A DNA stretch of 64,000 nt from a virus (IMGVR_UViG_3300004151_000006:126001-190000); one strand, 5' to 3'; shown: positions 1-64,000, counted from the first letter of the stretch. Notes: generated from the sequence alone by a model not told the origin. Numbers and translations are program-made.

Positions 1-150
1 TAATACTGATATGGTGTACAATTGATCTATTTATTTTAAAAAATTAATAGTTTATCGGTTTTAAATCAACCATAAGAGGGAAAGTTAATAAAGGTGATCT
101 ATAATAATTTAAGATTTTCATTGTGGAAATCCTGAATTGATCTAATGTAC

Positions 151-183
151 CTATGATATGGGGGTTACACCCCCATATCATAG
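151..183. terminator. Hairpin, 15-bp stem
   Basis: CTATGATATGGGGGT pairs with ACCCCCATATCATAG around TAC. It probably ends a unit outside the window; its right arm abuts the ribosome site of the gene at 193. No U tract. Bases 1-150 are AT-rich and hold no gene I can see. Confidence 0.65.
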
Positions 184-192
184 GAGGTCCAC

Positions 193-345
193 ATGCGTTA
201 TCTTCTTTTCATGTTGTTGGCCATGTTGATTAGCTGTCAAAAAGTCTCTATAGGTAAATTTGATTTGAAGTATGGTACTGGATCAGATACTTGGGAAAGT
301 AATGAACGTGGAGATAGAGTCAAAAGACAAGATCATTGGCACTGA
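193..345 (+). CDS. Small predicted lipoprotein, 50 residues
   Basis: Starts at ATG 193 behind a strong AGGAGGT site at 182-188. The first 14 residues are a short hydrophobic signal (MRYLLFMLLAMLIS) followed directly by Cys15, giving a lipobox of the form L-I-S-C, so the mature protein would be a lipid-anchored peptide of about 36 residues. The mature part is polar and charged (Gly, Asp, Lys, Arg rich) with no domain I recognise. The signal resembles that of the secreted protein at 994 (MRYIFMIILM), so the two may be localised together. Small phage lipoproteins include Rz1-type spanins and superinfection-exclusion proteins; nothing here decides between them. Confidence 0.72.
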   Translation: MRYLLFMLLAMLISCQKVSIGKFDLKYGTGSDTWESNERGDRVKRQDHWH

Positions 346-360
346 TATTCATTTTATCTA

Positions 361-375
361 GAATATATATTATTC
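361..375 (+). promoter_or_regulatory. Early-type promoter motif GAATATATATTATTC
   Basis: Copy of the window's recurrent AT-rich motif, 87 bases upstream of ATG 462. It resembles the TATATTAC early promoter of phiKZ. The leader contains the 15-base element 406-420 that is also found in the leader at 57338-57352. Confidence 0.62.
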
Positions 376-405
376 TTTCGAGAACTCAAGAATGTGATCC
401 ACCAC

Positions 406-420
406 TATGATGTGACTTGG
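406..420 (+). repeat. 15-base leader element TATGATGTGACTTGG, copy 1
   Basis: Identical to 57338-57352. Both lie in the untranslated leader after a promoter motif, 31 and 4 bases after it respectively. Confidence 0.7.
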
Positions 421-461
421 GTAACCCTGTAACACCAATCGACATCAATGGAGTATTTGAT

Positions 462-677
462 ATGTTTAAAAGTAAATTCTCTACTGGTCTTTATAATAAA
501 ATAAATACAGTATATTTTTGGAGAAAGTGTCAAGTGTTGGGTTATGGAAAACCCATTCCTGCACGATTTTTAATGGTCCATGCTTCCATTGAAAATCCAC
601 ATGTAATGGCTTATGTGGAATGGGAAGATGGGTCTGTCATGGAGTATCAGTTTGATCAAATCAAATTTGATAAATAG
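462..677 (+). CDS. Hypothetical protein, 71 residues
   Basis: ATG 462 is chosen because GGAG at 450-453 sits 8 bases before it. The frame is open back to a TTG at 417, but that TTG lies in a 15-base element (406-420) repeated in another early leader and has no ribosome site. The protein is basic and aromatic in its first half (YFWRKCQ) and acidic in its second (YVEWEDGSVMEYQFDQ), like a small beta-barrel, but I do not recognise a family. It is the first gene after the promoter motif at 361-375 and leads into the genes at 713 and 994. Confidence 0.7.
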   Translation: MFKSKFSTGLYNKINTVYFWRKCQVLGYGKPIPARFLMVHASIENPHVMAYVEWEDGSVMEYQFDQIKFDK

Positions 678-712
678 TTGTAACATTTAACAGTATTGGG
701 GAGGGCAATTCC

Positions 713-991
713 ATGAATAAACTTAAGTCTAATACCATTACCATAGATACTTCCAATTATAATCAGTTCAATCAGCTGTATTTTCATCATCCGGTAGAAG
801 TACATTACACTGAAGTGATAATGGATACATCAAAGGGATATCCTGAACCAAAAAGTGTGCCCACTAGTGTAGTTAAAAAAGGAAAGATTCTTTATACCAC
901 CAATGGTATTTGTGTCACAGTGCTTCTTGACAGTGGTGATATTGAAAACGTGTATAACAGTAACCTCAAATTACTCCCCAAGGAGGAATAG
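713..991 (+). CDS. Hypothetical protein, 92 residues, possible SH3-like barrel
   Basis: ATG 713 follows GGGGAGGG at 697-704. The C-terminal half (residues ~55-88) alternates hydrophobic and polar residues with a VKKGKILYTTNGICVTVLL stretch and an acidic DSGDIENVY turn, as in small SH3/LSm-type barrels, but I cannot name a family. The stop is 3 bases before the start of the secreted protein at 994, whose ribosome site (AAGGAGG) lies inside this gene's last codons, so the two are translated from one transcript. Confidence 0.7.
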   Translation: MNKLKSNTITIDTSNYNQFNQLYFHHPVEVHYTEVIMDTSKGYPEPKSVPTSVVKKGKILYTTNGICVTVLLDSGDIENVYNSNLKLLPKEE

Positions 992-993
992 CC

Positions 994-1383
994 ATGCGCT
1001 ACATCTTTATGATCATCCTCATGCTGTGTACCACACAGCTGTATGCCCAGACCAGGACCCAGTCTGTGCAAGGCAAAGTGGTTCCCAACTTTAGCAACAA
1101 TTCTGTGGACATCTATACTCGTAGTGGCCAAAAGCAGACCGTCCCTCTCTATGGGGTGACTGTGGATCCCAAGAAGGCTGCTGCCGCTAACAAGACCTTC
1201 ATCGATAAACACAAGTCCCAGGACTATTCTAATGTCCGTATGTACACGGACAAATACGGCCAAAGCCGTGTTGAAGTAAATGGTCAAGATATTGGCCGTT
1301 CATTAACTTCAAAAAAATATGCTGTCCCCGATAGCCAATGTATTTCCAATCCCGGAAATCCATACTGTGCCAGATTGAAATAA
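994..1383 (+). CDS. Secreted SNase-like (OB-fold) protein, probably catalytically inactive
   Basis: AAGGAGG at 979-985 precedes ATG 994. Residues 1-19 form a Sec signal peptide ending in YAQ, so the protein should be exported to the periplasm. The mature part resembles the staphylococcal nuclease fold: a TVPLYGVTVDP stretch where nucleases have xRLxGIDxPE, an Ala-rich helix, then a DKYGQSRVEVNG strand pair and Cys117/Cys125-type C-terminal cysteines. The arginine and aspartate that form the active site in the family are replaced by Pro, Val and Lys around residues 52-58, so nuclease activity is doubtful. The codons are more GC-rich than in neighbouring genes. Similarity was judged by eye only; a plain secreted beta-barrel is the alternative. 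Confidence 0.62.
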   Translation: MRYIFMIILMLCTTQLYAQTRTQSVQGKVVPNFSNNSVDIYTRSGQKQTVPLYGVTVDPKKAAAANKTFIDKHKSQDYSNVRMYTDKYGQSRVEVNGQDIGRSLTSKKYAVPDSQCISNPGNPYCARLK

Positions 1384-1395
1384 TATTGATATATG

Positions 1396-1425
1396 AGACA
1401 GTGGTACCAACAGGTACCACTGTCT
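1396..1425. terminator. Hairpin after gene 994
   Basis: AGACAGTGGTACC pairs with GGTACCACTGTCT around AACA. No U tract. Confidence 0.65.
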
Positions 1426-1440
1426 CTAAGGAGAATAAAT

Positions 1441-1638
1441 ATGATACACAGAAATGTTATTTGGTATCTGATTTATCTTTTTATATTGTTTGGGTGTTTC
1501 TTTGGTATAGCTTATAATACACAGATTGAACTTATTGGTGGTTCTGGAGTATTCTTAATTATCGGTGTTGGATTTTGTAGTCTTGAAATAGTGTCAGTAA
1601 TCATAAATTATATTTACAAGAAATTCAACCATGATTAA
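1441..1638 (+). CDS. Small membrane protein with two transmembrane segments
   Basis: AAGGAG at 1428-1433 precedes ATG 1441. The 65-residue product has two hydrophobic segments, residues ~6-23 (VIWYLIYLFILFGCFFGI) and ~32-56 (a Gly/Val/Ile-rich stretch), joined by a short polar loop, and ends in a basic tail (YKKFNHD). Its end overlaps the start of the next gene by 8 bases, so the two are probably translationally coupled. A hairpin at 1396-1425 separates it from the secreted gene upstream. Two-TM phage proteins include holins and inner-membrane exclusion proteins; there is no direct evidence for either. Confidence 0.68.
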   Translation: MIHRNVIWYLIYLFILFGCFFGIAYNTQIELIGGSGVFLIIGVGFCSLEIVSVIINYIYKKFNHD

Positions 1639-2104
1639 ACTTAAATTTCCTTTGAGAGATCCAGTTTTAAGAGTCAATCCACAATATAATTACGTCTCAT
1701 ACAATATGGCAGATGCAATATTGTGTGATAATGATTTATTCAAAAGGAGTGTTGATATGGATGACTTCACATCAGAATATTCTATTGGATACTGGAAACA
1801 GTTTAAAGATGAAGATGTTGATTTACCTTGGCCAACAATAAATCCTGAATTGACAGATGAAATTAGAATGGATTATTTACGTTTACTTGATTTAGCTGAA
1901 AAAGATAAAGCTACTGCACATGAAAATTACAGAGGATGGTCTATGTGTCGATTGTGTAGAAAAGCGAATGGGATTGGTGAATTTGAAATGGTGATAGATG
2001 GTGTGTTGTATACCTGGCCTGATGGTTATCGACACTATATTGAAGATCATAAATGTGATATTGACTATAAATTTTATGAAGTGTTAAAAAAGAAATTTAG
2101 TTGA
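1631..2104 (+). CDS. Hypothetical protein with a Cys/His zinc-site-like segment
   Basis: ATG 1631 lies inside the end of the small membrane gene and has no good ribosome site of its own, which points to coupled translation. The 157-residue product is acidic in its first two thirds. Residues ~105-147 carry CRLC, then W-P-D-G-Y-R-H and H-K-C, a spacing that could bind one zinc ion. No known family is recognised. It is the last gene of the unit, closed by the 30-base palindrome at 2111-2140 that also ends the nuclease gene on the other strand. Confidence 0.7.
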   Translation: MIKLKFPLRDPVLRVNPQYNYVSYNMADAILCDNDLFKRSVDMDDFTSEYSIGYWKQFKDEDVDLPWPTINPELTDEIRMDYLRLLDLAEKDKATAHENYRGWSMCRLCRKANGIGEFEMVIDGVLYTWPDGYRHYIEDHKCDIDYKFYEVLKKKFS

Positions 2105-2110
2105 TTATCT

Positions 2111-2140
2111 AGCTAGGGTAGCCCATGGGCTACCCTAGCT
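2111..2140. terminator. Bidirectional hairpin between genes 1631 and 2142
   Basis: Perfect 30-base palindrome with arm AGCTAGGGTAGCCCA, between convergent genes. Confidence 0.75.
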
Positions 2141-2141
2141 A

Positions 2142-2687
2142 TCACTGATATGGGTGTGTATATTTTTTTCTATAGTCCCACCGATCTTTATATTTTTTAG
2201 CCACCTCTTCACTATAAATGAATATCACATTTTCACTATTTCGAGTACGTGCAGCGAATGACATATTGTAACTTCCAGTGAGTACTATTTTTTCATCGAA
2301 TATCATTACCTTATCGTGGGCTATAACGTACTTCGTATCTGAATATGTGGGGATACCCGCATGTTGTACTTCATCTGCCTGGGTACGATAGTGATCAGTT
2401 TGCCCGCCATCAATAATGAGTTGTACGTTCACACCACGTTTATGTGCCCGAATAAGTGCATTAGCTATATCTCTATCTGTAAATGAATATACTAATATAT
2501 AAATGGAAGTGTTGCTTTCATCAATGCGTTTAAGGATTTGTGTTATTACATCATCTTCTGGACTAAAATAAATCCACATTGGTGCAGTGATTATCTCACC
2601 ATGACTATATACTGGTGATACACACAACATCAATAACCACACACATATAATAAAGAGATTGAACAATATTCGTTCCATAAGTTTCAT
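2142..2687 (-). CDS. Secreted phospholipase D-family nuclease (Nuc-like)
   Basis: The start is the ATG at 2687, preceded on the minus strand by GGAGGA; the frame extends to 2747 without a ribosome site. Residues 1-28 are a Sec signal peptide ending VYS-HG. The mature ~150 residues have the single-HKD architecture of bacterial Nuc and related endonucleases: an SIYILVYSFTDRDIANALI strand-helix, a VNVQLIIDGGQ strand, and the catalytic motif H124-x-K126-x4-D131 followed by LTGSYNMS. Family members dimerise to form the active site and cut DNA or RNA without metal. With a signal peptide, the phage enzyme would act in the periplasm, for example on incoming DNA; this role is inference. Confidence 0.88.
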   Translation of the reverse strand: MKLMERILFNLFIICVWLLMLCVSPVYSHGEIITAPMWIYFSPEDDVITQILKRIDESNTSIYILVYSFTDRDIANALIRAHKRGVNVQLIIDGGQTDHYRTQADEVQHAGIPTYSDTKYVIAHDKVMIFDEKIVLTGSYNMSFAARTRNSENVIFIYSEEVAKKYKDRWDYRKKYTHPYQ

Positions 2688-2766
2688 TCTGTCCTCCAAA
2701 TTATATGTTAAAAGAATAACTCCACCCATACATATAGTCTTTAACATTTAAAAAGGAGTATCCATC

Positions 2767-3075
2767 ATGAATATGATCATGGTCAAGTTGGTCAATGGGC
2801 AGATCTGCATTGGGTCTCATGATGAATTGGAGAAATGTATCGTAGCTCCAGCTGAAGTCATGGGTACACCTACACAATCAGGCTATGTTTTTGGCATTGT
2901 TTTGATGGGCTTTCCCTTTGAACAAGAGATCAATCGTGAAGCAAAGATCCCAATGGATAAAGTCATCTATCAATATAAAGAAGTCCCAAAGGGATTGTCT
3001 GATCAGTATACAGAAAAACTCACAGGTATCAAGTTAGCAAATCCGAACCAAATTCTTAGTCTTGTAAAGAAATGA
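2767..3075 (+). CDS. Small LSm/SH3-like beta-barrel protein
   Basis: AAGGAG at 2753-2758 precedes ATG 2767. The 102-residue product begins MIMVKLVNGQICIGSHDE, the pattern of the first two strands of an Sm/LSm barrel (hydrophobic pairs around an NG turn). A long second half follows with a PMDKVIYQYKEVPKGLSDQY segment that looks like the last strand and a tail. LSm-like proteins of this size occur in other large phages and may bind RNA or act as assembly modules, but the function here is unknown. It is divergent from the secreted nuclease gene and comes before the promoter at 3100. Confidence 0.65.
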   Translation: MNMIMVKLVNGQICIGSHDELEKCIVAPAEVMGTPTQSGYVFGIVLMGFPFEQEINREAKIPMDKVIYQYKEVPKGLSDQYTEKLTGIKLANPNQILSLVKK

Positions 3076-3099
3076 GTTGGGGTGTATTCCATTAAGTTT

Positions 3100-3113
3100 T
3101 AAATATATATTAC
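3100..3113 (+). promoter_or_regulatory. Early-type promoter motif before gene 3181
   Basis: TAAATATATATTAC at 67 bases before the start of a GC-rich gene. It matches the phiKZ-type TATATTAC core exactly. Confidence 0.68.
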
Positions 3114-3155
3114 TAATATGATCTTGTATTTGAAATCGTTCTTAACCTTTTCTAA

Positions 3156-3170
3156 CCTTTAACCTAAAGG
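3156..3170 (+). promoter_or_regulatory. Possible hairpin hiding the ribosome site of gene 3181
   Basis: CCTTT at 3156-3160 can pair with AAAGG at 3166-3170, which is the first part of the AAAGGAG ribosome site. A second CCTTT at 3146-3150 offers an alternative partner. Confidence 0.35.
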
Positions 3171-3180
3171 AGTATTCCGC

Positions 3181-3666
3181 ATGGAATTTACTTGCAATGA
3201 TCCGATCCGTGGTGACAAGATCGCCCAGCTCAGTGAGCGACTGGCCCTTGTACTCTACAAGCAGGAAGACGATGCCTATTTCCTCATTTCCGGCATCGTG
3301 ATCGGCAAGGCTGTCCAGCTTCGCTATGATGATGGGCCCGATGGCCATAATCGCATGTCGGTTAGTGTGGAGGATGATTCGATCATCCTCCATCGGTCCT
3401 CTGTCGAGTTTGAGGAATGTCGGCCCAATGTGAAAGGGGATAAGCGTCTGGCCAATATCCCCAAGCTGCTGCAGGGTACCACTGTCTGTGATCTCTTCGA
3501 TGAGGTCGATCAGGCCGTGGCGGAATATGTTCCTTTGATCAAAAACTCCGTGTGTTATAACAACAGCCAGGCATATCCTTACCTTCGGCCCATGGGCTTT
3601 CGTCCGGATTATTCCCAGCAAATGGGCGGTGGTGGTTTTCAGCATCGGCCCACCAGGCGCGGATAG
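3181..3666 (+). CDS. Probable abundant early protein, 161 residues, unknown function
   Basis: ATG 3181 follows AAAGGAG and lies 67 bases after a promoter motif (3100-3113). Third codon positions are strongly C/G biased, unlike the AT-rich genes beside it, a sign of high expression. Residues ~25-70 contain a repeated hydrophobic strand pattern (YFLISGIVIGKAVQLRY), a mostly alpha-helical part follows, and the C-terminus ends in a Gly-rich basic tail (MGGGGFQHRPTRRG) that could bind nucleic acid. No family is recognised. The leader contains a possible hairpin that would hide its ribosome site. The hairpin at 3690-3720 ends the unit. Confidence 0.8.
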   Translation: MEFTCNDPIRGDKIAQLSERLALVLYKQEDDAYFLISGIVIGKAVQLRYDDGPDGHNRMSVSVEDDSIILHRSSVEFEECRPNVKGDKRLANIPKLLQGTTVCDLFDEVDQAVAEYVPLIKNSVCYNNSQAYPYLRPMGFRPDYSQQMGGGGFQHRPTRRG

Positions 3667-3689
3667 ACCATCCATTTAGCCTGCATATC

Positions 3690-3720
3690 TGGAGCACACC
3701 CCATCATGGGGTGTGCTCCA
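3690..3720. terminator. Bidirectional hairpin between genes 3181 and 3744
   Basis: TGGAGCACACCCCA pairs with its complement around TCA, between convergent genes. Confidence 0.75.
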
Positions 3721-3743
3721 GTATACGGTATCTATCTTCATTT

Positions 3744-6305
3744 TTATACAATATCTACATGTTCATTGACCATACCTGCTAATACTACATCATCAGTCTT
3801 TAAAGCAATGGTGTCTACATCTGACATGGAATTACTATAAATGGAATTGTGATTAATAATAAACATCTGATTCACCATCTTTCTATCTTGTAGAGATTTG
3901 AGTAATTCAAGTAATGCAATCTGATGTGTTGGATCAAAGCTAGCTCCAATTTCATCTAAGAATAGTGGGTATTGATTGAGCATCTTTTTTTGAAGGAGTA
4001 TAGCTAAGGTAGTGGCTATAGTGACCATTTCAGATTGGCCTTTAGATAATCTAGATATATCAGGTACTCTCACATGTTCTACCATGACTTCAAAAGAAAA
4101 GTCTATTGGTGTATTGGTATCAATAGGTACTAATTTTAGGGGATAACTAAATACCTGTGCAATGAAATAATTGGTGTTGTGTATGATAGTATTGATAAAC
4201 TCTACTAAGTATCTATGAGGTAATCCATTATTTGGAGATAACTCTTTTTCAATACCTTGATATTTGATCTTTTCTTTTTCTATGATAGTGATTTGTTTCA
4301 TTACTTCTTCTTCATATCTAGCATATAGAGTATCTTGCTCTTTAATGAGAATATCGATTTGACGGAGATCTTCATCTATCTTGTTTTTTACAGCATTGCA
4401 AGACTCTATATATTTTTTATAAAAGATAGTAGTTTCGTAAGCTATTTGCTTATTAGCTAAACGATAGAACGTCTCTGACTTTACTTTAATATCATTTTTA
4501 AGTTCAATATATCTTTCATAAGTAGTATTTTTTTCTAGGTATTGTTTTCTTTTCTCATAATTGAGATTTAATGAATAAAGTAAGTTCTTATGAAGTTGTT
4601 CTTTTTCTAAGATAAGTTTTTCTAAGAACTCTTTAGAAGTAGCATGAGCTTTGATGTGAGCATCTATTTCAGTCTCTAAGAGATGTTGTTTTTCTAATAG
4701 CTGATCTCTGTGTCTAATAAGTTTACTGTTTTCAAGAATATGATCTAATATCATCAGTAGATCAGTAGGATTTTTGTTGAGATAATGAAGCAATTTATAC
4801 TTGAGGGTTACACTACTCAGTAGTCCAGTACTGTACCATATATTAGAGATATCATAAGCTAATTTAGTATAGGGTTCTCTATCCTTATATAAATCATAAA
4901 GTTTACTGTGTACTTTAAGATAATGATCAATACTTGTTTGTATGACTTTAAGATCTCTATTGAGAGTGATTTCTTTTTGATCTGCTTGATCTTTCTTATC
5001 TAGATACTTTTCTTTTAAACCACAGTTATTGAAATTACAAACATCTGGTACAAAGAGATTGTATTTATTTTTTTCTTGATTGATCAAATGGAGTTCTTGT
5101 TCTATACCACGTTTCTTATCTTGAAGATATTTGATATGTGTAATTAAATGATTAAGCTTTTTTTCTACCATCAACAATACTTGATTACTCCAAATATTGA
5201 CATGACTATATTTGTTATCTAAAAACTCTAATTTTGGTTTAAGAGTTTCTATATATTTTAAGAATATAGATTCTTGATCTATAGTCAAGACTATCCCAGT
5301 ATTCAGATCTATATTTTTATTGAGTTCATTGATGGTGGACTTGAGAGATATAATTTCACTCTCTATTACTGTAGTGGGTTTCTTATTTTGTTGTTGGATA
5401 TGTGTATTGTATTCATTGATTTCTTTTGTAAGTTGTTCCAATTGTTGTTGATATGTTTGTATTTCATTTTCACAAATATGTAAAGCATTATCATTTTCTC
5501 TATAGTCTTGAAGATATGTTTCTCTATTAATGAAACTGAGTTTAGGAAAATCTATTCTAAGTCTTTTGAGATAGTTCGAAGCATTTTGAATAAAAGTATT
5601 ATCTGAACTATAAGTTCTATCTATTTCATATTCTTGATATATTTGATTGACATGTTCTTGGAGTAAATAGATAGTTTTATCTATGAGATTTTTATCTTTC
5701 TCCAATTGTTCTTTATGTTTTTTAGTTTCTTCTAATACAGTAATATCTAAGAGTCTTGATTCTATTTCTTCTTTACGACGATAAAGATGTGTAAGTGTAT
5801 TTTTATATTCTTTGATTTGAGATAAACACTTTTTATGTAAATTTAAGATGAGTGTAAAGTCAGTTGGACTGATAGTTAGAAATAGATTTTTACGTTCAGA
5901 TTTACCCAATCTACAAAGATCAATTTCCATACGAAGTAATTTATCATCTAAAGATGTGTATCCAAGATATTTTTCAATGAGTTCTTCTTGCACCCCAGTA
6001 GTACCGCTGTGATTGAATTCTACATTATTTAAGACAAAAGAATGTGGTGAAGCTTTATTAGTAAAATCAGATACTAAGATATATTTATCATTTTCATGAG
6101 TAATATGAAGTTCTTTATATCCTTCTTTATTAAAATCGGATCTACTTGGGGGCAATGGAGATAACATTCTAAATAGTGTAGACTTTCCACTACCATTTGT
6201 ACCCACTACTACTGTGGTTGGTGATACGAAATCTATAGTGAGTTCTTTGATGTTAGAAAATTGAAATGGGATATAGTGTTTTAACACTATTGAGTTTAAA
6301 TACAT
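3744..6305 (-). CDS. SbcC/Rad50/T4 gp46-like recombination ATPase
   Basis: The 853-residue product has the layout of SMC-like nuclease ATPases: Walker A GTNGSGKST at residues ~36-44, long coiled coils (residues ~150-700) rich in Lys/Glu/Leu, then an ABC signature RLSKGQSEMV and Walker B LFLDEIGASFD near residue 785, followed by a switch His (IINHNS). Partners in the family are SbcD/Mre11/gp47 exonucleases; together they process DNA ends for recombination-dependent replication. At the middle of the coiled coil, where Rad50 has a CxxC zinc hook, this protein has C-x4-C (VCNFNNCG), so the hook may differ. AAGGAG lies before ATG 6305. The likely partner is about 48 kb away at 54617 on the other strand. 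Codons are AT-rich. Confidence 0.88.
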   Translation of the reverse strand: MYLNSIVLKHYIPFQFSNIKELTIDFVSPTTVVVGTNGSGKSTLFRMLSPLPPSRSDFNKEGYKELHITHENDKYILVSDFTNKASPHSFVLNNVEFNHSGTTGVQEELIEKYLGYTSLDDKLLRMEIDLCRLGKSERKNLFLTISPTDFTLILNLHKKCLSQIKEYKNTLTHLYRRKEEIESRLLDITVLEETKKHKEQLEKDKNLIDKTIYLLQEHVNQIYQEYEIDRTYSSDNTFIQNASNYLKRLRIDFPKLSFINRETYLQDYRENDNALHICENEIQTYQQQLEQLTKEINEYNTHIQQQNKKPTTVIESEIISLKSTINELNKNIDLNTGIVLTIDQESIFLKYIETLKPKLEFLDNKYSHVNIWSNQVLLMVEKKLNHLITHIKYLQDKKRGIEQELHLINQEKNKYNLFVPDVCNFNNCGLKEKYLDKKDQADQKEITLNRDLKVIQTSIDHYLKVHSKLYDLYKDREPYTKLAYDISNIWYSTGLLSSVTLKYKLLHYLNKNPTDLLMILDHILENSKLIRHRDQLLEKQHLLETEIDAHIKAHATSKEFLEKLILEKEQLHKNLLYSLNLNYEKRKQYLEKNTTYERYIELKNDIKVKSETFYRLANKQIAYETTIFYKKYIESCNAVKNKIDEDLRQIDILIKEQDTLYARYEEEVMKQITIIEKEKIKYQGIEKELSPNNGLPHRYLVEFINTIIHNTNYFIAQVFSYPLKLVPIDTNTPIDFSFEVMVEHVRVPDISRLSKGQSEMVTIATTLAILLQKKMLNQYPLFLDEIGASFDPTHQIALLELLKSLQDRKMVNQMFIINHNSIYSNSMSDVDTIALKTDDVVLAGMVNEHVDIV

Positions 6306-6436
6306 CAGGGAACTCCTTTATATTGATCCATATTATGGAAAGTTTTAGTATAAATAGACAATGTAACTAGATCCTTTTATGTATGGTTAAGATTGACGAT
6401 ACTATAGTCCTATCTACTTCAAAGGAGCATATCGCT

Positions 6437-6766
6437 ATGCGAGCAGATATAACGACCATCTCTCAGACTATCCGTGCAAAGCTGGACCCGCATTTGGCTG
6501 CATTAGCACAGTTAGCACAATCTGAGATTGAGGCTATGCGATTAGCTGATCTCAGTCGTGAAGAAGTATTGCTTAGATTACAAAATTCCATTATTAAAAA
6601 TAACAATATGATATTGAAGACTATGGATATTTTGATAGATTTAAGACCAGATCTTATTGATGTGATGTCTTTAGTATCTGGATTGGAAGCTGCAGTAGAG
6701 AATTATAGTCAACGTATCACTGATATGGAACAGCGTATTTCAATATTAGAACAAACTAGTACTTGA
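6437..6766 (+). CDS. Hypothetical coiled-coil protein, 109 residues
   Basis: ATG 6437 is preferred because AAGGAG at 6421-6426 precedes it by 10 bases; the frame is open to an ATG at 6383 with no ribosome site. The protein is almost wholly helical. Residues 1-60 are Ala/Leu rich and residues ~75-107 (AAVENYSQRITDMEQRISIL) follow a heptad pattern, suggesting a coiled-coil oligomer. It is divergent from the SbcC-like gene and is closed by a 34-base hairpin at 6767-6800. It resembles small virion or scaffold proteins only in composition; no function is assigned. Confidence 0.68.
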   Translation: MRADITTISQTIRAKLDPHLAALAQLAQSEIEAMRLADLSREEVLLRLQNSIIKNNNMILKTMDILIDLRPDLIDVMSLVSGLEAAVENYSQRITDMEQRISILEQTST

Positions 6767-6800
6767 TAGATAGGGATGGGCAAATGCCCATCCCTATCTA
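6767..6800. terminator. Hairpin after gene 6437
   Basis: TAGATAGGGATGGGCA pairs with TGCCCATCCCTATCTA. No U tract. Confidence 0.72.
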
Positions 6801-6886
6801 CTTTCTTCTGATATATAATTACTTATGATGATAATTACATAGGTACTTCACTTACATACATCCTCCAACTTTATTGGAGCTGGCAT

Positions 6887-7702
6887 ATGGTCTCAGATTC
6901 TACACTTGATGGTATCGTGCATGATGTGCGATATAAATTCTCCAATACTGGAGAAGTCATTTCTACATTAGTACTCAATAGACCTGGTCACAATGTACCA
7001 TATTTTTGTGAGATCAAATGTCTTCAATCTGTAAATACACAAATAGCACGTGGTGATCATGTTCGTATCTCTATTTCCACAAATAATACCACTAATGAAA
7101 TAACTATTCTTAAAAGAAATACTGATACTAATTGTTATCCTACATTTATGATTGGATACCCATATTGTCCTTATTGTGGTACTAAGCTTCATTACAATAT
7201 GTTGTATGGTGAATGTCATACCAAGATTTGTCCAGCACAGATATCAAATAATATCCAAATCTTTGCTCAAGGTATTGGTTTATTCTTCCATGGTTCAAAT
7301 AAACTTATATTTAATAATTTACTTACTCGTGGGGTATTTCGGGATTATATTGACATTTTTAATACTACTATAAATACAATACTTGATCTAGATAATATTG
7401 CTATTTCAAATGGAGATATGAATTTATATATCAATACTATTAATTCATTTAAAGGTACTATAAATCTTTTTCAGATACTTAATGGATTTAATATTCCATA
7501 TCTCACTGTACAAGGTATTGATCAGATTATTCAAACACACACATATACCACATTACTTAAAGCAATTCCCTTTAATAAATATCTTTATGTAGATGGTAAT
7601 GCAGATACTTGTTTAAAAGCATTTTTTTCTAATCCATGTAATACAAACTCTTATGCTAAATTAGCTAGTGTGGCTACAGATGGTGTATTTGTCATGGGGT
7701 AA
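6887..7702 (+). CDS. NAD-dependent DNA ligase C-terminal-part-like protein (OB fold, zinc finger, helical part)
   Basis: GGAG at 6875-6878 precedes ATG 6887. Residues ~1-80 look like the OB fold of bacterial LigA, including the QIARGDHVRISIS strand that matches the family's xIRxGDxVxVxRA segment. Residues 94-115 match the LigA zinc finger: C94-P-Y-C97-G, then C110 and C115-P-A-Q. The rest (~120-271) is helical and may contain helix-hairpin-helix elements (YLTVQGIDQII). The nucleotidyltransferase domain with the KxDG lysine is absent, so alone it cannot ligate. Some phages such as T5 split NAD-dependent ligase into two genes; the catalytic half would then lie elsewhere. An OB-fold/zinc protein recruited to another job is the alternative. 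Confidence 0.72.
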   Translation: MVSDSTLDGIVHDVRYKFSNTGEVISTLVLNRPGHNVPYFCEIKCLQSVNTQIARGDHVRISISTNNTTNEITILKRNTDTNCYPTFMIGYPYCPYCGTKLHYNMLYGECHTKICPAQISNNIQIFAQGIGLFFHGSNKLIFNNLLTRGVFRDYIDIFNTTINTILDLDNIAISNGDMNLYINTINSFKGTINLFQILNGFNIPYLTVQGIDQIIQTHTYTTLLKAIPFNKYLYVDGNADTCLKAFFSNPCNTNSYAKLASVATDGVFVMG

Positions 7703-7719
7703 TAGATCCAAAGGTATTT

Positions 7720-7733
7720 GAAATATATATTAT
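7720..7733 (+). promoter_or_regulatory. Early-type promoter motif before gene 7910
   Basis: GAAATATATATTAT at 176 bases before the start of a GC-rich gene. The intervening leader contains the hairpins GGAATTA/TAATTCC (7740-7758) and TAGGTAT/ATACCTA (7844-7859). Confidence 0.62.
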
Positions 7734-7909
7734 TAAAATGGAATTACGATATAATTCCAAATATTTATAATGAATTTAAAATCACAAAATAGAATATAGT
7801 GACATTTGAGATTTATAAAAATATATCAATACAAGCCATTCTTTAGGTATTTATACCTACACTGGACTTTGGCTATTCCACCTAACTTTTCATTGGAGGA
7901 GCATCCCTC

Positions 7910-8431
7910 ATGTCGAAGGAAAAAGTTGAAAAGAAAGCCGATGATACACTCATCGTCTCTGCCATGACCTTTCTTATGGACAAAGCTACCTTGGCCGGCG
8001 AAAACATCTACACCGTCAAGGGCTCCGACCTGGAGCGCTTTTACAAGGACAACGGCGTGCCCGTTGAGATCCAGCATCGCACCATGGCGCTCAACGACGC
8101 CGTCCTGGCTGCAGCTATCGATTTCAACGGTGAAAAGCTCAAGGCCCAGATCGAGGCTCTCAAGAAGAGCAATGAAGATCCCGAAGGCGCTGAGAATACC
8201 ATCAAGCTGAACTACTCCGAAGCCACGACTGAAGTCAGCATGGTGCCCCATGTGGCTCGCAAGATCCCGACTCATCTGCCCGGCTGCGCCAATCGTGCTG
8301 ATTCCGGCGATGGCATGTCTCACCACTACGGTGTCACCCAGGTCCGTATCCGCACCAAGGGCCGGGTCACCCGCCGTGACGAACAGCTCACCGATTGGGC
8401 TGATACGATCAAAGAAGCTCTCGGCGTCTAG
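7910..8431 (+). CDS. Probable abundant early protein, 173 residues, unknown function
   Basis: GGAGGAG precedes ATG 7910. Codons are strongly GC-rich in the third position (for example ctcaacgacgccgtc), in sharp contrast with flanking genes, so high expression is likely. The promoter motif at 7720-7733 gives a leader of about 175 bases containing two small hairpins. The product is charged, mostly alpha-helical in its first 105 residues (VSAMTFLMDKATLAGENIY and a Lys/Glu-rich helix) and basic near the end (VRIRTKGRVTRRDEQL). It has no recognised domain. The hairpin at 8461-8496 closes the unit. Confidence 0.8.
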   Translation: MSKEKVEKKADDTLIVSAMTFLMDKATLAGENIYTVKGSDLERFYKDNGVPVEIQHRTMALNDAVLAAAIDFNGEKLKAQIEALKKSNEDPEGAENTIKLNYSEATTEVSMVPHVARKIPTHLPGCANRADSGDGMSHHYGVTQVRIRTKGRVTRRDEQLTDWADTIKEALGV

Positions 8432-8460
8432 TATCTCCTTGTCTACCAGCTCTCTTTATC

Positions 8461-8496
8461 ATACAGTGGGTGTGGCCGATGCCACACCCACTGTAT
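8461..8496. terminator. Hairpin after gene 7910
   Basis: ATACAGTGGGTGTGGC pairs with GCCACACCCACTGTAT around CGAT. Confidence 0.75.
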
Positions 8497-8549
8497 GGTA
8501 TTTATTTAAAGCTTTTTAAGAATACTAGATATGCAGATCATTTCATTAC

Positions 8550-8563
8550 AAATATATATCATA
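8550..8563 (+). promoter_or_regulatory. Early-type promoter motif before gene 8620
   Basis: AAATATATATCATA at 56 bases before the start. Upstream sequence 8526-8549 is nearly identical to that before the motif at 41422. Confidence 0.65.
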
Positions 8564-8619
8564 AAAATGTATTTAGGAAACTAATCCCAATTAAACCATA
8601 TAGGTCCAAGGAGGACACC

Positions 8620-10014
8620 ATGTCTACTGCTACCAACACCGCTATGGCTGATGATACCATCACCCTGTCCAAGTCCTATTTTAAGGATGCCTTTGGTGCT
8701 CATGTGGAGTACCTCACGGACATCAGTTTGGAAAATTTCGCATTCTACAAGGACAACAAGACCCAGTCCTTTAAAGGTCATGTTTGTGTTGTGGATGGGA
8801 ATCAGTTCCCTGACAACATTGTTGACATTACCATGATCAAGGCACGCCTGGTCATCATCCAGAACTGCCAGACAGTCACCATCGGCCGTATCGATGCTGG
8901 TGATATTCTGATTGGTTCTTGTGGTCAGGTGACGGTTGCTGAGATCAAGACGGACACACTCTGCGCACTCACCATGAATCAGCTTGGCATTGGTGAGATT
9001 CACTGTGATAAGTTCGTGGGTTTCATCAACATGGGGCTCATTAAGAAAGGTATGATCTCGGATATGGCCATTTGTGCCACCGGACTGCAGTATGACTGCC
9101 GTGTTCTGGATCCCCAGATCTACACCCACCACTTCACCCTCTTTGGTGAAAACACTTTCAACTCGGAGAAGCTCGAGTTCTTCATGAACACCAAGAGCCT
9201 TTCCAAGCTGGATCGTTGGTTGTTCAATCACGATCCTGAAGATGCGGAATATTCCATCCGAAATGAAGTCTTGACAGGTTTCGTTTTTGAGTACACCATA
9301 TGCGGGGATTTCCCTGTGCAGTGGCTCATGGATCCTGGAAACATCCCGCATTTTACCTCTCTCATGGACAAGTATGATTACTTGACCAAGACCACTGAAT
9401 CCCAACGCCGTAAGGCCATTGATGCCATCAAGATCGAAGATGGTGTCTTTGACTTTATCGGAGATATCTGGGGTGGGGTCTGTGAGACAGTCGGCGACAT
9501 CACGGACACCGTCGGTGATTTCGTCTTTGGTGCACGTGATACTGGGGAAAAGAAAGACCCCGTGGTGGAGGAAGCTAAGGCCATTCTTGAAGAGGCTTTC
9601 TCTGATGAAGAGGAAGAAAAAGTTGAAGACCCCGATGCACCCGATACACCCTGGATGGATCCCAACATCATGCATGTGCGTCCTTCTGGGACATACAAGG
9701 AACGTGATATCACCGAAGCTGACATCAAGGAGATGATGGATGCTGGGATTATCCCCCCCACTGCAACAGTCCAACCCCAACCACAAGCATCTACTGTCGA
9801 TGTGGACATGGATCCGATGACAGCAGATCCGGCATCGACTCCGACCTTTGTGCCCCACATCATTGGTGGTACTCCGGCTGCGGCACCCATGGTGGGAATG
9901 GGTATTACCCCAATCATGGAAGATCCCATGGCCAATGAGATCATGGGGGATCTTCGTGTCAAGACCAGTGAGGAGTCGACTGCTCCCACCCCCAATGGCA
10001 AGAAAAAGAAGTAA
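8620..10014 (+). CDS. Probable abundant early protein with beta-helix-like N-terminal part, 464 residues
   Basis: AAGGAGG at 8608-8614 precedes ATG 8620; the frame is open to 8470 but lacks a ribosome site there. Codons are GC-rich and a promoter motif lies at 8550-8563. Residues ~45-150 show short hydrophobic strands in series (ARLVIIQNCQTVTIGRI, DILIGSCGQVTVAEI), as in right-handed beta-helices. Residues ~275-310 carry a Gly/Asp-rich repeat (FDFIGDIWGGVCETVGDITD). The C-terminal 130 residues are low-complexity, acidic then Pro/Met-rich, ending in KKKK. The first part resembles the protein at 57388. No function can be given. A bidirectional hairpin at 10022-10049 separates it from the RuvC gene. 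Confidence 0.82.
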   Translation: MSTATNTAMADDTITLSKSYFKDAFGAHVEYLTDISLENFAFYKDNKTQSFKGHVCVVDGNQFPDNIVDITMIKARLVIIQNCQTVTIGRIDAGDILIGSCGQVTVAEIKTDTLCALTMNQLGIGEIHCDKFVGFINMGLIKKGMISDMAICATGLQYDCRVLDPQIYTHHFTLFGENTFNSEKLEFFMNTKSLSKLDRWLFNHDPEDAEYSIRNEVLTGFVFEYTICGDFPVQWLMDPGNIPHFTSLMDKYDYLTKTTESQRRKAIDAIKIEDGVFDFIGDIWGGVCETVGDITDTVGDFVFGARDTGEKKDPVVEEAKAILEEAFSDEEEEKVEDPDAPDTPWMDPNIMHVRPSGTYKERDITEADIKEMMDAGIIPPTATVQPQPQASTVDVDMDPMTADPASTPTFVPHIIGGTPAAAPMVGMGITPIMEDPMANEIMGDLRVKTSEESTAPTPNGKKKK

Positions 10015-10021
10015 CAGTATA

Positions 10022-10049
10022 GGGGTAGGGGCCACATGGCCCCTACCCC
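10022..10049. terminator. Bidirectional hairpin between genes 8620 and 10054
   Basis: GGGGTAGGGGCCA pairs with TGGCCCCTACCCC; serves convergent genes. Confidence 0.75.
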
Positions 10050-10053
10050 ATGC

Positions 10054-10611
10054 TTATCCGAGACATAATCCTTTTTTGACAAAAGCATATCCTACAGCGA
10101 TAGCATCTGCTTCATGTTCTACCATTTTATCAAAAGCTATTTGTTTAGCAGCTTTAAATGAGATTTGTGGATTATTTAAGATAGCATCTTGGATAGTGAG
10201 TTTATCTGCATGTCCATTGCCGGTGACTATGGATTTGATACCACAGGGTGAGATTTTAAATAAACCTAACTTATAATCCATTACAATGCGTGCAATTGTA
10301 TTGATACATAATTTTAATGCAATATAGGGATGTACACCACGTCTTGGATTATAAAAGGCATCTTCAGATACTACATACTGAGGACTATATGTCTCCATTA
10401 ATTCACGCACCACATCTTCAATAAGAAACAGTGACATAAGCTGTCTAGTATAGACGACGCATTCTTCTTTTAATTTTTTTGCATTATCACTGGGTTTGAC
10501 ATTACCAAATTTGATGACTTGAAATTTATCAGTATCAAATTGATATTGTGATACCGCCCAACCAAGACAGGTGGTCCCAGGATCAAATGACAAGATACGT
10601 GTATGTCTCAT
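10054..10611 (-). CDS. ruvC: RuvC-like Holliday junction resolvase
   Basis: The 185-residue product has the RNase H-fold resolvase motifs in order: D10 in LSFDPGTTCLGWAV, E82 in VVSEDAF, a basic KSIVTGNGHADK loop, and H165/D168 in EHEADAIAVGYAF, which together form the acidic metal-binding site. The family cuts four-way DNA junctions with symmetry; in a phage it would debranch replicated DNA before packaging. Length matches the family (about 170-190 residues). AAGGA precedes the ATG at 10611. It is the only gene between a bidirectional terminator (10022-10049) and the polymerase terminator (10737-10768), so it appears to be its own unit. Confidence 0.93.
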   Translation of the reverse strand: MRHTRILSFDPGTTCLGWAVSQYQFDTDKFQVIKFGNVKPSDNAKKLKEECVVYTRQLMSLFLIEDVVRELMETYSPQYVVSEDAFYNPRRGVHPYIALKLCINTIARIVMDYKLGLFKISPCGIKSIVTGNGHADKLTIQDAILNNPQISFKAAKQIAFDKMVEHEADAIAVGYAFVKKGLCLG

Positions 10612-10736
10612 GACAGTATATTCCTTGAGCTATGTGATTATCCCAATATGGGAGAATGGTTTGTTCTTTGGACTAATGATACAAAAAGCCCACTAAATTA
10701 TAATACATAAAAATCTATGGATATTTTTACAGTGCT

Positions 10737-10768
10737 AGATGAGATGGGGATTTCTCCCCATCTCATCT
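10737..10768 (-). terminator. Hairpin at the end of the DNA polymerase gene
   Basis: AGATGAGATGGGGA pairs with TCCCCATCTCATCT around TTTC; it touches the stop codon of the polymerase gene. Confidence 0.75.
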
Positions 10769-12420
10769 CATTGCTCCATATATTCTGCTCGCCATTCTGC
10801 AGTGATACGTTCATAGATCAATTTTTGCATCTCTTGATAATTTGGTAATCCAAAATATTTATTACCGATGTATACAGCATTTTCTTTAGGTGCAGTCACA
10901 TTACTAAAATAATCTTCAGTATGAGTTTGACCGAATCCTTCTATCCTGACTCCAGTAAATAACTTAGTCTCTTTAGCTATGTTGAATGCTTGGAGTGCAC
11001 TGGGATATTCAGCTTCTACATCTTCATCATTGACCATGATAGTAACTTGTGTTTCATGATCAGATTCTTCTACTGCACGGATACCAATGTTAATAGCTTT
11101 ACTTGGTGGAAGTACTGTACCACCCAACTTAGGTATCATATCATCAAATGGTGTACCCATGATCATACCAGAAGTAGCAATGATTTTTCCTTGAGATTTA
11201 TTATAAAAATACATAGAATTCTTACCCATAGTAGTTTGTTTACTAAAATCACTCAAAAGAGAAGCATCAGTGAGTGCCATCATGGAGACACAATCATTAG
11301 TTTGTTTATGCATGAGTGGGATCAAGATACTATCTTTAATGTTATATGCAACATATCTTAAGAAATTATACATTTGTTCCATATAGTGGTTAGTGATCTT
11401 ACCTAAGCTGATCTTTCCCATACCAAGTATTTTATTAGCAATAGCATTAAGGGTATAATCTGATTCTCTTCCTTTTACTTTACGTAGACGTGCATAGAGA
11501 CACATGCTATCGATAAATTGAGTATATCCAGTACAATTTACCCAATGCCATTTATCTGCAAAATGTTCACAATCTCTATTGTCCACTTTATATTTAAAAT
11601 ATTGATATTTCTTAGGTACATCAGGATGACAAAAGATAGTAGCAGGATCTACACCCATGGATTCTAATCTCTCTAAGATACGTGAGATATCATAATTCAT
11701 ATTCCAAACACCAACAAAATCTGTCTTGTGTTCATGGATGCGATCAAATACCCATTTGATAAGATCAAGTTCAGTATTAGATTCATGTATCACTATTTCA
11801 AATCCATATGTGGATATCTCATCTTTTAATTCTTCATTAATGACTGACCACAATTCTTCTTGAGTAGCAGGTATCCTATTTCTATGTTGATCTACTTTCA
11901 TGAGATATTCTTTCAAATAAGCACAATAGATATATTTTCCAACATTGAAAGAAAAGACATTGATACGTTTTTCACCACGCACTTCGTTTTCAATGTCCAT
12001 ACTACCCACAGATAGTTGAGGTAACATACCTACAGTTTTATCATTATAGCTCTTCCTGATGAGTACCCCAGTATCAATATCTGCTCCATATACATAAGGA
12101 GAATTACACAACTCCCGTAACTGGGTACGTCTACTGTATATATCTAAACTCTTCTTTAGTTTTTCTATCATTTCACTATCTCGCACTGTATATTTTTCTA
12201 GATTCTTTTCATATTCAAATTCCTTTTTATATTTGTGTGATCTGAATCCAGGTTTAGTGATCCAAAATGGTCTACGTGGATCATTGATGATACGGAGATT
12301 GTCTTTCCATGTTTTATTGCCAGCATCATCTATCACTAATACTTTTTCCTTGATGACAAATGCATTAGCATCAGGGCGTTTACAATGAGTAGCATGTATC
12401 CAAAAAGGTATGGTTTGCAT
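10768..12420 (-). CDS. Family B DNA polymerase, exonuclease half ending after motif A
   Basis: The 550-residue product carries a 3'-5' exonuclease: ExoI D142-x-E144 (SMDIENE), ExoII N240-x2-Y-D244 (NMNYDISRIL), and an SDYTLNAIANKILG segment like the SYSLNAVA region around ExoIII. Near residue 460 there is a polymerase motif A, DVEAEYPSALQAFNI, comparable with DxxSLYPSIIRxxNI of T4-type enzymes. The protein then stops about 70 residues later, directly at the hairpin 10737-10768. Motif B (KxxxNSxYG) and motif C (DTDS) are missing here and in the RuvC gene that follows. The polymerase therefore appears split, with the rest encoded outside the window. The ATG at 12420 follows a G-rich site (TGGGGGT). 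Confidence 0.87.
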   Translation of the reverse strand: MQTIPFWIHATHCKRPDANAFVIKEKVLVIDDAGNKTWKDNLRIINDPRRPFWITKPGFRSHKYKKEFEYEKNLEKYTVRDSEMIEKLKKSLDIYSRRTQLRELCNSPYVYGADIDTGVLIRKSYNDKTVGMLPQLSVGSMDIENEVRGEKRINVFSFNVGKYIYCAYLKEYLMKVDQHRNRIPATQEELWSVINEELKDEISTYGFEIVIHESNTELDLIKWVFDRIHEHKTDFVGVWNMNYDISRILERLESMGVDPATIFCHPDVPKKYQYFKYKVDNRDCEHFADKWHWVNCTGYTQFIDSMCLYARLRKVKGRESDYTLNAIANKILGMGKISLGKITNHYMEQMYNFLRYVAYNIKDSILIPLMHKQTNDCVSMMALTDASLLSDFSKQTTMGKNSMYFYNKSQGKIIATSGMIMGTPFDDMIPKLGGTVLPPSKAINIGIRAVEESDHETQVTIMVNDEDVEAEYPSALQAFNIAKETKLFTGVRIEGFGQTHTEDYFSNVTAPKENAVYIGNKYFGLPNYQEMQKLIYERITAEWRAEYMEQ

Positions 12421-12492
12421 AGATATCGTTACCCCCAGATGTCGTTCAAACTATGACCACTTTAGTTAAAATATCTCATATGAAAAGGAATA

Positions 12493-12526
12493 GGTACACC
12501 AGGCCCCAAAGGGGGCCTGGTGTACC
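12493..12526 (-). terminator. Hairpin after the capsid gene
   Basis: GGTACACCAGGCCCC pairs with GGGGCCTGGTGTACC around AAAG. Confidence 0.75.
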
Positions 12527-12578
12527 GTATCCTAGTGACCTAAGGGAGTGCTGAGGTCAGAGACTGTTGGTGTCGCGA

Positions 12579-14885
12579 TTAAGGATTGGTGGGCAACGGA
12601 AGCGGAGTCTCCGTGGGGACCAGGGAGATCTTCGCGTACAGGTCGATCAGCTTGCTGATGTTGACCACGTTGAGGTAGATGCCGATCGGGTTGGTGATGA
12701 GCGGGAGCTCACGGGCGTTGGCAAAGACGCGCTTGTTGACGCCGCCACCGATCTGCGGGTTGTAGTGGGCAAGATAGGTACCGAAGTCCCAATTGTGCCC
12801 AAAGTTCAAGATAGATTCGGGATCACCTTCACGGTACGGGAGGATGAGGATCTTTTCCCGCATGGTGTTGTAGGTGCACGAGACACACTCGAGGATGACG
12901 CCGTTGGGCAGGATCCGACGGTACTCGACGACTTCACCATCGAAAGCCATGTTCGTATTCCCTTCCATGTGATTATGGATATGGGGAATATTAAACAGGT
13001 TTTCGAGGATGATGTTCGACGTGATCAGCTTGTAGACCGGCTTTTCGCCGCTATTGAGCTGCGTCTTGTAGTAGGAGTTCTGGTGGATCAAGCTGAAGAT
13101 GTTGATCAGCTGGAGTTCCACGTACTGGCGGATATCGCCGAGGATATCCGAAGACCGGATGGAGTCGACGTTCGAGCAGTCGATGGTCGACACGATGACG
13201 TAGGGGTTGACCAGCTGCGAGGCCACGTACTCGAAGCCGACCCGATCCTCGAAGGAGCGGAATTCCGGATTCGGATTCTCGGCCTTGATACGGTCATAGA
13301 CCTGACGCAGGGTCGTGCTGACCAGCTTGAGCATACGATCGTCCTGGCCCAGGCTGATGGCCTCGGTGACGTTGCTCATGACATACTCAGGCAGGGCCTG
13401 CTGCAGAGCATAGTCGACGATGTAGTTACGACCAACCGGGATTTCCCAGGTCTGGGTCTTGTAGTGCGAACGGACGGCCACGTTCGATTTCCGAAGGTTC
13501 TCTTCAGAGAACTTGGAGTCGAGCTTATACGCGATGACTTCGGTCTTGATGTCGGCCATGACCGCAGCCACGGGCGCCGGGACAGCATCGCTATCCGGAT
13601 GATACGCAGTCGGGTAGGCACTGCCGGTGCAACGGGTATCCGCCCACTGCAGAGACAGATAAGGAGACGCATCGATCATGCAGGTGATGGCTTCCCGCGG
13701 AGTGAGATTGGCAAAGATCTCGGTGTCGGTGCCGGCCATGGTCTTGAGGCTCTTGTCCAGCAGGAAGGTCTGGGTGAAGTTCGCCCGACGATCACCGGAG
13801 TAGCGGTTGTTGTTGTGCATGATCAGGCGGGAGCCGTAGTACGGCGAGGTGTCGAACTCGATGTCCTCGGTCTTGCCGCCAGAGATGAAGCGCACGACCA
13901 CGGACTCGAGGATCGCACCATCAGCGATCAAGTCCGTGTAGTCGGTCATGGTAAAGCCGTAGACGTTGGGCAGGCGAGACAGGTCCATCATGTTGGCAGT
14001 CTTGCCGCAACGGATGTAGTTGTCCGCCAGCAGGACGTCGTCGTCGTCGTTGTCCTTCAGGACTTCGATACGCCGCAGGGTGTTGGAGACCATGGAGGGG
14101 TCGCCGTAGAGATGGATAAAGGGCTTGCGATGTTCCTGGGACTGCCGTTCCTTGGAGGTGGGCGCCATGGACTTGTTGAGGTCATAGACTTCGGCCCAGG
14201 GGATCACGTAGTTGATCACGGTCTGGGGAGAGGTCCGACGATGCATCACACGGTTGATCAGCCCACGGTGGAACTTGAGCAACGTGACGGTCATGGCAAT
14301 GCGGATGTCTGGCAGGACGCGGTCGGTATCGGCACCGAAGGCTTCCATACCCGGAGTGAACGAAGTCAAGAACTCGGCATGCAGCGATTCCGGGATGACC
14401 TGATGCAGATCCAGCAGATTCTGCTTCTGATCCGGAAGCGTATCGCTGGTAGCGAAGTGTCGAGACTGCGCCATAGCGCCATTGCCACGGTTGTTGTAGA
14501 GCAGCTGGCCAAGTGCCGGGATAGCCATGGCCTTGATGCGATCATTTTTCAGATCGCAGGAATCGCACAGCACGCCCAGGCTTTCCGGGCTCATGAAGGC
14601 GTCGGTGAACGACATCGTGCTGTTGAAGGCTTCACAGGAAGCGGTGACCTGACCAAAGGCTTCAGCATTGACCAGGCTATCAGAGACCGGGCTGCCGCCG
14701 TTGCCGAGGTTGTTCATGTTGATGAAGTCGGTGACGTTCTTCCAGATCTTGGTGATGAGCTTGCGTTCAGCAGCAGAGACATGGCCACTGTTATTTTTGG
14801 CATATCCCATGGATTCACAGGCAGCCAGAAAACCCTGGTAACCAGCGAGATCACCTGAAGCAGAAGGCATATTGTTGTTAAACAT
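12579..14885 (-). CDS. Probable major capsid protein, 768 residues
   Basis: This is among the most GC-biased genes in the window, with almost every third position C or G, fitting the most abundant virion protein. Its length is close to the ~750-residue major capsid protein of phiKZ-group phages. The ATG at 14885 is chosen because GGGAG lies about 10 bases before it; the frame continues to a TTG at 14924 without a ribosome site. I see no enzyme motif. The sequence is mixed alpha/beta with polar loops, and several regions (HIHNHMEGNTNMAFDGEVVEY, PYREGDPESILNFGHNWDFG) look like structured capsid surface segments. It follows a 499-residue acidic structural-type gene and ends at the hairpin 12493-12526. 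The assignment rests on size, codon use and context, not on a confirmed match. Confidence 0.6.
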   Translation of the reverse strand: MFNNNMPSASGDLAGYQGFLAACESMGYAKNNSGHVSAAERKLITKIWKNVTDFINMNNLGNGGSPVSDSLVNAEAFGQVTASCEAFNSTMSFTDAFMSPESLGVLCDSCDLKNDRIKAMAIPALGQLLYNNRGNGAMAQSRHFATSDTLPDQKQNLLDLHQVIPESLHAEFLTSFTPGMEAFGADTDRVLPDIRIAMTVTLLKFHRGLINRVMHRRTSPQTVINYVIPWAEVYDLNKSMAPTSKERQSQEHRKPFIHLYGDPSMVSNTLRRIEVLKDNDDDDVLLADNYIRCGKTANMMDLSRLPNVYGFTMTDYTDLIADGAILESVVVRFISGGKTEDIEFDTSPYYGSRLIMHNNNRYSGDRRANFTQTFLLDKSLKTMAGTDTEIFANLTPREAITCMIDASPYLSLQWADTRCTGSAYPTAYHPDSDAVPAPVAAVMADIKTEVIAYKLDSKFSEENLRKSNVAVRSHYKTQTWEIPVGRNYIVDYALQQALPEYVMSNVTEAISLGQDDRMLKLVSTTLRQVYDRIKAENPNPEFRSFEDRVGFEYVASQLVNPYVIVSTIDCSNVDSIRSSDILGDIRQYVELQLINIFSLIHQNSYYKTQLNSGEKPVYKLITSNIILENLFNIPHIHNHMEGNTNMAFDGEVVEYRRILPNGVILECVSCTYNTMREKILILPYREGDPESILNFGHNWDFGTYLAHYNPQIGGGVNKRVFANARELPLITNPIGIYLNVVNISKLIDLYAKISLVPTETPLPLPTNP

Positions 14886-14924
14886 GGACGTGGCACTCCC
14901 ATTAGGTGTGGTAGTAGGTGTCAA

Positions 14925-14951
14925 AACACGCTAGGTGAGTTGGGGCGTGTT
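14925..14951 (-). promoter_or_regulatory. Stem-loop in the capsid gene leader
   Basis: AACACGC (14925-14931) pairs with GCGTGTT (14945-14951) around a 13-base loop, between the 499-residue gene and the capsid gene. A repeated TATAGGTC in the same leader (minus strand, 14970-15015) may be promoter-related. Confidence 0.35.
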
Positions 14952-15027
14952 GAAACAGAACAATATAGATCTTTAGACCTATAAGATAGAACCCATGTAA
15001 TTGGACCTATATAATTAAGGTGTTATT

Positions 15028-16527
15028 TTAGATAGATTTATGTGTGAGTTCAAGATCATTTAATCTAAATGACAATCGAGATAGAAAATCTTTGATAGAA
15101 TTGACACTGACAAGATTGATCCAATGTGTGAGCCATTTCTTTAACAACAACACTTCTTTAATTGGAAGATCTTTTGGAGTATTATTAAGGAGATTACGGA
15201 TACGTGAACATACTAATTTTTTATAAATTACATCTGCAAATGTTTCTTCTGGACTGGCTAATTCTAATAAAAGTTTCACTGGATCTCTGGGAGGAGGAGT
15301 ACCATCCCCTATTGGAATATTATCATCTGGAAAAGCTGCAGCATCTGGATCTTCTGGGATAGGATCTTCTCCTTCTTCAGGAGGAAGATCATCACTGCCC
15401 AGATCATCGGGAGGTGTATCTTCCATAGCTTCAGTACCTTTTTTATAGATAGGGAGTTCTAACATTTTATCTACAATAAACTTTGAAATAACACTATTTC
15501 GAAATGCTAAAGCTTCATTAGCTGTAATGAGATTAGTTGGTTTAGCGAGGTAGGCCGATACATCCCGATCTACTTCACATTTACTGACAAAGATTGAGAA
15601 TACTCGCGTATCCTCTAAATTTCCTATACGATGATAGTCTTTTAAAACAGTGAGCATTTTAAATAATGAATGTGTGGGCAGAGGAATGAGTTTCCCATCC
15701 ATGGTATTATTACCAGTGATAGTATCTGAGATAACTGAGAATAGATTATTATACACTGTATTAATAGAAGCATAGATACCTTTTTCCATACCAAAGGTTG
15801 ATAAAATACCAAAGATAGCATCAAGATCCTGAGAAGCAAAATTAAATCCAGAAAGATATTCAAAGAAGTCCAACTTTATATTTGTTTGATAGTTTTTGAG
15901 TTTTCTGATTAAATTAAAATCATAATCTGGAAGTGTGATCACATCAAATACAATAGTCATATATGGTAGTATATTCTTTCTATTTTCAGAAGATACATGG
16001 AGTCTGTTGGGATTTTGATTATTAATTGGTTGACTTCTACATTCAGCACTAGGTACTATTGTTAAACTTGGAATATATATACATGCACTGGGTTTTTTAC
16101 CTTCCATATATACATCAGTTGGATAACCATATCCCAATGCAGAAAGTAATGGGAGATAAAAATCTCTATGGGGGACCATATGTTTTAGTTGATCATTGAA
16201 ACATGGATATGAGAGTGCTTCATCAATCGTTTTCCAAGTGATAGTTCCAGGTTTACCATGAGTGAGAATATAATAAATAGAATCATAAATAGCTTTTTCA
16301 CTTTGATAAAGAGAGGGTTGTGGTTTAAGTGTTTTTACCAAATAAGCAACACTTTCAATATATTCAGTAATCAACGGGGTAGTTTCATGATTAAACATAT
16401 GAATATAACAAGCATAAATGGATTGATATAATACATATTGAATATAATCCAGATCATTTTTAAATTCCAAATCGATAAATGCCTGATCTGGTGTAGCAAA
16501 TTTGATGATGGGATTCGCTGGCTGCAT
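15028..16527 (-). CDS. Virion-associated candidate upstream of the capsid gene, 499 residues
   Basis: AAGGAGG precedes ATG 16527. The protein is mainly helical, with an acidic, proline-rich linker at residues ~368-415 (TEAMEDTPPDDLGSDDLPPE, then further Asp/Glu/Pro) between two folded parts. Such linkers are common in prohead core, portal-associated and internal head proteins. It is the first gene of a two-gene minus-strand unit with the probable capsid gene, with no hairpin between them. Codon use is AT-rich, so expression per transcript is probably much lower than that of the capsid gene. No family is recognised; a head-assembly role is inferred from context. Confidence 0.72.
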   Translation of the reverse strand: MQPANPIIKFATPDQAFIDLEFKNDLDYIQYVLYQSIYACYIHMFNHETTPLITEYIESVAYLVKTLKPQPSLYQSEKAIYDSIYYILTHGKPGTITWKTIDEALSYPCFNDQLKHMVPHRDFYLPLLSALGYGYPTDVYMEGKKPSACIYIPSLTIVPSAECRSQPINNQNPNRLHVSSENRKNILPYMTIVFDVITLPDYDFNLIRKLKNYQTNIKLDFFEYLSGFNFASQDLDAIFGILSTFGMEKGIYASINTVYNNLFSVISDTITGNNTMDGKLIPLPTHSLFKMLTVLKDYHRIGNLEDTRVFSIFVSKCEVDRDVSAYLAKPTNLITANEALAFRNSVISKFIVDKMLELPIYKKGTEAMEDTPPDDLGSDDLPPEEGEDPIPEDPDAAAFPDDNIPIGDGTPPPRDPVKLLLELASPEETFADVIYKKLVCSRIRNLLNNTPKDLPIKEVLLLKKWLTHWINLVSVNSIKDFLSRLSFRLNDLELTHKSI

Positions 16528-16672
16528 CTGTATCCTCCTTAGGATATAAAAAACTAAGTCTACGGACTATCTTCTGTGTACATAGACCATCAGCTCAAAA
16601 TGTATGAAGATTCCTATACTATCCTTCGGGGACATCTATAATTTGGCTTTAGGAGAAAGGAGGTCAAATTTC

Positions 16673-18217
16673 ATGTTTGTAAATGCAGAGATATTTTTAG
16701 AGATGTTGATGCTTCTTGGATGCAATGGTAATCCAATCATTAGATCTATCATTCGTGATTTTATGGAGATCTATGAAAAAGAATCTAAAAATGATCTCCA
16801 TATGGGAGAAAATGAACATATCAAATTTTATGCTACTATTATTAAAGAACTCTTAGAGACTGAACTCAATGAACAAGATTTTCGTATAATGCTTGCTAAA
16901 ATGAAGACTATGCCTTTTATTCAACACCACCGTGATATCTACGATAGTGTTGAGACTATGCTTTTTCCAAAGGAACCTCTCACTGATCAACAAAAAAATA
17001 TGTTGATCAAACATGTCCAGAATTACTTACTTTGGTACTATGCTCAAGATTATACACGGAAAATGTTTGGTAAATTATCAGCTGTCAATTATACTGCAAA
17101 AGATGATAAGAAAGAAAAACTCTTAGAAGAAGTTAATAATATATCTGGTCAAATCAGTGATAAATTTCATATGATCAGATCTGCTCGAGTAGTACCAACC
17201 AACATCATCAATTTCAGTGATAAAGAATCTATTGCTAGAGGTGTCAAGAAACACAAATTGGCTAAAGTAGCTGGTGTCTTTAAGACTGGATGGCATGGTC
17301 TCAATCGAATGTTTGGTGAACGTGGTGGACCTGCACGTGGTGAGTCTATAGTCTTTGCAGCACTCTCACATAACTGTAAATCGCTGATGCTCATGAATAT
17401 GGCAAAATGGATCATCAATTATAATACACCCATAGCTGAAGCTGGTAAAGGCAAACCCACTATCTTATTTATTAGTTTAGAAAATGAAGCATCTGATAAT
17501 CTGATGAGTATGTATCGTTCTATCTATGAATCACTCACTCAAAATAGTGGTCTCAATAGACCTGATGAAGAAGTAGTTGAATTCATCTACGAATACTTTA
17601 ATCGCCGTGGTTGGACACTCATCATGGAACGTAGGGTCGGTGATGATTTTGGATATGAAGATTATAAAGGTATGTATGAAGCATATACAAAACTTGGACA
17701 TTGTATCATCAGTGTCATTGTGGATTATGTGAATAAGATGAAAAAGTCTTTCAGTGGGAAAGATGGAAACTATCTTGCATTACAAACTTTATTTGACAAT
17801 ATGATTAATTTTACTACAGAAAAAGGATCTACCTTTTTTACAGCACATCAACTCAATAGTGATGCTGCAAGACTCGCATCATCAGGTATCACTAATGTAG
17901 TACGCAAGTTCAATTTTGAGCATTTAGAGGATGGTAAAGCTCCCTTTAAAGTACCGGATGTAGTGATCTTTTGTCACATTGAATCAAATACCTATGGTAT
18001 CAAATATCTAACTATGTCTATCAAAAAGCATAGACATGTCACCACCACACCAGAGAGACATAAAAATACAGCATATAGATTCACACCATTCGGTATCACA
18101 GATGACATTGAAGGTGAAGATCAATCTGTAAAAGATATCTATGCAGATGCTTATGATCTCCCACCAGGTACAGATCTTGGCCCTGCAGCAGTGACTATAG
18201 AAGATGGATTCTTTTAG
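16673..18217 (+). CDS. DnaB-like replicative helicase
   Basis: ATG 16673 is chosen because AAAGGAGG at 16656-16663 precedes it; an upstream ATG at 16604 lacks a site. The 514-residue protein has a helical N-terminal part and a RecA-type ATPase domain introduced by TGWHGLNRMFGERGGPARGE, as in DnaB/gp41-type helicases. The P-loop around residue 230 is unusual, ALSHNCKSLML, keeping only K-S of the usual GK(S/T). Next come LFISLENEASDNLM (DnaB motif H1a has ExS/EM), IISVIVDYVNKM (Walker B, VDY) and FFTAHQLNSDA (sensor, xxxQLN/R). It would unwind DNA at the phage fork. The hairpin at 18231-18265 ends the unit. Confidence 0.85.
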   Translation: MFVNAEIFLEMLMLLGCNGNPIIRSIIRDFMEIYEKESKNDLHMGENEHIKFYATIIKELLETELNEQDFRIMLAKMKTMPFIQHHRDIYDSVETMLFPKEPLTDQQKNMLIKHVQNYLLWYYAQDYTRKMFGKLSAVNYTAKDDKKEKLLEEVNNISGQISDKFHMIRSARVVPTNIINFSDKESIARGVKKHKLAKVAGVFKTGWHGLNRMFGERGGPARGESIVFAALSHNCKSLMLMNMAKWIINYNTPIAEAGKGKPTILFISLENEASDNLMSMYRSIYESLTQNSGLNRPDEEVVEFIYEYFNRRGWTLIMERRVGDDFGYEDYKGMYEAYTKLGHCIISVIVDYVNKMKKSFSGKDGNYLALQTLFDNMINFTTEKGSTFFTAHQLNSDAARLASSGITNVVRKFNFEHLEDGKAPFKVPDVVIFCHIESNTYGIKYLTMSIKKHRHVTTTPERHKNTAYRFTPFGITDDIEGEDQSVKDIYADAYDLPPGTDLGPAAVTIEDGFF

Positions 18218-18230
18218 ATCTTCTACATAC

Positions 18231-18265
18231 ATAGATAGGTGGGTCATTTAGACCCACCTATCTAT
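18231..18265 (+). terminator. Hairpin after the helicase gene
   Basis: ATAGATAGGTGGGTC pairs with GACCCACCTATCTAT around ATTTA. Confidence 0.75.
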
Positions 18266-18323
18266 GGGCATCGTATGACTTTATTGATAGTACACCTCCA
18301 TATTTGGAGATAGGGAGATACAC

Positions 18324-20891
18324 ATGACGAATGCTACATTTGAAGAAGTCACTACTGAATTGGTGACTACTGAGAAATTGTCTTTAGGTGGCCACACTGG
18401 TGTCACTGGTATCAGTGATGACTATACTGAAAACAGTACTATCAAATTACCTACATCACAAGCACTTTTTAATGGGTTAAGAAAGATACAGTCTCAAGTA
18501 GATATCCTCAATAATGTTGGACTTGGTATTGATAATTTAGTCATTTCTACTCCTTTAGTATCTCCAGTGTTTAATGATACTGGATACAATTACCTTGGTT
18601 GGGAGTTATACAACAATGTAGCTATTTATACTGGTGACACAGTTAACAACTATATTCAGTTGCCACACAATCTCTTTTCTGAAAATCATCACTATATCTT
18701 TAATATTAAAGTGCATATCCTTCAAAGTGGAAGATTGGAATTAAGAGATCAAGATGGTGATATCATTGAAGTCATGTCTGCTATTGGTGATTATTATTTT
18801 GAAATGACTGCTGGTGCTGCAGCTACTTTTAAACTCATTGCTAAAGACGTAGAAGTTGGTAAGACTATCACCATTTCATATTTAGCTATCCATCAAGTCT
18901 CTGATCAATTTTATAATTATCTTACTAGTAAAATTAGAGAATTGTCTAGTGTGGATGGTCAAGGATATGTAGATAAAGTATTATTTGAAACTCGTATGGA
19001 TGCAATTGAATTAGAATTTCAAACTGCAATCAGTGCTATGAGTGATAAAATAGATAATCATTTACTTGATAAAGAAAATCCACATGAAGTTACTTATCAG
19101 CAGATTGGTGCTGCTCCTGTGGTACATCAGCATGATGAAGAATATTATGTTAAAGAAGAGATCAATGCTTTGATTTCAGCTGCTATTGCTACCCGTGCAT
19201 TAACTAGTCATACACACATTAACTATGTTACTGAAAGTGATGTACAAGTTAGTATTGGTATTGCTTTAGATAATGCACTTAAAAGTGTACACACTGTTTC
19301 ACCATTATCCATTTTAGAAGGTCCAACTGGATTACTTCCTGAACTCTATACACACTGTGGTATTACACCCCCATCACAATTACTCATTACTAACACATTT
19401 AATCATGTCAGTGAAGGACCATATGACGTAGTATCCGGATATGCTTCTACTAATATTTCACCTGAAGAAGGATCAAAGATCGAAGATGCTTTTATGCGAT
19501 ACAATCTTTATCAAAAATGTGCTACATTTAATCACGATGTATCTGTGGAAAGAGTAGTCATCCATTATCAATTTCATAGAGTGAGAAAATTACTTGGATA
19601 TGTGATCCGTGGATTAGAGACTGGATATATCTCCAAATGGTCACTTTATACTAATTTCAATACTTTTGTACATTCAGTTACCAATGCCAGTTATACTGCC
19701 GGTGGATATGAGGTGTTATTACCAGTGAGTCAAGTTTGTACATCATTTGCTATTGAAGTGATAGAGACTTCAGCTCTCCGATTTGGTATTCATATTGAAC
19801 CCATCTTTGATGATATCACTACTGGGCATATTGGTGTATCAGAAGATCCAATGTTGTTATCTATTCCTAGATCTGGAAATAATTTGATCTTTACTTTAGA
19901 TTTGGATGTGATCAATGATATTACACCCACTTTACGTATTGAAGGTCTTCCTCTTTATGCATATGTGGAAGTGGGTACTCTTGGAAATGAACAACTCAAA
20001 TATACTTATATTCCACCTGAATTTGGTACTATTCGAAATGGTGTTAGTGTGTTTAAAGATAAATTTGAGATAGGTGTGGATATACAATCAGTATCTTACG
20101 ATCCCATGAAATACATTCCACATAAAGTCTTTGGTACTCTCAAACTTAAAGATGTGGATACCCCAACAATACCTTTGATCAATGTATATACTGGATTGGA
20201 TCCTTGGAGTATCAATACTAATGAAGCCACTATTGAACATACATTTATTACTCCAACATATATGGTAGGTTATGATCTTGAATGGGATACTGATAAAAAA
20301 GATAAATTGCCTACCACTTGGACACTTAAACTCTATGTAGTTAATGAATCCAATGAAGAAGAGCTTATAGTAGTGGATTCTGTTAATATATATGGTGGAA
20401 AACTCAATTATAATAAATCATCTATCCTTTATTGTAAAGATTTTAAGAAAGCTTATCTTGTAAAAAGATATGAACTTTATCTCAATAATGAAAATACTAC
20501 TGGATTACATATCTCTAATTTCAGACCTATGATCTCTCAAGATTTTTATCATGTACCTAAAAACACTATGTATTGTGGTGATACTCCAGTATCAAAGATT
20601 TATCTTGGTACTGCTACTTATTTAGATGGTGATTTTATTGTCATTTCTCAAAATGTAATTGGTACTACTTGTCATCTCCCGATTAATAATCTCGTGACTA
20701 CCGAGCATGGATATGAATATCAAATACTCAACCCATTCCACACTACGGATGTAAGTTGTAGTGTCCGATATGTGGATGGCGATACAGCATTTGCACCAAC
20801 TTGTAGTGTGGTGGATATGCAAGATGACGTGATCACAGTATTGGCATTTAGTGAACACCAATTTTTACTTACCATTGTACGTAACTGGTAA
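18324..20891 (+). CDS. Tail fibre / virion surface protein, 855 residues
   Basis: GGGAG precedes ATG 18324. Residues ~240-290 contain HLLDKENPHEVTYQQIGAAP then HQHDEEYYVKEEINALI, a module found again and again in phage tail fibres (H-x6-PHxVT-x-x-QIG ... HxHxxxYY). Residues 1-60 look like a virion-attachment segment. Most of the remainder is predicted beta structure rich in Thr, Ile, Tyr and Asp, including stretches that resemble carbohydrate-binding jelly rolls (GYISKWSLYTNFN). It should be part of the adsorption apparatus. It is flanked by hairpins at 18231-18265 and 20939-20988, so it is a single-gene unit. AT-rich codons suggest modest amounts. Confidence 0.8.
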   Translation: MTNATFEEVTTELVTTEKLSLGGHTGVTGISDDYTENSTIKLPTSQALFNGLRKIQSQVDILNNVGLGIDNLVISTPLVSPVFNDTGYNYLGWELYNNVAIYTGDTVNNYIQLPHNLFSENHHYIFNIKVHILQSGRLELRDQDGDIIEVMSAIGDYYFEMTAGAAATFKLIAKDVEVGKTITISYLAIHQVSDQFYNYLTSKIRELSSVDGQGYVDKVLFETRMDAIELEFQTAISAMSDKIDNHLLDKENPHEVTYQQIGAAPVVHQHDEEYYVKEEINALISAAIATRALTSHTHINYVTESDVQVSIGIALDNALKSVHTVSPLSILEGPTGLLPELYTHCGITPPSQLLITNTFNHVSEGPYDVVSGYASTNISPEEGSKIEDAFMRYNLYQKCATFNHDVSVERVVIHYQFHRVRKLLGYVIRGLETGYISKWSLYTNFNTFVHSVTNASYTAGGYEVLLPVSQVCTSFAIEVIETSALRFGIHIEPIFDDITTGHIGVSEDPMLLSIPRSGNNLIFTLDLDVINDITPTLRIEGLPLYAYVEVGTLGNEQLKYTYIPPEFGTIRNGVSVFKDKFEIGVDIQSVSYDPMKYIPHKVFGTLKLKDVDTPTIPLINVYTGLDPWSINTNEATIEHTFITPTYMVGYDLEWDTDKKDKLPTTWTLKLYVVNESNEEELIVVDSVNIYGGKLNYNKSSILYCKDFKKAYLVKRYELYLNNENTTGLHISNFRPMISQDFYHVPKNTMYCGDTPVSKIYLGTATYLDGDFIVISQNVIGTTCHLPINNLVTTEHGYEYQILNPFHTTDVSCSVRYVDGDTAFAPTCSVVDMQDDVITVLAFSEHQFLLTIVRNW

Positions 20892-20938
20892 TCCACATTT
20901 CATATACATAAATATCTAGAGTCATCATCTTTTACACA

Positions 20939-20988
20939 GATACCTTGGATTGCATAAAGGTCACGTACCCCGTGTAGTCCAAGGTATC
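20939..20988 (+). terminator. Large-loop hairpin after gene 18324
   Basis: GATACCTTGGA pairs with TCCAAGGTATC around a 28-base loop, and the loop holds a CACG/CGTG mini-stem. It differs from the other short-loop hairpins and could be a structured RNA element. Confidence 0.55.
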
Positions 20989-20990
20989 TT

Positions 20991-21003
20991 GAATATATAT
21001 TAC
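20991..21003 (+). promoter_or_regulatory. Early-type promoter motif before gene 21077
   Basis: GAATATATATTAC at 73 bases before the start of the GC-rich 390-residue gene, directly after the hairpin 20939-20988. Confidence 0.68.
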
Positions 21004-21076
21004 TTTATTGATGTCTGGAGTAAAAGTTACTTTAGACCATGTCATCCACTTCAACTTAAGTAAGGAGCTTTCTCAC

Positions 21077-22249
21077 ATGTACAGTGCTAACTTTGCTACC
21101 CCTGCTGCTCGTGAAGAATCCAATGTCAATACCAACGCTGCTCGTGGACCCCGGTACAACATGCCTGCCATCGGCGCCCGTGCGGCCCTGGATTTCCTGA
21201 AGAAGCATTTCCAGGCCCTCAAAGAGGGCACTGAAGATTTTATTCCGACGACGCCCGACGGCGAGTACACCATCGAGACGGCCCTGTCCGGCCATCGCTA
21301 TGCCAACGGCCAGACCGGCATGTGGGAGTGTGGTGGCAGCATGGGAGCCTACGGCGCCTGCAACGTCATTGCCGGCCCCGATGCCCAGCCGCTCAATCCC
21401 TTGCACCAGCACCATGTCAACCCCGAGCATGCCTGCGACAAGCATGTGCTCCTGCCCGTCAAGGAAGGATATATCATGGCGCATGCTGCCTTCGCTGAAG
21501 GCAACGTCCTGATCACCGCTTGGCGCTGCGAGACCCTGGCCTTTGATGCCGGTGACAACCCGGAACGTGGCGGTGTCACCCGCGCCACCTTCAAGCTCAT
21601 CTATGCGGCCGACGGCATCGATGCCTTGCCCCTCTTCCTCGCCGAGGAAGAAGAAGCGACCCCCGACAACCAGATGTTCCAGGCCTTTCTCAAGGCGGCG
21701 TGGACCAAGGCCAACATGTTCCGCTGCCAGTCCCAGGTGTGGGCCTATCCCTGGGCGCCCTGGATCGTCAAGAAGGGGGGTCGTGAGTGGGACCTGCCTG
21801 AAATCGTGGCTGCCCAGGAAGGCATCATCGAAGCCCTGACCGGCGTCGGCCTCTCCGACCCCGATCCCAAATCGGTCGTCACCGACTACAACACCATGGT
21901 CGCCGAAATCGAAGATGCGGCGTCCAAGGCCATCTACAAGTTCCGCAACGCCAGCAGCAACCCCCGTGGACCCCGTGTCCATGTCCTGCAGTACTTTACG
22001 CAGGAAGAAAACAGCTCGAAAGTGCGCGTGACCAACTTCGTGCTGCTGCACAACATCAAGACCCCGAAGATCTTGGCCACCAGGATCTACTACGCGGATC
22101 CCAACACCACCATGCAAAGCGAGCGCCCCGAACCGGCCTACTACCTCAACAATCGCCGGTTCATGCGCTGGGATCTCATCAAGTCCAAATTCGCGGACGA
22201 GGCCACCGGCGGCGAATGCAAGTTCGTCTACGAGTACACCGGCTGCTAG
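21077..22249 (+). CDS. Probable abundant early protein, 390 residues, unknown function
   Basis: TAAGGAG at 21061-21067 precedes ATG 21077, and a promoter motif GAATATATATTAC lies at 20991-21003. Codon use is the most GC-biased in the window together with the capsid gene. The N-terminus is disordered-looking (residues 1-30). Residues ~90-150 are rich in Gly, Cys and His (ECGGSMGAYGACNVI, LHQHHVNPEHACDKH), possibly a metal site. Residues ~190-300 are Trp/Pro rich with an acidic loop (LAEEEEATPD), and the C-terminus is beta-like (LLHNIKTPKILATRIYYAD). No known family is recognised. Early timing plus high expression make it a candidate for a structural component of infection-cell remodelling, but that is inference. 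Confidence 0.85.
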   Translation: MYSANFATPAAREESNVNTNAARGPRYNMPAIGARAALDFLKKHFQALKEGTEDFIPTTPDGEYTIETALSGHRYANGQTGMWECGGSMGAYGACNVIAGPDAQPLNPLHQHHVNPEHACDKHVLLPVKEGYIMAHAAFAEGNVLITAWRCETLAFDAGDNPERGGVTRATFKLIYAADGIDALPLFLAEEEEATPDNQMFQAFLKAAWTKANMFRCQSQVWAYPWAPWIVKKGGREWDLPEIVAAQEGIIEALTGVGLSDPDPKSVVTDYNTMVAEIEDAASKAIYKFRNASSNPRGPRVHVLQYFTQEENSSKVRVTNFVLLHNIKTPKILATRIYYADPNTTMQSERPEPAYYLNNRRFMRWDLIKSKFADEATGGECKFVYEYTGC

Positions 22250-22275
22250 CCGGCATTTCCTGATCACATTCTGAC

Positions 22276-22309
22276 ACTAGAGGGTATCCCATGTGGGATA
22301 CCCTCTAGT
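22276..22309 (+). terminator. Hairpin after gene 21077
   Basis: ACTAGAGGGTATCCC pairs with GGGATACCCTCTAGT around ATGT. Two more small stems (22351-22365, 22370-22385) follow before gene 22406. Confidence 0.75.
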
Positions 22310-22405
22310 CAATAAGGATCTTCTTTCTTTTTTTTTTATAAACACTTATCTGGAGAGATTCTCCATGTTATAGGTCATAACCTATTTTTATGGGAGTAAA
22401 TGCAC

Positions 22406-23323
22406 ATGGTTTATCGAGGAAGTTTTTTTATTGACCACAATATCTCCATTCCAAGAGATAGTGTTGTGTCAATGGAAGATATTAATAGTGTCATCAATAA
22501 CCAACTCATCATACTCAATAATACTGATTTAGAAATTGCTAATGAAGGATTTTTACAAAATCTGTTTGTCGCTATAGCTGATACTATTTTTCACATTGGT
22601 AATAACTTTAAGACACTCTTTAAAATTTATAGAGATTTTAAACGATCTGAATTAAGATATTATTTGGAATCTAATGTATTACGTACATCAATCTTATTAT
22701 CTACTGACTTTAATATTATTAGAACATTGATGATACCTATTCCAAGGGGCATGACTACTACTTATATAGAAGCATGTTGCGCAGTAGATGATTGTTTAAA
22801 ACGTATGGATATGTTATCTAAAGCTGATCTTGCATTAGAATATTCAGATGTACTTTATGAACAATGTAGTAATGGTGACATTGATCATCTTGAGAAGAGT
22901 ATCAAATCCAATTCAATACACTTTACCGATAAAGAATTGAATAAATACTTTGATAAAGTCAACAAAGTTTTTGCTAATAAATCTACTGGAGAAGTGAAAT
23001 TGAATAGTGTATATGCCAATATACAAGATATCACCAGTGTGAATGAAAAACTCCTCAATATGGAAGATCATTTAATCAGCGTATCTAAAGTTTATTATAG
23101 ATTAGAACACATCACTAATAAAATTGACCTCATTTTAAAAGAATTTAAAGAAAAACCTGAATTACAAAAAAGATTAACCAATAGTTTATTGATAAAATTA
23201 GGTGAATCCATTCGTAATGTAGCTGTAGTATTTGAGAAATATGGTATCCTCATCAATGATGTCAATACTCTCACACACAATCAAGTAGAAGTACTTGAAA
23301 AGATCAGAAAATATGTCAAGTGA
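22406..23323 (+). CDS. Hypothetical, mostly helical protein, possible internal virion protein
   Basis: ATG 22406 is preferred over ATG 22400 because GGGAG at 22391-22395 is 10 bases upstream. The 305-residue product is almost wholly alpha-helical after residue 40, with the segment DLEIANEGFLQNLFVAIADT around residues 42-60. The A-N-E in it fits the small-residue/x/Glu cleavage pattern of phiKZ-group prohead proteases, so the protein could be a processed inner head protein; this is weak evidence. The rest is charged helices with coiled-coil character. It shares the hairpin at 23325-23352 with the convergent gene 23357. Confidence 0.68.
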   Translation: MVYRGSFFIDHNISIPRDSVVSMEDINSVINNQLIILNNTDLEIANEGFLQNLFVAIADTIFHIGNNFKTLFKIYRDFKRSELRYYLESNVLRTSILLSTDFNIIRTLMIPIPRGMTTTYIEACCAVDDCLKRMDMLSKADLALEYSDVLYEQCSNGDIDHLEKSIKSNSIHFTDKELNKYFDKVNKVFANKSTGEVKLNSVYANIQDITSVNEKLLNMEDHLISVSKVYYRLEHITNKIDLILKEFKEKPELQKRLTNSLLIKLGESIRNVAVVFEKYGILINDVNTLTHNQVEVLEKIRKYVK

Positions 23324-23324
23324 G

Positions 23325-23352
23325 GATAGGGGACCCCACGGGGTCCCCTATC
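23325..23352. terminator. Bidirectional hairpin between genes 22406 and 23357
   Basis: GATAGGGGACCCC pairs with GGGGTCCCCTATC around AC. Confidence 0.75.
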
Positions 23353-23356
23353 TATA

Positions 23357-24424
23357 TCATGAAATCTCTTCAAGATCACTGGCATTAATTGTGTTACCCA
23401 CTATTAGCCCATTTAAAAAATCATTGATTTCAGTAATCTCAGTAGTTTGGGTAGTGTCTACAGTCACATTCTGTAATATCTTAATAGCTTGATCTTTAGC
23501 GAAATTGAGTACATCAAGGTGTGTATTAGGTACTTCATGGCTATTGATGAAATTATTATAAATAGTGTTGATTTCACTGACAGTGGTTGCATTCGCCATG
23601 ATAATACAAACATCCCAATATTGATTTATATTATCTTCAAGAGTATTTAATTGTGTATTTATGGTATTGACTGTATTGACTATCTCTGGATCAATATCTA
23701 CATTACCCTGACTACCTTTAGTAAAACCAAGTATCTTAACATCTTCTTTACATTTAATCATATCAAATTCCAATTTGAGTAATTTTGTGATAAGAGAAAT
23801 ATTCATCTTAGTATTTCTAGAAACAATCAATAATAATTCATTGACCTGATCTTCTAATTCAGATTTAGAAGCTTTCATCGTTTCAAGATTATCTATACGC
23901 ATAGAGAGTTTAGGTAATTTCATCCTAACATCATGGAGCTGTTTATAAGTAAGTGCATCTACTTTAATAAGTCTAGCTAGTGTTTTAAAAATATGATCAA
24001 TGCGATGATTAAGTTGATATTTCAAGATCTTCCAATCCCTAGAAGCAATAGCTTTCCAATTTTCCACATTAAGTACACGATTGGAGACTTTGAGTACATT
24101 AGTTTGAAGTTCGGCTATAGCCATACGAATAGCTGACATTTCATCAAAAGCTTCTTCACCAATAGGATTTAAAATATATTCACTTGGAATAGCCGTAGCC
24201 CTGATCCAATTTTGAAATCGTGGTCTAGTCTTCACATCATTAATTAAACCACCAAGATAAAAAAATGCTTTAGTGTCTGGAGTAGCATCTACACCAACAG
24301 CAGTACAACACATCTCTAATGCAGTATTACAAATAGATCTTACTTTATATTGTTCATCTGGAGTACCAACTTTATGCCAATCAAAATCTTCTAACACATA
24401 TCTGATTGGTGAGACTTGTCCCAT
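23357..24424 (-). CDS. Hypothetical helical protein in the fibre cluster, 355 residues
   Basis: GGGGAG precedes ATG 24424, and the start is only 7 bases from the end of the fibre gene upstream, so the minus-strand genes 27198, 26185 and 24424 form one unit. The product is long and alpha-helical with repeated heptads (DNLETMKASKSELEDQVNEL; NTINTQLNTLEDNINQY), and its C-terminal part is rich in Thr, Asn and Val. Its position behind two fibre genes suggests a fibre-associated coiled-coil or chaperone, but I recognise no family. The shared hairpin 23325-23352 closes the unit. Confidence 0.72.
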   Translation of the reverse strand: MGQVSPIRYVLEDFDWHKVGTPDEQYKVRSICNTALEMCCTAVGVDATPDTKAFFYLGGLINDVKTRPRFQNWIRATAIPSEYILNPIGEEAFDEMSAIRMAIAELQTNVLKVSNRVLNVENWKAIASRDWKILKYQLNHRIDHIFKTLARLIKVDALTYKQLHDVRMKLPKLSMRIDNLETMKASKSELEDQVNELLLIVSRNTKMNISLITKLLKLEFDMIKCKEDVKILGFTKGSQGNVDIDPEIVNTVNTINTQLNTLEDNINQYWDVCIIMANATTVSEINTIYNNFINSHEVPNTHLDVLNFAKDQAIKILQNVTVDTTQTTEITEINDFLNGLIVGNTINASDLEEIS

Positions 24425-24430
24425 AATGTG

Positions 24431-26185
24431 CTACTCCCCTACCAAGAAGGTAATGTTGTCTTCTGATAATGTTTCTCTATAATAAACATAAGATGCAAAA
24501 TACCCATCAAATGGTTTAGTACCATTTTGATGACCAATATCCAAATACTGAATATTTGATTTTTTAGTCAAGATAGTGGATACCTTCTTACCAGTATTAC
24601 CTGTGATACCCATCAAGAAATTAACTCGATCATAGCTAAATGACATCTGTATCTTTTTCCTATTGGTGGCTAAGAGAGGATAATCAAATACTTCTACATT
24701 TTCTTCATCATATATTCTAACAAAGAAGATATTGTTAGTACCATAATTTCCAGTCATACCAGGTTCGGTTTCATCTCTAAAGTTATATAAAGTACGCTCT
24801 ATATTTGTATTAAGTGTACAAGGGTTGATAAATTCAAAAGCAAATCCACCCTCTTCAGAATTATACCAATCCAATGTTGGGATAGTGAGTCTGATACCAT
24901 GTCTGGTTTTTGTTTCACCTTCAGTATAAATAAAGGGTGAACACCCAATAATATCACCATATTCACATTGGTAATTATCAATGATACATACATCTTCACC
25001 AAGACCAGCATATTTAAGTGCACCAATGCTCTGATGGTATGGGATATGTTGAATCTCAATTTCACCAGCAAGGGAATGAATGATAGAATATTCAATATGA
25101 AAATATCCTTCAGCTATCTTAATCATACGTACTGACATGATGTTGTTGAGTTCAGTCACTGATACAGTATTGTTCTCAAAATTAAGTATGGACATCTTGG
25201 ATACACCAAAGATCTTGTGGAGTACTCTGATACAAAGATATTTACATTTGATGGGTTTGATATCAAAGGAAATATTAGTGATTTTATTAGCTTCTACTGG
25301 TGTATGGAGATATGATAAAATATGTTCAGTAGATAAAATATCTACAGACTCTCTAAAGAGTGTAGCACCTTTCAAATTGTCTATCTTGTTGATAGATGGG
25401 AGATTTTGATTATATCCAAAGTCTAAATTTGTAGTATTCCAAGTATCTGTTTGACTAAAATCTCTACTATATTTACATTCATTAGTACGATCACCAAAGA
25501 TAGCTAACATGGGTTTACCAAATAAATAATCAGTAGGAAGATAATCAGTAGCAGCTAAATGGCGATATCCATCTCTTCCAATATATGTATATTTATCACC
25601 CCTATTAGTTTGATGTGTACCACCAACCCCATAAAGAGACATGATAGCTGCAGCTGGTTCTACTGTAGGAGGTACACCGGGAAACATCTTTTTAAAGAGG
25701 GCTGCATGTGCAGTTTCACTATCATCATGTTCTTTGATATATTTAGCAGTGAGTTTGACAGTAGTGAGAAGTTTTGGATTGGTACCATCATAAATATCAT
25801 CTAAACCAGCAATTTGATAGTCTTCAAATAATATAGTGAGGAATGAATCATACGGGGCTACACCACCACGATTAGTGTATTCTTTGTATAACAAATGTAG
25901 TATATCAGTAGCAAATTGAGAAAGATCCGTTTGATGTGGATTATTGAAATCTCTAGCATGAACAGTAACCAATTTAAAGAGTCTATCAATAGTGGTCTTA
26001 TTGCAAAGTTTTTTAATCTCACGTAATTGATCTAAGATCTCCTGAGAAGTAATTGGAATGACTTTCTTAGGAGTGTGAAGATTGTTTGAACGTGTATGAA
26101 ATCCACCATCCCACCCAGAGATGATAGCGGTGGCTTCACGTTCCAATTCATCATACGGTGTTTCAGATTGTACTGGAGAAGTCAT
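24431..26185 (-). CDS. Tail fibre / adhesin with LamG-like C-terminal domain, 584 residues
   Basis: GGAGG precedes ATG 26185. Residues ~70-100 and ~150-170 carry fibre modules HARDFNNPHQTDLSQFA and HDDSETAHAALFKKMFPG, which are repeated in neighbouring fibre genes. The C-terminal ~180 residues resemble a concanavalin/LamG-type lectin: an N-terminal FAFEFINPCTL strand, VQMS-like QMSFSYDRVNFLMGI, and GYFASYVYYRETLSEDNI, where the family has the DGxxxxvxxyxRaLsxxEI ending. Such domains bind host sugars, so the protein is likely a receptor-binding part of the particle. It is cotranscribed with the gene at 27198. Confidence 0.82.
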   Translation of the reverse strand: MTSPVQSETPYDELEREATAIISGWDGGFHTRSNNLHTPKKVIPITSQEILDQLREIKKLCNKTTIDRLFKLVTVHARDFNNPHQTDLSQFATDILHLLYKEYTNRGGVAPYDSFLTILFEDYQIAGLDDIYDGTNPKLLTTVKLTAKYIKEHDDSETAHAALFKKMFPGVPPTVEPAAAIMSLYGVGGTHQTNRGDKYTYIGRDGYRHLAATDYLPTDYLFGKPMLAIFGDRTNECKYSRDFSQTDTWNTTNLDFGYNQNLPSINKIDNLKGATLFRESVDILSTEHILSYLHTPVEANKITNISFDIKPIKCKYLCIRVLHKIFGVSKMSILNFENNTVSVTELNNIMSVRMIKIAEGYFHIEYSIIHSLAGEIEIQHIPYHQSIGALKYAGLGEDVCIIDNYQCEYGDIIGCSPFIYTEGETKTRHGIRLTIPTLDWYNSEEGGFAFEFINPCTLNTNIERTLYNFRDETEPGMTGNYGTNNIFFVRIYDEENVEVFDYPLLATNRKKIQMSFSYDRVNFLMGITGNTGKKVSTILTKKSNIQYLDIGHQNGTKPFDGYFASYVYYRETLSEDNITFLVGE

Positions 26186-26196
26186 ATATCTTCCTC

Positions 26197-27198
26197 CTAG
26201 GATAAGATAGATGTGAGCATAGCACCCGATGTAATAGTTTGATTATAATACCAAAAGGATTTTAAAGTGGATTTAAGCATATCTTTTTCTTTCCATGGTG
26301 CATAAAAATGGATATGTATTGGATCAAGATATATATTGGGTATTTCTAATATTGTAGTATCTTGACTAAGGATACTCTTAAAATATATATGTTTAGTATC
26401 ATAACTTAAAGTAAATCCATATGTAAAATCTGTATAATCAATTGAATCAATATGGATCAGTGTCTTTGGTGTAGATGGATCAGTTAAATAAACTGTGAGA
26501 CCAAGTAAAGGTTCCACATAACAATCAAGGCTGGTGATTCCATTAGTAATGGACAAAAGTTTAGTTGGTGTAATTGGTTGTACATAATGCATACCAACCA
26601 CCACACAACCTTGGGTGGGACACCAATCTTCTTTAATGATATATGTGGTGTAACTGTTATTACCAGCTTCAGTGGTTTCTAAGATACGTGAAGTAGCAAA
26701 ATGTTTCAATGAAATGACTGGAGTATAAGGACAAGCATTTTTATCTAAGAATTGGCTAAACAATCCATGATGAGAATTGACATCCAATTCATGTTCATCA
26801 GTCAAATATCTAAATCCAGGTACATGGAGAGCTTTAGTAGATTCTTGTTTACCTTTGATCTCTGCCCAAGTGGCTAATTCAAGATCATAAAACATTCGTC
26901 TATACATTTCTTCTTTATCAGTGACATATCCAAGCATACGATATTTGATATAGAGATTTTCCAATAATTGAGCAGCAAACTGTTCTATCCTCATTTGATG
27001 TGGATCAGTATCTTCACTCAAGTGAAAATTGATAGCTCTCATACATTCAACTAATTTAGCTATTTCACCTTTGGTTCGGAGTTGATTAATGATCAAAGCT
27101 GCATCTTCAATGAATGGTGCTGTGGGTGTAGAATTGGGCCCAGCATTGGAGATCACCTGCCACCCAGCTATAGTACCATGTTCAACTTCTTTTGTCAT
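26197..27198 (-). CDS. Fibre-like virion protein, 333 residues
   Basis: The ATG at 27198 is chosen because GGAG lies about 9 bases before it on the minus strand; the frame is open to 27261 without a ribosome site. Residues ~30-75 (ECMRAINFHLSEDTDPHQ, then MRIEQFAAQLLENLYIKY) match the start of the protein at 26185 (VTVHARDFNNPHQTDLSQFA, then ILHLLYKEY), so the two genes share an N-terminal attachment module. The C-terminal 200 residues are beta-rich with aromatic and Thr residues and no recognised enzyme motif. It lies 11 bases upstream of the LamG-type fibre gene in the same unit and probably belongs to the same fibre complex. Confidence 0.76.
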   Translation of the reverse strand: MTKEVEHGTIAGWQVISNAGPNSTPTAPFIEDAALIINQLRTKGEIAKLVECMRAINFHLSEDTDPHQMRIEQFAAQLLENLYIKYRMLGYVTDKEEMYRRMFYDLELATWAEIKGKQESTKALHVPGFRYLTDEHELDVNSHHGLFSQFLDKNACPYTPVISLKHFATSRILETTEAGNNSYTTYIIKEDWCPTQGCVVVGMHYVQPITPTKLLSITNGITSLDCYVEPLLGLTVYLTDPSTPKTLIHIDSIDYTDFTYGFTLSYDTKHIYFKSILSQDTTILEIPNIYLDPIHIHFYAPWKEKDMLKSTLKSFWYYNQTITSGAMLTSILS

Positions 27199-27278
27199 GT
27201 GGTATGCTCCAATAAAGTGTCTTTTAAATGAATACCTTCGGGATCTACATAAGATGCCCATTTTATTGATCCACAGTG

Positions 27279-27308
27279 ATACAGTAGGACCTTATGGTCC
27301 TACTGTAT
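27279..27308 (-). terminator. Hairpin after the RecA-like gene
   Basis: ATACAGTAGGACC pairs with GGTCCTACTGTAT. Confidence 0.72.
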
Positions 27309-27323
27309 CTGTGATAATTTCAT

Positions 27324-28727
27324 TTATTTCTTCGTATCCACTACTTTAGGTTTGGATTTAAGTTCACTCAACTTAGATAAAATATCTACAGTAGACATAT
27401 ATGGTCTATCATCTTTAGAGGTAGTCCAATATCCACGGGTATTTAAAATGTCTTTAGCAATAGCTTTATCACCAGTGAGCCTATCTGCTACTTCTAAAAT
27501 AGGCATATTCATAGAAGGATCCATGTTAGCAGTGAACCAATAGTTTTGAATGAAAGCTATCTGAGTCGTGAGTTCTAAAGCTCTACGAAACATATAATCT
27601 TCATCACCCATCTTTCGAATATTTTGTCTAGTTACACTTTTTTCAGGATAGAGCATAAGTTTTGGTGATCTACTATTGGGATCAAGTAATCCATATCCTT
27701 TCATTTGTTTGAGATAATGATAATTTGTGACTTCATTGAGGATACCTTGATACTGCGAAACAATAAATGGTAAAGTAGCACCACCAGCATTATTTTTCAC
27801 TTTAACAAATGTGGTAGAGACTTCATTGACTTCGGTATCAGGTGCATTTCCATGTGGCGCAGGATATTCAGATTTTTTATTACCATCTAAAAGTACTGTG
27901 GCTTTCTTATTTTGCAATAATGTAGAAGCTAAAAATTCAAAGCTCCCACCTACATTTTTAAAAGTCTGATCAGCTTTCATAAATTGCATATCTTTAGTGG
28001 GATGTGCCATAGCACTCATATTCTTTTTCTCATCAATGTGTGCAGTACAAATAAAATAGAGTCCATATTTTGCAGCTAATGTGGGAATGGTTCTATTAAT
28101 ACGTGTCTTAACTAATCCTTCTTTCATGAAGATTGTATTCATATCTGAACTATCAGTTTTAATCTTATTGTCTTCATATCTATCAGACACTGATGTAACT
28201 GTAGCATTAGACCAACTATCAGTATATGCAATAGTTGGTTTCCACATGAGATAGGGTTTCATAGTCTTTAAATTGAGAAAAGGTGATTCAATTAAATAAT
28301 CTTTTTTATGTAATTCACGTTCTTTACAATACGGTAAGATCACCTTATCATAAAATTCATCTAATGTCATTTGTGCACTGCTGATAAATAGGATCCTATC
28401 ACTAACAGGTTTTTCATATATTGGTACAAAATCATCATAACGAGTAGCCGATGTAATAGTTTGTTCTGATTCAAAGACTATACCTTCAGCTTCTTTATAA
28501 ATAGCTAAAATACGTGCTAAGATAGATCCTGCTGCACCAGACTTATAAAGTCCTGTTTGACCACCAATGACAGTAGAACAATGGATACCACCATTGAGAT
28601 ACATGTGATCACCAAGACCATGTACAAATTTACCAGTAGCAAGATCGACCATAGTACCAGTGTTGAGATATGGAATAAATGACATATCATCATCAACGAT
28701 ATCCCGAAACTTGTCAATGAGTCCCAT
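27324..28727 (-). CDS. RecA/UvsX- or KaiC-like ATPase, probable recombinase
   Basis: AGGTAGG precedes ATG 28727. The 467-residue product opens LNTGTMVDLATGKFVHGLGD, then GGIHCSTVIGGQTGLYKS, the layout of RecA/RadA/UvsX and KaiC-type domains: a target-binding lead followed by a P-loop G56-Q-T-G-L-Y-K62-S63. Later segments ISDRILFISSAQMTLDEF (strand 2/3), KPTIAYTDSWSN (Walker B-like, hydrophobic strand ending in D) and YGLYFICTAHIDEKK (sensor strand) fit the same fold. In phages such proteins mediate strand exchange (UvsX) or act as helicase-like ATPases. Which of these applies cannot be decided from motifs. The hairpin at 27279-27308 ends the unit. The deoxyribosyltransferase-like gene is directly upstream in it. 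Confidence 0.65.
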   Translation of the reverse strand: MGLIDKFRDIVDDDMSFIPYLNTGTMVDLATGKFVHGLGDHMYLNGGIHCSTVIGGQTGLYKSGAAGSILARILAIYKEAEGIVFESEQTITSATRYDDFVPIYEKPVSDRILFISSAQMTLDEFYDKVILPYCKERELHKKDYLIESPFLNLKTMKPYLMWKPTIAYTDSWSNATVTSVSDRYEDNKIKTDSSDMNTIFMKEGLVKTRINRTIPTLAAKYGLYFICTAHIDEKKNMSAMAHPTKDMQFMKADQTFKNVGGSFEFLASTLLQNKKATVLLDGNKKSEYPAPHGNAPDTEVNEVSTTFVKVKNNAGGATLPFIVSQYQGILNEVTNYHYLKQMKGYGLLDPNSRSPKLMLYPEKSVTRQNIRKMGDEDYMFRRALELTTQIAFIQNYWFTANMDPSMNMPILEVADRLTGDKAIAKDILNTRGYWTTSKDDRPYMSTVDILSKLSELKSKPKVVDTKK

Positions 28728-28739
28728 ACTTAACCTACC

Positions 28740-29129
28740 TTAAGATTTATCCGGATCCACAAGATAATACACTGGTTTATCTGGTCCCATGGGGTGTTTC
28801 GCATAATTTATTTCGCTACGAGTGGATTCACCAATATATCCACCAAGATTGACTACAAATACAAAATCAGCTAAATCAATTTTCCCTTTATGTAAAATAT
28901 CAAGATTCTTTTTTTGTTCTTCAGTATATTCCATTTTATCGGCATGATTATATCCAACTACAGTTAGCACTATATATCCCATCAAACCAAAAGCAATTTC
29001 AGCTTCTTGAAATTCTAATTTGAATTTAGTGGAACCACAAAGACAAACTATTTTAGGAATACGGTCGATATGTGAATCCATTGGATGGGGTGGGAAAGGA
29101 TCGGGGTATTTACTCAGATCAATCTGCAT
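28740..29129 (-). CDS. Nucleoside 2-deoxyribosyltransferase-like protein
   Basis: AGGAGA precedes ATG 29129. The 129-residue product contains IVCLCGSTKFKLEFQEAEI, the nucleotide-binding beginning of the deoxyribosyltransferase superfamily; LMGYIVLTVVGYN; then a Lys/His helix; LADFVFVVNLGGYIGESTRSEINYA, in which the Glu of G-E-S-T-R-S-E is in the usual catalytic/phosphate-binding place; and KPVYYLVD. Members transfer deoxyribose between bases or hydrolyse nucleoside monophosphates. In a phage this could salvage or remove nucleotides or related signals; the substrate is unknown. It starts the unit continued by the RecA-like gene 13 bases downstream. Confidence 0.8.
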   Translation of the reverse strand: MQIDLSKYPDPFPPHPMDSHIDRIPKIVCLCGSTKFKLEFQEAEIAFGLMGYIVLTVVGYNHADKMEYTEEQKKNLDILHKGKIDLADFVFVVNLGGYIGESTRSEINYAKHPMGPDKPVYYLVDPDKS

Positions 29130-29278
29130 TGTGATTCTCCTTTTGATTTATATTTTAGAGTCAAATGATAGACATTTTTTATAAATCATCACATTGAATT
29201 GTATCATTTACCATCTTATGATCCTACAGATCATTGTGGGAAATATATGACACCATCTCCAAAGTGAGGGATACCCAT

Positions 29279-31258
29279 ATGGCAGATAGTAAAGTCATCC
29301 AGGATATCATGGATAATCTCCAAGATACCTCTGAAACTTTGATGAAAGTAGCTGCAGATGTAGCTGCCCAGGCTGAAGCCCTGGCTGAACATAACACTGC
29401 TTCAGGTTCACATCCTTATATTTTACAGAAAATTGAAGATCTGGATTCTGTCTCTATGGCAGATCTCAATGACGCTATCACCACACATTCAAACAATACA
29501 AGTGCACATGCTAATATTATTACTCAAATCACGCAGACCACTGGTACTAACACCACCAGTGCTATAGGTACTCACAATACTTCTCAAAGTGCACATCCTG
29601 ATCTTCGCAACACTATCAATACTCTCAATACTGAAATGGCTACAGTGAGAAATTATCGGGTGTACATTGAACAATTGGATGATCTCTTTGGTGGTGGAGG
29701 TGGGACTATCTCTCTTCCTGCTATCCAAGGTATGGAGACACGTCTCACTACTGCAGAATACACTATTAATACCATCAATACACGTGTTGGTGATCTTACT
29801 CCTCGTGTGACTACCTTAGAGACTTCACAAACTCAACAAAATCAGAGATTAGATACTATTGAAACTCAAGTATCTCAACATACTGCAGATATCAGTGAAT
29901 TGAAAATACGTATGGATATTGCTGAAACTAAAATCAGCTCATTCTCAGGTAGTTCTCCTGATATGGTAAATCTGATTCATAATGTACCGGCTTATGTAAA
30001 GGCTAATACGCAATACAATGTAACATTCAGCGGTGTTGAGTTTGATGCTGGACAGACTTTAGCATTTTCTATTGAATCACCAACATCAGGTATTTCATTT
30101 TCAAAGACTGTTGGTATTACACAAAGTGAAACTATTGTGATGACTATTGCTGCAGGTGTGGCACCCAATACAGTATTGCAATTTGTATTACGTGGTACAC
30201 TTTCTCCAAGTAATGATACTAATGCTATTACTATTATCACTCGTGTGGCAGTACTCCCAGATATGACTAGTTTTACTGTATCTGGTATTGGTGAAACTTC
30301 TATTGCTGGTGTGGCATATGCTTATAGTTTTACTCCGGCTATTGATTCTCAAGGTAATACCATCACATATGGTGTGGCATCTTGTTCTTCTGGTACTTGT
30401 ACTCTTGATAATGCAACTAAACAGGGTGTCTTCACTCCTGCTGCAAATACTCCAAGTGGTACTGTGGTGAATATTGTATTCCGTGCTACTACTGTAAATG
30501 GATATAGTGATAAAACTATCACTACAAATATTGCTGCATCTGTGAATATTACTGGGCTCAGCTCTACTCATCCCCTTATTTCAAAACCCAATAACTATAT
30601 CAGTTTTAGTTTAAATGGTGCTACTTCTTCTGCTGGTGGTATCCGGTATAGTGTCGCTCCAAAATCAGGTAGTGTCATCGCTTTTACACCCAATACTGGA
30701 ATTTCAAACAATGATCCCATTACTATGATTGTGCCCACCAATGCTTCCCGTGGTACTGATCAAACATTTGTTGTCACTGTGACTGATGCTGTCGGTGCTA
30801 CTGCTATTAAAGAATTTGTTGTAAAGATAAATTCACTTCCAGTGTCTAGTGGTATTGTTATTAACGGTATTAGCGGTGCTGTAAACTCTGGATCGACTTT
30901 AAATGTATCCTTTAGTAATGGAACTGATGCTGATAATCAAACTCTTAAATATGGTATATATAATCAAACACGCAGTAATGTACTTTTTAGTAAGAAAAAT
31001 GATATCACTGCAAATGAAACGATAAACATTACCCTGGATTATATCACTGAAAATACAACATTTATGTTTGATGTACAAGTAACTGATACTTTAGGTGAAA
31101 TTAGTACAGATCTTAAAACTATATATATTGAAATGCTTCCAGTATATATTGCACAGACACCTGAAATCACTTATCCCACCGATAATGCAGTACTCTCTTC
31201 AGATGCAGTGACATTTGCATTCAGTGAACTGGTAGTCACTACTGCCACTGGTGCATAA
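29279..31258 (+). CDS. Tail fibre protein with coiled coil and Ig/cadherin-like repeats, 659 residues
   Basis: ATG 29279 is preferred (GAGGG at 29266-29270); the frame runs back to a TTG at 29234. Residues ~20-130 contain three copies of an H-x(4-6)-(S/A)H(P/A) module: HNTASGSHPYILQKI, HSNNTSAHANIITQI and HNTSQSAHPDLRNTI. Residues ~130-235 form a trimer-type coiled coil with repeated NTINTL, TLETSQTQQ and DTIETQV heptads. The rest is at least three Ig- or cadherin-like domains rich in Thr and Ser (GVFTPAANTPSGTVVNIVFR; QTFVVTVTDAVG; TFMFDVQVTDTLGE). It is a long fibre with stacked beta domains. The hairpin 31261-31300 follows at once. Confidence 0.83.
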   Translation: MADSKVIQDIMDNLQDTSETLMKVAADVAAQAEALAEHNTASGSHPYILQKIEDLDSVSMADLNDAITTHSNNTSAHANIITQITQTTGTNTTSAIGTHNTSQSAHPDLRNTINTLNTEMATVRNYRVYIEQLDDLFGGGGGTISLPAIQGMETRLTTAEYTINTINTRVGDLTPRVTTLETSQTQQNQRLDTIETQVSQHTADISELKIRMDIAETKISSFSGSSPDMVNLIHNVPAYVKANTQYNVTFSGVEFDAGQTLAFSIESPTSGISFSKTVGITQSETIVMTIAAGVAPNTVLQFVLRGTLSPSNDTNAITIITRVAVLPDMTSFTVSGIGETSIAGVAYAYSFTPAIDSQGNTITYGVASCSSGTCTLDNATKQGVFTPAANTPSGTVVNIVFRATTVNGYSDKTITTNIAASVNITGLSSTHPLISKPNNYISFSLNGATSSAGGIRYSVAPKSGSVIAFTPNTGISNNDPITMIVPTNASRGTDQTFVVTVTDAVGATAIKEFVVKINSLPVSSGIVINGISGAVNSGSTLNVSFSNGTDADNQTLKYGIYNQTRSNVLFSKKNDITANETINITLDYITENTTFMFDVQVTDTLGEISTDLKTIYIEMLPVYIAQTPEITYPTDNAVLSSDAVTFAFSELVVTTATGA

Positions 31259-31260
31259 AA

Positions 31261-31300
31261 TATATCCATGGGTGGGGAGCAATCCCCACCCATGGATATA
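31261..31300 (+). terminator. Hairpin after the coiled-coil fibre gene
   Basis: TATATCCATGGGTGGGGA pairs with TCCCCACCCATGGATATA around GCAA. Confidence 0.75.
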
Positions 31301-31358
31301 TAAAAATGTATCTAATATGTATCTCTTATGATTTCAAATACTACAGGAGGAAATCATT

Positions 31359-32066
31359 ATGAGTAAATATCTACTCCTTATCTCTAAATCCAATGAACAT
31401 ATGCACCATATGTGTTCTATTGATGAATGGAATAATCTCTCTCCAGAAGATCATGAAAATTATACTAAAGTCACTGTAGAGAATGATCCACCCCAATATG
31501 ATGTATTTAATGAAATGGCTATCGTTGGTGATATCAAGGAACTTATTTTAAATATCAACACTGAAACGAATAGTGTGAAAGCTGATTGGAAGATCATCCC
31601 AGTTCAATCTCATGTAAAAATTGAACGTATCAATCAATACAATCACATCATGATAAAAAATTATTCAGATGCATTTATCAAATTTCTTAACCAACAGAGA
31701 AATACATATTTATACACTACGAGATCTAAAGTAGGTGATAAACATTATGAATTACTTATGGATCTTGAAATGATTTACAATGAATTTCAGAATAGAAATT
31801 TAAGATATCCATTTGTATTTCCAGTCAATGAACTCATCAAGATGGAATCACCAGATATTATTGATCCCATTGAACCAGATAAACAACAGTTTATGCGTAT
31901 ACCTGGATACATTGAATTTGATGGATTTGCTATGCAACAATTGATGTTTGAATATAAAAAGAAAATCAAAGAAGCTTATGCGGATTTTGGTAAACGTATC
32001 AAAGAAGACCATATTTCAAATTATGCTGATTTGATACGACATTATAAAGTGAATACTCAACAATAA
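31359..32066 (+). CDS. Hypothetical protein, 235 residues
   Basis: AGGAGGA precedes ATG 31359. The product begins MSKYLLLISKSNEHMHHMCS, with a His/Met-rich stretch, and continues as a mixed alpha/beta acidic protein ending in a basic helix (EYKKKIKEAYADFGKRIKED). No domain is recognised. It stands alone between the hairpins at 31261-31300 and 32070-32099, between the coiled-coil fibre gene and the peptidase-like gene, so a link to the tail module is possible but unproven. Confidence 0.68.
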   Translation: MSKYLLLISKSNEHMHHMCSIDEWNNLSPEDHENYTKVTVENDPPQYDVFNEMAIVGDIKELILNINTETNSVKADWKIIPVQSHVKIERINQYNHIMIKNYSDAFIKFLNQQRNTYLYTTRSKVGDKHYELLMDLEMIYNEFQNRNLRYPFVFPVNELIKMESPDIIDPIEPDKQQFMRIPGYIEFDGFAMQQLMFEYKKKIKEAYADFGKRIKEDHISNYADLIRHYKVNTQQ

Positions 32067-32069
32067 CAT

Positions 32070-32099
32070 GATAGGGATGCCCCATGGGGCATCCCTATC
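32070..32099. terminator. Bidirectional hairpin between genes 31359 and 32105
   Basis: GATAGGGATGCCCCA pairs with its complement; perfect palindrome. Confidence 0.75.
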
Positions 32100-32104
32100 T
32101 AGCA

Positions 32105-32605
32105 TCAAGGAAAGTAAGTGTGAGGTGTAATACACAAATCAATATCTTTCTCTTTTCTACGTAAAAATACTTCAGTATTGATTGCATCATTTAACTGAAT
32201 TGGTGTATACCACCGATCTTGTACATATTTAAAATTTGATCTCAAGGCATGTAAACAAAACTCAGTACAGAACCATCTGTAAGTACTATTAGCTAAAGCA
32301 ATGAATGGGCCCAATAACAAAGCTATCCAATCATATTTACACCCTTCTTCATGTTTGCATATTTCCATGATAAGTTGTTCTTCTTCTTTAGTGATCCATT
32401 CAAGATTGTGCACTCTCCACTTTTCTCTATTATCGAGATCTTTAATAGTAGTGAATCTTGTACCACCATCACTGGGTGATGCACCAAATACCATATTGTT
32501 ACTAAAGACCAATTCACAGTGATAGCATTTATCACGGGTAACAAATTTGATCAGACGATCAATATAATCCTCTGGATCCCCGATCCTAAATGCTATACGC
32601 ATCAT
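32105..32605 (-). CDS. Papain-like (YiiX/NlpC-type) hydrolase candidate
   Basis: The ATG at 32605 overlaps the stop of the zinc-ribbon gene (ATGA), so translation is coupled. The 166-residue protein has CYHCELVFSNNMVFGASP early (H29 and E31) and WFCTEFCLHAL later (C113), the order seen in circularly permuted NlpC/P60 and YiiX-type enzymes, in which His precedes the catalytic Cys. Such proteins cleave peptide or amide bonds, often in cell-wall peptides or lipids. In the fibre cluster it could be a virion or lysis-associated hydrolase, but substrate and activity are unknown. There is no signal peptide. Confidence 0.6.
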   Translation of the reverse strand: MMRIAFRIGDPEDYIDRLIKFVTRDKCYHCELVFSNNMVFGASPSDGGTRFTTIKDLDNREKWRVHNLEWITKEEEQLIMEICKHEEGCKYDWIALLLGPFIALANSTYRWFCTEFCLHALRSNFKYVQDRWYTPIQLNDAINTEVFLRRKEKDIDLCITPHTYFP

Positions 32606-32820
32606 GACGTGGCTGCTGAAATGGAGATATCTGCCATATGATTGCATTTTGAACAATAAGTGTTAGCTACTAAAGTAGATCCATTTTTATTGATAAAAGT
32701 TTTTCCACCAACGACCAATTTACTACCACAAATAGGACAATAGTTGAGCATTGGAGGTTTGATAGCTTTAGCTGTAACAGCTTTAGCATCTGCATCAGTG
32801 ATAGTGATCTCAGGACACAT
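32602..32820 (-). CDS. Small zinc-ribbon protein, 72 residues
   Basis: The ATG at 32820 follows GAGG inside the end of the preceding gene (11-base overlap). The product has a four-cysteine zinc site C28-P-I-C31-G ... C56-S-K-C59-N around a beta hairpin, preceded by a short acidic/Ala-rich N-terminal segment. No other domain is present. Position between the short fibre-like gene and the peptidase-like gene, and 4-base overlap with the latter, put it in one unit of coupled genes. It could bind nucleic acid or just be a structural module. Confidence 0.75.
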   Translation of the reverse strand: MCPEITITDADAKAVTAKAIKPPMLNYCPICGSKLVVGGKTFINKNGSTLVANTYCSKCNHMADISISAATS

Positions 32821-33376
32821 ATTCAAATTCCTCCATGACTTGAGCAATAGCAGCAGCTTTAAGTGCAGCAGCTGATTGATAATCGAGTGCAATAGCAGCA
32901 GCTAGATCATTTTTATTTTCCATCTTAGCAGCTAACCATGCACTTTGAAGACCCTGTAAGATAGGCGTGAATTCATCTTCGATTGCTTTGAGTCTAAGGG
33001 CTAATGCAGTCTCTGGATCAGTGGGATCTTGTGGATCCAATACATCCAATCTACTTTTGAGCTCAGTCACTTTTGTATTTACATCAGCGATAGCAGTCAA
33101 GAGACTGGGGTGTGCAGTGCTGATCCCATCATGTGTACTGACCATTTGAGTCATCATCGTAGTGGCATCATTGACTAAAATAAATCCAGTAGCATCGACT
33201 ACATCTGTAATCAAATCACGGATATCAGGGTGTGCTTCTTCTGAAGATTCATGGTCCATCAATGATTGTTTTACATTATCAAGTTTTGTACAAGCAGTTT
33301 GTAATTCAGCTATAGCAGCATTAACTGCATTAAGTAACCCCTGTTCAGATAACTTATCGCCAATGGTATCGCCCAT
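32810..33376 (-). CDS. Fibre-associated coiled-coil protein with HxxxxxAHP modules, 188 residues
   Basis: AGGAGT precedes ATG 33376. Residues ~20-100 contain two modules, HESSEEAHPDIRDLI and HDGISTAHPSLLTAI, that match those in the fibre protein at 29279 and in the fibre gene at 26185. The remainder is Ala-rich helix (ALALRLKAIEDEFTPIL; AAAIALDYQSAAALKAAA). It is thus likely a short fibre connector or fibre-tip partner rather than an independent enzyme. The gene lies downstream of the large discoidin-type fibre gene and upstream of the zinc-ribbon gene in the same unit. Confidence 0.75.
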   Translation of the reverse strand: MGDTIGDKLSEQGLLNAVNAAIAELQTACTKLDNVKQSLMDHESSEEAHPDIRDLITDVVDATGFILVNDATTMMTQMVSTHDGISTAHPSLLTAIADVNTKVTELKSRLDVLDPQDPTDPETALALRLKAIEDEFTPILQGLQSAWLAAKMENKNDLAAAIALDYQSAAALKAAAIAQVMEEFEYVS

Positions 33377-33389
33377 GACATTTACTCCT

Positions 33390-35084
33390 TTAAGGATTCT
33401 GTGCTACTGGAATTTCCAGTGCAGTGATACGGCTTTGCATATCAGTCAATGTATTGGTAAGTGTAGCTACAGCATTTTGTAATCGGAGAACTATGTTCGC
33501 AGTAACATCTTCAGTACGTACACGTGTAACGATATATGGGATCAGTTGATCGGAAATATTAAAGGGGATAGTTGGGATGTAATATTGATTCCTGAGATGT
33601 GTAAAGAGTTGTACATCTTTAAGACCAATGGTCCCAGTACCAGTCCAATCAACAATAGTAAATCTATATTTACTCATAATGACACTATCTGACACTACAG
33701 CCAATTTAAACTTCCCATAGGTCTCAGTATTTATATCAAAGGTTTTATCGTGGAGTGTATGCCACTGTGTTCCATCATAACCTTCTACCAACCAATGAAT
33801 GGGTCTAACACCATCAGGCTTAGGATAAATAGTATATGCTGATATGATATTATTCAATCCAGTCACTTCAAAATATTCAGCTACAGCAGCGTTATCAGTC
33901 TGATCACTATTCCAAGAGATAGTGTTGTTTACATTAGCAATAGAGTGTGGATCTGGAGTAGTCACTACTACACCAGTCAAGTCATCTATTTTGTCATATT
34001 CATATTGGATGAGTCCATATAAATCGGGTTCAATATATACATTCAAGAGTCTACCATCTACTGGCACTCTATTGATAGGGGTCACTTTTGTATCTCTTGT
34101 CATGTAAATGATATCACCGATCTCTTCATGCTTCATTCCAATACCAAGATCTTTAAAAGGGACCACATAGACAAACCCCTTAGGAGCTTCGATATTGGGC
34201 ATCATGAGACTGTTTTTATTGCGTCCATAGAGATAGAGTCTTTTGAGACCAGGAGTGAGTGTAGCATCTTCAGTCATATACCATTGAGAAAAAGTAAATT
34301 TGATATGTTTGACTTCAGTAGGAGTGGGAGTATCATAGCTACGATCTTCACCAGTCTGCCATTTAGGCTCATCAGTGATAGTCTCTATCTCATACCAAGT
34401 GATACCATCTAAAGATCCTTCGAGTGTCCATTGTTTGGGTGAAGGAGCATCCATGAATGGTGCACTGACATGACCTAATCGAGAGATGATATCATATCCA
34501 TCTAAGATATAAGTATCAAGTCCTTTGAATTCGATAGTGAGTGTACAAGTAGTGGTACCAGCATCTGTGATCCATTGATCTGTGACCCAATGAACATTTT
34601 CTACATCTATTGGTTTATTGAATATATTCCAAGCATAGAGATTTTCATCGACACTACTGGCAGTCACTTGGACGATAGTCATATCACCATCTGTGATGAC
34701 TGGATTGATACGGACACTCTCACTATAGACTTCTTCCAGACTAAGAGCTATATCACCAGTGACTATTTGACCTTCTAATGGAATAAGTTCTGGGTAAATA
34801 GATAAAGCTTTCCTTTGGATGAGTCTTGGCATAGTCCGATACCACTTCTCATCAAATCCACCCATATGTTCATGACCTACACCACTATATTGATTGGGAT
34901 GTCTATGTGGGGGAGTGAGATCAAATGTCTGACCACACCCAATTTTAAACTCTTGTGTCGTAGTATTGTAGACTGGTACACCAGGTGGGATGGGCTTTGT
35001 CATAGCCCTCAAATTAGCATCAGTATCCGCAGGTACGTTAGTCAGTAACGTAGCTGTGTTTTTCTTTGTCTTACTACCAGCCAT
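33390..35084 (-). CDS. Tail fibre with two F5/8-type (discoidin) carbohydrate-binding domains, 564 residues
   Basis: AAAAGGAGA precedes ATG 35084. Two domains show the signature of F5/8 type C modules: PKQWTLEGSLDGITWYEIET (residues ~235-255) and RPIHWLVEGYDGTQWHTLHD (~425-445), each followed by a strand (HIKFTFSQW, YRFTIVDW) and a GLKRLYLYG / GLKDVQLFT ending typical of the fold. The N-terminus is Lys/Thr rich, with a His-rich loop HRHPNQYSGVGHEHMGGFDE at residues ~60-80. The C-terminus ends in a helix (LQNAVATLTNTLTDMQSRIT). F5/8 domains bind sugars, so this is a probable receptor-binding fibre. Confidence 0.86.
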   Translation of the reverse strand: MAGSKTKKNTATLLTNVPADTDANLRAMTKPIPPGVPVYNTTTQEFKIGCGQTFDLTPPHRHPNQYSGVGHEHMGGFDEKWYRTMPRLIQRKALSIYPELIPLEGQIVTGDIALSLEEVYSESVRINPVITDGDMTIVQVTASSVDENLYAWNIFNKPIDVENVHWVTDQWITDAGTTTCTLTIEFKGLDTYILDGYDIISRLGHVSAPFMDAPSPKQWTLEGSLDGITWYEIETITDEPKWQTGEDRSYDTPTPTEVKHIKFTFSQWYMTEDATLTPGLKRLYLYGRNKNSLMMPNIEAPKGFVYVVPFKDLGIGMKHEEIGDIIYMTRDTKVTPINRVPVDGRLLNVYIEPDLYGLIQYEYDKIDDLTGVVVTTPDPHSIANVNNTISWNSDQTDNAAVAEYFEVTGLNNIISAYTIYPKPDGVRPIHWLVEGYDGTQWHTLHDKTFDINTETYGKFKLAVVSDSVIMSKYRFTIVDWTGTGTIGLKDVQLFTHLRNQYYIPTIPFNISDQLIPYIVTRVRTEDVTANIVLRLQNAVATLTNTLTDMQSRITALEIPVAQNP

Positions 35085-35110
35085 GTGATGGATCTCCTTT
35101 TAAAAAAGAT

Positions 35111-35338
35111 TTATTGACTATCGGATTCGAAAGCAGTCTGACACTGGATACAACGTGTAGTGTGTGGTACAGCGATCACACGTTTAGCTGGGATGATCCC
35201 ACCACAGTCTTCACAATACCTCTCACCATTGATATCTGTATATTTAATGGATTGAGATTTGAGCATGGCCTGATGTGCTTGTATACACATCTGATCATGA
35301 TGACTCGACTGTTCATATGCCAAATCGCATGCATCCAT
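35111..35338 (-). CDS. DksA/TraR-family C4 zinc-finger protein
   Basis: AAGGA precedes ATG 35338. The 75-residue product has an N-terminal His/Asp-rich helix and a C-terminal zinc finger C42-E-D-C45-G-G-I-I-P-A-K-R with C63-I-Q-C66, the layout of TraR/DksA-type regulators, which bind the secondary channel of bacterial RNA polymerase. TraR-type proteins are about 70-75 residues, as here. A phage copy could retune host transcription; whether the tip acidic residues needed for that are kept cannot be judged. It is the first gene of the minus-strand fibre unit, 26 bases upstream of the discoidin fibre gene. Confidence 0.83.
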   Translation of the reverse strand: MDACDLAYEQSSHHDQMCIQAHQAMLKSQSIKYTDINGERYCEDCGGIIPAKRVIAVPHTTRCIQCQTAFESDSQ

Positions 35339-35421
35339 GTATGAGATCCTTTTGATGTCATATGGTGTAGTAAAAACCTATAAGATGCTTTAAAATCTAC
35401 TCTTGTTTTTCATTAGATGTT

Positions 35422-35435
35422 GAAATATATATCAT
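35422..35435 (+). promoter_or_regulatory. Early-type promoter motif before gene 35457
   Basis: GAAATATATATCAT only 21 bases before ATG 35457; the ribosome site GGAGGT lies between them, so the leader would be very short. Confidence 0.58.
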
Positions 35436-35456
35436 ATTTTTGGAGGTAAACAATAT

Positions 35457-36272
35457 ATGCATTTTCATCAGCCATACACACCTACCATACGTTTTGCTAC
35501 AAGTTGTCCCAGCACATATAAATTCAATTTTAATATTGGGCTCATACGGAATCTTGAATTAGATTTTACATCACCAATATTTGTTAGTGTAGAATACAAT
35601 GAAATACACACACTCTTACGATTTACATTTACTAACGATATCACATCTATTCAACATGCAAATCGATCCACTGTCTTAAAGACGTGTATGGAAATACGTA
35701 ATACATATGTATTTGATTGGCTCTTTTCTACATTTACAAAAGATATGATACATAATCAAAGATACAAACTCCTTGCAGATGGAAAAAATATATTCATATT
35801 AAATATCAATAAAAATGATATACTATTATTTTTGGAATATGATAATTTAACTTGGACACATTTTAAATCAAATGCTAGCAATTTATCCAATGCTGTCATT
35901 TCGATACATGAAATCTCTACACGTACTGATATTAATACACCACATAATATTCGATTAGCCAATTGGACAAATGTTACTGCAAATATATTGGATCTCCCTA
36001 TTCTAAAGAGTGCTACATTTGACTATGATACTGATCTCAATAAATATGTCATTGTATTTAATAGAAAGTTTGATTATCACAAAATCAGATATGAACCTAC
36101 ACGTCAACAATACACTATGGGCATACCAGTATTTATCTATGTTAAATTAAGGACACATTTTCATATCACTGATAAAAATAAGACACATAAATTTCATCTC
36201 ATTAAACACCCCACACGTACAAATACTGCTATTATAAATGCACATATTTTATCTAAAGCAGAATTGATCTAG
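35457..36272 (+). CDS. Hypothetical protein with early promoter, 271 residues
   Basis: GGAGGT at 35441-35446 precedes ATG 35457, and the promoter motif lies just 21 bases before the start (35422-35435), so the leader is very short. The product is rich in Thr, Asn, Ile and Phe with alternating beta-type residues (HTLLRFTFTNDI, KYVIVFNRKFDYHKIRYE) and no enzyme motif or membrane segment. I do not recognise a family. It opens the plus-strand series running to 38125. Confidence 0.72.
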   Translation: MHFHQPYTPTIRFATSCPSTYKFNFNIGLIRNLELDFTSPIFVSVEYNEIHTLLRFTFTNDITSIQHANRSTVLKTCMEIRNTYVFDWLFSTFTKDMIHNQRYKLLADGKNIFILNINKNDILLFLEYDNLTWTHFKSNASNLSNAVISIHEISTRTDINTPHNIRLANWTNVTANILDLPILKSATFDYDTDLNKYVIVFNRKFDYHKIRYEPTRQQYTMGIPVFIYVKLRTHFHITDKNKTHKFHLIKHPTRTNTAIINAHILSKAELI

Positions 36273-36308
36273 GATACATTGATCTAGATATACTGATAGG
36301 AGCTACTC

Positions 36309-36686
36309 ATGCTCTTTACTTCATATTTTGCTAGGAGTAGAGACTTTCCATCTACTGCTAGGCAGATAGCCATCTGTAGGTATCCACCCAAATGGTACAC
36401 TGGATATGTCTATCCACAACTAGCACCTACAGCTTCTCTCTTAGAGAGATACAAAGCAAAGGAGATCACTGAAGAACAATATAAAGATATCTATTGGTCA
36501 GAGACTCTCTCACTGTTTGTACCAGAGCATCTCTATCCATATCTGGACACTGGTCCACTCACTTTCATCTTGTGTCATGAGGAATCTACCGTGTTCTGTC
36601 ATAGACATCTGGTAGCACAATGGATCAATCTCTCTTATGGGGAGACTCTTGTCACTGAGTATACTGGATCAAAAGGAGATAGATAG
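36309..36686 (+). CDS. DUF488-family protein
   Basis: GGAG precedes ATG 36309. The 125-residue product follows the DUF488 pattern: an N-terminal SYFARSRDF, PKWYTGYVYPQLAPTASLLERYKA, a helix with KEITEEQYKDIYWSETL, then LTFILCHEESTVFCHRHLVAQW with the conserved FCHR and a final WINLSYG-xT-VTEYTG. The family is widespread and of unknown biochemical role, with a Cys-His-Arg site. Phage copies are known. The next gene starts at its stop codon, so the four genes 36309-38125 are probably one unit. Confidence 0.8.
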   Translation: MLFTSYFARSRDFPSTARQIAICRYPPKWYTGYVYPQLAPTASLLERYKAKEITEEQYKDIYWSETLSLFVPEHLYPYLDTGPLTFILCHEESTVFCHRHLVAQWINLSYGETLVTEYTGSKGDR

Positions 36687-37391
36687 ATGATAGCACCAAT
36701 ACAACATAAGGTAGAATGGAAAGTACCAAAAGACGTCAGAGAGCTGACAAAGATCACTACCTATATATCTAAACCCACCCATGATAATGTCCCAATCTAT
36801 CTGAAATACAATATCAATGAAAAGTATACTGGTGCATATAGTGGTTATATCTTTCGTACACACACAGCTATGATGAATGTCCTCAACCGTGTACACTACT
36901 ATCGGATGCAAGCCAGGACTGCTACTACATTTGGACTCAAAGATGTCACAGATCATCCTTTCTCACAGCCTGGAGCATATGGTACATATATCGATACGAT
37001 CTATCAAAAGAGTGTGTGTGAGGATGGTGTAGTCTATCCATTCATCTTCTATGATCTCCATCTCTGTAGTGCAGATGCTCTTCATAGTGAAGATATAGAT
37101 GAGATCCATACATCGATCCATGATGACTATGAAGCTACAGTAGAAGAGTATATTAGATATAAAGATAAATTGGTAGATGGATTTTCATTGGTGACTCTCC
37201 TTCGATTTGATAAGTTCGAGATCATCGTAGCGTCTAAGATGGGTACACATGTAGATAGTCTGGAGGTATTTGAAGTGAAAGATGATACCACCCCAATGGA
37301 AAATAGAGTATATGTAGCACTAGGACATTGTCATCTCAACAGACCTACTATCCCACCTCTACGTGTCAAGAAAGATAGGAGCAATACATGA
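36687..37391 (+). CDS. Hypothetical protein, tandem paralogue 1
   Basis: GGAG lies 8-10 bases before ATG 36687. The 234-residue product shares order and motifs with its neighbour at 37388: an N-terminal variable strand region, an M-N-V-L-N-R-V-H-Y-Y-R helix, GLKDVTDHPFSQPGAY, EDIDEIHTSIHDDYEATVEEY, then DGFSLVTLLRFDKFEIIVASKMGTH. The two are clearly a duplication. No family beyond this is recognised. The stop overlaps the start of 37388 (ATGA), so the pair is translationally coupled. There is no membrane segment. Confidence 0.75.
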   Translation: MIAPIQHKVEWKVPKDVRELTKITTYISKPTHDNVPIYLKYNINEKYTGAYSGYIFRTHTAMMNVLNRVHYYRMQARTATTFGLKDVTDHPFSQPGAYGTYIDTIYQKSVCEDGVVYPFIFYDLHLCSADALHSEDIDEIHTSIHDDYEATVEEYIRYKDKLVDGFSLVTLLRFDKFEIIVASKMGTHVDSLEVFEVKDDTTPMENRVYVALGHCHLNRPTIPPLRVKKDRSNT

Positions 37392-38125
37392 TAGAGCCCA
37401 CACCAACAGAGACACTCATCCCATCTACAGATACTGTCTGGTATGTACCAGACACTGTCAGTGATCATTGTAAAGTGAATATCTACGCATCTGTAGAAGT
37501 ATGTAAAGCCTATCCTCATGCACTCAAATATGATGTACATGGAAAATCCACTGATCGTCACATTGATCTACAGATCAAATCGTTATCTATGGCCATGATT
37601 GTACTCAATCGTATCAGATATTATCATGCACAAAATGCACTCCTCACACAATGTGGTATCACAGATCTCATAGATAATGCATATACTAGACCTGGTGCAT
37701 TCAGACATTTTATCACTACTGAGATGTGTAAGGTGATGACTAGTAAGACATTCCCATTACCATATTGTTATGCGGATACACATATCATGCAGAATACAGC
37801 TCTATATCAAGAAGATTTAAATATAGTGCGTAAGATGGAACATGAAGATTATGATGCAGTAGTAGCAGCATATCAAAGGTATGGTAATAAAGAAGATGAT
37901 GGTTTTACTCTCACACTCCTCAATAGATTTGATAAATTTGAGATAGTGATAGCTGCAAAGATGGGGAGTCATGCTACTAAAATCGAGCACTATACCTATG
38001 CTGAGGATGAAGTAGATACTACTCCATCTGAAGAAAAGATCCACACTACGATAGGTGCATTCGCTCTGATCTACTATCATCCCAGACCACTCATCGGGAT
38101 GAGCACTCCCTTGGATGAAATGTAA
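37388..38125 (+). CDS. Hypothetical protein, tandem paralogue 2
   Basis: The ATG at 37388 overlaps the stop of the paralogue upstream by 4 bases. The 245-residue protein shows the same features as paralogue 1: MIVLNRIRYYHAQNA, GITDLIDNAYTRPGAFR, EDLNIVRKMEHEDYDAVVAAY and DGFTLTLLNRFDKFEIVIAA. Similarity is strongest in the last 80 residues before the tail. The conserved xDGFxLxxLxRFDKFEIxxAxKMGxH segment is probably the core of the fold. Function is unknown. The hairpin at 38141-38167 ends the unit. Confidence 0.75.
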   Translation: MIEPTPTETLIPSTDTVWYVPDTVSDHCKVNIYASVEVCKAYPHALKYDVHGKSTDRHIDLQIKSLSMAMIVLNRIRYYHAQNALLTQCGITDLIDNAYTRPGAFRHFITTEMCKVMTSKTFPLPYCYADTHIMQNTALYQEDLNIVRKMEHEDYDAVVAAYQRYGNKEDDGFTLTLLNRFDKFEIVIAAKMGSHATKIEHYTYAEDEVDTTPSEEKIHTTIGAFALIYYHPRPLIGMSTPLDEM

Positions 38126-38140
38126 GGAATAACAAGATTG

Positions 38141-38167
38141 TAGGGTAGCCCATTATGGGCTACCCTA
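38141..38167 (+). terminator. Hairpin after gene 37388
   Basis: TAGGGTAGCCCAT pairs with ATGGGCTACCCTA. Confidence 0.72.
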
Positions 38168-38348
38168 TTTATCATGATGTATTATATCTTTTTTCTTATT
38201 TGTCTCTACTCTTTATATAGTACTAAATCCAACACACACTACCTCTCTACCACCAGGTAGGGGAGGCCCCATCAGACTCCGTCTATACTGTCTATGTGAC
38301 CTATTCATTATCTATAGTGTAGAGTCTTTACCTTCAGTCTTTTATCAT

Positions 38349-38377
38349 GAGAGTAGAGGGTGATACCCTCTACTCTC
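38349..38377 (+). terminator. Second hairpin of the intergenic gap
   Basis: GAGAGTAGAGGGT pairs with ACCCTCTACTCTC around GAT. It follows no coding region, which is why an untranslated RNA is suspected upstream. Confidence 0.68.
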
Positions 38378-38464
38378 TATCTAGAGTCATTACCCTAGTT
38401 CTTTATATAGACTATTGATTTAGTCTTGATATAGATAGCATGATTAGAGGAGGAGTATACCCTC

Positions 38465-40132
38465 ATGCCTATATTACCATGTCCACTCACAGAGTACACT
38501 ACACATATATTTGATCCACTCTTCCAAAACATGGTCAATAGACTGATATACACCATGGGATATAAAGATATCTTTAAGGATAACATTTATATCAACTCTA
38601 GCTATGCGCGTACATCAGATACTACTGATGGTGATAACAACGCTATGATACGTAGTGATAAGTTTATAGCTGATGTGACCATGCAGATGCAACCCGATAG
38701 TACCAAATGGAATACATTCAATTTCAATCACACTGCTGCATATGGTATCAATTCTAATAGTATAAAGAATAATCATTTACTCTTTTTAGATAGTGGGGCT
38801 AAAGTGAGTCTTTGGGAACAATCTTCTCCTTGTAGTGTGATACTCAATTGTCGTATGGTATTTCTTAATAAGATGCATGCATATCAGACTCCACATATAT
38901 TACTCAATAGATTCTTATCTGGGTCAGTACTGGAGGTAGCAGATCTGTTTTATGATTATCAGTTACCCACGAGTGCACTTTATGCATTCTCTGAGATACA
39001 CTCTAGGAGAGGACTTGATCTTGACTATTATCAATACTTGAGAGTGGGGAGTGATGGTCAAATTGGTCTAGTAAAGAATATCCATGGTGATAGACCTGAA
39101 TATGTGGTGAAGAAGAGTCAGATACGATGTCTTTATACTGTAGAGTATAGTGATGAACAGCCTAGTGATGAAAAGACCAATGCTGCACCCAACTCCTTTG
39201 TGATACCTTTTACGTATACAATTCAATTTGCTTTACCCAATCTCTTGTTTTTGGAATACCCCATCATGATCAATAATCAATTACTCCCTCAAGAATGTAT
39301 CCCTACTCATATCTACAATACTGCTCCTGGATTCACTGGAGACTTTACTTTTAAAACTATGAGTGATTACTATCATGAGTATTACAAGAATCAACCTACA
39401 AGTTGTTTTATTTCTCCTTTCTGGGAAGATTGGGCACCACCATCGAATGCTATGCCAAGACGTTATAGCCATGAACCTTTCTTCATTGGTACTCTCACTA
39501 TCGATGATCCCAATGAAAAGATGATGATAGATCTATCTGGTGATCTTGGAGATGGATTTAGATTCAATCCTATCTTGTTGGATATCTTAAGAGAGCAAGG
39601 TGAAGGAGCATTCAAATTTGAATCATTATTTAATATCTCAGTATATAAAGATAATCAGTTACTTGATAGAAGTGAGCTCAGTCTCAGTGATGAATTACAG
39701 CTTTCATTTTCAGCTAAAGAGCCTTTGGCTATCTATAGACTGGTGATCTCTCAAATGCAATATCTCTTCAATTTGAGGATAGAATATTGGGACTTGGCAT
39801 TTAAGTATAGATTCTTTTTAGGTAATGCAAATACTATCAAAGAGTTCTTTCATAAACGGGTGCCATATTGGAAGAATTATACTCAATTCTATTTTGACAA
39901 TCGTACAAAGAGTTATTATGATAAGACCACTAAAGCATTTGTATTTGCAGTCGATAAAGATGGTAGAATGTATAGATGGATAGATGGTATCTATGGATCA
40001 CCTAAAAAAGAGTATTTTGATGATCTCACCTATCTCCCAGAAGGAGTGAAAAAATATGGGTCTTTTACCACGTTCAGGATCCTTGACACCGACATCACAA
40101 CAGCAGGTGGAACCACACCAGACACTCCCTAA
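38465..40132 (+). CDS. Virion structural protein candidate, 555 residues
   Basis: AGGAGGAG at 38448-38455 precedes ATG 38465. The protein is largely beta with many aromatic residues, no signal peptide and no enzyme motif. Segments such as LFNISVYKDNQLLDRSELSL and FHKRVPYWKNYTQFYFDN resemble tail or baseplate protein surfaces. The next gene begins 77 bases before this one ends. The pair of large overlapping genes, followed by 42250 and others, suggests a tail or baseplate module. No family is recognised with certainty. Confidence 0.65.
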   Translation: MPILPCPLTEYTTHIFDPLFQNMVNRLIYTMGYKDIFKDNIYINSSYARTSDTTDGDNNAMIRSDKFIADVTMQMQPDSTKWNTFNFNHTAAYGINSNSIKNNHLLFLDSGAKVSLWEQSSPCSVILNCRMVFLNKMHAYQTPHILLNRFLSGSVLEVADLFYDYQLPTSALYAFSEIHSRRGLDLDYYQYLRVGSDGQIGLVKNIHGDRPEYVVKKSQIRCLYTVEYSDEQPSDEKTNAAPNSFVIPFTYTIQFALPNLLFLEYPIMINNQLLPQECIPTHIYNTAPGFTGDFTFKTMSDYYHEYYKNQPTSCFISPFWEDWAPPSNAMPRRYSHEPFFIGTLTIDDPNEKMMIDLSGDLGDGFRFNPILLDILREQGEGAFKFESLFNISVYKDNQLLDRSELSLSDELQLSFSAKEPLAIYRLVISQMQYLFNLRIEYWDLAFKYRFFLGNANTIKEFFHKRVPYWKNYTQFYFDNRTKSYYDKTTKAFVFAVDKDGRMYRWIDGIYGSPKKEYFDDLTYLPEGVKKYGSFTTFRILDTDITTAGGTTPDTP

Positions 40133-41366
40133 TACCACTGTGCTTTTAGATGGTGGACGATATCATCTTCCTAATGATGGAAATCTCTCTAATGAAAAGA
40201 TAGTCAAAGATACACTCCAGACACAGACTGCTTGGAATGTGGATCGATATGCAAGTAGTCTTTCTCTCATGGCAGGATATGCTGATGGATTTCCTCTCAG
40301 TGTAACCTATTTTAATCAAGAGACTAGACCTGGATACAAGTCTACTCCTATTGATATTGTGATGTCAAATACTGAACATGTAGTACATAAAAACATCATC
40401 AAGATCCTTAATTTTGAGGTACGATTATCTGGACCACTAGATTTTCAAAATGACAAAGAAGAGACATTCATGACTGCCGTAGGTCAAATGACCACACCAG
40501 CTGGATTCAAACCTGCTATAGGTGATTTCTTTTATATGTTACAGCAAGATGGTAAATGGGGTATAGTGGCTATCCGAGATATAGATAGATTATCATTGAG
40601 CCAGAATACTTTCATCAAATGTGATATTGAATTAGTAGCATTCTTGACTGTAGATCAAAGAGAGTTCATTGAACAGTGTGTGACTAATACTTATTACTTT
40701 GATAAACAGAAATATCACATTAACAATATGACATTACTTAAAGAGACTTCATATATCCAAATGAATATTGTGACACAGATACGTAAAGAGATGATCTCTT
40801 ATTACTACGAACAGTTTTACAATAAAGTGATTAATAGTGTGGTGTTGCCAGATGGTACGTATGATCCCTATGTAGTAGAATTTTTACATAAGAAAGTGAG
40901 TGTGGTGGATTTCCCTAAAAGACCTCAACAATTATTACCTGAACTTTATGATTATAACAATAGTATCTGGGCTTGTTTCACTGAGAAAAATAGATCCAAT
41001 GATCCACGTACTGTAGATAATGCTATCCATTTAAAACGTAGAGAGAATAACTATTGGCAAACTGGTATTACACTTCTTGTAGATAGAGAATATATTGCTT
41101 TAGGTAAAGCTAAGACTAATTGGAAATTTGGTGAAAAAGAAATAATGACACCTTATGTATTTTCGATTGAGTTTTATTTGTGCAACACAAAAGATATGAC
41201 AGGACCCGAATTATTAGTTTATGAGACACTCAGTCAATCTATCAATATTGAACGTATCATTGAGTTTATGCAGACCTATAGAAATTGGGAAAAAGAATAT
41301 GCATTTTATTGGATACCTATCTCATTGTGGCTCATGGATATAGCTTACGCCAATATCACAGATTGA
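40056..41366 (+). CDS. Virion structural protein candidate, 436 residues
   Basis: AAGGAG at 40041-40046 precedes ATG 40056 by 9 bases, inside the end of the previous gene, giving a 77-base overlap in another frame. The overlap region encodes a Pro/Thr/Gln-rich linker (residues 5-25), and the remainder is mixed beta structure: FEVRLSGPLDF, GDFFYMLQQDGKWGIVAI, LLVDREYIALGKAK. It probably forms part of the same tail or baseplate complex as 38465. The hairpin 41372-41400 closes the unit. No family is recognised. Confidence 0.68.
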   Translation: MGLLPRSGSLTPTSQQQVEPHQTLPNTTVLLDGGRYHLPNDGNLSNEKIVKDTLQTQTAWNVDRYASSLSLMAGYADGFPLSVTYFNQETRPGYKSTPIDIVMSNTEHVVHKNIIKILNFEVRLSGPLDFQNDKEETFMTAVGQMTTPAGFKPAIGDFFYMLQQDGKWGIVAIRDIDRLSLSQNTFIKCDIELVAFLTVDQREFIEQCVTNTYYFDKQKYHINNMTLLKETSYIQMNIVTQIRKEMISYYYEQFYNKVINSVVLPDGTYDPYVVEFLHKKVSVVDFPKRPQQLLPELYDYNNSIWACFTEKNRSNDPRTVDNAIHLKRRENNYWQTGITLLVDREYIALGKAKTNWKFGEKEIMTPYVFSIEFYLCNTKDMTGPELLVYETLSQSINIERIIEFMQTYRNWEKEYAFYWIPISLWLMDIAYANITD

Positions 41367-41371
41367 TCTCA

Positions 41372-41400
41372 TAGAGGAGGAGGCTATGCCTCCTCCTCTA
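41372..41400 (+). terminator. Hairpin after gene 40056
   Basis: TAGAGGAGGAGGC pairs with GCCTCCTCCTCTA around TAT. Confidence 0.72.
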
Positions 41401-41421
41401 GATATGCTGATCATTTCATTT

Positions 41422-41435
41422 TAAATATATATCAT
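41422..41435 (+). promoter_or_regulatory. Early-type promoter motif before gene 41496
   Basis: TAAATATATATCAT at 60 bases before the GTG start of the 58-residue GC-rich gene. Upstream 41398-41421 is nearly identical to that before the motif at 8550. Confidence 0.65.
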
Positions 41436-41495
41436 TTAAATGAATCTGGATATCAAACCTTAGATAAAAACATTCAACTTAAGGAGACTACCTAG

Positions 41496-41672
41496 GTGCC
41501 CCATTATCTCAATGATCGTATGATCCGGTTGCAGGCCATCTTTGAAACCATCAACTCCCAGTTCGAGGAACAGCAGAAGCAAGGAATGACTTACATCCCC
41601 ACCTTGCCCGGCATGGGTGATCATGAGGCGGCTTACCGTCTCCTTAACGGCAGGGGCATCGCCTGTCAGTGA
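41496..41672 (+). CDS. Short GC-rich gene, 58-residue probable abundant early peptide
   Basis: AAGGAG at 41481-41486 precedes GTG 41496. The 177-base reading frame has the same C/G-biased third positions as the other highly expressed genes, and it sits between a promoter motif (41422-41435) and a perfect hairpin (41681-41708), which frames it as a complete transcription unit of its own. The peptide is helical and polar (MIRLQAIFETINSQFEEQQK), then MTYIPTLPGMGDHEAAYRLL, ending GRGIACQ. No family is recognised. The longer minus-strand frame over this region has no ribosome site and is taken as a shadow. Small early peptides of this size often bind host targets (inference). Confidence 0.72.
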   Translation: MPHYLNDRMIRLQAIFETINSQFEEQQKQGMTYIPTLPGMGDHEAAYRLLNGRGIACQ

Positions 41673-41680
41673 CCTGTACA

Positions 41681-41708
41681 GTGGAGGGTCCCCATGGGGA
41701 CCCTCCAC
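41681..41708 (+). terminator. Hairpin after the 58-residue gene
   Basis: GTGGAGGGTCCCCA pairs with its complement; perfect palindrome that closes the short unit. Confidence 0.75.
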
Positions 41709-41784
41709 CACATCAGTGGTCTTTATATTTTTTGTATATGATCCATAAAAACGATCTTATAGTCTTTTATCTTGGAGGAATATC

Positions 41785-42243
41785 ATGGCTAAGACACAAT
41801 ATGTAGATATAGTTGATCATATTAATAAATATCCATATAGAGTATTAGCACCTGCCAAATATACACCTATAGCCGATTATGATAAACTTTTTAATTTTGA
41901 TCCACTCTATCAACCAACTGATCCTGATATGGTCTGTACTCATGCACTCACTATAGTCAATCTCATTGACATGCATGCTAACAATATAGAATTTAGAGTA
42001 GTGAAAAATGAAGATGTATTTGATATTTATCATAAACTTTATTCATATATGGAGATACTCCATAGCAATAGAAAAAGAAATGTAGATCAAGAAGTCTTCT
42101 ATCAAAAGGCTATGACATTTTTACAACTCTGTGCTAAGAAATGTAGATTAGCACATAAGCGACTTGATTTAGATAGAGAAGTAAAACCTGGTACATTATC
42201 AGCAGTTCTTACTAAGATTAATAGAGCACTTCAAGGGAGGTAA
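41785..42243 (+). CDS. Hypothetical protein, 152 residues, near tail-type genes
   Basis: GGAGGA precedes ATG 41785. The product is helical, with basic stretches at the end (KKCRLAHKRLDLDREVKPG). It comes 6 bases before the hub-like gene at 42250, whose GGGAGG site lies across its last codons, so they are cotranscribed. No domain is recognised. A structural or assembly role is possible from position only. Confidence 0.68.
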   Translation: MAKTQYVDIVDHINKYPYRVLAPAKYTPIADYDKLFNFDPLYQPTDPDMVCTHALTIVNLIDMHANNIEFRVVKNEDVFDIYHKLYSYMEILHSNRKRNVDQEVFYQKAMTFLQLCAKKCRLAHKRLDLDREVKPGTLSAVLTKINRALQGR

Positions 42244-42249
42244 TTTATT

Positions 42250-43596
42250 ATGGGTATGAATATCAGACCCAGTGAACAATTAGACAATGCTATTTTTTCT
42301 GCTTTAGATAAACGCATTCAATGTACCTATCGATTAGAGTGTACTATCTCCAATGCTGAGACTGGATTTGAATTGGAAGTATATTATTTTACTGGTATGG
42401 GTATCAATCAAAGTTTCACTGAAAATTATACAGACTTGATCAGTGTGTCTATTGAACTCAGACCTAGTGACTTCCTCACAGTACTCACCAATTATAATAA
42501 TCTTAATTGTACTATTATTCTCACTACAGTGGATGCACATACGTTTTATGATGTAGATGATCTCGATCCTATCATCTTTACGGGTAGAGTCATCATCAAT
42601 AATCCCCAAGACATTATGAAGAAATATAATTTTAGACAACTCATAGAAGAAGAAGATGACCCGAATAGTGAAGAGTCTAAAAAGGCAGTCAAGTTACCAC
42701 TCAGCTTTCAGATGATGCGACAAGAGACTTATGATTTGAAACGTAAAGAAGTTAACGCTATGTTCACTGATACTACGTTGGATAAAGTCATGTCCTTTGT
42801 AGCAGATCAGTTTGGTATCACCGCTACTAATATGAAGTTACCAGATAATATGGATAAGATCAAGAATCTAGTGATACCACCAGGTCAAGATCTTTCATCA
42901 GTATTCCACTACTTGCAAGAGAGATTTGGTGTATTTGGAAACGGTATGAGTGCCTATATATCAGATAAAATATTACATATTTATCCACCCAATGATACTG
43001 AAGCTAAAGATTATAAAACAACTATGCATGTCATTAAAGCACCAGCCAATTATATCCCAGGTGAACAAGGATATCATACAGTAGAAAATGGTGAACTCAT
43101 CGTGGTATCCACTGGTGGTGGTGATATAGCTAACATGACTGAAGCTGGAGTAGAACAAGCAGGTAACACTCAAGTGTCAGTACAATCGGATCGTATGATA
43201 GATTTTACTACTACAATGAAAGAAGATGGTGAAGTCAAAATGAATGAAAATACACAGACTTTATCTTTAGATACGAAGAATCAAGCACAAGAAAATGCAA
43301 TCAATGCACGTTACTCTGGTGAAACAGTCAACTCATTTAATCAACTTTCTAATATGGGACAATATGATTGTATTATGGCTACTCTCAATTGGGTGTCAGC
43401 TAGACCAATGTTGCTTAATCCAGGTCAAAAGCTCACATTACATTATGATGATGAAAATGGAGTATACACTACAGCATCTGGTGTATTGGAAGGTATCTCA
43501 TTTACAAGTTCTAAATTAGATAAGTATATTGGTCAACCTTTTTATATATTTGGTAGTCAAATAGTAGCTCGATTGAAATCTAATAAGAGGGACTAA
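42250..43596 (+). CDS. Probable tail/baseplate hub-type protein, 448 residues
   Basis: GGGAGG precedes ATG 42250. Residues ~5-100 look like the first barrel of tail hub proteins (YRLECTISNAETGFELEVYYF, SVSIELRPSDF). Residues ~175-235 hold DTTLDKVMSFVADQFGI, VIPPGQDLSSVFHYLQERFGVF and GMSAYISDKILHIYPP, the pattern of gpD/gp27-like hubs: a DxLxxLxxxFGL helix, a small domain that positions a partner, and a strand. Residues ~300-350 are a Gln/Thr-rich linker, followed by LNPGQKLTLHYDDENGVYT. The assignment is by pattern and context only. It belongs to the run 41785-45155. Confidence 0.5.
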   Translation: MGMNIRPSEQLDNAIFSALDKRIQCTYRLECTISNAETGFELEVYYFTGMGINQSFTENYTDLISVSIELRPSDFLTVLTNYNNLNCTIILTTVDAHTFYDVDDLDPIIFTGRVIINNPQDIMKKYNFRQLIEEEDDPNSEESKKAVKLPLSFQMMRQETYDLKRKEVNAMFTDTTLDKVMSFVADQFGITATNMKLPDNMDKIKNLVIPPGQDLSSVFHYLQERFGVFGNGMSAYISDKILHIYPPNDTEAKDYKTTMHVIKAPANYIPGEQGYHTVENGELIVVSTGGGDIANMTEAGVEQAGNTQVSVQSDRMIDFTTTMKEDGEVKMNENTQTLSLDTKNQAQENAINARYSGETVNSFNQLSNMGQYDCIMATLNWVSARPMLLNPGQKLTLHYDDENGVYTTASGVLEGISFTSSKLDKYIGQPFYIFGSQIVARLKSNKRD

Positions 43597-43617
43597 CTTT
43601 AAGTGGGAGTATTTGAC

Positions 43618-43926
43618 ATGGTAGTAAAGTACGACTATTTTTTTAAAGATAAACCAATTCGAATATTACAAAATCTAGATAATGAGTCTGTTGGGGCACA
43701 CGTTAATAAATTAGGTAAACATGATTATGTTGCTTATGCTTGTTTTCATAGACCATGTCCAGATATTTGGTTTGGTAGACTCTTAGCTTTTCCTATATGT
43801 AAATTTGATTGGTTAGATGATTTTGTAAAATGCATTCCTATGGATCTATTTATGTATAATAAAAAGAAAGGTCTATGTTCTTTTTATGTAGATGATATGT
43901 GTATCTTCTCACCATATGCACCCTAG
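43618..43926 (+). CDS. Hypothetical protein, 102 residues
   Basis: ATG 43618 is chosen because GGGAG at 43604-43608 precedes it by 9 bases; the frame is open to a GTG at 43603. The product is rich in Tyr, Phe, Cys and Asp, with CFHRPCPDIWFGRLLAFPIC in the middle and DDMCIFSPYAP at the end; eight cysteines or histidines could bind a metal, but no known site spacing is seen. It follows the hub-like gene closely. No family is recognised. Confidence 0.65.
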   Translation: MVVKYDYFFKDKPIRILQNLDNESVGAHVNKLGKHDYVAYACFHRPCPDIWFGRLLAFPICKFDWLDDFVKCIPMDLFMYNKKKGLCSFYVDDMCIFSPYAP

Positions 43927-43945
43927 TAAATCAATAAATACTCAA

Positions 43946-43956
43946 GCATATATTAT
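43946..43956 (+). promoter_or_regulatory. Weaker promoter-like motif before gene 44011
   Basis: GCATATATTAT, 54 bases before ATG 44011; the flanking bases depart from the consensus. Confidence 0.4.
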
Positions 43957-44010
43957 TTATGAGCTAGAGTGTATCACAAATGAATAAATCCCATTAGGAG
44001 GAAAGATCAG

Positions 44011-44331
44011 ATGGTAGTAGATCTGCAAGAAGAAGTGATCATGGATAGTATCATCAATGATGCTAAAACCATTTCTAATGAAACAATGAATTTGGTAAAT
44101 AACACTAAACTTCTCATGGATCAAGTGGTGAGTTTGCGTGAACTTATCTTTATGTATTTTGAAGCTAAAGATTGGTATGATCAGGTACTTGGTGGTTTAG
44201 AACATTATCATTTGGATACTCAGGATACACGTGATAGTTTTGATTTGATCTTTGAAAATGCCACTCAAGAATATTACAGTGCTTGTACTCTTCTTCGTAG
44301 ACTTGGTGTCATCACCCAGGAGGATATGTAA
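44011..44331 (+). CDS. Hypothetical helical protein, 106 residues
   Basis: AGGAGGA precedes ATG 44011, and a weaker promoter-like motif lies at 43946-43956. The protein is helical throughout, acidic at the start (VVDLQEEVIMDSIINDA), and ends LLRRLGVITQEDM. No family is recognised. Its stop is 2 bases before the start of the P-loop gene at 44333, and that gene's AGGAGG site lies within its last codons, so the two are translated together. Confidence 0.68.
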   Translation: MVVDLQEEVIMDSIINDAKTISNETMNLVNNTKLLMDQVVSLRELIFMYFEAKDWYDQVLGGLEHYHLDTQDTRDSFDLIFENATQEYYSACTLLRRLGVITQEDM

Positions 44332-44332
44332 T

Positions 44333-44737
44333 ATGTTGGAATTGGTGTTGATCCGTGGTCTTCCTGGGAGTGGGAAGACCACTATGGCTAAGGAACAGTT
44401 CCCTGATCACATTCATTGTGAAGCTGATCAATATTTTACAGATGAACATGGTAATTTTAATTTTGATCCTAAGTTTATTGAAGTGGCACATGAAGCATGT
44501 TTCAATAAAGCAAATGATGCATTGGGTATTGGAAAAAGTGTGGTGGTATCAAATCAATTTCGTCTGTTAAAGGAGATGAAATCTTACGTAACTTTGGCAG
44601 ATTGTTATGGTGCAGAACTCAAAGTGTATGAATGTACTGGTTTTTATGGAAGTAAAGCTACTGATCCTGATTATTTGCAATTTGCTAAGTCTACCTGGGA
44701 ACCCCTCATATCGGAATCTAAAGAAGGAGTGAATTAA
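44333..44737 (+). CDS. P-loop kinase-like protein (AAA_33 / polynucleotide kinase type)
   Basis: ATG 44333 lies behind AGGAGG, and the frame is open to 44252 without a site. The 134-residue product begins MLELVLIRGLPGSGKTTMAK with Walker A GLPGSGKT (residues 9-16), then HCEADQYFTDEHG, a short-chain-kinase-type motif in which the Asp-x-Tyr/Phe follows a strand, and VVVSNQFRLLKEMKSY with a conserved N. This is the layout of small AAA_33 kinases such as the kinase domain of T4 Pnk, but it lacks a phosphatase domain. Substrate could be a nucleic-acid 5' end or a small molecule. Confidence 0.82.
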   Translation: MLELVLIRGLPGSGKTTMAKEQFPDHIHCEADQYFTDEHGNFNFDPKFIEVAHEACFNKANDALGIGKSVVVSNQFRLLKEMKSYVTLADCYGAELKVYECTGFYGSKATDPDYLQFAKSTWEPLISESKEGVN

Positions 44738-44738
44738 T

Positions 44739-45155
44739 ATGCATCTTCAGAATTATGTCAATAATATCACTACATATTTCAATGCTCTCATTCCTAAAGA
44801 AAAATACAATGAACTTTTTGTGTGTATCCAAAAATATGTTGCATATGCAGTGACAAATAAAAAGAATCTGGAATTTATTCTTCAACTTACAAGAAATGAT
44901 CTTGCTATCATCATTCCAGATGGATCAATTGACGGTCGTGTGACACATGGTGTGGATGTTTATCTTACAAAGATTGATATGTCATTCTTTCATAGATTTC
45001 TTTCTTCAGGTACTGGATTTGAATTTCCTTTTGAAGATAAAAAGGTTATCATTGATTTTGATATGGAAAGTGATCTTCCTGTATCTTATACTGATATGAT
45101 GAATAGTAAAAGGAGTTATCGTGGAATGATGCGTATCCTTTACACCATGAATTGA
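44739..45155 (+). CDS. Hypothetical protein, 138 residues
   Basis: AAGGAGT precedes ATG 44739, one base after the kinase-like gene ends. The product has a helical N-terminal half (YNELFVCIQKYVAYAVTNKKN) and a mixed second half with an acidic DMESDLPVSYTDMM segment. No family is recognised. It ends the run that started at 44011; the 38-base palindrome at 45185-45222 follows. Confidence 0.68.
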   Translation: MHLQNYVNNITTYFNALIPKEKYNELFVCIQKYVAYAVTNKKNLEFILQLTRNDLAIIIPDGSIDGRVTHGVDVYLTKIDMSFFHRFLSSGTGFEFPFEDKKVIIDFDMESDLPVSYTDMMNSKRSYRGMMRILYTMN

Positions 45156-45184
45156 TGTTTTGGATATAAAAAAAGACAACAATC

Positions 45185-45222
45185 GTGCATAGTAGGAGGG
45201 AGATCTCCCTCCTACTATGCAC
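45185..45222 (+). terminator. Hairpin after gene 44739
   Basis: Perfect 38-base palindrome with arm GTGCATAGTAGGAGGGAGA. Confidence 0.75.
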
Positions 45223-45247
45223 ATTACCCATTTCATTTGGAGGAAAA

Positions 45248-46102
45248 ATGGAGGCTATATCTGGCGGAGTGTCTCTCTTTGTGAAGGTCGATAACATCTT
45301 AAATAAGATCCATTTTGCTATGGGAGGTTTTAATCAGATATTGGATTACACTGATACTGATAAAGGATATCTTTCTGGTGGTATCCAAATCTTAGAAGAG
45401 ATTTATGGTGAGCTGACAACTATAAAAAATGAATTGAAATCAAAACAGGATGTAGTAAATGATATTGTTCCAATGGAGATTATAAAAGAAGAGATACCAA
45501 CAGTTCGTGTGATTAAACCTGCTGAATTAAAATCTATAAATACACAATCTTTAGATACATTATCCAATACAAATAAAACCAATGTAAACATGAAACATCT
45601 CAATCTTCCGAACATTATTGATACAAGTAAATCTAATACTAGACCGGCATTCCCTATACCAGATACACCACGTGGATTTAATACTATCCCTGGTTTGGAT
45701 AAATTGACATTACCTAAACCAAACATCATGTCACAGGATAAATCAAAGTCAGATATTCAACCTGTTAATGTTGATATTGTATCTAATCAAATTGATCCAC
45801 CAATGGCTTCTGGATATAAGCTTTCACCTGAAGAGGCTACCATCTCTAATGTTGAGAGTGATATTTTACAATATTTAATGGATCAGAATGATGTTTGGTC
45901 AAACATTAGTCAAATTTGTAAAGGTGTGAATAAAGTAAGAGCTACAGTTAATAAATATATTAAAATGTTATCAGAAAAAGGATTTGTGATTCATGATGTG
46001 GTGACGAATCGTAAGACAAATACCACTACTTGGAAATTAGATAGAAAATATTCTAATGATATTGATAGATTGAAATTTATCATTACCTTATCTAAAAAAT
46101 AG
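45248..46102 (+). CDS. Winged-helix DNA-binding protein candidate, 284 residues
   Basis: GGAGGA precedes ATG 45248. Residues 1-75 are a coiled region (GGIQILEEIYGELTTIKNEL), residues ~80-195 are a long low-complexity linker (Asn, Thr, Pro, Ser), and residues ~205-275 form a winged helix: ISNVESDILQYLMDQNDV, WSNISQICKGVNKVRATVNK (recognition helix), YIKMLSEKGFVIHDVVTN and a wing TNTTTWKLDR. This resembles small transcription regulators of the MarR/ArsR type. In a phage it may regulate a gene set or be a DNA-binding virion protein. It is a single-gene unit between hairpins 45185-45222 and 46125-46149. Confidence 0.7.
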   Translation: MEAISGGVSLFVKVDNILNKIHFAMGGFNQILDYTDTDKGYLSGGIQILEEIYGELTTIKNELKSKQDVVNDIVPMEIIKEEIPTVRVIKPAELKSINTQSLDTLSNTNKTNVNMKHLNLPNIIDTSKSNTRPAFPIPDTPRGFNTIPGLDKLTLPKPNIMSQDKSKSDIQPVNVDIVSNQIDPPMASGYKLSPEEATISNVESDILQYLMDQNDVWSNISQICKGVNKVRATVNKYIKMLSEKGFVIHDVVTNRKTNTTTWKLDRKYSNDIDRLKFIITLSKK

Positions 46103-46124
46103 TATTAGATATAATATACAGGAA

Positions 46125-46149
46125 GTGGAGGGGACAATGTCCCCTCCAC
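46125..46149. terminator. Bidirectional hairpin between genes 45248 and 46156
   Basis: GTGGAGGGGAC pairs with GTCCCCTCCAC around AAT. Confidence 0.72.
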
Positions 46150-46155
46150 CAACTA

Positions 46156-47316
46156 TTACCCGTTATATATTTTTTCATGTAAAGATAAGATACGTATCTC
46201 GATATAATCTCTGAGTTCATGGTGTTTACAGTTTGTCCAGGGTCTATTGTTTTTAAGCCTATTGATGATACGTTTGTATTCCACTAAGATAGTTTTAAAT
46301 AAAGTATTTTTAGGATTTAGTTTTAAAATATTAAAAATGAGTTCAAAGATATCAATCTCTTTTAAGATAGTGAGAAACATATATGGTCGTTTATGATCAG
46401 TATACCAACGTGTTTGACTGGATATCAAGAGATCTCTCAATGATCCGGAAAATAATAGATCCGTATTGAGAAGATTAATAGCTCTTGTATTATTGTGTTT
46501 AATGAGATCGAATTCTTTAAATAAAGATAGCATTCCATCGGTGTAAGTAGTAGTTATCTTACCATATTGATTTTCTACTTCTATTTCATCATAAGTCCTA
46601 GTAGATACAGTATCTAATGTATCAATATTGATCAACCATCGTAATTGTTTCATGAGCCAAATATTGGTGAGATCTGATTGAAAAGTATTATAAATGAAAT
46701 TCTTATAAAAGAATAAATTAGCTGAAGTGATATCTGGATATTGCATTATACCTTCTTTCTTAAATTTATACCATTTAAATATTAATGCTATTGGATCAAT
46801 CAAAAATATACATTGACTGGGTAATTGGTCATAAAAACGTATCCTACTTCCATTGAGATTAAGACTGAATTCATCACTATCATGCCACCAGACTTTCATG
46901 ACAGATATGTCTTTCCAAATATCCCATCCACTATTAAATGGTAAATATTGTAACGTATCAAGATCTTCATTCGATATGACAAATTCTTTTGTATAGCTCC
47001 CAGAGATATAATAGCGTCTAAAGATACTGCCTGTGTGGGTAGTGTCATATTTACTTATAAGTTCATTTCTTAAATCTGATATATAAAACATATATCGATC
47101 TACATCATTGGAGAATTTATTCATGTATTTCAAATCTACCATATGACAAAGAATATCGAGTAATCGCATACCATGTGGATAACTATTACTGTTACCATTT
47201 AAGTATTGATTGGTTTTATTGTTAGTATAGATTCTCATTCGTTCAAGGTAGTATTTATATTTAGGTATGGACCTTGGTGCACCTGGAGGAATATGATCTA
47301 AGAGATAATTCAGCAC
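46156..47316 (-). CDS. Hypothetical protein, 386 residues
   Basis: The start is GTG 47316, preceded on the minus strand by AAGGAG about 8 bases away; an out-of-frame ATG overlaps it. The product is rich in Ile, Tyr, Asn, Arg and Trp with helix after residue 15 (LLDILCHMVDLKYMNKFSND) and an acidic centre. No membrane segment, motif or repeat is recognisable. Codons are AT-rich. It is the only minus-strand gene between 35.3 and 64 kb and is divergent from the highly expressed gene at 47537. Its hairpin (46125-46149) is shared with 45248. Confidence 0.7.
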   Translation of the reverse strand: MLNYLLDHIPPGAPRSIPKYKYYLERMRIYTNNKTNQYLNGNSNSYPHGMRLLDILCHMVDLKYMNKFSNDVDRYMFYISDLRNELISKYDTTHTGSIFRRYYISGSYTKEFVISNEDLDTLQYLPFNSGWDIWKDISVMKVWWHDSDEFSLNLNGSRIRFYDQLPSQCIFLIDPIALIFKWYKFKKEGIMQYPDITSANLFFYKNFIYNTFQSDLTNIWLMKQLRWLINIDTLDTVSTRTYDEIEVENQYGKITTTYTDGMLSLFKEFDLIKHNNTRAINLLNTDLLFSGSLRDLLISSQTRWYTDHKRPYMFLTILKEIDIFELIFNILKLNPKNTLFKTILVEYKRIINRLKNNRPWTNCKHHELRDYIEIRILSLHEKIYNG

Positions 47317-47395
47317 ATGAAATTCTCCTTATATTGTCATACTTTTAAACTATAGGATTGTAAAAACTTATAGGGTCTAATATCCAAAATAACTT

Positions 47396-47409
47396 GAGAT
47401 ATATATTAT
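47396..47409 (+). promoter_or_regulatory. Early-type promoter motif before gene 47537
   Basis: GAGATATATATTAT at 127 bases before the start of the highly expressed 583-residue gene. Confidence 0.6.
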
Positions 47410-47536
47410 CATAGTGGTGATACAATATAAAGATAGATTTTGGCACGACGGTGACCATCATAGTCTGTCCGAACATAGCGTATCACTACGCGTCTGGACG
47501 CATCATTCACCCTTACCTCCATGGAGGAGAACATTC

Positions 47537-49288
47537 ATGGCTCTTACCACTTCGACGACTGGTTCGACTGCTCCCAATGCTCAACCGCAGGGTGCACCCA
47601 CCATGCAGCCCACTGCATCAGCTGCTACCGCTACTGCAGTGTCACCTGATCCGACCATGATCACCACCCCCATCAATACCACTACGGCTCCTCGTCCGGA
47701 AGAGGGTGCTATTCCCAATAAGAAAGATCGCGGCAATATCCGTGACTTGCTCCATAAAGCCCCTATCCCGATGGCCATGAGTGAAGGTGCTACCAAGTAC
47801 ATTGAAGGTCTTAAGAAGTACTACGCTGAACATCAAAATATCGAATACCGAAATATCCGTGTCAATGCTCTGGCCCAGTTGCCCGGCGTCTTCATGGTTG
47901 AATACAATGATCGTGTGGCTCCTCTGATCATGCATGAGATGGTCGGCAGCATGATTGCAGACAACTCTCCTGACACCGTCGTCATGCGTCAGGCTGCCCA
48001 GGTCTATGCCCAGTACGTTCGGGGAAACATCGAAGCTCGGTTTACGCTGCTGCCGGCTGTGGTAATTCATCCTTCGGATTACCACAAGGTCGAGATCATG
48101 GGCAGCATCTTGTCCAACACCCTGTCCAATATCTCCGGACAGGAGTCTATCAATTCAGCAGTTCTCAAAAATGAACCGTTGATCATCTCGATCAACCAGT
48201 CGGAAGTCATGCCGTTCATTGATCGGCTGTCTCCGCATGGCATCCCTGGTCGGCACGACATCGGCTTCAAGCTGAGCCTGGCTCCCCAGAACATGAACTA
48301 CCAGTCCCGCAACGAGATGTTCGGCAACTGGAAAAATGAGATCGAGGATATCGCCGCTGTCACGGCATATACCGAGATTATCACTGGTCCGATTGATCCC
48401 ATGACTGGTATCCCCAAGTTCGTCCCGGTGGTTCATATCACCGACGTTCTGTCGCGTATCCAGGATATCAGGATGTACGTTATCCTGGTTTCCCTGGCTG
48501 CCGAGATCTTCATTCGTCAGGGCCTCTGGGAACACCAGTTCGCCCGTTTTAACAAGGATGAGCCCAACCTTGGATATCTGGTCAATGACCCCAATACCAA
48601 GGACCTCATGTTCATCGATAGTGCTCCGGCACTCAAGAGCTTCATCTATACCTACATGACTCCTCCGGTCCTGGTCGTCGACACCCTGGACGGACGGTCA
48701 CGTATCCCGGATACCGAGTTGACGGTCCTCTCGGCATCTGCGGATCTCAATGCCTACAAGCGGCAGGTCCTGACTAACTGCTTCAAAGAGCTCTGCACCA
48801 CGTTGAGCCTTGATCAGGCCAATGCTCTGGTGCCATTCCAGCCGTATTCTTACGAGAATACCGGATTGGCTTCCATCGGCGGCAGTCTCACGGACACTCG
48901 CGAGATCGACTACCTGCGTCTGGCTACCAACTGGAAGTCTGAAGTCGGCACCGCAGCCCTGCTCATGCAGCGTGCAGCTGGTGCCAAGCCGTCAGATCGT
49001 TTCGATCTGCAGAAGCGCTTCTACAGCGATGCTGTGGCGCTTTACAACAACAACATCATCCGTGTCGATCTGTCTTCCATCGCTGCCATCCAGTCCGAGA
49101 TCAGCCGTAACATCACGTTGGATCGTACGTCCTGGTCTCCCAGCATGGCCAACATCGACCTCACCGGCGCCATCGACGATACCCGCAAGTTCCTCAGTGG
49201 AGCTGGCAGTCTGGGTGTCAATGGCGGAGCCTTCGTCAATATGTCGACCATGTCCATCTATGGTGGGCCTGGTTACTACGGTCGTTAG
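47537..49288 (+). CDS. Very highly expressed early protein, 583 residues; candidate nuclear-shell or major structural protein
   Basis: GGAGGAGA precedes ATG 47537; the frame is open to 47414 without a site. Codons are strongly GC-biased, like those of the capsid gene, and a promoter motif lies at 47396-47409. Residues 1-70 are low-complexity (Thr, Ala, Pro), like a flexible arm; the rest is a folded alpha/beta protein (GVFMVEYNDRVAPLIMHEM; HITDVLSRIQDIRMYVILVSL) that ends in a Gly/Ser-rich tail (GGPGYYGR). Directly downstream is the RNA polymerase half-subunit gene. In phiKZ the shell protein gene (gp54) lies directly upstream of an RNA polymerase subunit gene (gp55), and the shell protein is an abundant early protein of about 600 residues. 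This makes a shell-type role attractive but unproven. Confidence 0.86.
   Translation: MALTTSTTGSTAPNAQPQGAPTMQPTASAATATAVSPDPTMITTPINTTTAPRPEEGAIPNKKDRGNIRDLLHKAPIPMAMSEGATKYIEGLKKYYAEHQNIEYRNIRVNALAQLPGVFMVEYNDRVAPLIMHEMVGSMIADNSPDTVVMRQAAQVYAQYVRGNIEARFTLLPAVVIHPSDYHKVEIMGSILSNTLSNISGQESINSAVLKNEPLIISINQSEVMPFIDRLSPHGIPGRHDIGFKLSLAPQNMNYQSRNEMFGNWKNEIEDIAAVTAYTEIITGPIDPMTGIPKFVPVVHITDVLSRIQDIRMYVILVSLAAEIFIRQGLWEHQFARFNKDEPNLGYLVNDPNTKDLMFIDSAPALKSFIYTYMTPPVLVVDTLDGRSRIPDTELTVLSASADLNAYKRQVLTNCFKELCTTLSLDQANALVPFQPYSYENTGLASIGGSLTDTREIDYLRLATNWKSEVGTAALLMQRAAGAKPSDRFDLQKRFYSDAVALYNNNIIRVDLSSIAAIQSEISRNITLDRTSWSPSMANIDLTGAIDDTRKFLSGAGSLGVNGGAFVNMSTMSIYGGPGYYGR
49253..49267 (+). repeat. 15-base direct repeat TCCATCTATGGTGGG, copies at 49253 and 49293
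   Basis: The first copy lies in the last codons of gene 47537 and the second (49293-49307) just after its stop, before the terminator. Confidence 0.7.
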
Positions 49289-49306
49289 ACCATCCATCTA
49301 TGGTGG

Positions 49307-49332
49307 GATGCCCCTGCACATGCAGGGGCATC
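49307..49332 (+). terminator. Hairpin after gene 47537
   Basis: GATGCCCCTGCAC-type palindrome; the arms pair perfectly. A 15-base direct repeat lies just before it. Confidence 0.72.
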
Positions 49333-49395
49333 TCCCATATATAAATATGCTCTATAAATTTTTATGAATTTATACCCATACTAATCATGTTGTAG

Positions 49396-49410
49396 GAAAA
49401 TATATATCAT
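49396..49410 (+). promoter_or_regulatory. Early-type promoter motif before the RNA polymerase gene
   Basis: GAAAATATATATCAT, 54 bases before TTG 49465, giving the polymerase subunit its own promoter after the hairpin 49307-49332. Confidence 0.62.
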
Positions 49411-49464
49411 AATGTTGAAGACACAGATAGTCTTTTATATAAATAAAAAGACAGGAGGTCTGAT

Positions 49465-51057
49465 TTGACAGTACCACATTATGCAGATATAAGCAAGGTA
49501 CCTAGTATTTATCATCATCTTAATCTTACTGAATTTGATCTAGATCCTCATGATGGTATCATGGATCGGATTCTTGATCTTGCACGTATTCTCACTCCTA
49601 TTGATTTTGAAAAACTATTTCAACAATCGCATAATGCGGGGATTATCAATCAGGGTCATCTGGTGGTAAAAAAGTTATCTGATGAATTCACTCGTGGTAT
49701 CTTTGCTGAATCAGATCAAGATGTACCATATCAACCACACTGTGAATGTAAAAAATTAAAAGGTCAGATGCACATAAATATGGTATGCCCCATTTGTAAT
49801 ACTAAAGTTTCCAATGAGTTTGTAGATCATTTATCACATGTAGCATGGTTGGGTATCCCCGATGGGCTTCCAAAAATGTTACATCCCGTTTGGTATCTAG
49901 TACTTAGAGATTGGCTTGGTGGTAAGAAAGGTGAATCATCTATCATTGATGCTATCTTAAATCCAGAATTGGAACTACCTAAAGATCTTAAAGCTATCAT
50001 CCCTGAACAAAGTTATATGTATTTTTATAATCATGCTGATGAAATTATGCAGGTATTGATGAATTTATATGAACCAACTAAACGAAAGAAATATACACCA
50101 TGGATTAAACGAATGTATCATGAATTTAAAGATATCATGTTTACCTCTAAGTTTCCAATTTTACACAATAGTTTACATCCATTTATGTCTGGTAGTTCCA
50201 CATTAAAATATGTAGATAAACCTTGTAAAGAGATCCTCAATGCTATCTTTGATCTTTCTGCTATTACATTTAGTTATCATACTCAATGGAAAGATAGATT
50301 GCTTACTGAAAAGAGAAAGAAAGAAATCAATAAAACACTTTATGATATTTACCGTAATGTTGTTGCATATTACATTGTGTTGATCAATGAGAAAGTTGGT
50401 AAGAAATCAGCTATCATGCGTAAACATAATTTTGGTACTCGAATGCATTTCACTATCAGATCAGTCGTAGTACCAATTACGGGTGCACATGATCCAGATG
50501 AAATTTATTTACCTTGGAAGTGTATAGTCAATGCCTATAAGTTGGAAATAATCGGAAGATTGGTAGATGATTATGGAATAGAAGCACCAAAAGCATATGT
50601 AAAACATCTTAATGCACTAGTGCATTATGATCCAATGATCCATGATATCATGCTCAAATTGATGAAGGAATGTCCATTTAAAGGTCTTCCTTTTCTCATA
50701 GGTAGAAATCCCACATTACGTTTATTTTCTATCATGCAATTGTTTTGTACTAAAATCAAAACAGATCTTCATGATCAGACTATTTCAATTTCTCCTCTGA
50801 TCCTTAAAGGAAGTAATACTGATTTTGATGGTGATGAATTAAATGGTGTCAATATCAAAGAAATGGCAGGTGTAATAGATATGGATACTATGCATCCAAG
50901 AGAAGCAGTACTGGATACGAATTCACCAAATGTATCCACATTGGTCATGCCATCAAATCAAGCATTACAAAATGCACACAGATTTGTACATCAAAATCCA
51001 GATATTGGTTATATCATTATGGGTGGTGGAAATACAGTCGGAGGTATGGCAGCATGA
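49465..51057 (+). CDS. RNA polymerase beta-prime-like subunit, N-terminal half with catalytic loop
   Basis: TTG 49465 follows AGGAGGT at 49453-49459. Residues 93-111 are the zinc site of multisubunit beta-prime (C93-x-C95 ... C108-P-I-C111). Residues ~315-335 have KSAIMRKHNFGTRMHFTIRS, the family's RxNxxGxRxxxSxRSV segment. Residues ~420-460 give RNPTLRLFSIMQ, then SNTDFDGDELNG, the metal-binding N(A/T)DFDGD loop with D453, D455 and D457. The protein ends about 75 residues later, so the trigger-loop half is missing, as in the split non-virion or virion polymerases of phiKZ-group phages. It would transcribe phage genes once joined by beta-type and second beta-prime parts. Its own promoter motif is at 49396-49410. 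Confidence 0.95.
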   Translation: MTVPHYADISKVPSIYHHLNLTEFDLDPHDGIMDRILDLARILTPIDFEKLFQQSHNAGIINQGHLVVKKLSDEFTRGIFAESDQDVPYQPHCECKKLKGQMHINMVCPICNTKVSNEFVDHLSHVAWLGIPDGLPKMLHPVWYLVLRDWLGGKKGESSIIDAILNPELELPKDLKAIIPEQSYMYFYNHADEIMQVLMNLYEPTKRKKYTPWIKRMYHEFKDIMFTSKFPILHNSLHPFMSGSSTLKYVDKPCKEILNAIFDLSAITFSYHTQWKDRLLTEKRKKEINKTLYDIYRNVVAYYIVLINEKVGKKSAIMRKHNFGTRMHFTIRSVVVPITGAHDPDEIYLPWKCIVNAYKLEIIGRLVDDYGIEAPKAYVKHLNALVHYDPMIHDIMLKLMKECPFKGLPFLIGRNPTLRLFSIMQLFCTKIKTDLHDQTISISPLILKGSNTDFDGDELNGVNIKEMAGVIDMDTMHPREAVLDTNSPNVSTLVMPSNQALQNAHRFVHQNPDIGYIIMGGGNTVGGMAA

Positions 51058-51707
51058 GTTATAGTTATACTCGCATTGAGCTTCCCAATAATGCTGCTAC
51101 CATTGGTCAACTCTTTGGAAATGTCTCTACATCAGATTGTTTGAAACAGATAGCTCAGAATTTTGGATATAATACTTCTTATTTTGGTAGTGATGCAGAT
51201 CCAACAAGAAATATGTATGCATATTTTCGTGAAGTCACATATGCACCATATCTTCAGACTGCTGAATGTTTTAAACAAGCAAATGCAATCATAGATAGAC
51301 AAGATGTATTTACACCAATCACTACAATAGAACAATTAAAAGAGGGTCCTCCCCCATGTATGTGGGTACCTATCTTGATGTATCCCCCAATGATGGAACT
51401 CCTTAAAGATGAAAAGATCTGTGGATATGGATATGATCCTAATAGTTTTCCTGAAGTAGATCCTGATCCTTATGGTAGATTGATCAACAATGGTACTATT
51501 CAATTGATCAATGATAATACAGTGTTTAATGATAAAAATGATCCCAATGCATTTTATGTTGAAGAAGTGTATACTACATACGATCCTAAAGTGACTGAGG
51601 ATGAACTCAATGCATTAGAGAAAACTAGGAAGTTTTTGGATATGTTCATGACTGCTGAAGATACCATGTATTTGGATCCAACGAATCCATTTGAGTTAAG
51701 GGGCTAA
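51054..51707 (+). CDS. Hypothetical protein coupled to the RNA polymerase subunit, 217 residues
   Basis: The ATG at 51054 overlaps the stop of the beta-prime half by 4 bases (ATGA), so both are made together. The product is acidic with Pro-rich turns (EGPPPCMWVPILMYPPMMELL), then a long helix with DELNALEKTRKFLDMFMT near the end. I do not recognise a family. Tight coupling suggests a partner of the polymerase or a small subunit, but this is inference. The hairpin at 51712-51737 follows. Confidence 0.75.
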   Translation: MSYSYTRIELPNNAATIGQLFGNVSTSDCLKQIAQNFGYNTSYFGSDADPTRNMYAYFREVTYAPYLQTAECFKQANAIIDRQDVFTPITTIEQLKEGPPPCMWVPILMYPPMMELLKDEKICGYGYDPNSFPEVDPDPYGRLINNGTIQLINDNTVFNDKNDPNAFYVEEVYTTYDPKVTEDELNALEKTRKFLDMFMTAEDTMYLDPTNPFELRG

Positions 51708-51711
51708 TGAA

Positions 51712-51737
51712 TGGGGAGCTAGATATCTAGCTCCCCA
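51712..51737 (+). terminator. Hairpin after gene 51054
   Basis: TGGGGAGCTAGAT pairs with ATCTAGCTCCCCA. Confidence 0.72.
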
Positions 51738-51773
51738 CTAATATAATCCACAACCACCATTGGAGGATATCTA

Positions 51774-53276
51774 ATGGATATCAAGCCTATAGACAATTCC
51801 ATCTCTAAAACACTTGATGCTTGTAGTGAAGAAGAATTGTCACATATGTCATCAAATTATCCTTTTATCATTAAAGCTGGTAAAATTCCAGACTGCTGTC
51901 TGAATTATAATAATTTACTTCCTATTTGGCTTTATCATTGTGGTACTGCACCCCTTGGCTATGTGACTGCACAAGAGATGATCTTTCAATGTAAATCTTG
52001 TGGAAGACATATTTTGGCTAAAATATTCTTTGCAGTCAATGGTACGTGTTATGTGACTCAAGAAAATTCACGTGAAGTATTGTTTAGAAATGATGCATTG
52101 AAAGATACTCTTAATCGTATGTGGTATATCTTTAAGATTCCGAATAGTCTTAATCAAAGTGAATTAATTCAGTATCATCAACTTGCTGAAAATAATAGAT
52201 TTGCTTTCAATCTCGGTAATGGTAAATTGATGACATATCTTGAAGATATATCTGCTTGTGATTCCAATATGAATACTATTTCTACTACTGAGACACTTCA
52301 GATCATTGAAGGATCCATTCCTCCAGTAGAACTCAAAGGTAATGAACCAGATATGTTGACTATAGATGAATTGCCCCCTATTTTGACACCAGAAGAATTA
52401 GTTGAACAGGGAAAAGAAGTGTTACCTAAATTGAAATGTGATGCTAATCTTTTAGATACGGATTCAATAATGAAATATGATACTGTTATTTTGACTACTG
52501 AAAATGGTGTAAAATGTATCGATTATCCGATTTCTGAAGAAACTATAAAAAATATGAAAGATATTCCAATGATCAATAAGTATCTTCAGAAGCTTAAGAC
52601 TGGTGAATCACTCACTGAAGAAGATTTGGTAGCTAAGAAAATACACGATCTTATTATTGAAGGTGGACCAGTAGCTAAGGCTAATTTTGATATCAAGGGA
52701 AAAGAGAAAACTCTATTGAAAGATACCTTCTGTTTTAGAATAGGTGGTGATGTTACTAAAAATGATAATTCTAATGTTGGTTACAAGAATAAAATAGAAT
52801 TTTATAATGTGTATTGTAAATCACTTTCTTTATTGCCAAATCGTGATGAGATACTTGATCAGGGTACTATACGATTAAAACATATGTATCTTCAAGATGT
52901 TGCAATAAATCAATCTAATACGAGTGAAACACCTAAACAAAAGATCAATTTGATACTTAGAAATGTAGTATATGAAAAGATTGATATCACATCTAAACAA
53001 ACTTATTATGAATATGTGGATAAACTTATTGTTGAACTTGATAGTGAAAAATCAAATGATCAAGTATGTATTAATATTCTTCTTAATATTGAAGCTGGAG
53101 AATGGACAATCAATTATATCAATATGGGTGAAACTGTAGTTGATGAAGATTTTAAATTTGATGAAGTGGTGGAAGATACTGATGGTGTCCATACCGAACT
53201 CTCATGTGGTAAAGAAGGATATAATGATTTGGATGGTGAGTGTGCTAGATGTAGAAATAGAGAATGTGATAGTTAA
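51774..53276 (+). CDS. Hypothetical zinc-site protein near the RNA polymerase gene, 500 residues
   Basis: GGAGGA precedes ATG 51774. Residues ~40-80 contain C-C-L-N-Y and a C-K-S-C-G pair (zinc-ribbon-like), residues ~95-125 carry helices, the middle is acidic (EELVEQGKEVLPKLKCDANL), and the last 20 residues hold four cysteines (CGKEGYNDLDGECARCRNREC) that could bind a second zinc. No full-length family is recognised. Its size and position next to the polymerase half-subunit resemble the fifth subunit of the phiKZ non-virion polymerase (gp68, about 520 residues), but I see no sequence evidence for that. The hairpin 53286-53317 ends the unit. Confidence 0.78.
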   Translation: MDIKPIDNSISKTLDACSEEELSHMSSNYPFIIKAGKIPDCCLNYNNLLPIWLYHCGTAPLGYVTAQEMIFQCKSCGRHILAKIFFAVNGTCYVTQENSREVLFRNDALKDTLNRMWYIFKIPNSLNQSELIQYHQLAENNRFAFNLGNGKLMTYLEDISACDSNMNTISTTETLQIIEGSIPPVELKGNEPDMLTIDELPPILTPEELVEQGKEVLPKLKCDANLLDTDSIMKYDTVILTTENGVKCIDYPISEETIKNMKDIPMINKYLQKLKTGESLTEEDLVAKKIHDLIIEGGPVAKANFDIKGKEKTLLKDTFCFRIGGDVTKNDNSNVGYKNKIEFYNVYCKSLSLLPNRDEILDQGTIRLKHMYLQDVAINQSNTSETPKQKINLILRNVVYEKIDITSKQTYYEYVDKLIVELDSEKSNDQVCINILLNIEAGEWTINYINMGETVVDEDFKFDEVVEDTDGVHTELSCGKEGYNDLDGECARCRNRECDS

Positions 53277-53285
53277 CTATTAATG

Positions 53286-53317
53286 TGGATAGGGGACCCA
53301 TTTGGGTCCCCTATCCA
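53286..53317 (+). terminator. Hairpin after gene 51774
   Basis: TGGATAGGGGACCCA pairs with TGGGTCCCCTATCCA. Confidence 0.75.
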
Positions 53318-53386
53318 TACGTTTAAATATACGATTTATGGTCAAGATATAGGGATTTATATATTTTTTCAAGGAGATCACTATAT

Positions 53387-53830
53387 ATGTCTACTACACC
53401 AATTCGGATGTTGCCAGTACTTAGTAGTGTGACAGGTATTCTTACTGATATACATGAAATCACAGCTAGTATTATTAGATTTGTCATGTGCACACCTGGG
53501 ACCACATCTAGTTACGTAGAAGAAGAATTGGTTTCTTTTAGATATTTAGCTGGTAAAGTGGGATATGATAAAGATCAAATGTGTAAGATGTTAGAAGTTG
53601 GACTTACTGGTATTTTTCAAAGATATTTTCCAGACCACACACCAATTGTAGCAGTGACAAATGCACCATATGAAGGAAATGAATTGGAGTTTAGATATAC
53701 CATTACCATTGACGTCACTTATCGTACAAGTGATGGGGATATCATTTCTGGTATTGAAGCTGGTACTTTCTTAGTAGATTCAGATAACAGGATTACTCTT
53801 AAATTCAACAATAGTAGCACTACCATTTAA
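53387..53830 (+). CDS. Hypothetical protein, 147 residues
   Basis: AAGGAGAT precedes ATG 53387. The product has a helical N-terminal half (GILTDIHEITASIIRFVM; AGKVGYDKDQMCKMLEVGLTG) and a beta C-terminal half (LEFRYTITIDVTYR), and resembles small alpha/beta phage structural or adaptor proteins, but no family can be named. It is the first gene of the run 53387-57256 that contains the SbcD-like and SSB-like genes, so a role in DNA processing is as likely as a structural one. Confidence 0.7.
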   Translation: MSTTPIRMLPVLSSVTGILTDIHEITASIIRFVMCTPGTTSSYVEEELVSFRYLAGKVGYDKDQMCKMLEVGLTGIFQRYFPDHTPIVAVTNAPYEGNELEFRYTITIDVTYRTSDGDIISGIEAGTFLVDSDNRITLKFNNSSTTI

Positions 53831-53841
53831 GGAGAAACCAT

Positions 53842-54600
53842 ATGACAAAACCAGACTTTGGTGATCTTAGAGCACCACGTGGTAGAGAACGTGATTTGGA
53901 AAATATGGTAACACATTTCAGAAAATTACAAAATTCATTAATCATATTTACTGAATCTGAATTTAGTAAATACACACCAATTTATATGGCTGAATATAGA
54001 AAGGAAGTATCTGAATATACACCAAGTGAATTGGAATTTATTGCAAACTTATCTAAAGAGTTTCATTCTAGAATTGATCTTTATAAACCAACATATGTTG
54101 TGAGTGATCAATTAACACCTATCCAAAAAGAACTTCAACTCAGTAGAACAAACCATGAACAAATATTCACTGCTGGGGAAAAATTATATATCTATTTTGG
54201 AAATAACATACTTAGAGAAGTACTCTTTATTCTTCCAGAAATACAACAACCTTTTAGTTCACTTAAAACCACTGAAGCTAAAGAAGCTGTTGACATTTGT
54301 CAAAATATTACAGCTAATGCACATGATCAGCCATGGAAAGTCTCTGAAGCAGTGAATAATTTAGCGCACCATATGTTTGCTTCTCAAGATATGGATCAGA
54401 CCGTAATTAATGGTAAGAATTTTATGCAACATGTGATCAAGCTTCATAACTCAAAATATTTCAATACTAAGATCACTGCATCTGGAAAATTAGAATATAA
54501 ACAAGATAACTCTGTTATACCAACAATAAATCCTACAACTACTCCAATAGATAAAGTTGATAAAAAAGGAGATGTGTCATTAGACGATCTTTTTGATTAA
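53842..54600 (+). CDS. Hypothetical protein with acidic DDLFD tail, 252 residues
   Basis: AAGGAG precedes ATG 53842. Residues 1-175 are helical with a basic start (FGDLRAPRGRERDLENM), residues ~185-225 are a mixed region and the last 25 residues form a flexible linker (NPTTTPIDKVDKKGD) ending VSLDDLFD. The SSB-like protein encoded 2 kb downstream ends in the same DDLFD. Such acidic-hydrophobic tips are protein-docking peptides in SSB proteins. No enzyme motif is present. Its stop abuts the ribosome site of the SbcD-like gene, which suggests joint work in end processing or replication. Confidence 0.75.
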   Translation: MTKPDFGDLRAPRGRERDLENMVTHFRKLQNSLIIFTESEFSKYTPIYMAEYRKEVSEYTPSELEFIANLSKEFHSRIDLYKPTYVVSDQLTPIQKELQLSRTNHEQIFTAGEKLYIYFGNNILREVLFILPEIQQPFSSLKTTEAKEAVDICQNITANAHDQPWKVSEAVNNLAHHMFASQDMDQTVINGKNFMQHVIKLHNSKYFNTKITASGKLEYKQDNSVIPTINPTTTPIDKVDKKGDVSLDDLFD

Positions 54601-54616
54601 GGAGGGTCAATATCTT

Positions 54617-55759
54617 GTGATTAAACAACTTTATATATCTGATCTTCATTTTGGAAAATCTAGGATAGATCCAATACGATTAAGAGAGACTTTATTAGAA
54701 GAAATAGCTAAAGAGATAGAGGATGTTCAAATCATATTTTTTTGTGGTGATATGTTTAATCAGATGTTATTTTTAGATCATCCTGCAGCATATCAAGCTA
54801 TATTGTTTATTACTGGAGTATTGCATTTAGCTAAACAACACAATGTGATAGTGAGATTTTTGCGTGGTACATATACCCATGACAGGGAACAACAGAGAAT
54901 TATTGATGGTCTCGGTATCCAGGGTGTAAACTATCGAGTCATCAATGAAATTTATGTGGAAACTATTAGTGATTGGAATAATAATGATACTGGTAAATTG
55001 AAAATACTCTATTTACCAGATTCATTACCATACAGAAACATTATTCAGATCTATAATAAAATTAAAGAGCTTTATACTTTAGTTGGTTGGGATAAATGTG
55101 ATTTGATCATTGGACATGGGGCATTTAGTCATTGTTTTCCTGAACATATAAAACTTCCACCGTGTGTTTATACAGTGAATGACATAAATCAATTTGTTAG
55201 TGGGTATGTGGTCATGGGGCATATACATACTCCCAGTAAAAAAGAAAATGTCATATATGTGGGTAGTTTTGAACGTATGTCCCATGGTGAAGAAGAAAAG
55301 AAAGGATATTTGATTGGTTATAAAGATCAAGATCATTGGAAATTTAAATTCAAAGAAAACAAACAGGCCACACTCTTTATCACCATGTATCCGAAAGAAC
55401 ATACAAAAGAAAATCTCCTTAATGAGGTCTATCAATTTATTGAAAATAAGTTTCCTAATCAGACTGGATATCTTCGTATTATACACCATGATCCAGAATT
55501 TAAATCTATCATTTTAAACATCTGTTATCAAAAATATCCAAACATTAAGATTACCTTTAAAAATGATACTACACATAAATCTGAAATGGAATTAGATGAA
55601 TGTGATATTGATGCTACTTTAGAAGTAGATACTTTATCAATAGAAAATATAGCAGCACATATAACTGATGTATTGGCTAAAGATAGTATTTATGGAACAT
55701 ATCACTATGGATATGATGAAATACGAAATACATTAGAAATATTATCTTTGAAAAAATAG
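54617..55759 (+). CDS. SbcD/Mre11/gp47-like metallophosphoesterase nuclease
   Basis: AAGGAGGG at 54599-54606 precedes GTG 54617; a longer frame from ATG 54593 begins inside the previous gene before its ribosome site. The 380-residue product has the family motifs: D9-L-H11-F-G, G-D45-M-F-N, R-G-T-Y-T-H88-D89 in place of GNHD, G-H167-G-A-F and G-H202-I-H204-T-P. Asn of GNHD is replaced, which may change metal binding or activity. The C-terminal part (residues ~210-380) is a DNA-binding/capping region. It should form the nuclease half of a complex with the SbcC-like protein at 3744-6305, about 48 kb away. Confidence 0.88.
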   Translation: MIKQLYISDLHFGKSRIDPIRLRETLLEEIAKEIEDVQIIFFCGDMFNQMLFLDHPAAYQAILFITGVLHLAKQHNVIVRFLRGTYTHDREQQRIIDGLGIQGVNYRVINEIYVETISDWNNNDTGKLKILYLPDSLPYRNIIQIYNKIKELYTLVGWDKCDLIIGHGAFSHCFPEHIKLPPCVYTVNDINQFVSGYVVMGHIHTPSKKENVIYVGSFERMSHGEEEKKGYLIGYKDQDHWKFKFKENKQATLFITMYPKEHTKENLLNEVYQFIENKFPNQTGYLRIIHHDPEFKSIILNICYQKYPNIKITFKNDTTHKSEMELDECDIDATLEVDTLSIENIAAHITDVLAKDSIYGTYHYGYDEIRNTLEILSLKK

Positions 55760-55769
55760 GAGATAGATT

Positions 55770-56615
55770 ATGGATTTAGAAAATATTAACAATGTTGCTG
55801 GGGATGGGAGCTTTGGATTAGCTCCCATCCTCAATATGTTTTCCACACATGCCAATAATAAAAATAGGCCAAAATGGGATCTTTATGTAGTCAACATGCT
55901 TACACTTATTAGAAATAATCAACAAAAAGGAAAACAACTATCGGTACTTATTAATAATACTATTAGAGATGCAGAGTTACTTATTACACATATTGAAAAT
56001 TATGTGGAGTTGGATAAATTAAGTCTTAGTCAACCGACACTTATTATTTATATACCTTTTTATCAAATACCACAATTATATGTGAAAAAGATTTCACCAT
56101 CTTTAGTTGAACAACAATTGGCTTGTGATAAAATACGGAATCAATTGAAACCAAGAGTCTATACTCAAGGTAGCCTTACCATCCATGTGGTGTATGTTGG
56201 TAGTAATAGATCTACTCCAAAATGTGAATTAATCAATTATATCAATGCACAGATATCCAATAGTTATAAGTTTAAACGCACTGCTATCATTTCACATATT
56301 GCTATGGATCTACATCTTTTTCAAGATATAGTTGAGATTATATTGATTGAATGCTTTACAGGTAAACTTAAAAAGAGTAATGTGTTTAATGAAAAAGTCT
56401 TTAATACAAAAGAACTTCCATTTCATCCTTACATACATTTACTATTGGGTGACAATACTTTTATTAAACGAACACTTAAGAAAAAACAATATGATGAATT
56501 ATTGGCTTTTGCAAAATCACATTCTTGGAAGTATCGACCTACCGTCCTCATAGAGAAGGATCTTCTCTCCATGAAGTTAGTGGAAGATAAGCACTTCTTT
56601 GAATATAAACTTTAA
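55770..56615 (+). CDS. Hypothetical protein, 281 residues, in the recombination operon
   Basis: GGAG precedes ATG 55770, 10 bases after the SbcD-like gene ends. The product has a central alpha/beta core (SQPTLIIYIPFYQIPQLYV; GSLTIHVVYVGSN) and basic C-terminal helices (LGDNTFIKRTLKKKQYDEL). No ATPase or nuclease motif is seen. Its position between the SbcD-like and SSB-like genes suggests a replication or recombination accessory. No family is recognised. Confidence 0.75.
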   Translation: MDLENINNVAGDGSFGLAPILNMFSTHANNKNRPKWDLYVVNMLTLIRNNQQKGKQLSVLINNTIRDAELLITHIENYVELDKLSLSQPTLIIYIPFYQIPQLYVKKISPSLVEQQLACDKIRNQLKPRVYTQGSLTIHVVYVGSNRSTPKCELINYINAQISNSYKFKRTAIISHIAMDLHLFQDIVEIILIECFTGKLKKSNVFNEKVFNTKELPFHPYIHLLLGDNTFIKRTLKKKQYDELLAFAKSHSWKYRPTVLIEKDLLSMKLVEDKHFFEYKL

Positions 56616-56647
56616 CACCCATACCGTGGGGAAGGAGCATGATCTTT

Positions 56648-57256
56648 ATGTCTGATGCACCCAATTATAATAATTTGTGGTCTACCACTTCACGTGAAAA
56701 GGATCAAAAGAATTCTAATCAGTTGTCATTTGGTGTATTTAATCGTATTGCTGGTTTTTCTGTCTTTATGGGTGATAGTCCTGGACGTCCGAAATTTAAA
56801 CACTCTCTCAATAATGAAAGTATTGTACTTCTGGAAGAATACATTGATACTTTGCTTAATGCTAAAGGTGAACATAAAGAATATTTGATTTCTACCAAAT
56901 ACAACATGGAAACTAAACAATCAGAAAAGATCTCTCAGATCACATTTATTCGTGATGAAAAAGGTATCTTTCATATCGAATGCTACAATAAAGAATTAGG
57001 TAGTCCGGTGATGTTCACTCTTCGATCTACGACTACATACACTACTGGTGGAGATGGTATCTCTGTTGCTAAAAAATCTGAACTTGCTATGAAGAGTCTT
57101 AAGAAAACCTTGCAGGATATCAATTTAGCTAAGTGGAATTCTCCTGCTATGGCACCCAATCGTAATGGTGGTGGTAAGTTTGGTGGAAACAATGGTAGTA
57201 ATAGTTCTGGTAGTGGTGGTAGTAAACCCAGTGGTGGTGATGATCTGTTCGATTGA
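56648..57256 (+). CDS. Single-stranded DNA-binding-like protein, 202 residues
   Basis: ATG 56648 is chosen because AAGGAG at 56632-56637 lies 10 bases before it; the ATG at 56639 is too close. Residues ~25-135 are a beta-rich core (FGVFNRIAGFSVFMG; EYLISTKYNMETKQSEKIS; QITFIRDEKGIFHIE). Residues ~160-195 form a Gly/Ser/Asn linker (NGGGKFGGNNGSNSSGSGGS) and the protein ends GGDDLFD, the acidic tip seen in SSB proteins that recruits partners. This is a typical SSB layout although the OB core is not confirmed. It closes the operon with the SbcD-like gene. Confidence 0.72.
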   Translation: MSDAPNYNNLWSTTSREKDQKNSNQLSFGVFNRIAGFSVFMGDSPGRPKFKHSLNNESIVLLEEYIDTLLNAKGEHKEYLISTKYNMETKQSEKISQITFIRDEKGIFHIECYNKELGSPVMFTLRSTTTYTTGGDGISVAKKSELAMKSLKKTLQDINLAKWNSPAMAPNRNGGGKFGGNNGSNSSGSGGSKPSGGDDLFD

Positions 57257-57270
57257 TCATAGATCGGATG

Positions 57271-57297
57271 TAGAGGAGACCCAATGGGTCTCCTCTA
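57271..57297 (+). terminator. Hairpin after the SSB-like gene
   Basis: TAGAGGAGACCC pairs with GGGTCTCCTCTA around AAT. Confidence 0.72.
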
Positions 57298-57320
57298 TGT
57301 ACTGTGTTTCATCATGAGAA

Positions 57321-57334
57321 TAAATATATATTAC
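57321..57334 (+). promoter_or_regulatory. Early-type promoter motif before gene 57388
   Basis: TAAATATATATTAC, 53 bases before ATG 57388; exact match to the TATATTAC core. Confidence 0.66.
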
Positions 57335-57337
57335 ATT

Positions 57338-57352
57338 TATGATGTGACTTGG
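57338..57352 (+). repeat. 15-base leader element TATGATGTGACTTGG, copy 2
   Basis: Identical to 406-420, in the leader right after the promoter motif. Confidence 0.7.
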
Positions 57353-57387
57353 ATAAATGTCTATTTTAAACAGGAGGATGATGTGTG

Positions 57388-58410
57388 ATGTCCGTCCCAC
57401 AAAGGAAATTGGGACAATTGCAGGATGAACCCCAATTTGAGAATTGTTTTGTTGAACACTTTTATACGAGTCAAAACATAGTACCATTGGGGTATGTCGT
57501 ACTGCGGTTGTTTGATGAAATGACCACATTAGCTAGTCTTTATCCACAGATACCTAAAATTATACGTAATGGTACAAATGCAAAATATCAAGAAGATTTT
57601 CTCTATCTTTGTGGAAAACGATCACGGAATGTGTTGGGTATTCAAAGTAAAATTTGTATAGTAGTTGCACCCTATGAAACAACATTACATGATGTACAGT
57701 GTGATTATTTACTGATCATTGGTGGAAAAAAGGTACATATTAAAAATAGTAATATTAATAGTTTATTCATTTATGGTACTGAACAGGTGATTGTAGAAAA
57801 TGTGACTATCATTGATACATTTATTGATATTTCAAATACTTTAGAGATGCGTGGAGATTATTTTCATTGTGATCTTAATTATATTACTGTAAAAAATCTC
57901 ATTACTAACAATATTGACATTGTTAAAGATGCATTTTATTTATTGGGGCTTACCAATGTGAACTTAAATAAAACAAGTCCAAAGATGTTAGAACAATTTC
58001 CAAATATGTATTTGTGTTCGATGGAATACTCAAATAAAATTGTAGTGTTTAAGTTATCACCCACTATGATACATCTTAGATTCATGTGGCTTATATGGGC
58101 AATGTGGAATGTAGATCATTTTGATATTGATATTACACAAAGCCATTTGACACTGTTGGAAAGTAAATCTATTAATAATAGTCCAAATTATCTTCGTATG
58201 TCCAGATATCTTCATGAACGTAATCCTTATTATCAATATTTTTATAACAAAATGGTTAGTATCAATATGCATCTTTCTGATAGTGAAATTAATATATTTG
58301 AAGAAAGTACTAATAGATGTAATACTACTTCATTTGATTTGGTACCCCAGATATTCACATCACGTGTAGATTCTAGTATTAAATCAAAGTATTTAATAAA
58401 ATCCGTATAA
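57388..58410 (+). CDS. Hypothetical early protein with beta-helix-like part, 340 residues
   Basis: AGGAGG at 57373-57378 precedes ATG 57388, and the promoter motif TAAATATATATTAC at 57321-57334 is about 55 bases upstream. Residues ~85-180 show short repeating strands (QCDYLLIIGGKKVHIKN, NINSLFIYGTEQVIVEN, ITVKNLITNNIDIV), which look like a beta-helix. Residues ~215-240 (LRFMWLIWAMWNVDHFDI) resemble the part that follows the beta strands in the protein at 8620. No domain is recognised. The palindrome 58415-58452 ends the unit. Confidence 0.76.
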   Translation: MSVPQRKLGQLQDEPQFENCFVEHFYTSQNIVPLGYVVLRLFDEMTTLASLYPQIPKIIRNGTNAKYQEDFLYLCGKRSRNVLGIQSKICIVVAPYETTLHDVQCDYLLIIGGKKVHIKNSNINSLFIYGTEQVIVENVTIIDTFIDISNTLEMRGDYFHCDLNYITVKNLITNNIDIVKDAFYLLGLTNVNLNKTSPKMLEQFPNMYLCSMEYSNKIVVFKLSPTMIHLRFMWLIWAMWNVDHFDIDITQSHLTLLESKSINNSPNYLRMSRYLHERNPYYQYFYNKMVSINMHLSDSEINIFEESTNRCNTTSFDLVPQIFTSRVDSSIKSKYLIKSV

Positions 58411-58414
58411 TGTA

Positions 58415-58452
58415 GGATGCATACGGGAGCTCTAGAGCTCCCGTATGCATCC
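58415..58452 (+). terminator. Hairpin after gene 57388
   Basis: Perfect 38-base palindrome with arm GGATGCATACGGGAGCTCT. Confidence 0.75.
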
Positions 58453-58461
58453 ATCATGGTT

Positions 58462-58476
58462 GAAAGTATATATTAT
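58462..58476 (+). promoter_or_regulatory. Early-type promoter motif before gene 58557
   Basis: GAAAGTATATATTAT, 80 bases before ATG 58557, after the palindrome 58415-58452. Confidence 0.55.
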
Positions 58477-58556
58477 TTTTTTGTAGACCCAATGATATAT
58501 GGAAAAAAATAAATATCCATGTTACTATGTAATGAACTTAGGGAGGATATCACTTT

Positions 58557-60230
58557 ATGCAATTCGTTCGTCGCGACAACGAATTTGGTTTATCTTGCAT
58601 TTATTTGGATATGGAAGGTATTGAGCTTGGTATTCGAGATGTATATAAACCAGGATTTCATTCACTCACTGAAGATGAGTTTTTAAAATTGGCAGAGACT
58701 AGTGAACCATTTAAGATGTTTCGGGTAGATACTTATAATGTACTCAAACCCACCAATAGTTCATTTAATTGGGATTGTGTTTTTGGACCTGTTAATCATT
58801 TTCTTAAATCTATGACCAATGATGAATGTCGTACAATTGCAGAGACACTTATCTCTGTCCATCATGATATTGTTTCTGAGATGCAATATGGTGCTAGCTT
58901 ATCAAGTAATTTAATTGAGATCACTAAGAGTTTAGCTAATCAGTTGGATTGTATGGAACGTGAACTTAATCTTTGTGAAAGATTGGAAGTTTATGTAAAC
59001 AATCCACTCAATATGGATATTCCATTATTTGAAAATGCAGGTAAACGTGCTCAAGATAAAGCAGATATGACTTTTCATAGACCTGAAGTAGTATTACTCA
59101 CTGCTATCACAGTTCTTAATAAATTATTATCTCCCGTACTTGGTGTGTTTATTGAACATTGTAAAAAACAGTTAGACAATAGTTTAAAAGAACTCCATTG
59201 TGTAAATATGATTATGCCCATTTTGTATAGAAAATATCCAGACTTAGTACCAAAACTTAAATGGTATATCAGAAATATTATTAAACCAAATGTGAAGAAT
59301 ACTGTAGAATATGTGGCAAATGGATTTACGTTAGAATTAGAATCACAAAAGAGTTTTGCTAATATCTTAGTAAGAAAATTAGTCAGTGTCAATTTGTTTA
59401 AAGAAGGTGGAAATTTAATGACTTATATCACAGCATCTATTAAAGAGTCTACTCGTACACCTACATTTATGTCAGTTACAAGAAATGCAATCAAAGAAAT
59501 GGATAATCCTACTGAGAGTAGTAGTTCACCCTCTAGTGAAGAAGGTAATACTTCAGCGTTAGAATATGGATCTCGTTGTTCTGATCATACTGTGGATTTT
59601 CCAGTACTTACAAGTTTAGCTGCAAAATCACTTATTAAAAATATCATCAATGAAGAAGAAATTGATCCTGAACTTTTTGAAGAGTGTTTAGCATACTATC
59701 GAATAAATCTTATCACTATGACACCCATCAATTTATATTTGTTAGCTACGACATATGGATATAGCTTAGGTGGTGCTAAATCTATCTGGGCACTTAACAT
59801 GAAAGAGATAATTGAACTTGTCACAGTATTTCAATTCCAGTGTTTGAAACGTGGGTATCATGCTCTTATTCCAGCAGTATCTTTAGGTGAAGCTACCCAT
59901 TTGGGATTACCACCAATCAAATCTATTCAGACCCAATTTGATAGTCAACTAAAGACTGCATGGAATGCTTCATTCGAATATAAAAACTGTAAAGCAAGAT
60001 TTAATACAATAATCAGTACTTTAGAATGGGACACAGTAGTTAAAGAAATAGTAGAATTTCTTATTAATAATAATAAAGCTATTAATCTCCCATTTTATTT
60101 CTTAGAACAACTAAAGATTGATCATCTTAATCAAAAAGAATATCAGTATCCTGAAATTATTATCAAAACCATTTGTGGATATACATTGGATGTTACAACA
60201 GGCATCTATGAAGGAGCAATTGAAGCATGA
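58557..60230 (+). CDS. Hypothetical protein with early promoter, 557 residues
   Basis: GGGAGG at 58541-58546 precedes ATG 58557, and a promoter motif lies at 58462-58476. The product is mostly helical, with a Ser-rich acidic linker around residues 320-335 (TESSSSPSSEEGNTS) between two folded parts. It has no signal peptide and no ATPase, nuclease or membrane motif. Codons are AT-rich, so it is not one of the highly expressed early genes despite its promoter. The next gene overlaps its stop (ATGA). No family is recognised. Confidence 0.75.
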   Translation: MQFVRRDNEFGLSCIYLDMEGIELGIRDVYKPGFHSLTEDEFLKLAETSEPFKMFRVDTYNVLKPTNSSFNWDCVFGPVNHFLKSMTNDECRTIAETLISVHHDIVSEMQYGASLSSNLIEITKSLANQLDCMERELNLCERLEVYVNNPLNMDIPLFENAGKRAQDKADMTFHRPEVVLLTAITVLNKLLSPVLGVFIEHCKKQLDNSLKELHCVNMIMPILYRKYPDLVPKLKWYIRNIIKPNVKNTVEYVANGFTLELESQKSFANILVRKLVSVNLFKEGGNLMTYITASIKESTRTPTFMSVTRNAIKEMDNPTESSSSPSSEEGNTSALEYGSRCSDHTVDFPVLTSLAAKSLIKNIINEEEIDPELFEECLAYYRINLITMTPINLYLLATTYGYSLGGAKSIWALNMKEIIELVTVFQFQCLKRGYHALIPAVSLGEATHLGLPPIKSIQTQFDSQLKTAWNASFEYKNCKARFNTIISTLEWDTVVKEIVEFLINNNKAINLPFYFLEQLKIDHLNQKEYQYPEIIIKTICGYTLDVTTGIYEGAIEA

Positions 60231-61378
60231 TCATAGCCATTAAACCCAGTTCTTTTGAACCATGTATAAAATTTGTAGATAGTAGTACTACAAGAGTAAT
60301 TCGTGGTACCCATTGTGGTGAAAGTTATTATGGTATTGGTGGATATTTTCATGTCTCTGATAAAATCCAGAAATATAGAATCACTGAATATCATCAAGGT
60401 GTTTATATTGAAAGATATTTTGTTGGTCCTAAGGGATACTTATTTCATCCAAAATGGAGATCTGATAAATTGCTTTGTCAGATTATGATAAAGACCGTTG
60501 ATCCCAGAGTAAACATTTATCGGGGTGATATTACCCATGTACTCATTGATAGACGTGGTATTGAAAAGTGTTTAAAGCTTTATAATGATTTATCTGTCAA
60601 TACAAAGTTTCTCAGTAATATCTTTTATAAATGTGTAAAAGCTGAATGTGAAAATGATGCCTATTTAGGAGAAGCTTTTGATGATGCAGAATGTAGTATA
60701 GATCAATATCAACAACTTAGTTGGGTATTATCTAAACATTTAAATCATGGTAGAGAATTTATTCCACATTATCAACCTGAAGACATTATGAATATATTAC
60801 TTACAGATTTTCAAAGTATACAGCGTGGATATATACCTACAAGACAATTGTTATATTCAGTGGAAGATCTTTTTGTACCAGATGGGAGTCTTACATTTCC
60901 CAATAGATTCAGTGCACAAATACTCAAAAATCCAGGTACATCACAAGATGAAATCATGTCACATGTCGGTGGTGAAATAGGGAGAGATAGTGTATGTACA
61001 GATGATGTAGAATTTATGGATTTAGCAAAATATAGATATAAAATTAAACCAATCACCTATTATAATGAGGCTATCATGGATCTAATTGATGTGTGTAGTA
61101 CTATGGTCTATAGTGATCTTTATTTCGAATATATATCATTAAAATGTGGTAATATAAAATCTACTGTAAGATATGCTGGTGTAATATTAGATTCAGTTTA
61201 TTCAAATGATATATTGAGAAATATAGCTACCATTATCATAGATGATCTCATGCCTACCATTGGTGAGTTTAAGTTTTATAAAACATATGATCAAGAGATC
61301 TATATTGAAGCTAACAATGAACTTATTGTAATAGACATGGTTTTAGGTAATATTATTTCTTTAGCACTACATAGGTAA
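60227..61378 (+). CDS. Hypothetical protein, 383 residues
   Basis: The ATG at 60227 overlaps the upstream stop by 4 bases, so translation is coupled to the 557-residue gene. The product is mixed alpha/beta with Cys and Tyr scattered through it (YGIGGYFHVSDKI, FVGPKGYLFHPKWRSDKL, LFVPDGSLTFPNRFS). No motif is recognised. A copy of the promoter motif lies inside the gene at 61127-61139, which could add transcription of the virion-type gene at 61434. Confidence 0.75.
   Translation: MIIAIKPSSFEPCIKFVDSSTTRVIRGTHCGESYYGIGGYFHVSDKIQKYRITEYHQGVYIERYFVGPKGYLFHPKWRSDKLLCQIMIKTVDPRVNIYRGDITHVLIDRRGIEKCLKLYNDLSVNTKFLSNIFYKCVKAECENDAYLGEAFDDAECSIDQYQQLSWVLSKHLNHGREFIPHYQPEDIMNILLTDFQSIQRGYIPTRQLLYSVEDLFVPDGSLTFPNRFSAQILKNPGTSQDEIMSHVGGEIGRDSVCTDDVEFMDLAKYRYKIKPITYYNEAIMDLIDVCSTMVYSDLYFEYISLKCGNIKSTVRYAGVILDSVYSNDILRNIATIIIDDLMPTIGEFKFYKTYDQEIYIEANNELIVIDMVLGNIISLALHR
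61127..61139 (+). promoter_or_regulatory. Promoter motif inside gene 60227
   Basis: GAATATATATCAT inside a coding region, about 295 bases before ATG 61434. It could be a chance match in AT-rich coding sequence. Confidence 0.3.
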
Positions 61379-61433
61379 TAACAAATTTATCTTTGTATCT
61401 AAATTGATCCGAAAAGAGGAGGGCTATACATAT

Positions 61434-63041
61434 ATGATCCCCATTCTGCCCAATCAAGCATTGCCAAATTATATCAATGATGCAAATATGTTCATGCAGG
61501 GTAGTGCATTTTCTTCAAGATGTGCTACCTTGTATTTATTTACTCCAAAACATCTGTCGGATCAATTCCGCAGACCTCATGTATACAAATTTGAACAGCC
61601 CTTTATTTGGAATATCCAAAACACTATTGAACATAATAAAGTATCACAGCGTAACATCAATATGTCTTCATTCATGGTGGGTAATGCTGAAGCTAATACT
61701 TCCGTTATGCCAAATATGCATGGTATCCCCATTCAAACTAATCCACTTCGTATAATGTGGACATTTGTACTCATTGTTGACAATGATAAAGATCCTTCTA
61801 TTGGTATGTATCTTAAAGTGAATCAGAGAGCCATTTATTCTGGATATTGTACAGATGAACCTGTTAGTGTTGGTCTTAATGGTATGAATCCTCAACCTAA
61901 TCCACAGTGTTTCTTTGTAGTGACACATCGTACTTCTACTAATGTTGGAAATGTAATTAGTCAAACTGGTACTGTGCCACAAATGCATGTATCATCCAAT
62001 GCAGATATTTTACCTGTAGATAATATCATCATGACTTCACCCACTCCTGAGATTTATGATATTACACCACGATCCATTAATAGAAATGTAGTGGATAATC
62101 CCAATAATGGAACAGTTGATGTGTTTGCTGGTAATCATAGTTTACTACAACGCAATGCGGCAAATCAAAACGGTAATCCTATTATTGATGCGGAGTTTTC
62201 TTCTCCTAAACACCATATGCACTGGGTAGTCAATAATCTTCAAAAAGCTATACTTGATGTACACCCACTGGTTGGTAATGAACAGGCTCTTCTCATGCAG
62301 GGTAGTGGTACATCTATGGCTGAAACTTCATTTGATAGTTATATGGATGCAGCTTCACCATCTAATTATAATGATCCTTTAAATAGTAATCATCCCATTG
62401 CATTTCCAGATATCTTGCGTAGGTATCCTGATCTTGATATTAAAGATTGTCGTGCACCATATGAAACACCTTGGTATACTGATACTGCTAATCAAGGTGA
62501 ATCTACTCCTAAGAATGTAGCACAAGCTGTACTCTCATATACTGTACCTTTCCTTCTCAATGAATTTCAGTTGTGTGATGTTTCATTTCGATATGCTAGT
62601 TATATGACAGATGGCATTTCTAATATCAAAGGTATGGATCAGCCCGATATGGTCACAAGTATCATCCCCATGGCAGATGAATTTAGATATCAAAAATATC
62701 GAATGTTCATTGAACGTATGAAGATCTTGGTATTTCCAATCTTAGAACAAATCGATGGTCCATTTGATCTCATGATGACATGTTCAGTCTCTGGACCCAG
62801 TATCATCAATTTACAATATAAAGATTATAATGCAAATAATAACTTTTCAGGTTTTTATGAAACCAATAATCTTTTTGGTGGTATTAATACACCTCTGGTT
62901 GGTACAAAACCTATCTTTGAAAATAATGTCAATGAATTGGCTAAACTCAAAGGTTGTATCCTGGAAGCTGCTATGCCCAATCAGCAGTTTTTCACAACAG
63001 ACAATTGGTCTCCAATGACCGATTGGACTAATCTCGAATAG
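61434..63041 (+). CDS. Virion structural protein candidate, 535 residues
   Basis: GAGGAGGG at 61416-61423 precedes ATG 61434; the frame is open to a TTG at 61404. The product is a soluble beta-rich protein rich in Asn, Pro and Met, with no enzyme motif (NPLRIMWTFVLIVDNDKDPS; HMHWVVNNLQKAILDVHPL; FQLCDVSFRYASYMTDGI), as is typical of phage head or tail structural proteins. No family is recognised. The next gene starts 15 bases after the stop. Confidence 0.7.
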   Translation: MIPILPNQALPNYINDANMFMQGSAFSSRCATLYLFTPKHLSDQFRRPHVYKFEQPFIWNIQNTIEHNKVSQRNINMSSFMVGNAEANTSVMPNMHGIPIQTNPLRIMWTFVLIVDNDKDPSIGMYLKVNQRAIYSGYCTDEPVSVGLNGMNPQPNPQCFFVVTHRTSTNVGNVISQTGTVPQMHVSSNADILPVDNIIMTSPTPEIYDITPRSINRNVVDNPNNGTVDVFAGNHSLLQRNAANQNGNPIIDAEFSSPKHHMHWVVNNLQKAILDVHPLVGNEQALLMQGSGTSMAETSFDSYMDAASPSNYNDPLNSNHPIAFPDILRRYPDLDIKDCRAPYETPWYTDTANQGESTPKNVAQAVLSYTVPFLLNEFQLCDVSFRYASYMTDGISNIKGMDQPDMVTSIIPMADEFRYQKYRMFIERMKILVFPILEQIDGPFDLMMTCSVSGPSIINLQYKDYNANNNFSGFYETNNLFGGINTPLVGTKPIFENNVNELAKLKGCILEAAMPNQQFFTTDNWSPMTDWTNLE

Positions 63042-63055
63042 GGGAGACCACATAT

Positions 63056-64000
63056 ATGGAATCATTCACGAGTCAGGATATCACAGATTTTGTTAAACTT
63101 ATTGTTGAAGCTGGTGGTGGGTATTATGTTGATGCTGATAATGTGATTCGAAGAGAGAAGACTAATGATATTTGGTGTATTGAAACAAATGATACTCCTC
63201 CGCGTAAAGTAAAATTGGTGATTTACAATCACAATCAAAAAGATTCAGATGTCATCATGGTCAATCCATTTATTGAAGGTTTGCAAACATCAAAAGAATT
63301 ACAGTGGTTTTATATCACTAAAAATCTTGTAGTGTCTGTGTATCTCAAATTGCTTTATATTAATATTATCAAAGAATGTTTGAAAGTCAAAGCTAATCAA
63401 GAACTTGATAGTAATATTGTGAAACTTATTTCACCCTATTTGGAAATGGTAGATGATAAGATGTATGCTGAAATTGAAACCATCACAGCTAAGATCCACA
63501 CATTCTGTGACATTTATTGGAATGTGAATAAGAAATCTAGTGAACTCAAAGTCAGTGTACTTTCTGAGAATTTTAGAAAATCTTTTGGTAAGAAGATCCG
63601 TCAGAAGACTTGGACATATCTCATTGAAGTGGCAAAAGCTATCTTTGGTACTGATGATCCATCTTCTGTTTATCGAATGAAATCAGATAATCATGGATGT
63701 GCTAAGTTTGAAGCATTCGCTCAAGTGTTCTTGATGGTATTTAAAGCTTATAGACCGTATTTTGTATTGACTCCTGATTTTAAAGCATTTGATTTTGAAG
63801 CTATGGAGAAGCATATCTCCATGATTCCACTTTATTATCATCGTGCTAAAAACCTTGTGTCTCCAGCTATTGTGGATCAAAAGAAAAAAGCTGTAACTCC
63901 AGCCAATCCTCCTTGGAAGCCAGTTCCAGTTATGGCTACCAATGTGGAATACATTCCACCGGCTGCACCAACAGTGGCGACTCCAGTCATTGGGTCTGCT
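63056..64000 (+). CDS. Hypothetical protein, truncated at the window end (315 codons seen)
   Basis: GGGGAG precedes ATG 63056, 15 bases after the previous gene stops. The frame has no stop up to the last base. The visible part is alpha-helical with basic stretches (ENFRKSFGKKIRQKTWTYL), then a Pro/Ala/Val-rich tail from about residue 285 (PANPPWKPVPVMATN). It could continue as a linker to another domain beyond the window. No family is recognised. Confidence 0.75.
   Translation, partial: MESFTSQDITDFVKLIVEAGGGYYVDADNVIRREKTNDIWCIETNDTPPRKVKLVIYNHNQKDSDVIMVNPFIEGLQTSKELQWFYITKNLVVSVYLKLLYINIIKECLKVKANQELDSNIVKLISPYLEMVDDKMYAEIETITAKIHTFCDIYWNVNKKSSELKVSVLSENFRKSFGKKIRQKTWTYLIEVAKAIFGTDDPSSVYRMKSDNHGCAKFEAFAQVFLMVFKAYRPYFVLTPDFKAFDFEAMEKHISMIPLYYHRAKNLVSPAIVDQKKKAVTPANPPWKPVPVMATNVEYIPPAAPTVATPVIGSA

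Follow-up and report, generated by a model that had tools for sequence, protein, structure and literature searches.

The closest described systems are the chimallins, of which 201phi2-1 gp105 and Goslar ChmA (PDB 7sqq-7sqv) are proteins of 631 residues for which four-fold tetramers and a square lattice have been described; the C-terminal domain of chimallin has an acetyltransferase-toxin-like fold (both PMC9365700). PhuN of PhiPA3 (gp053; PDB 8fne) is encoded directly upstream of the N-terminal beta-prime subunit (N-beta-prime) of the non-virion RNA polymerase. We examined 18 reference phages that carry chimallin. In 17 of them, N-beta-prime is closely preceded by a gene for a protein of 600-710 residues, which is annotated as a nuclear shell protein in many; a few phages carry one or two small genes between the two. 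The shell gene is usually preceded by a minus-strand gene of ~360 residues, and N-beta-prime is followed by a run of small genes, SbcD and genes resembling phiKZ gp66, gp67 and gp68. The most diverged known chimallin in our sample is TSMG0133 of Halocynthia phage JM-2012, a 590-residue protein whose gene is GC-rich relative to its own locus and also lies upstream of N-beta-prime, though a few genes further up. The AR9-like jumbo phages of Bacillus and Staphylococcus (AR9, BpSp and SA1) have a related N-beta-prime subunit, but carry an endolysin, amidase or beta-subunit gene in the shell-gene slot.

Here we describe a 64,000-nucleotide stretch of DNA (the window; bases 126001-190000 of the 286,688-bp IMG/VR virus record of an uncultured jumbo phage) in which this slot holds a gene for a 583-residue protein. 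We assign the protein to the chimallin family as a new and deeply diverged member, and consider it very probably the chimallin of this phage, the protein from which a nucleus-like shell is mainly built. A preliminary description of the locus, in which no diagnostic motif was noted, had suggested such a role on the strength of position, size and composition, and the suggestion is now supported by a profile-profile match, fold comparison, conserved gene order and a genome-wide scan.

The open reading frame and its flanks

The gene (47537-49288, plus strand) runs for 583 codons from an ATG at 47537, preceded by a GGAGG Shine-Dalgarno sequence, to a stop at 49288; the length agrees with the preliminary description. 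The protein divides into an N-terminal arm (residues ~1-78), a folded core (~80-533) and a flexible, Gly-rich tail (~535-583), with 27% Gly in residues 551-583. The gene had also been called codon-optimised, and its unusual composition is real: its GC content is 53.9% in a window of 36%, and its GC3 of 0.65 ranks fifth among the 219 genes of the whole record (34.9% GC). The same tendency is seen in all 18 reference phages, where the GC content of the shell gene exceeds that of the rest of the locus by 3 to 12 points, and in 10/10 members of the lineage described below, by 4 to 24 points. This composition fits a very abundant or highly expressed protein and carries no indication of timing.

A strong codon and GC bias is common to the major head protein gene (12579-14924, minus strand; phrog_3231, E 1.8e-15), which has the highest GC3 of the genome (0.768), and to a tail tube-like gene that ranks close behind the shell gene. 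The bias would suit a head or tail protein that happens to lie beside the polymerase gene, a reading that the preliminary description had kept open. Yet the 583-residue protein matches no head or tail family, its profile and predicted fold match chimallin only, and besides the major head gene the record has sheath- and tube-like genes of its own at 56.9-60.0 kb. Because the capsid and sheath genes lie elsewhere, we reject this reading, which we regard as very improbable. A 763-residue antisense frame without a family match overlies the major head gene (12567-14858, plus strand) and is probably a shadow frame caused by composition. Three plus-strand frames that resemble the major head gene in their high GC3 (0.55-0.77), at 21008-22249, 7910-8431 and 8470-10014, have no PHROG match of worth; they are likely to represent abundant proteins, with their strand uncertain, as the antisense frames are long too.

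The early promoter claimed for the gene found no support. The phiKZ-type early-promoter motif, which we take to be TATATTAC, is absent upstream of the shell gene and occurs eight times in the window against 6.6 expected, which is not above chance. The AT-rich stretch at 47399-47413 does not stand out as a repeated motif (five matches with up to two mismatches, 2.5 expected), and sigma-70-like sites are at chance level. The leader that precedes the gene (47414-47536) is long and somewhat structured (z -1.9), and its 3' end, CCTCCATGGAGG, could mask the Shine-Dalgarno sequence. Just 3' of the gene lies a strong RNA hairpin without a T-run, GATGCCCCTGC-ACAT-GCAGGGGCATC (49305-49334, plus strand), with a fold z-score of -4.95 and none of 200 shuffles equally stable; FBKp24, LucasX and Moabite have terminators annotated at this same place after the shell gene.

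Genome setting and gene order

Across the whole record, homologues were found for about 40 proteins of PhiPA3, among them the terminase (4e-127), family B polymerase, sheath, UvsX, DnaB, SbcC and head protease, as well as subunits of both the virion and the non-virion multisubunit RNA polymerases. A search of the phage genome for the PhuZ tubulin detected none; PhuZ is present in just 66% of chimallin-encoding phages (PMC10299810).

The position of the gene directly upstream of a beta-prime-like gene, noted in the preliminary description, holds. The downstream neighbour (49465-51057, plus strand) encodes the N-terminal beta-prime subunit of the non-virion RNA polymerase, the orthologue of phiKZ gp55 and PhiPA3 gp054; it matches phrog_2987 (E 2.3e-82), carries the motif NTDFDGDE and belongs to a family whose HMM finds PhiPA3 gp054 at 3e-93. 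Relatives of this subunit were found in 261 phage records.

For the surrounding genes, we built profiles from the window's own lineage, and these recovered the corresponding genes of the reference phages. On the minus strand upstream of the shell gene, a 386-residue gene (46156-47316) is orthologous to the minus-strand gene that precedes chimallin in the reference phages: its family HMM matches 11 reference ORFs (best 8e-12), and the best three of the 11 are the minus-strand gene adjoining the shell gene. Downstream, on the plus strand, follow a 217-residue gene (51054-51707), orthologous to the ~205-residue gene after N-beta-prime (family HMM best 4e-13), a 147-residue member of the conserved block (53387-53830; best 5e-12), an SbcD-like nuclease subunit (54593-55759; phrog_100 E 3e-24, reference SbcD 5e-73), a 281-residue gp66-like gene (55770-56615; best 5e-23) and a 205-residue gp67-like gene (56639-57256; family HMM 2e-7, phrog_3284 2e-7), both also block members and named after their phiKZ counterparts. 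The series ends with the orthologue of phiKZ gp68, the promoter-recognition subunit of the non-virion RNA polymerase (58557-60230, plus strand; gp68 HMM 4e-18, hhalign Prob 97, phrog_3209 9e-16). The reference order is thus kept from the minus-strand gene to gp68, the comparison covering this block rather than the full 72-gene core, with extra genes inserted, among them 51774-53276 and 57385-58410. The first of these insertions is a 500-residue gene without a convincing family match. Beyond gp68, the two genes in the slot of the PicA/Imp1 importer (phiKZ gp69), at 60227-61378 and 61404-63041, have no detectable homology to it. Further upstream, the frame at 44252-44737 encodes a P-loop protein (RGLPGSGKTT) that resembles a small nucleotide or polynucleotide kinase.

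Relatives in metagenomic jumbo phages

Scans of viral contigs with the 583-residue protein alone, or with a pair of sequences, returned only the same phage and one relative (L027). We scanned IMG/VR with N-beta-prime alignments to find relatives, and identified a homologue in the corresponding position at nine more loci (L022, L024, L025, L026, L027, L102, L103, L104 and L107), with 17-26% identity and blastp E-values of 1e-10 to 3e-29. In a tenth genome (L023) the slot beside the polymerase gene is empty of a homologue, which lies elsewhere in the 235,833-bp record, at 193589-195082, as an open frame of 534 residues that the family profile finds at E 8.6e-97; we refer to this relocated shell gene as L134. 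Three records that cluster with the AR9-like phages, two of them short fragments, gave no match to this profile.

We built a maximum-likelihood tree from N-beta-prime. All 19 reference phages in it and 11 chimallin-carrying phages from viral contigs form one group (support 100/100; branch length 0.83). The window's lineage falls outside this group, between it and the AR9-like group that lacks the shell; the outgroup sits on a long branch, the root and the placing of the outgroup are uncertain, and the lineage may be a clade or a grade. Nucleus-forming phages thus probably include a lineage outside those known so far.

Profile comparison with chimallins

Standard searches do not recognise the 583-residue protein: it matched no Pfam or PHROG family, phmmer against PDB sequences gave nothing of note, and tblastn against 50,697 phage genomes gave nothing. 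A profile search against chimallin families gave a clear result. When the protein and five relatives were compared by hhalign with 17 chimallins, the match reached Prob 98.65 and P 4.9e-16 over 447 columns, and stayed collinear between the N-terminal region and the final helix of the core. With all ten lineage sequences (the protein and the nine relatives that share its slot), it rose to Prob 99.0 and P 3.7e-18 over ~440 columns. The lineage profile was built without any reference chimallin, and the controls were flat, with a reversed alignment, 10 column shuffles and 10 gene families from elsewhere in these loci all at Prob <=0.4.

Searches in the other direction agree with this match. The profile of the protein and five relatives, run against 177,635 PDB sequences with E-values up to 10, had a single match, Goslar chimallin 7sqt (E 0.028), and the family HMM, run on the complete ORF set of the 17 reference loci, had three matches, all shell genes, the best at 1e-9. 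When the 96 ORFs of at least 300 residues in the genome were scanned singly, only the 583-residue protein stood out (P 7.5e-5, the next 0.025), and the scan, made in search of a clear chimallin elsewhere in the genome, yielded no better candidate. A chimallin-profile search of the phage's own genome found no match anywhere, because of divergence, and cannot show absence.

Identity between the protein and the chimallins is about 11-16%, and what conservation there is includes G-x-P-x-R-x-D-I (here HGIPGRHDI), a tryptophan at position 331 and G-x-x-x-D-x-R-x-x-D-Y-L (here GSLTDTREIDYL). JM-2012 TSMG0133 is still recognised by the chimallin HMM at 6.6e-15, whereas the 583-residue protein, as a single target, reaches only E 1e-4. 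Its hhalign comparison with the chimallin profile on its own is likewise modest (Prob 64-84), as might be expected if the resemblance to chimallin were spurious and produced by co-alignment of an unrelated alpha/beta protein with two domains. This we consider extremely improbable, given the strength of the family profile that contains no reference chimallin and the flat controls; moreover, eight of the nine other members match the chimallin profile when taken alone (P 1.2e-4 to 1.7e-9; L103 is weak, at P 0.027), as does the held-out relocated gene L134 (P 5.5e-8). On sequence grounds, homology of the 583-residue protein to chimallin appears close to certain, and we hold it more firmly than the role in a functioning shell, itself very probable.

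Predicted structure

An AlphaFold2 model was obtained from a 64-sequence alignment of the 10 lineage members and 54 viral-contig chimallins, with a mean pLDDT of 76.7 and a pTM of 0.77; a single-sequence AlphaFold model gave no usable fold (pLDDT 31). The core (~80-533) is mostly above pLDDT 70 and largely above 90. The arms proposed in the preliminary description are borne out by the model, in which pLDDT is below 50 over most of the stretch 1-57 and throughout 535-583, both predicted to be disordered, and low confidence extends to residue ~78.

In a Foldseek search of the PDB, nine chains matched at E<=0.001, all of them chimallin or PhuN (E 6e-17 to 7e-15), and the tenth match stood at 0.03. 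TM-scores against the chimallin chains are moderate, at 0.55-0.64 (0.59-0.64 when normalised by the target). The top structural match is PhiPA3 PhuN (E 6e-17), at 16% identity over the structural alignment; the window's phage lies outside PhiPA3's group in the N-beta-prime tree. At E<=0.001 the BFVD matches number 16, all proteins of 590-691 residues, and the named ones belong to jumbo phages or to an unclassified myovirus. AtaT and TacT, toxins of the GNAT type, are among the weak PDB matches (E about 0.5), which agrees with the acetyltransferase-toxin-like fold published for the C-terminal domain of chimallin (PMC9365700). As modelled, the 583-residue protein has the two-domain core fold of chimallin, and since the alignment contained chimallins, this fold match is a consistency check that is not independent of the homology.

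Discussion

The 583-residue protein shares with 201phi2-1 gp105 and Goslar ChmA a collinear profile match, the same predicted fold and a two-domain core with disordered arms at both the N- and the C-terminus, and with Goslar also the same gene neighbours. It is shorter than both, and its tail of ~50 residues is the putative counterpart of the known linking segments. This tail, the very high divergence from the solved chimallins (12-16% identity) and the lack of a detected PhuZ or PicA homologue would also suit a chimallin homologue whose shell role has been lost or changed, such as a scaffold that associates with DNA or membrane but forms no closed nucleus. However, the gene is kept in all 11 members of the lineage, even after its move in the L023 genome, and its linkage to the polymerase operon in 10; its composition is that of a highly expressed gene and its predicted core fold is complete. 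We consider a changed role improbable, if less so than the other alternatives, and favour the reading of the protein as the phage's shell-forming chimallin.

By analogy with solved chimallins, formation of the shell, its assembly and its protective effect might be envisaged as follows. The two-domain core would pack into four-fold tetramers, within which the N-terminal arm would dock onto a neighbouring subunit, while the flexible Gly-rich C-terminal tail would reach out to neighbouring tetramers. The tetramers could in this way form a thin, flexible sheet that closes around the replicating phage DNA and also encloses the phage's own non-virion RNA polymerase, which is encoded next door. Such a shell would keep host nucleases out.

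On balance, we lean towards a view in which the window's phage and its ten relatives branch, as one lineage or several, before all previously described nucleus-forming phages in our sample. The shell would then predate the Chimalliviridae as currently defined and extend beyond them, and its protein may differ here in arm architecture and in assembly. A chimallin lineage outside the known group provides a deep branch from which to ask how the phage nucleus originated, and which of the shell protein's parts are essential. The profile of the 583-residue protein and its nine relatives is a ready search tool that has already found the relocated shell gene of the eleventh genome. As standard libraries call the 583-residue protein unknown, nucleus-forming phages are probably under-counted in metagenomes.
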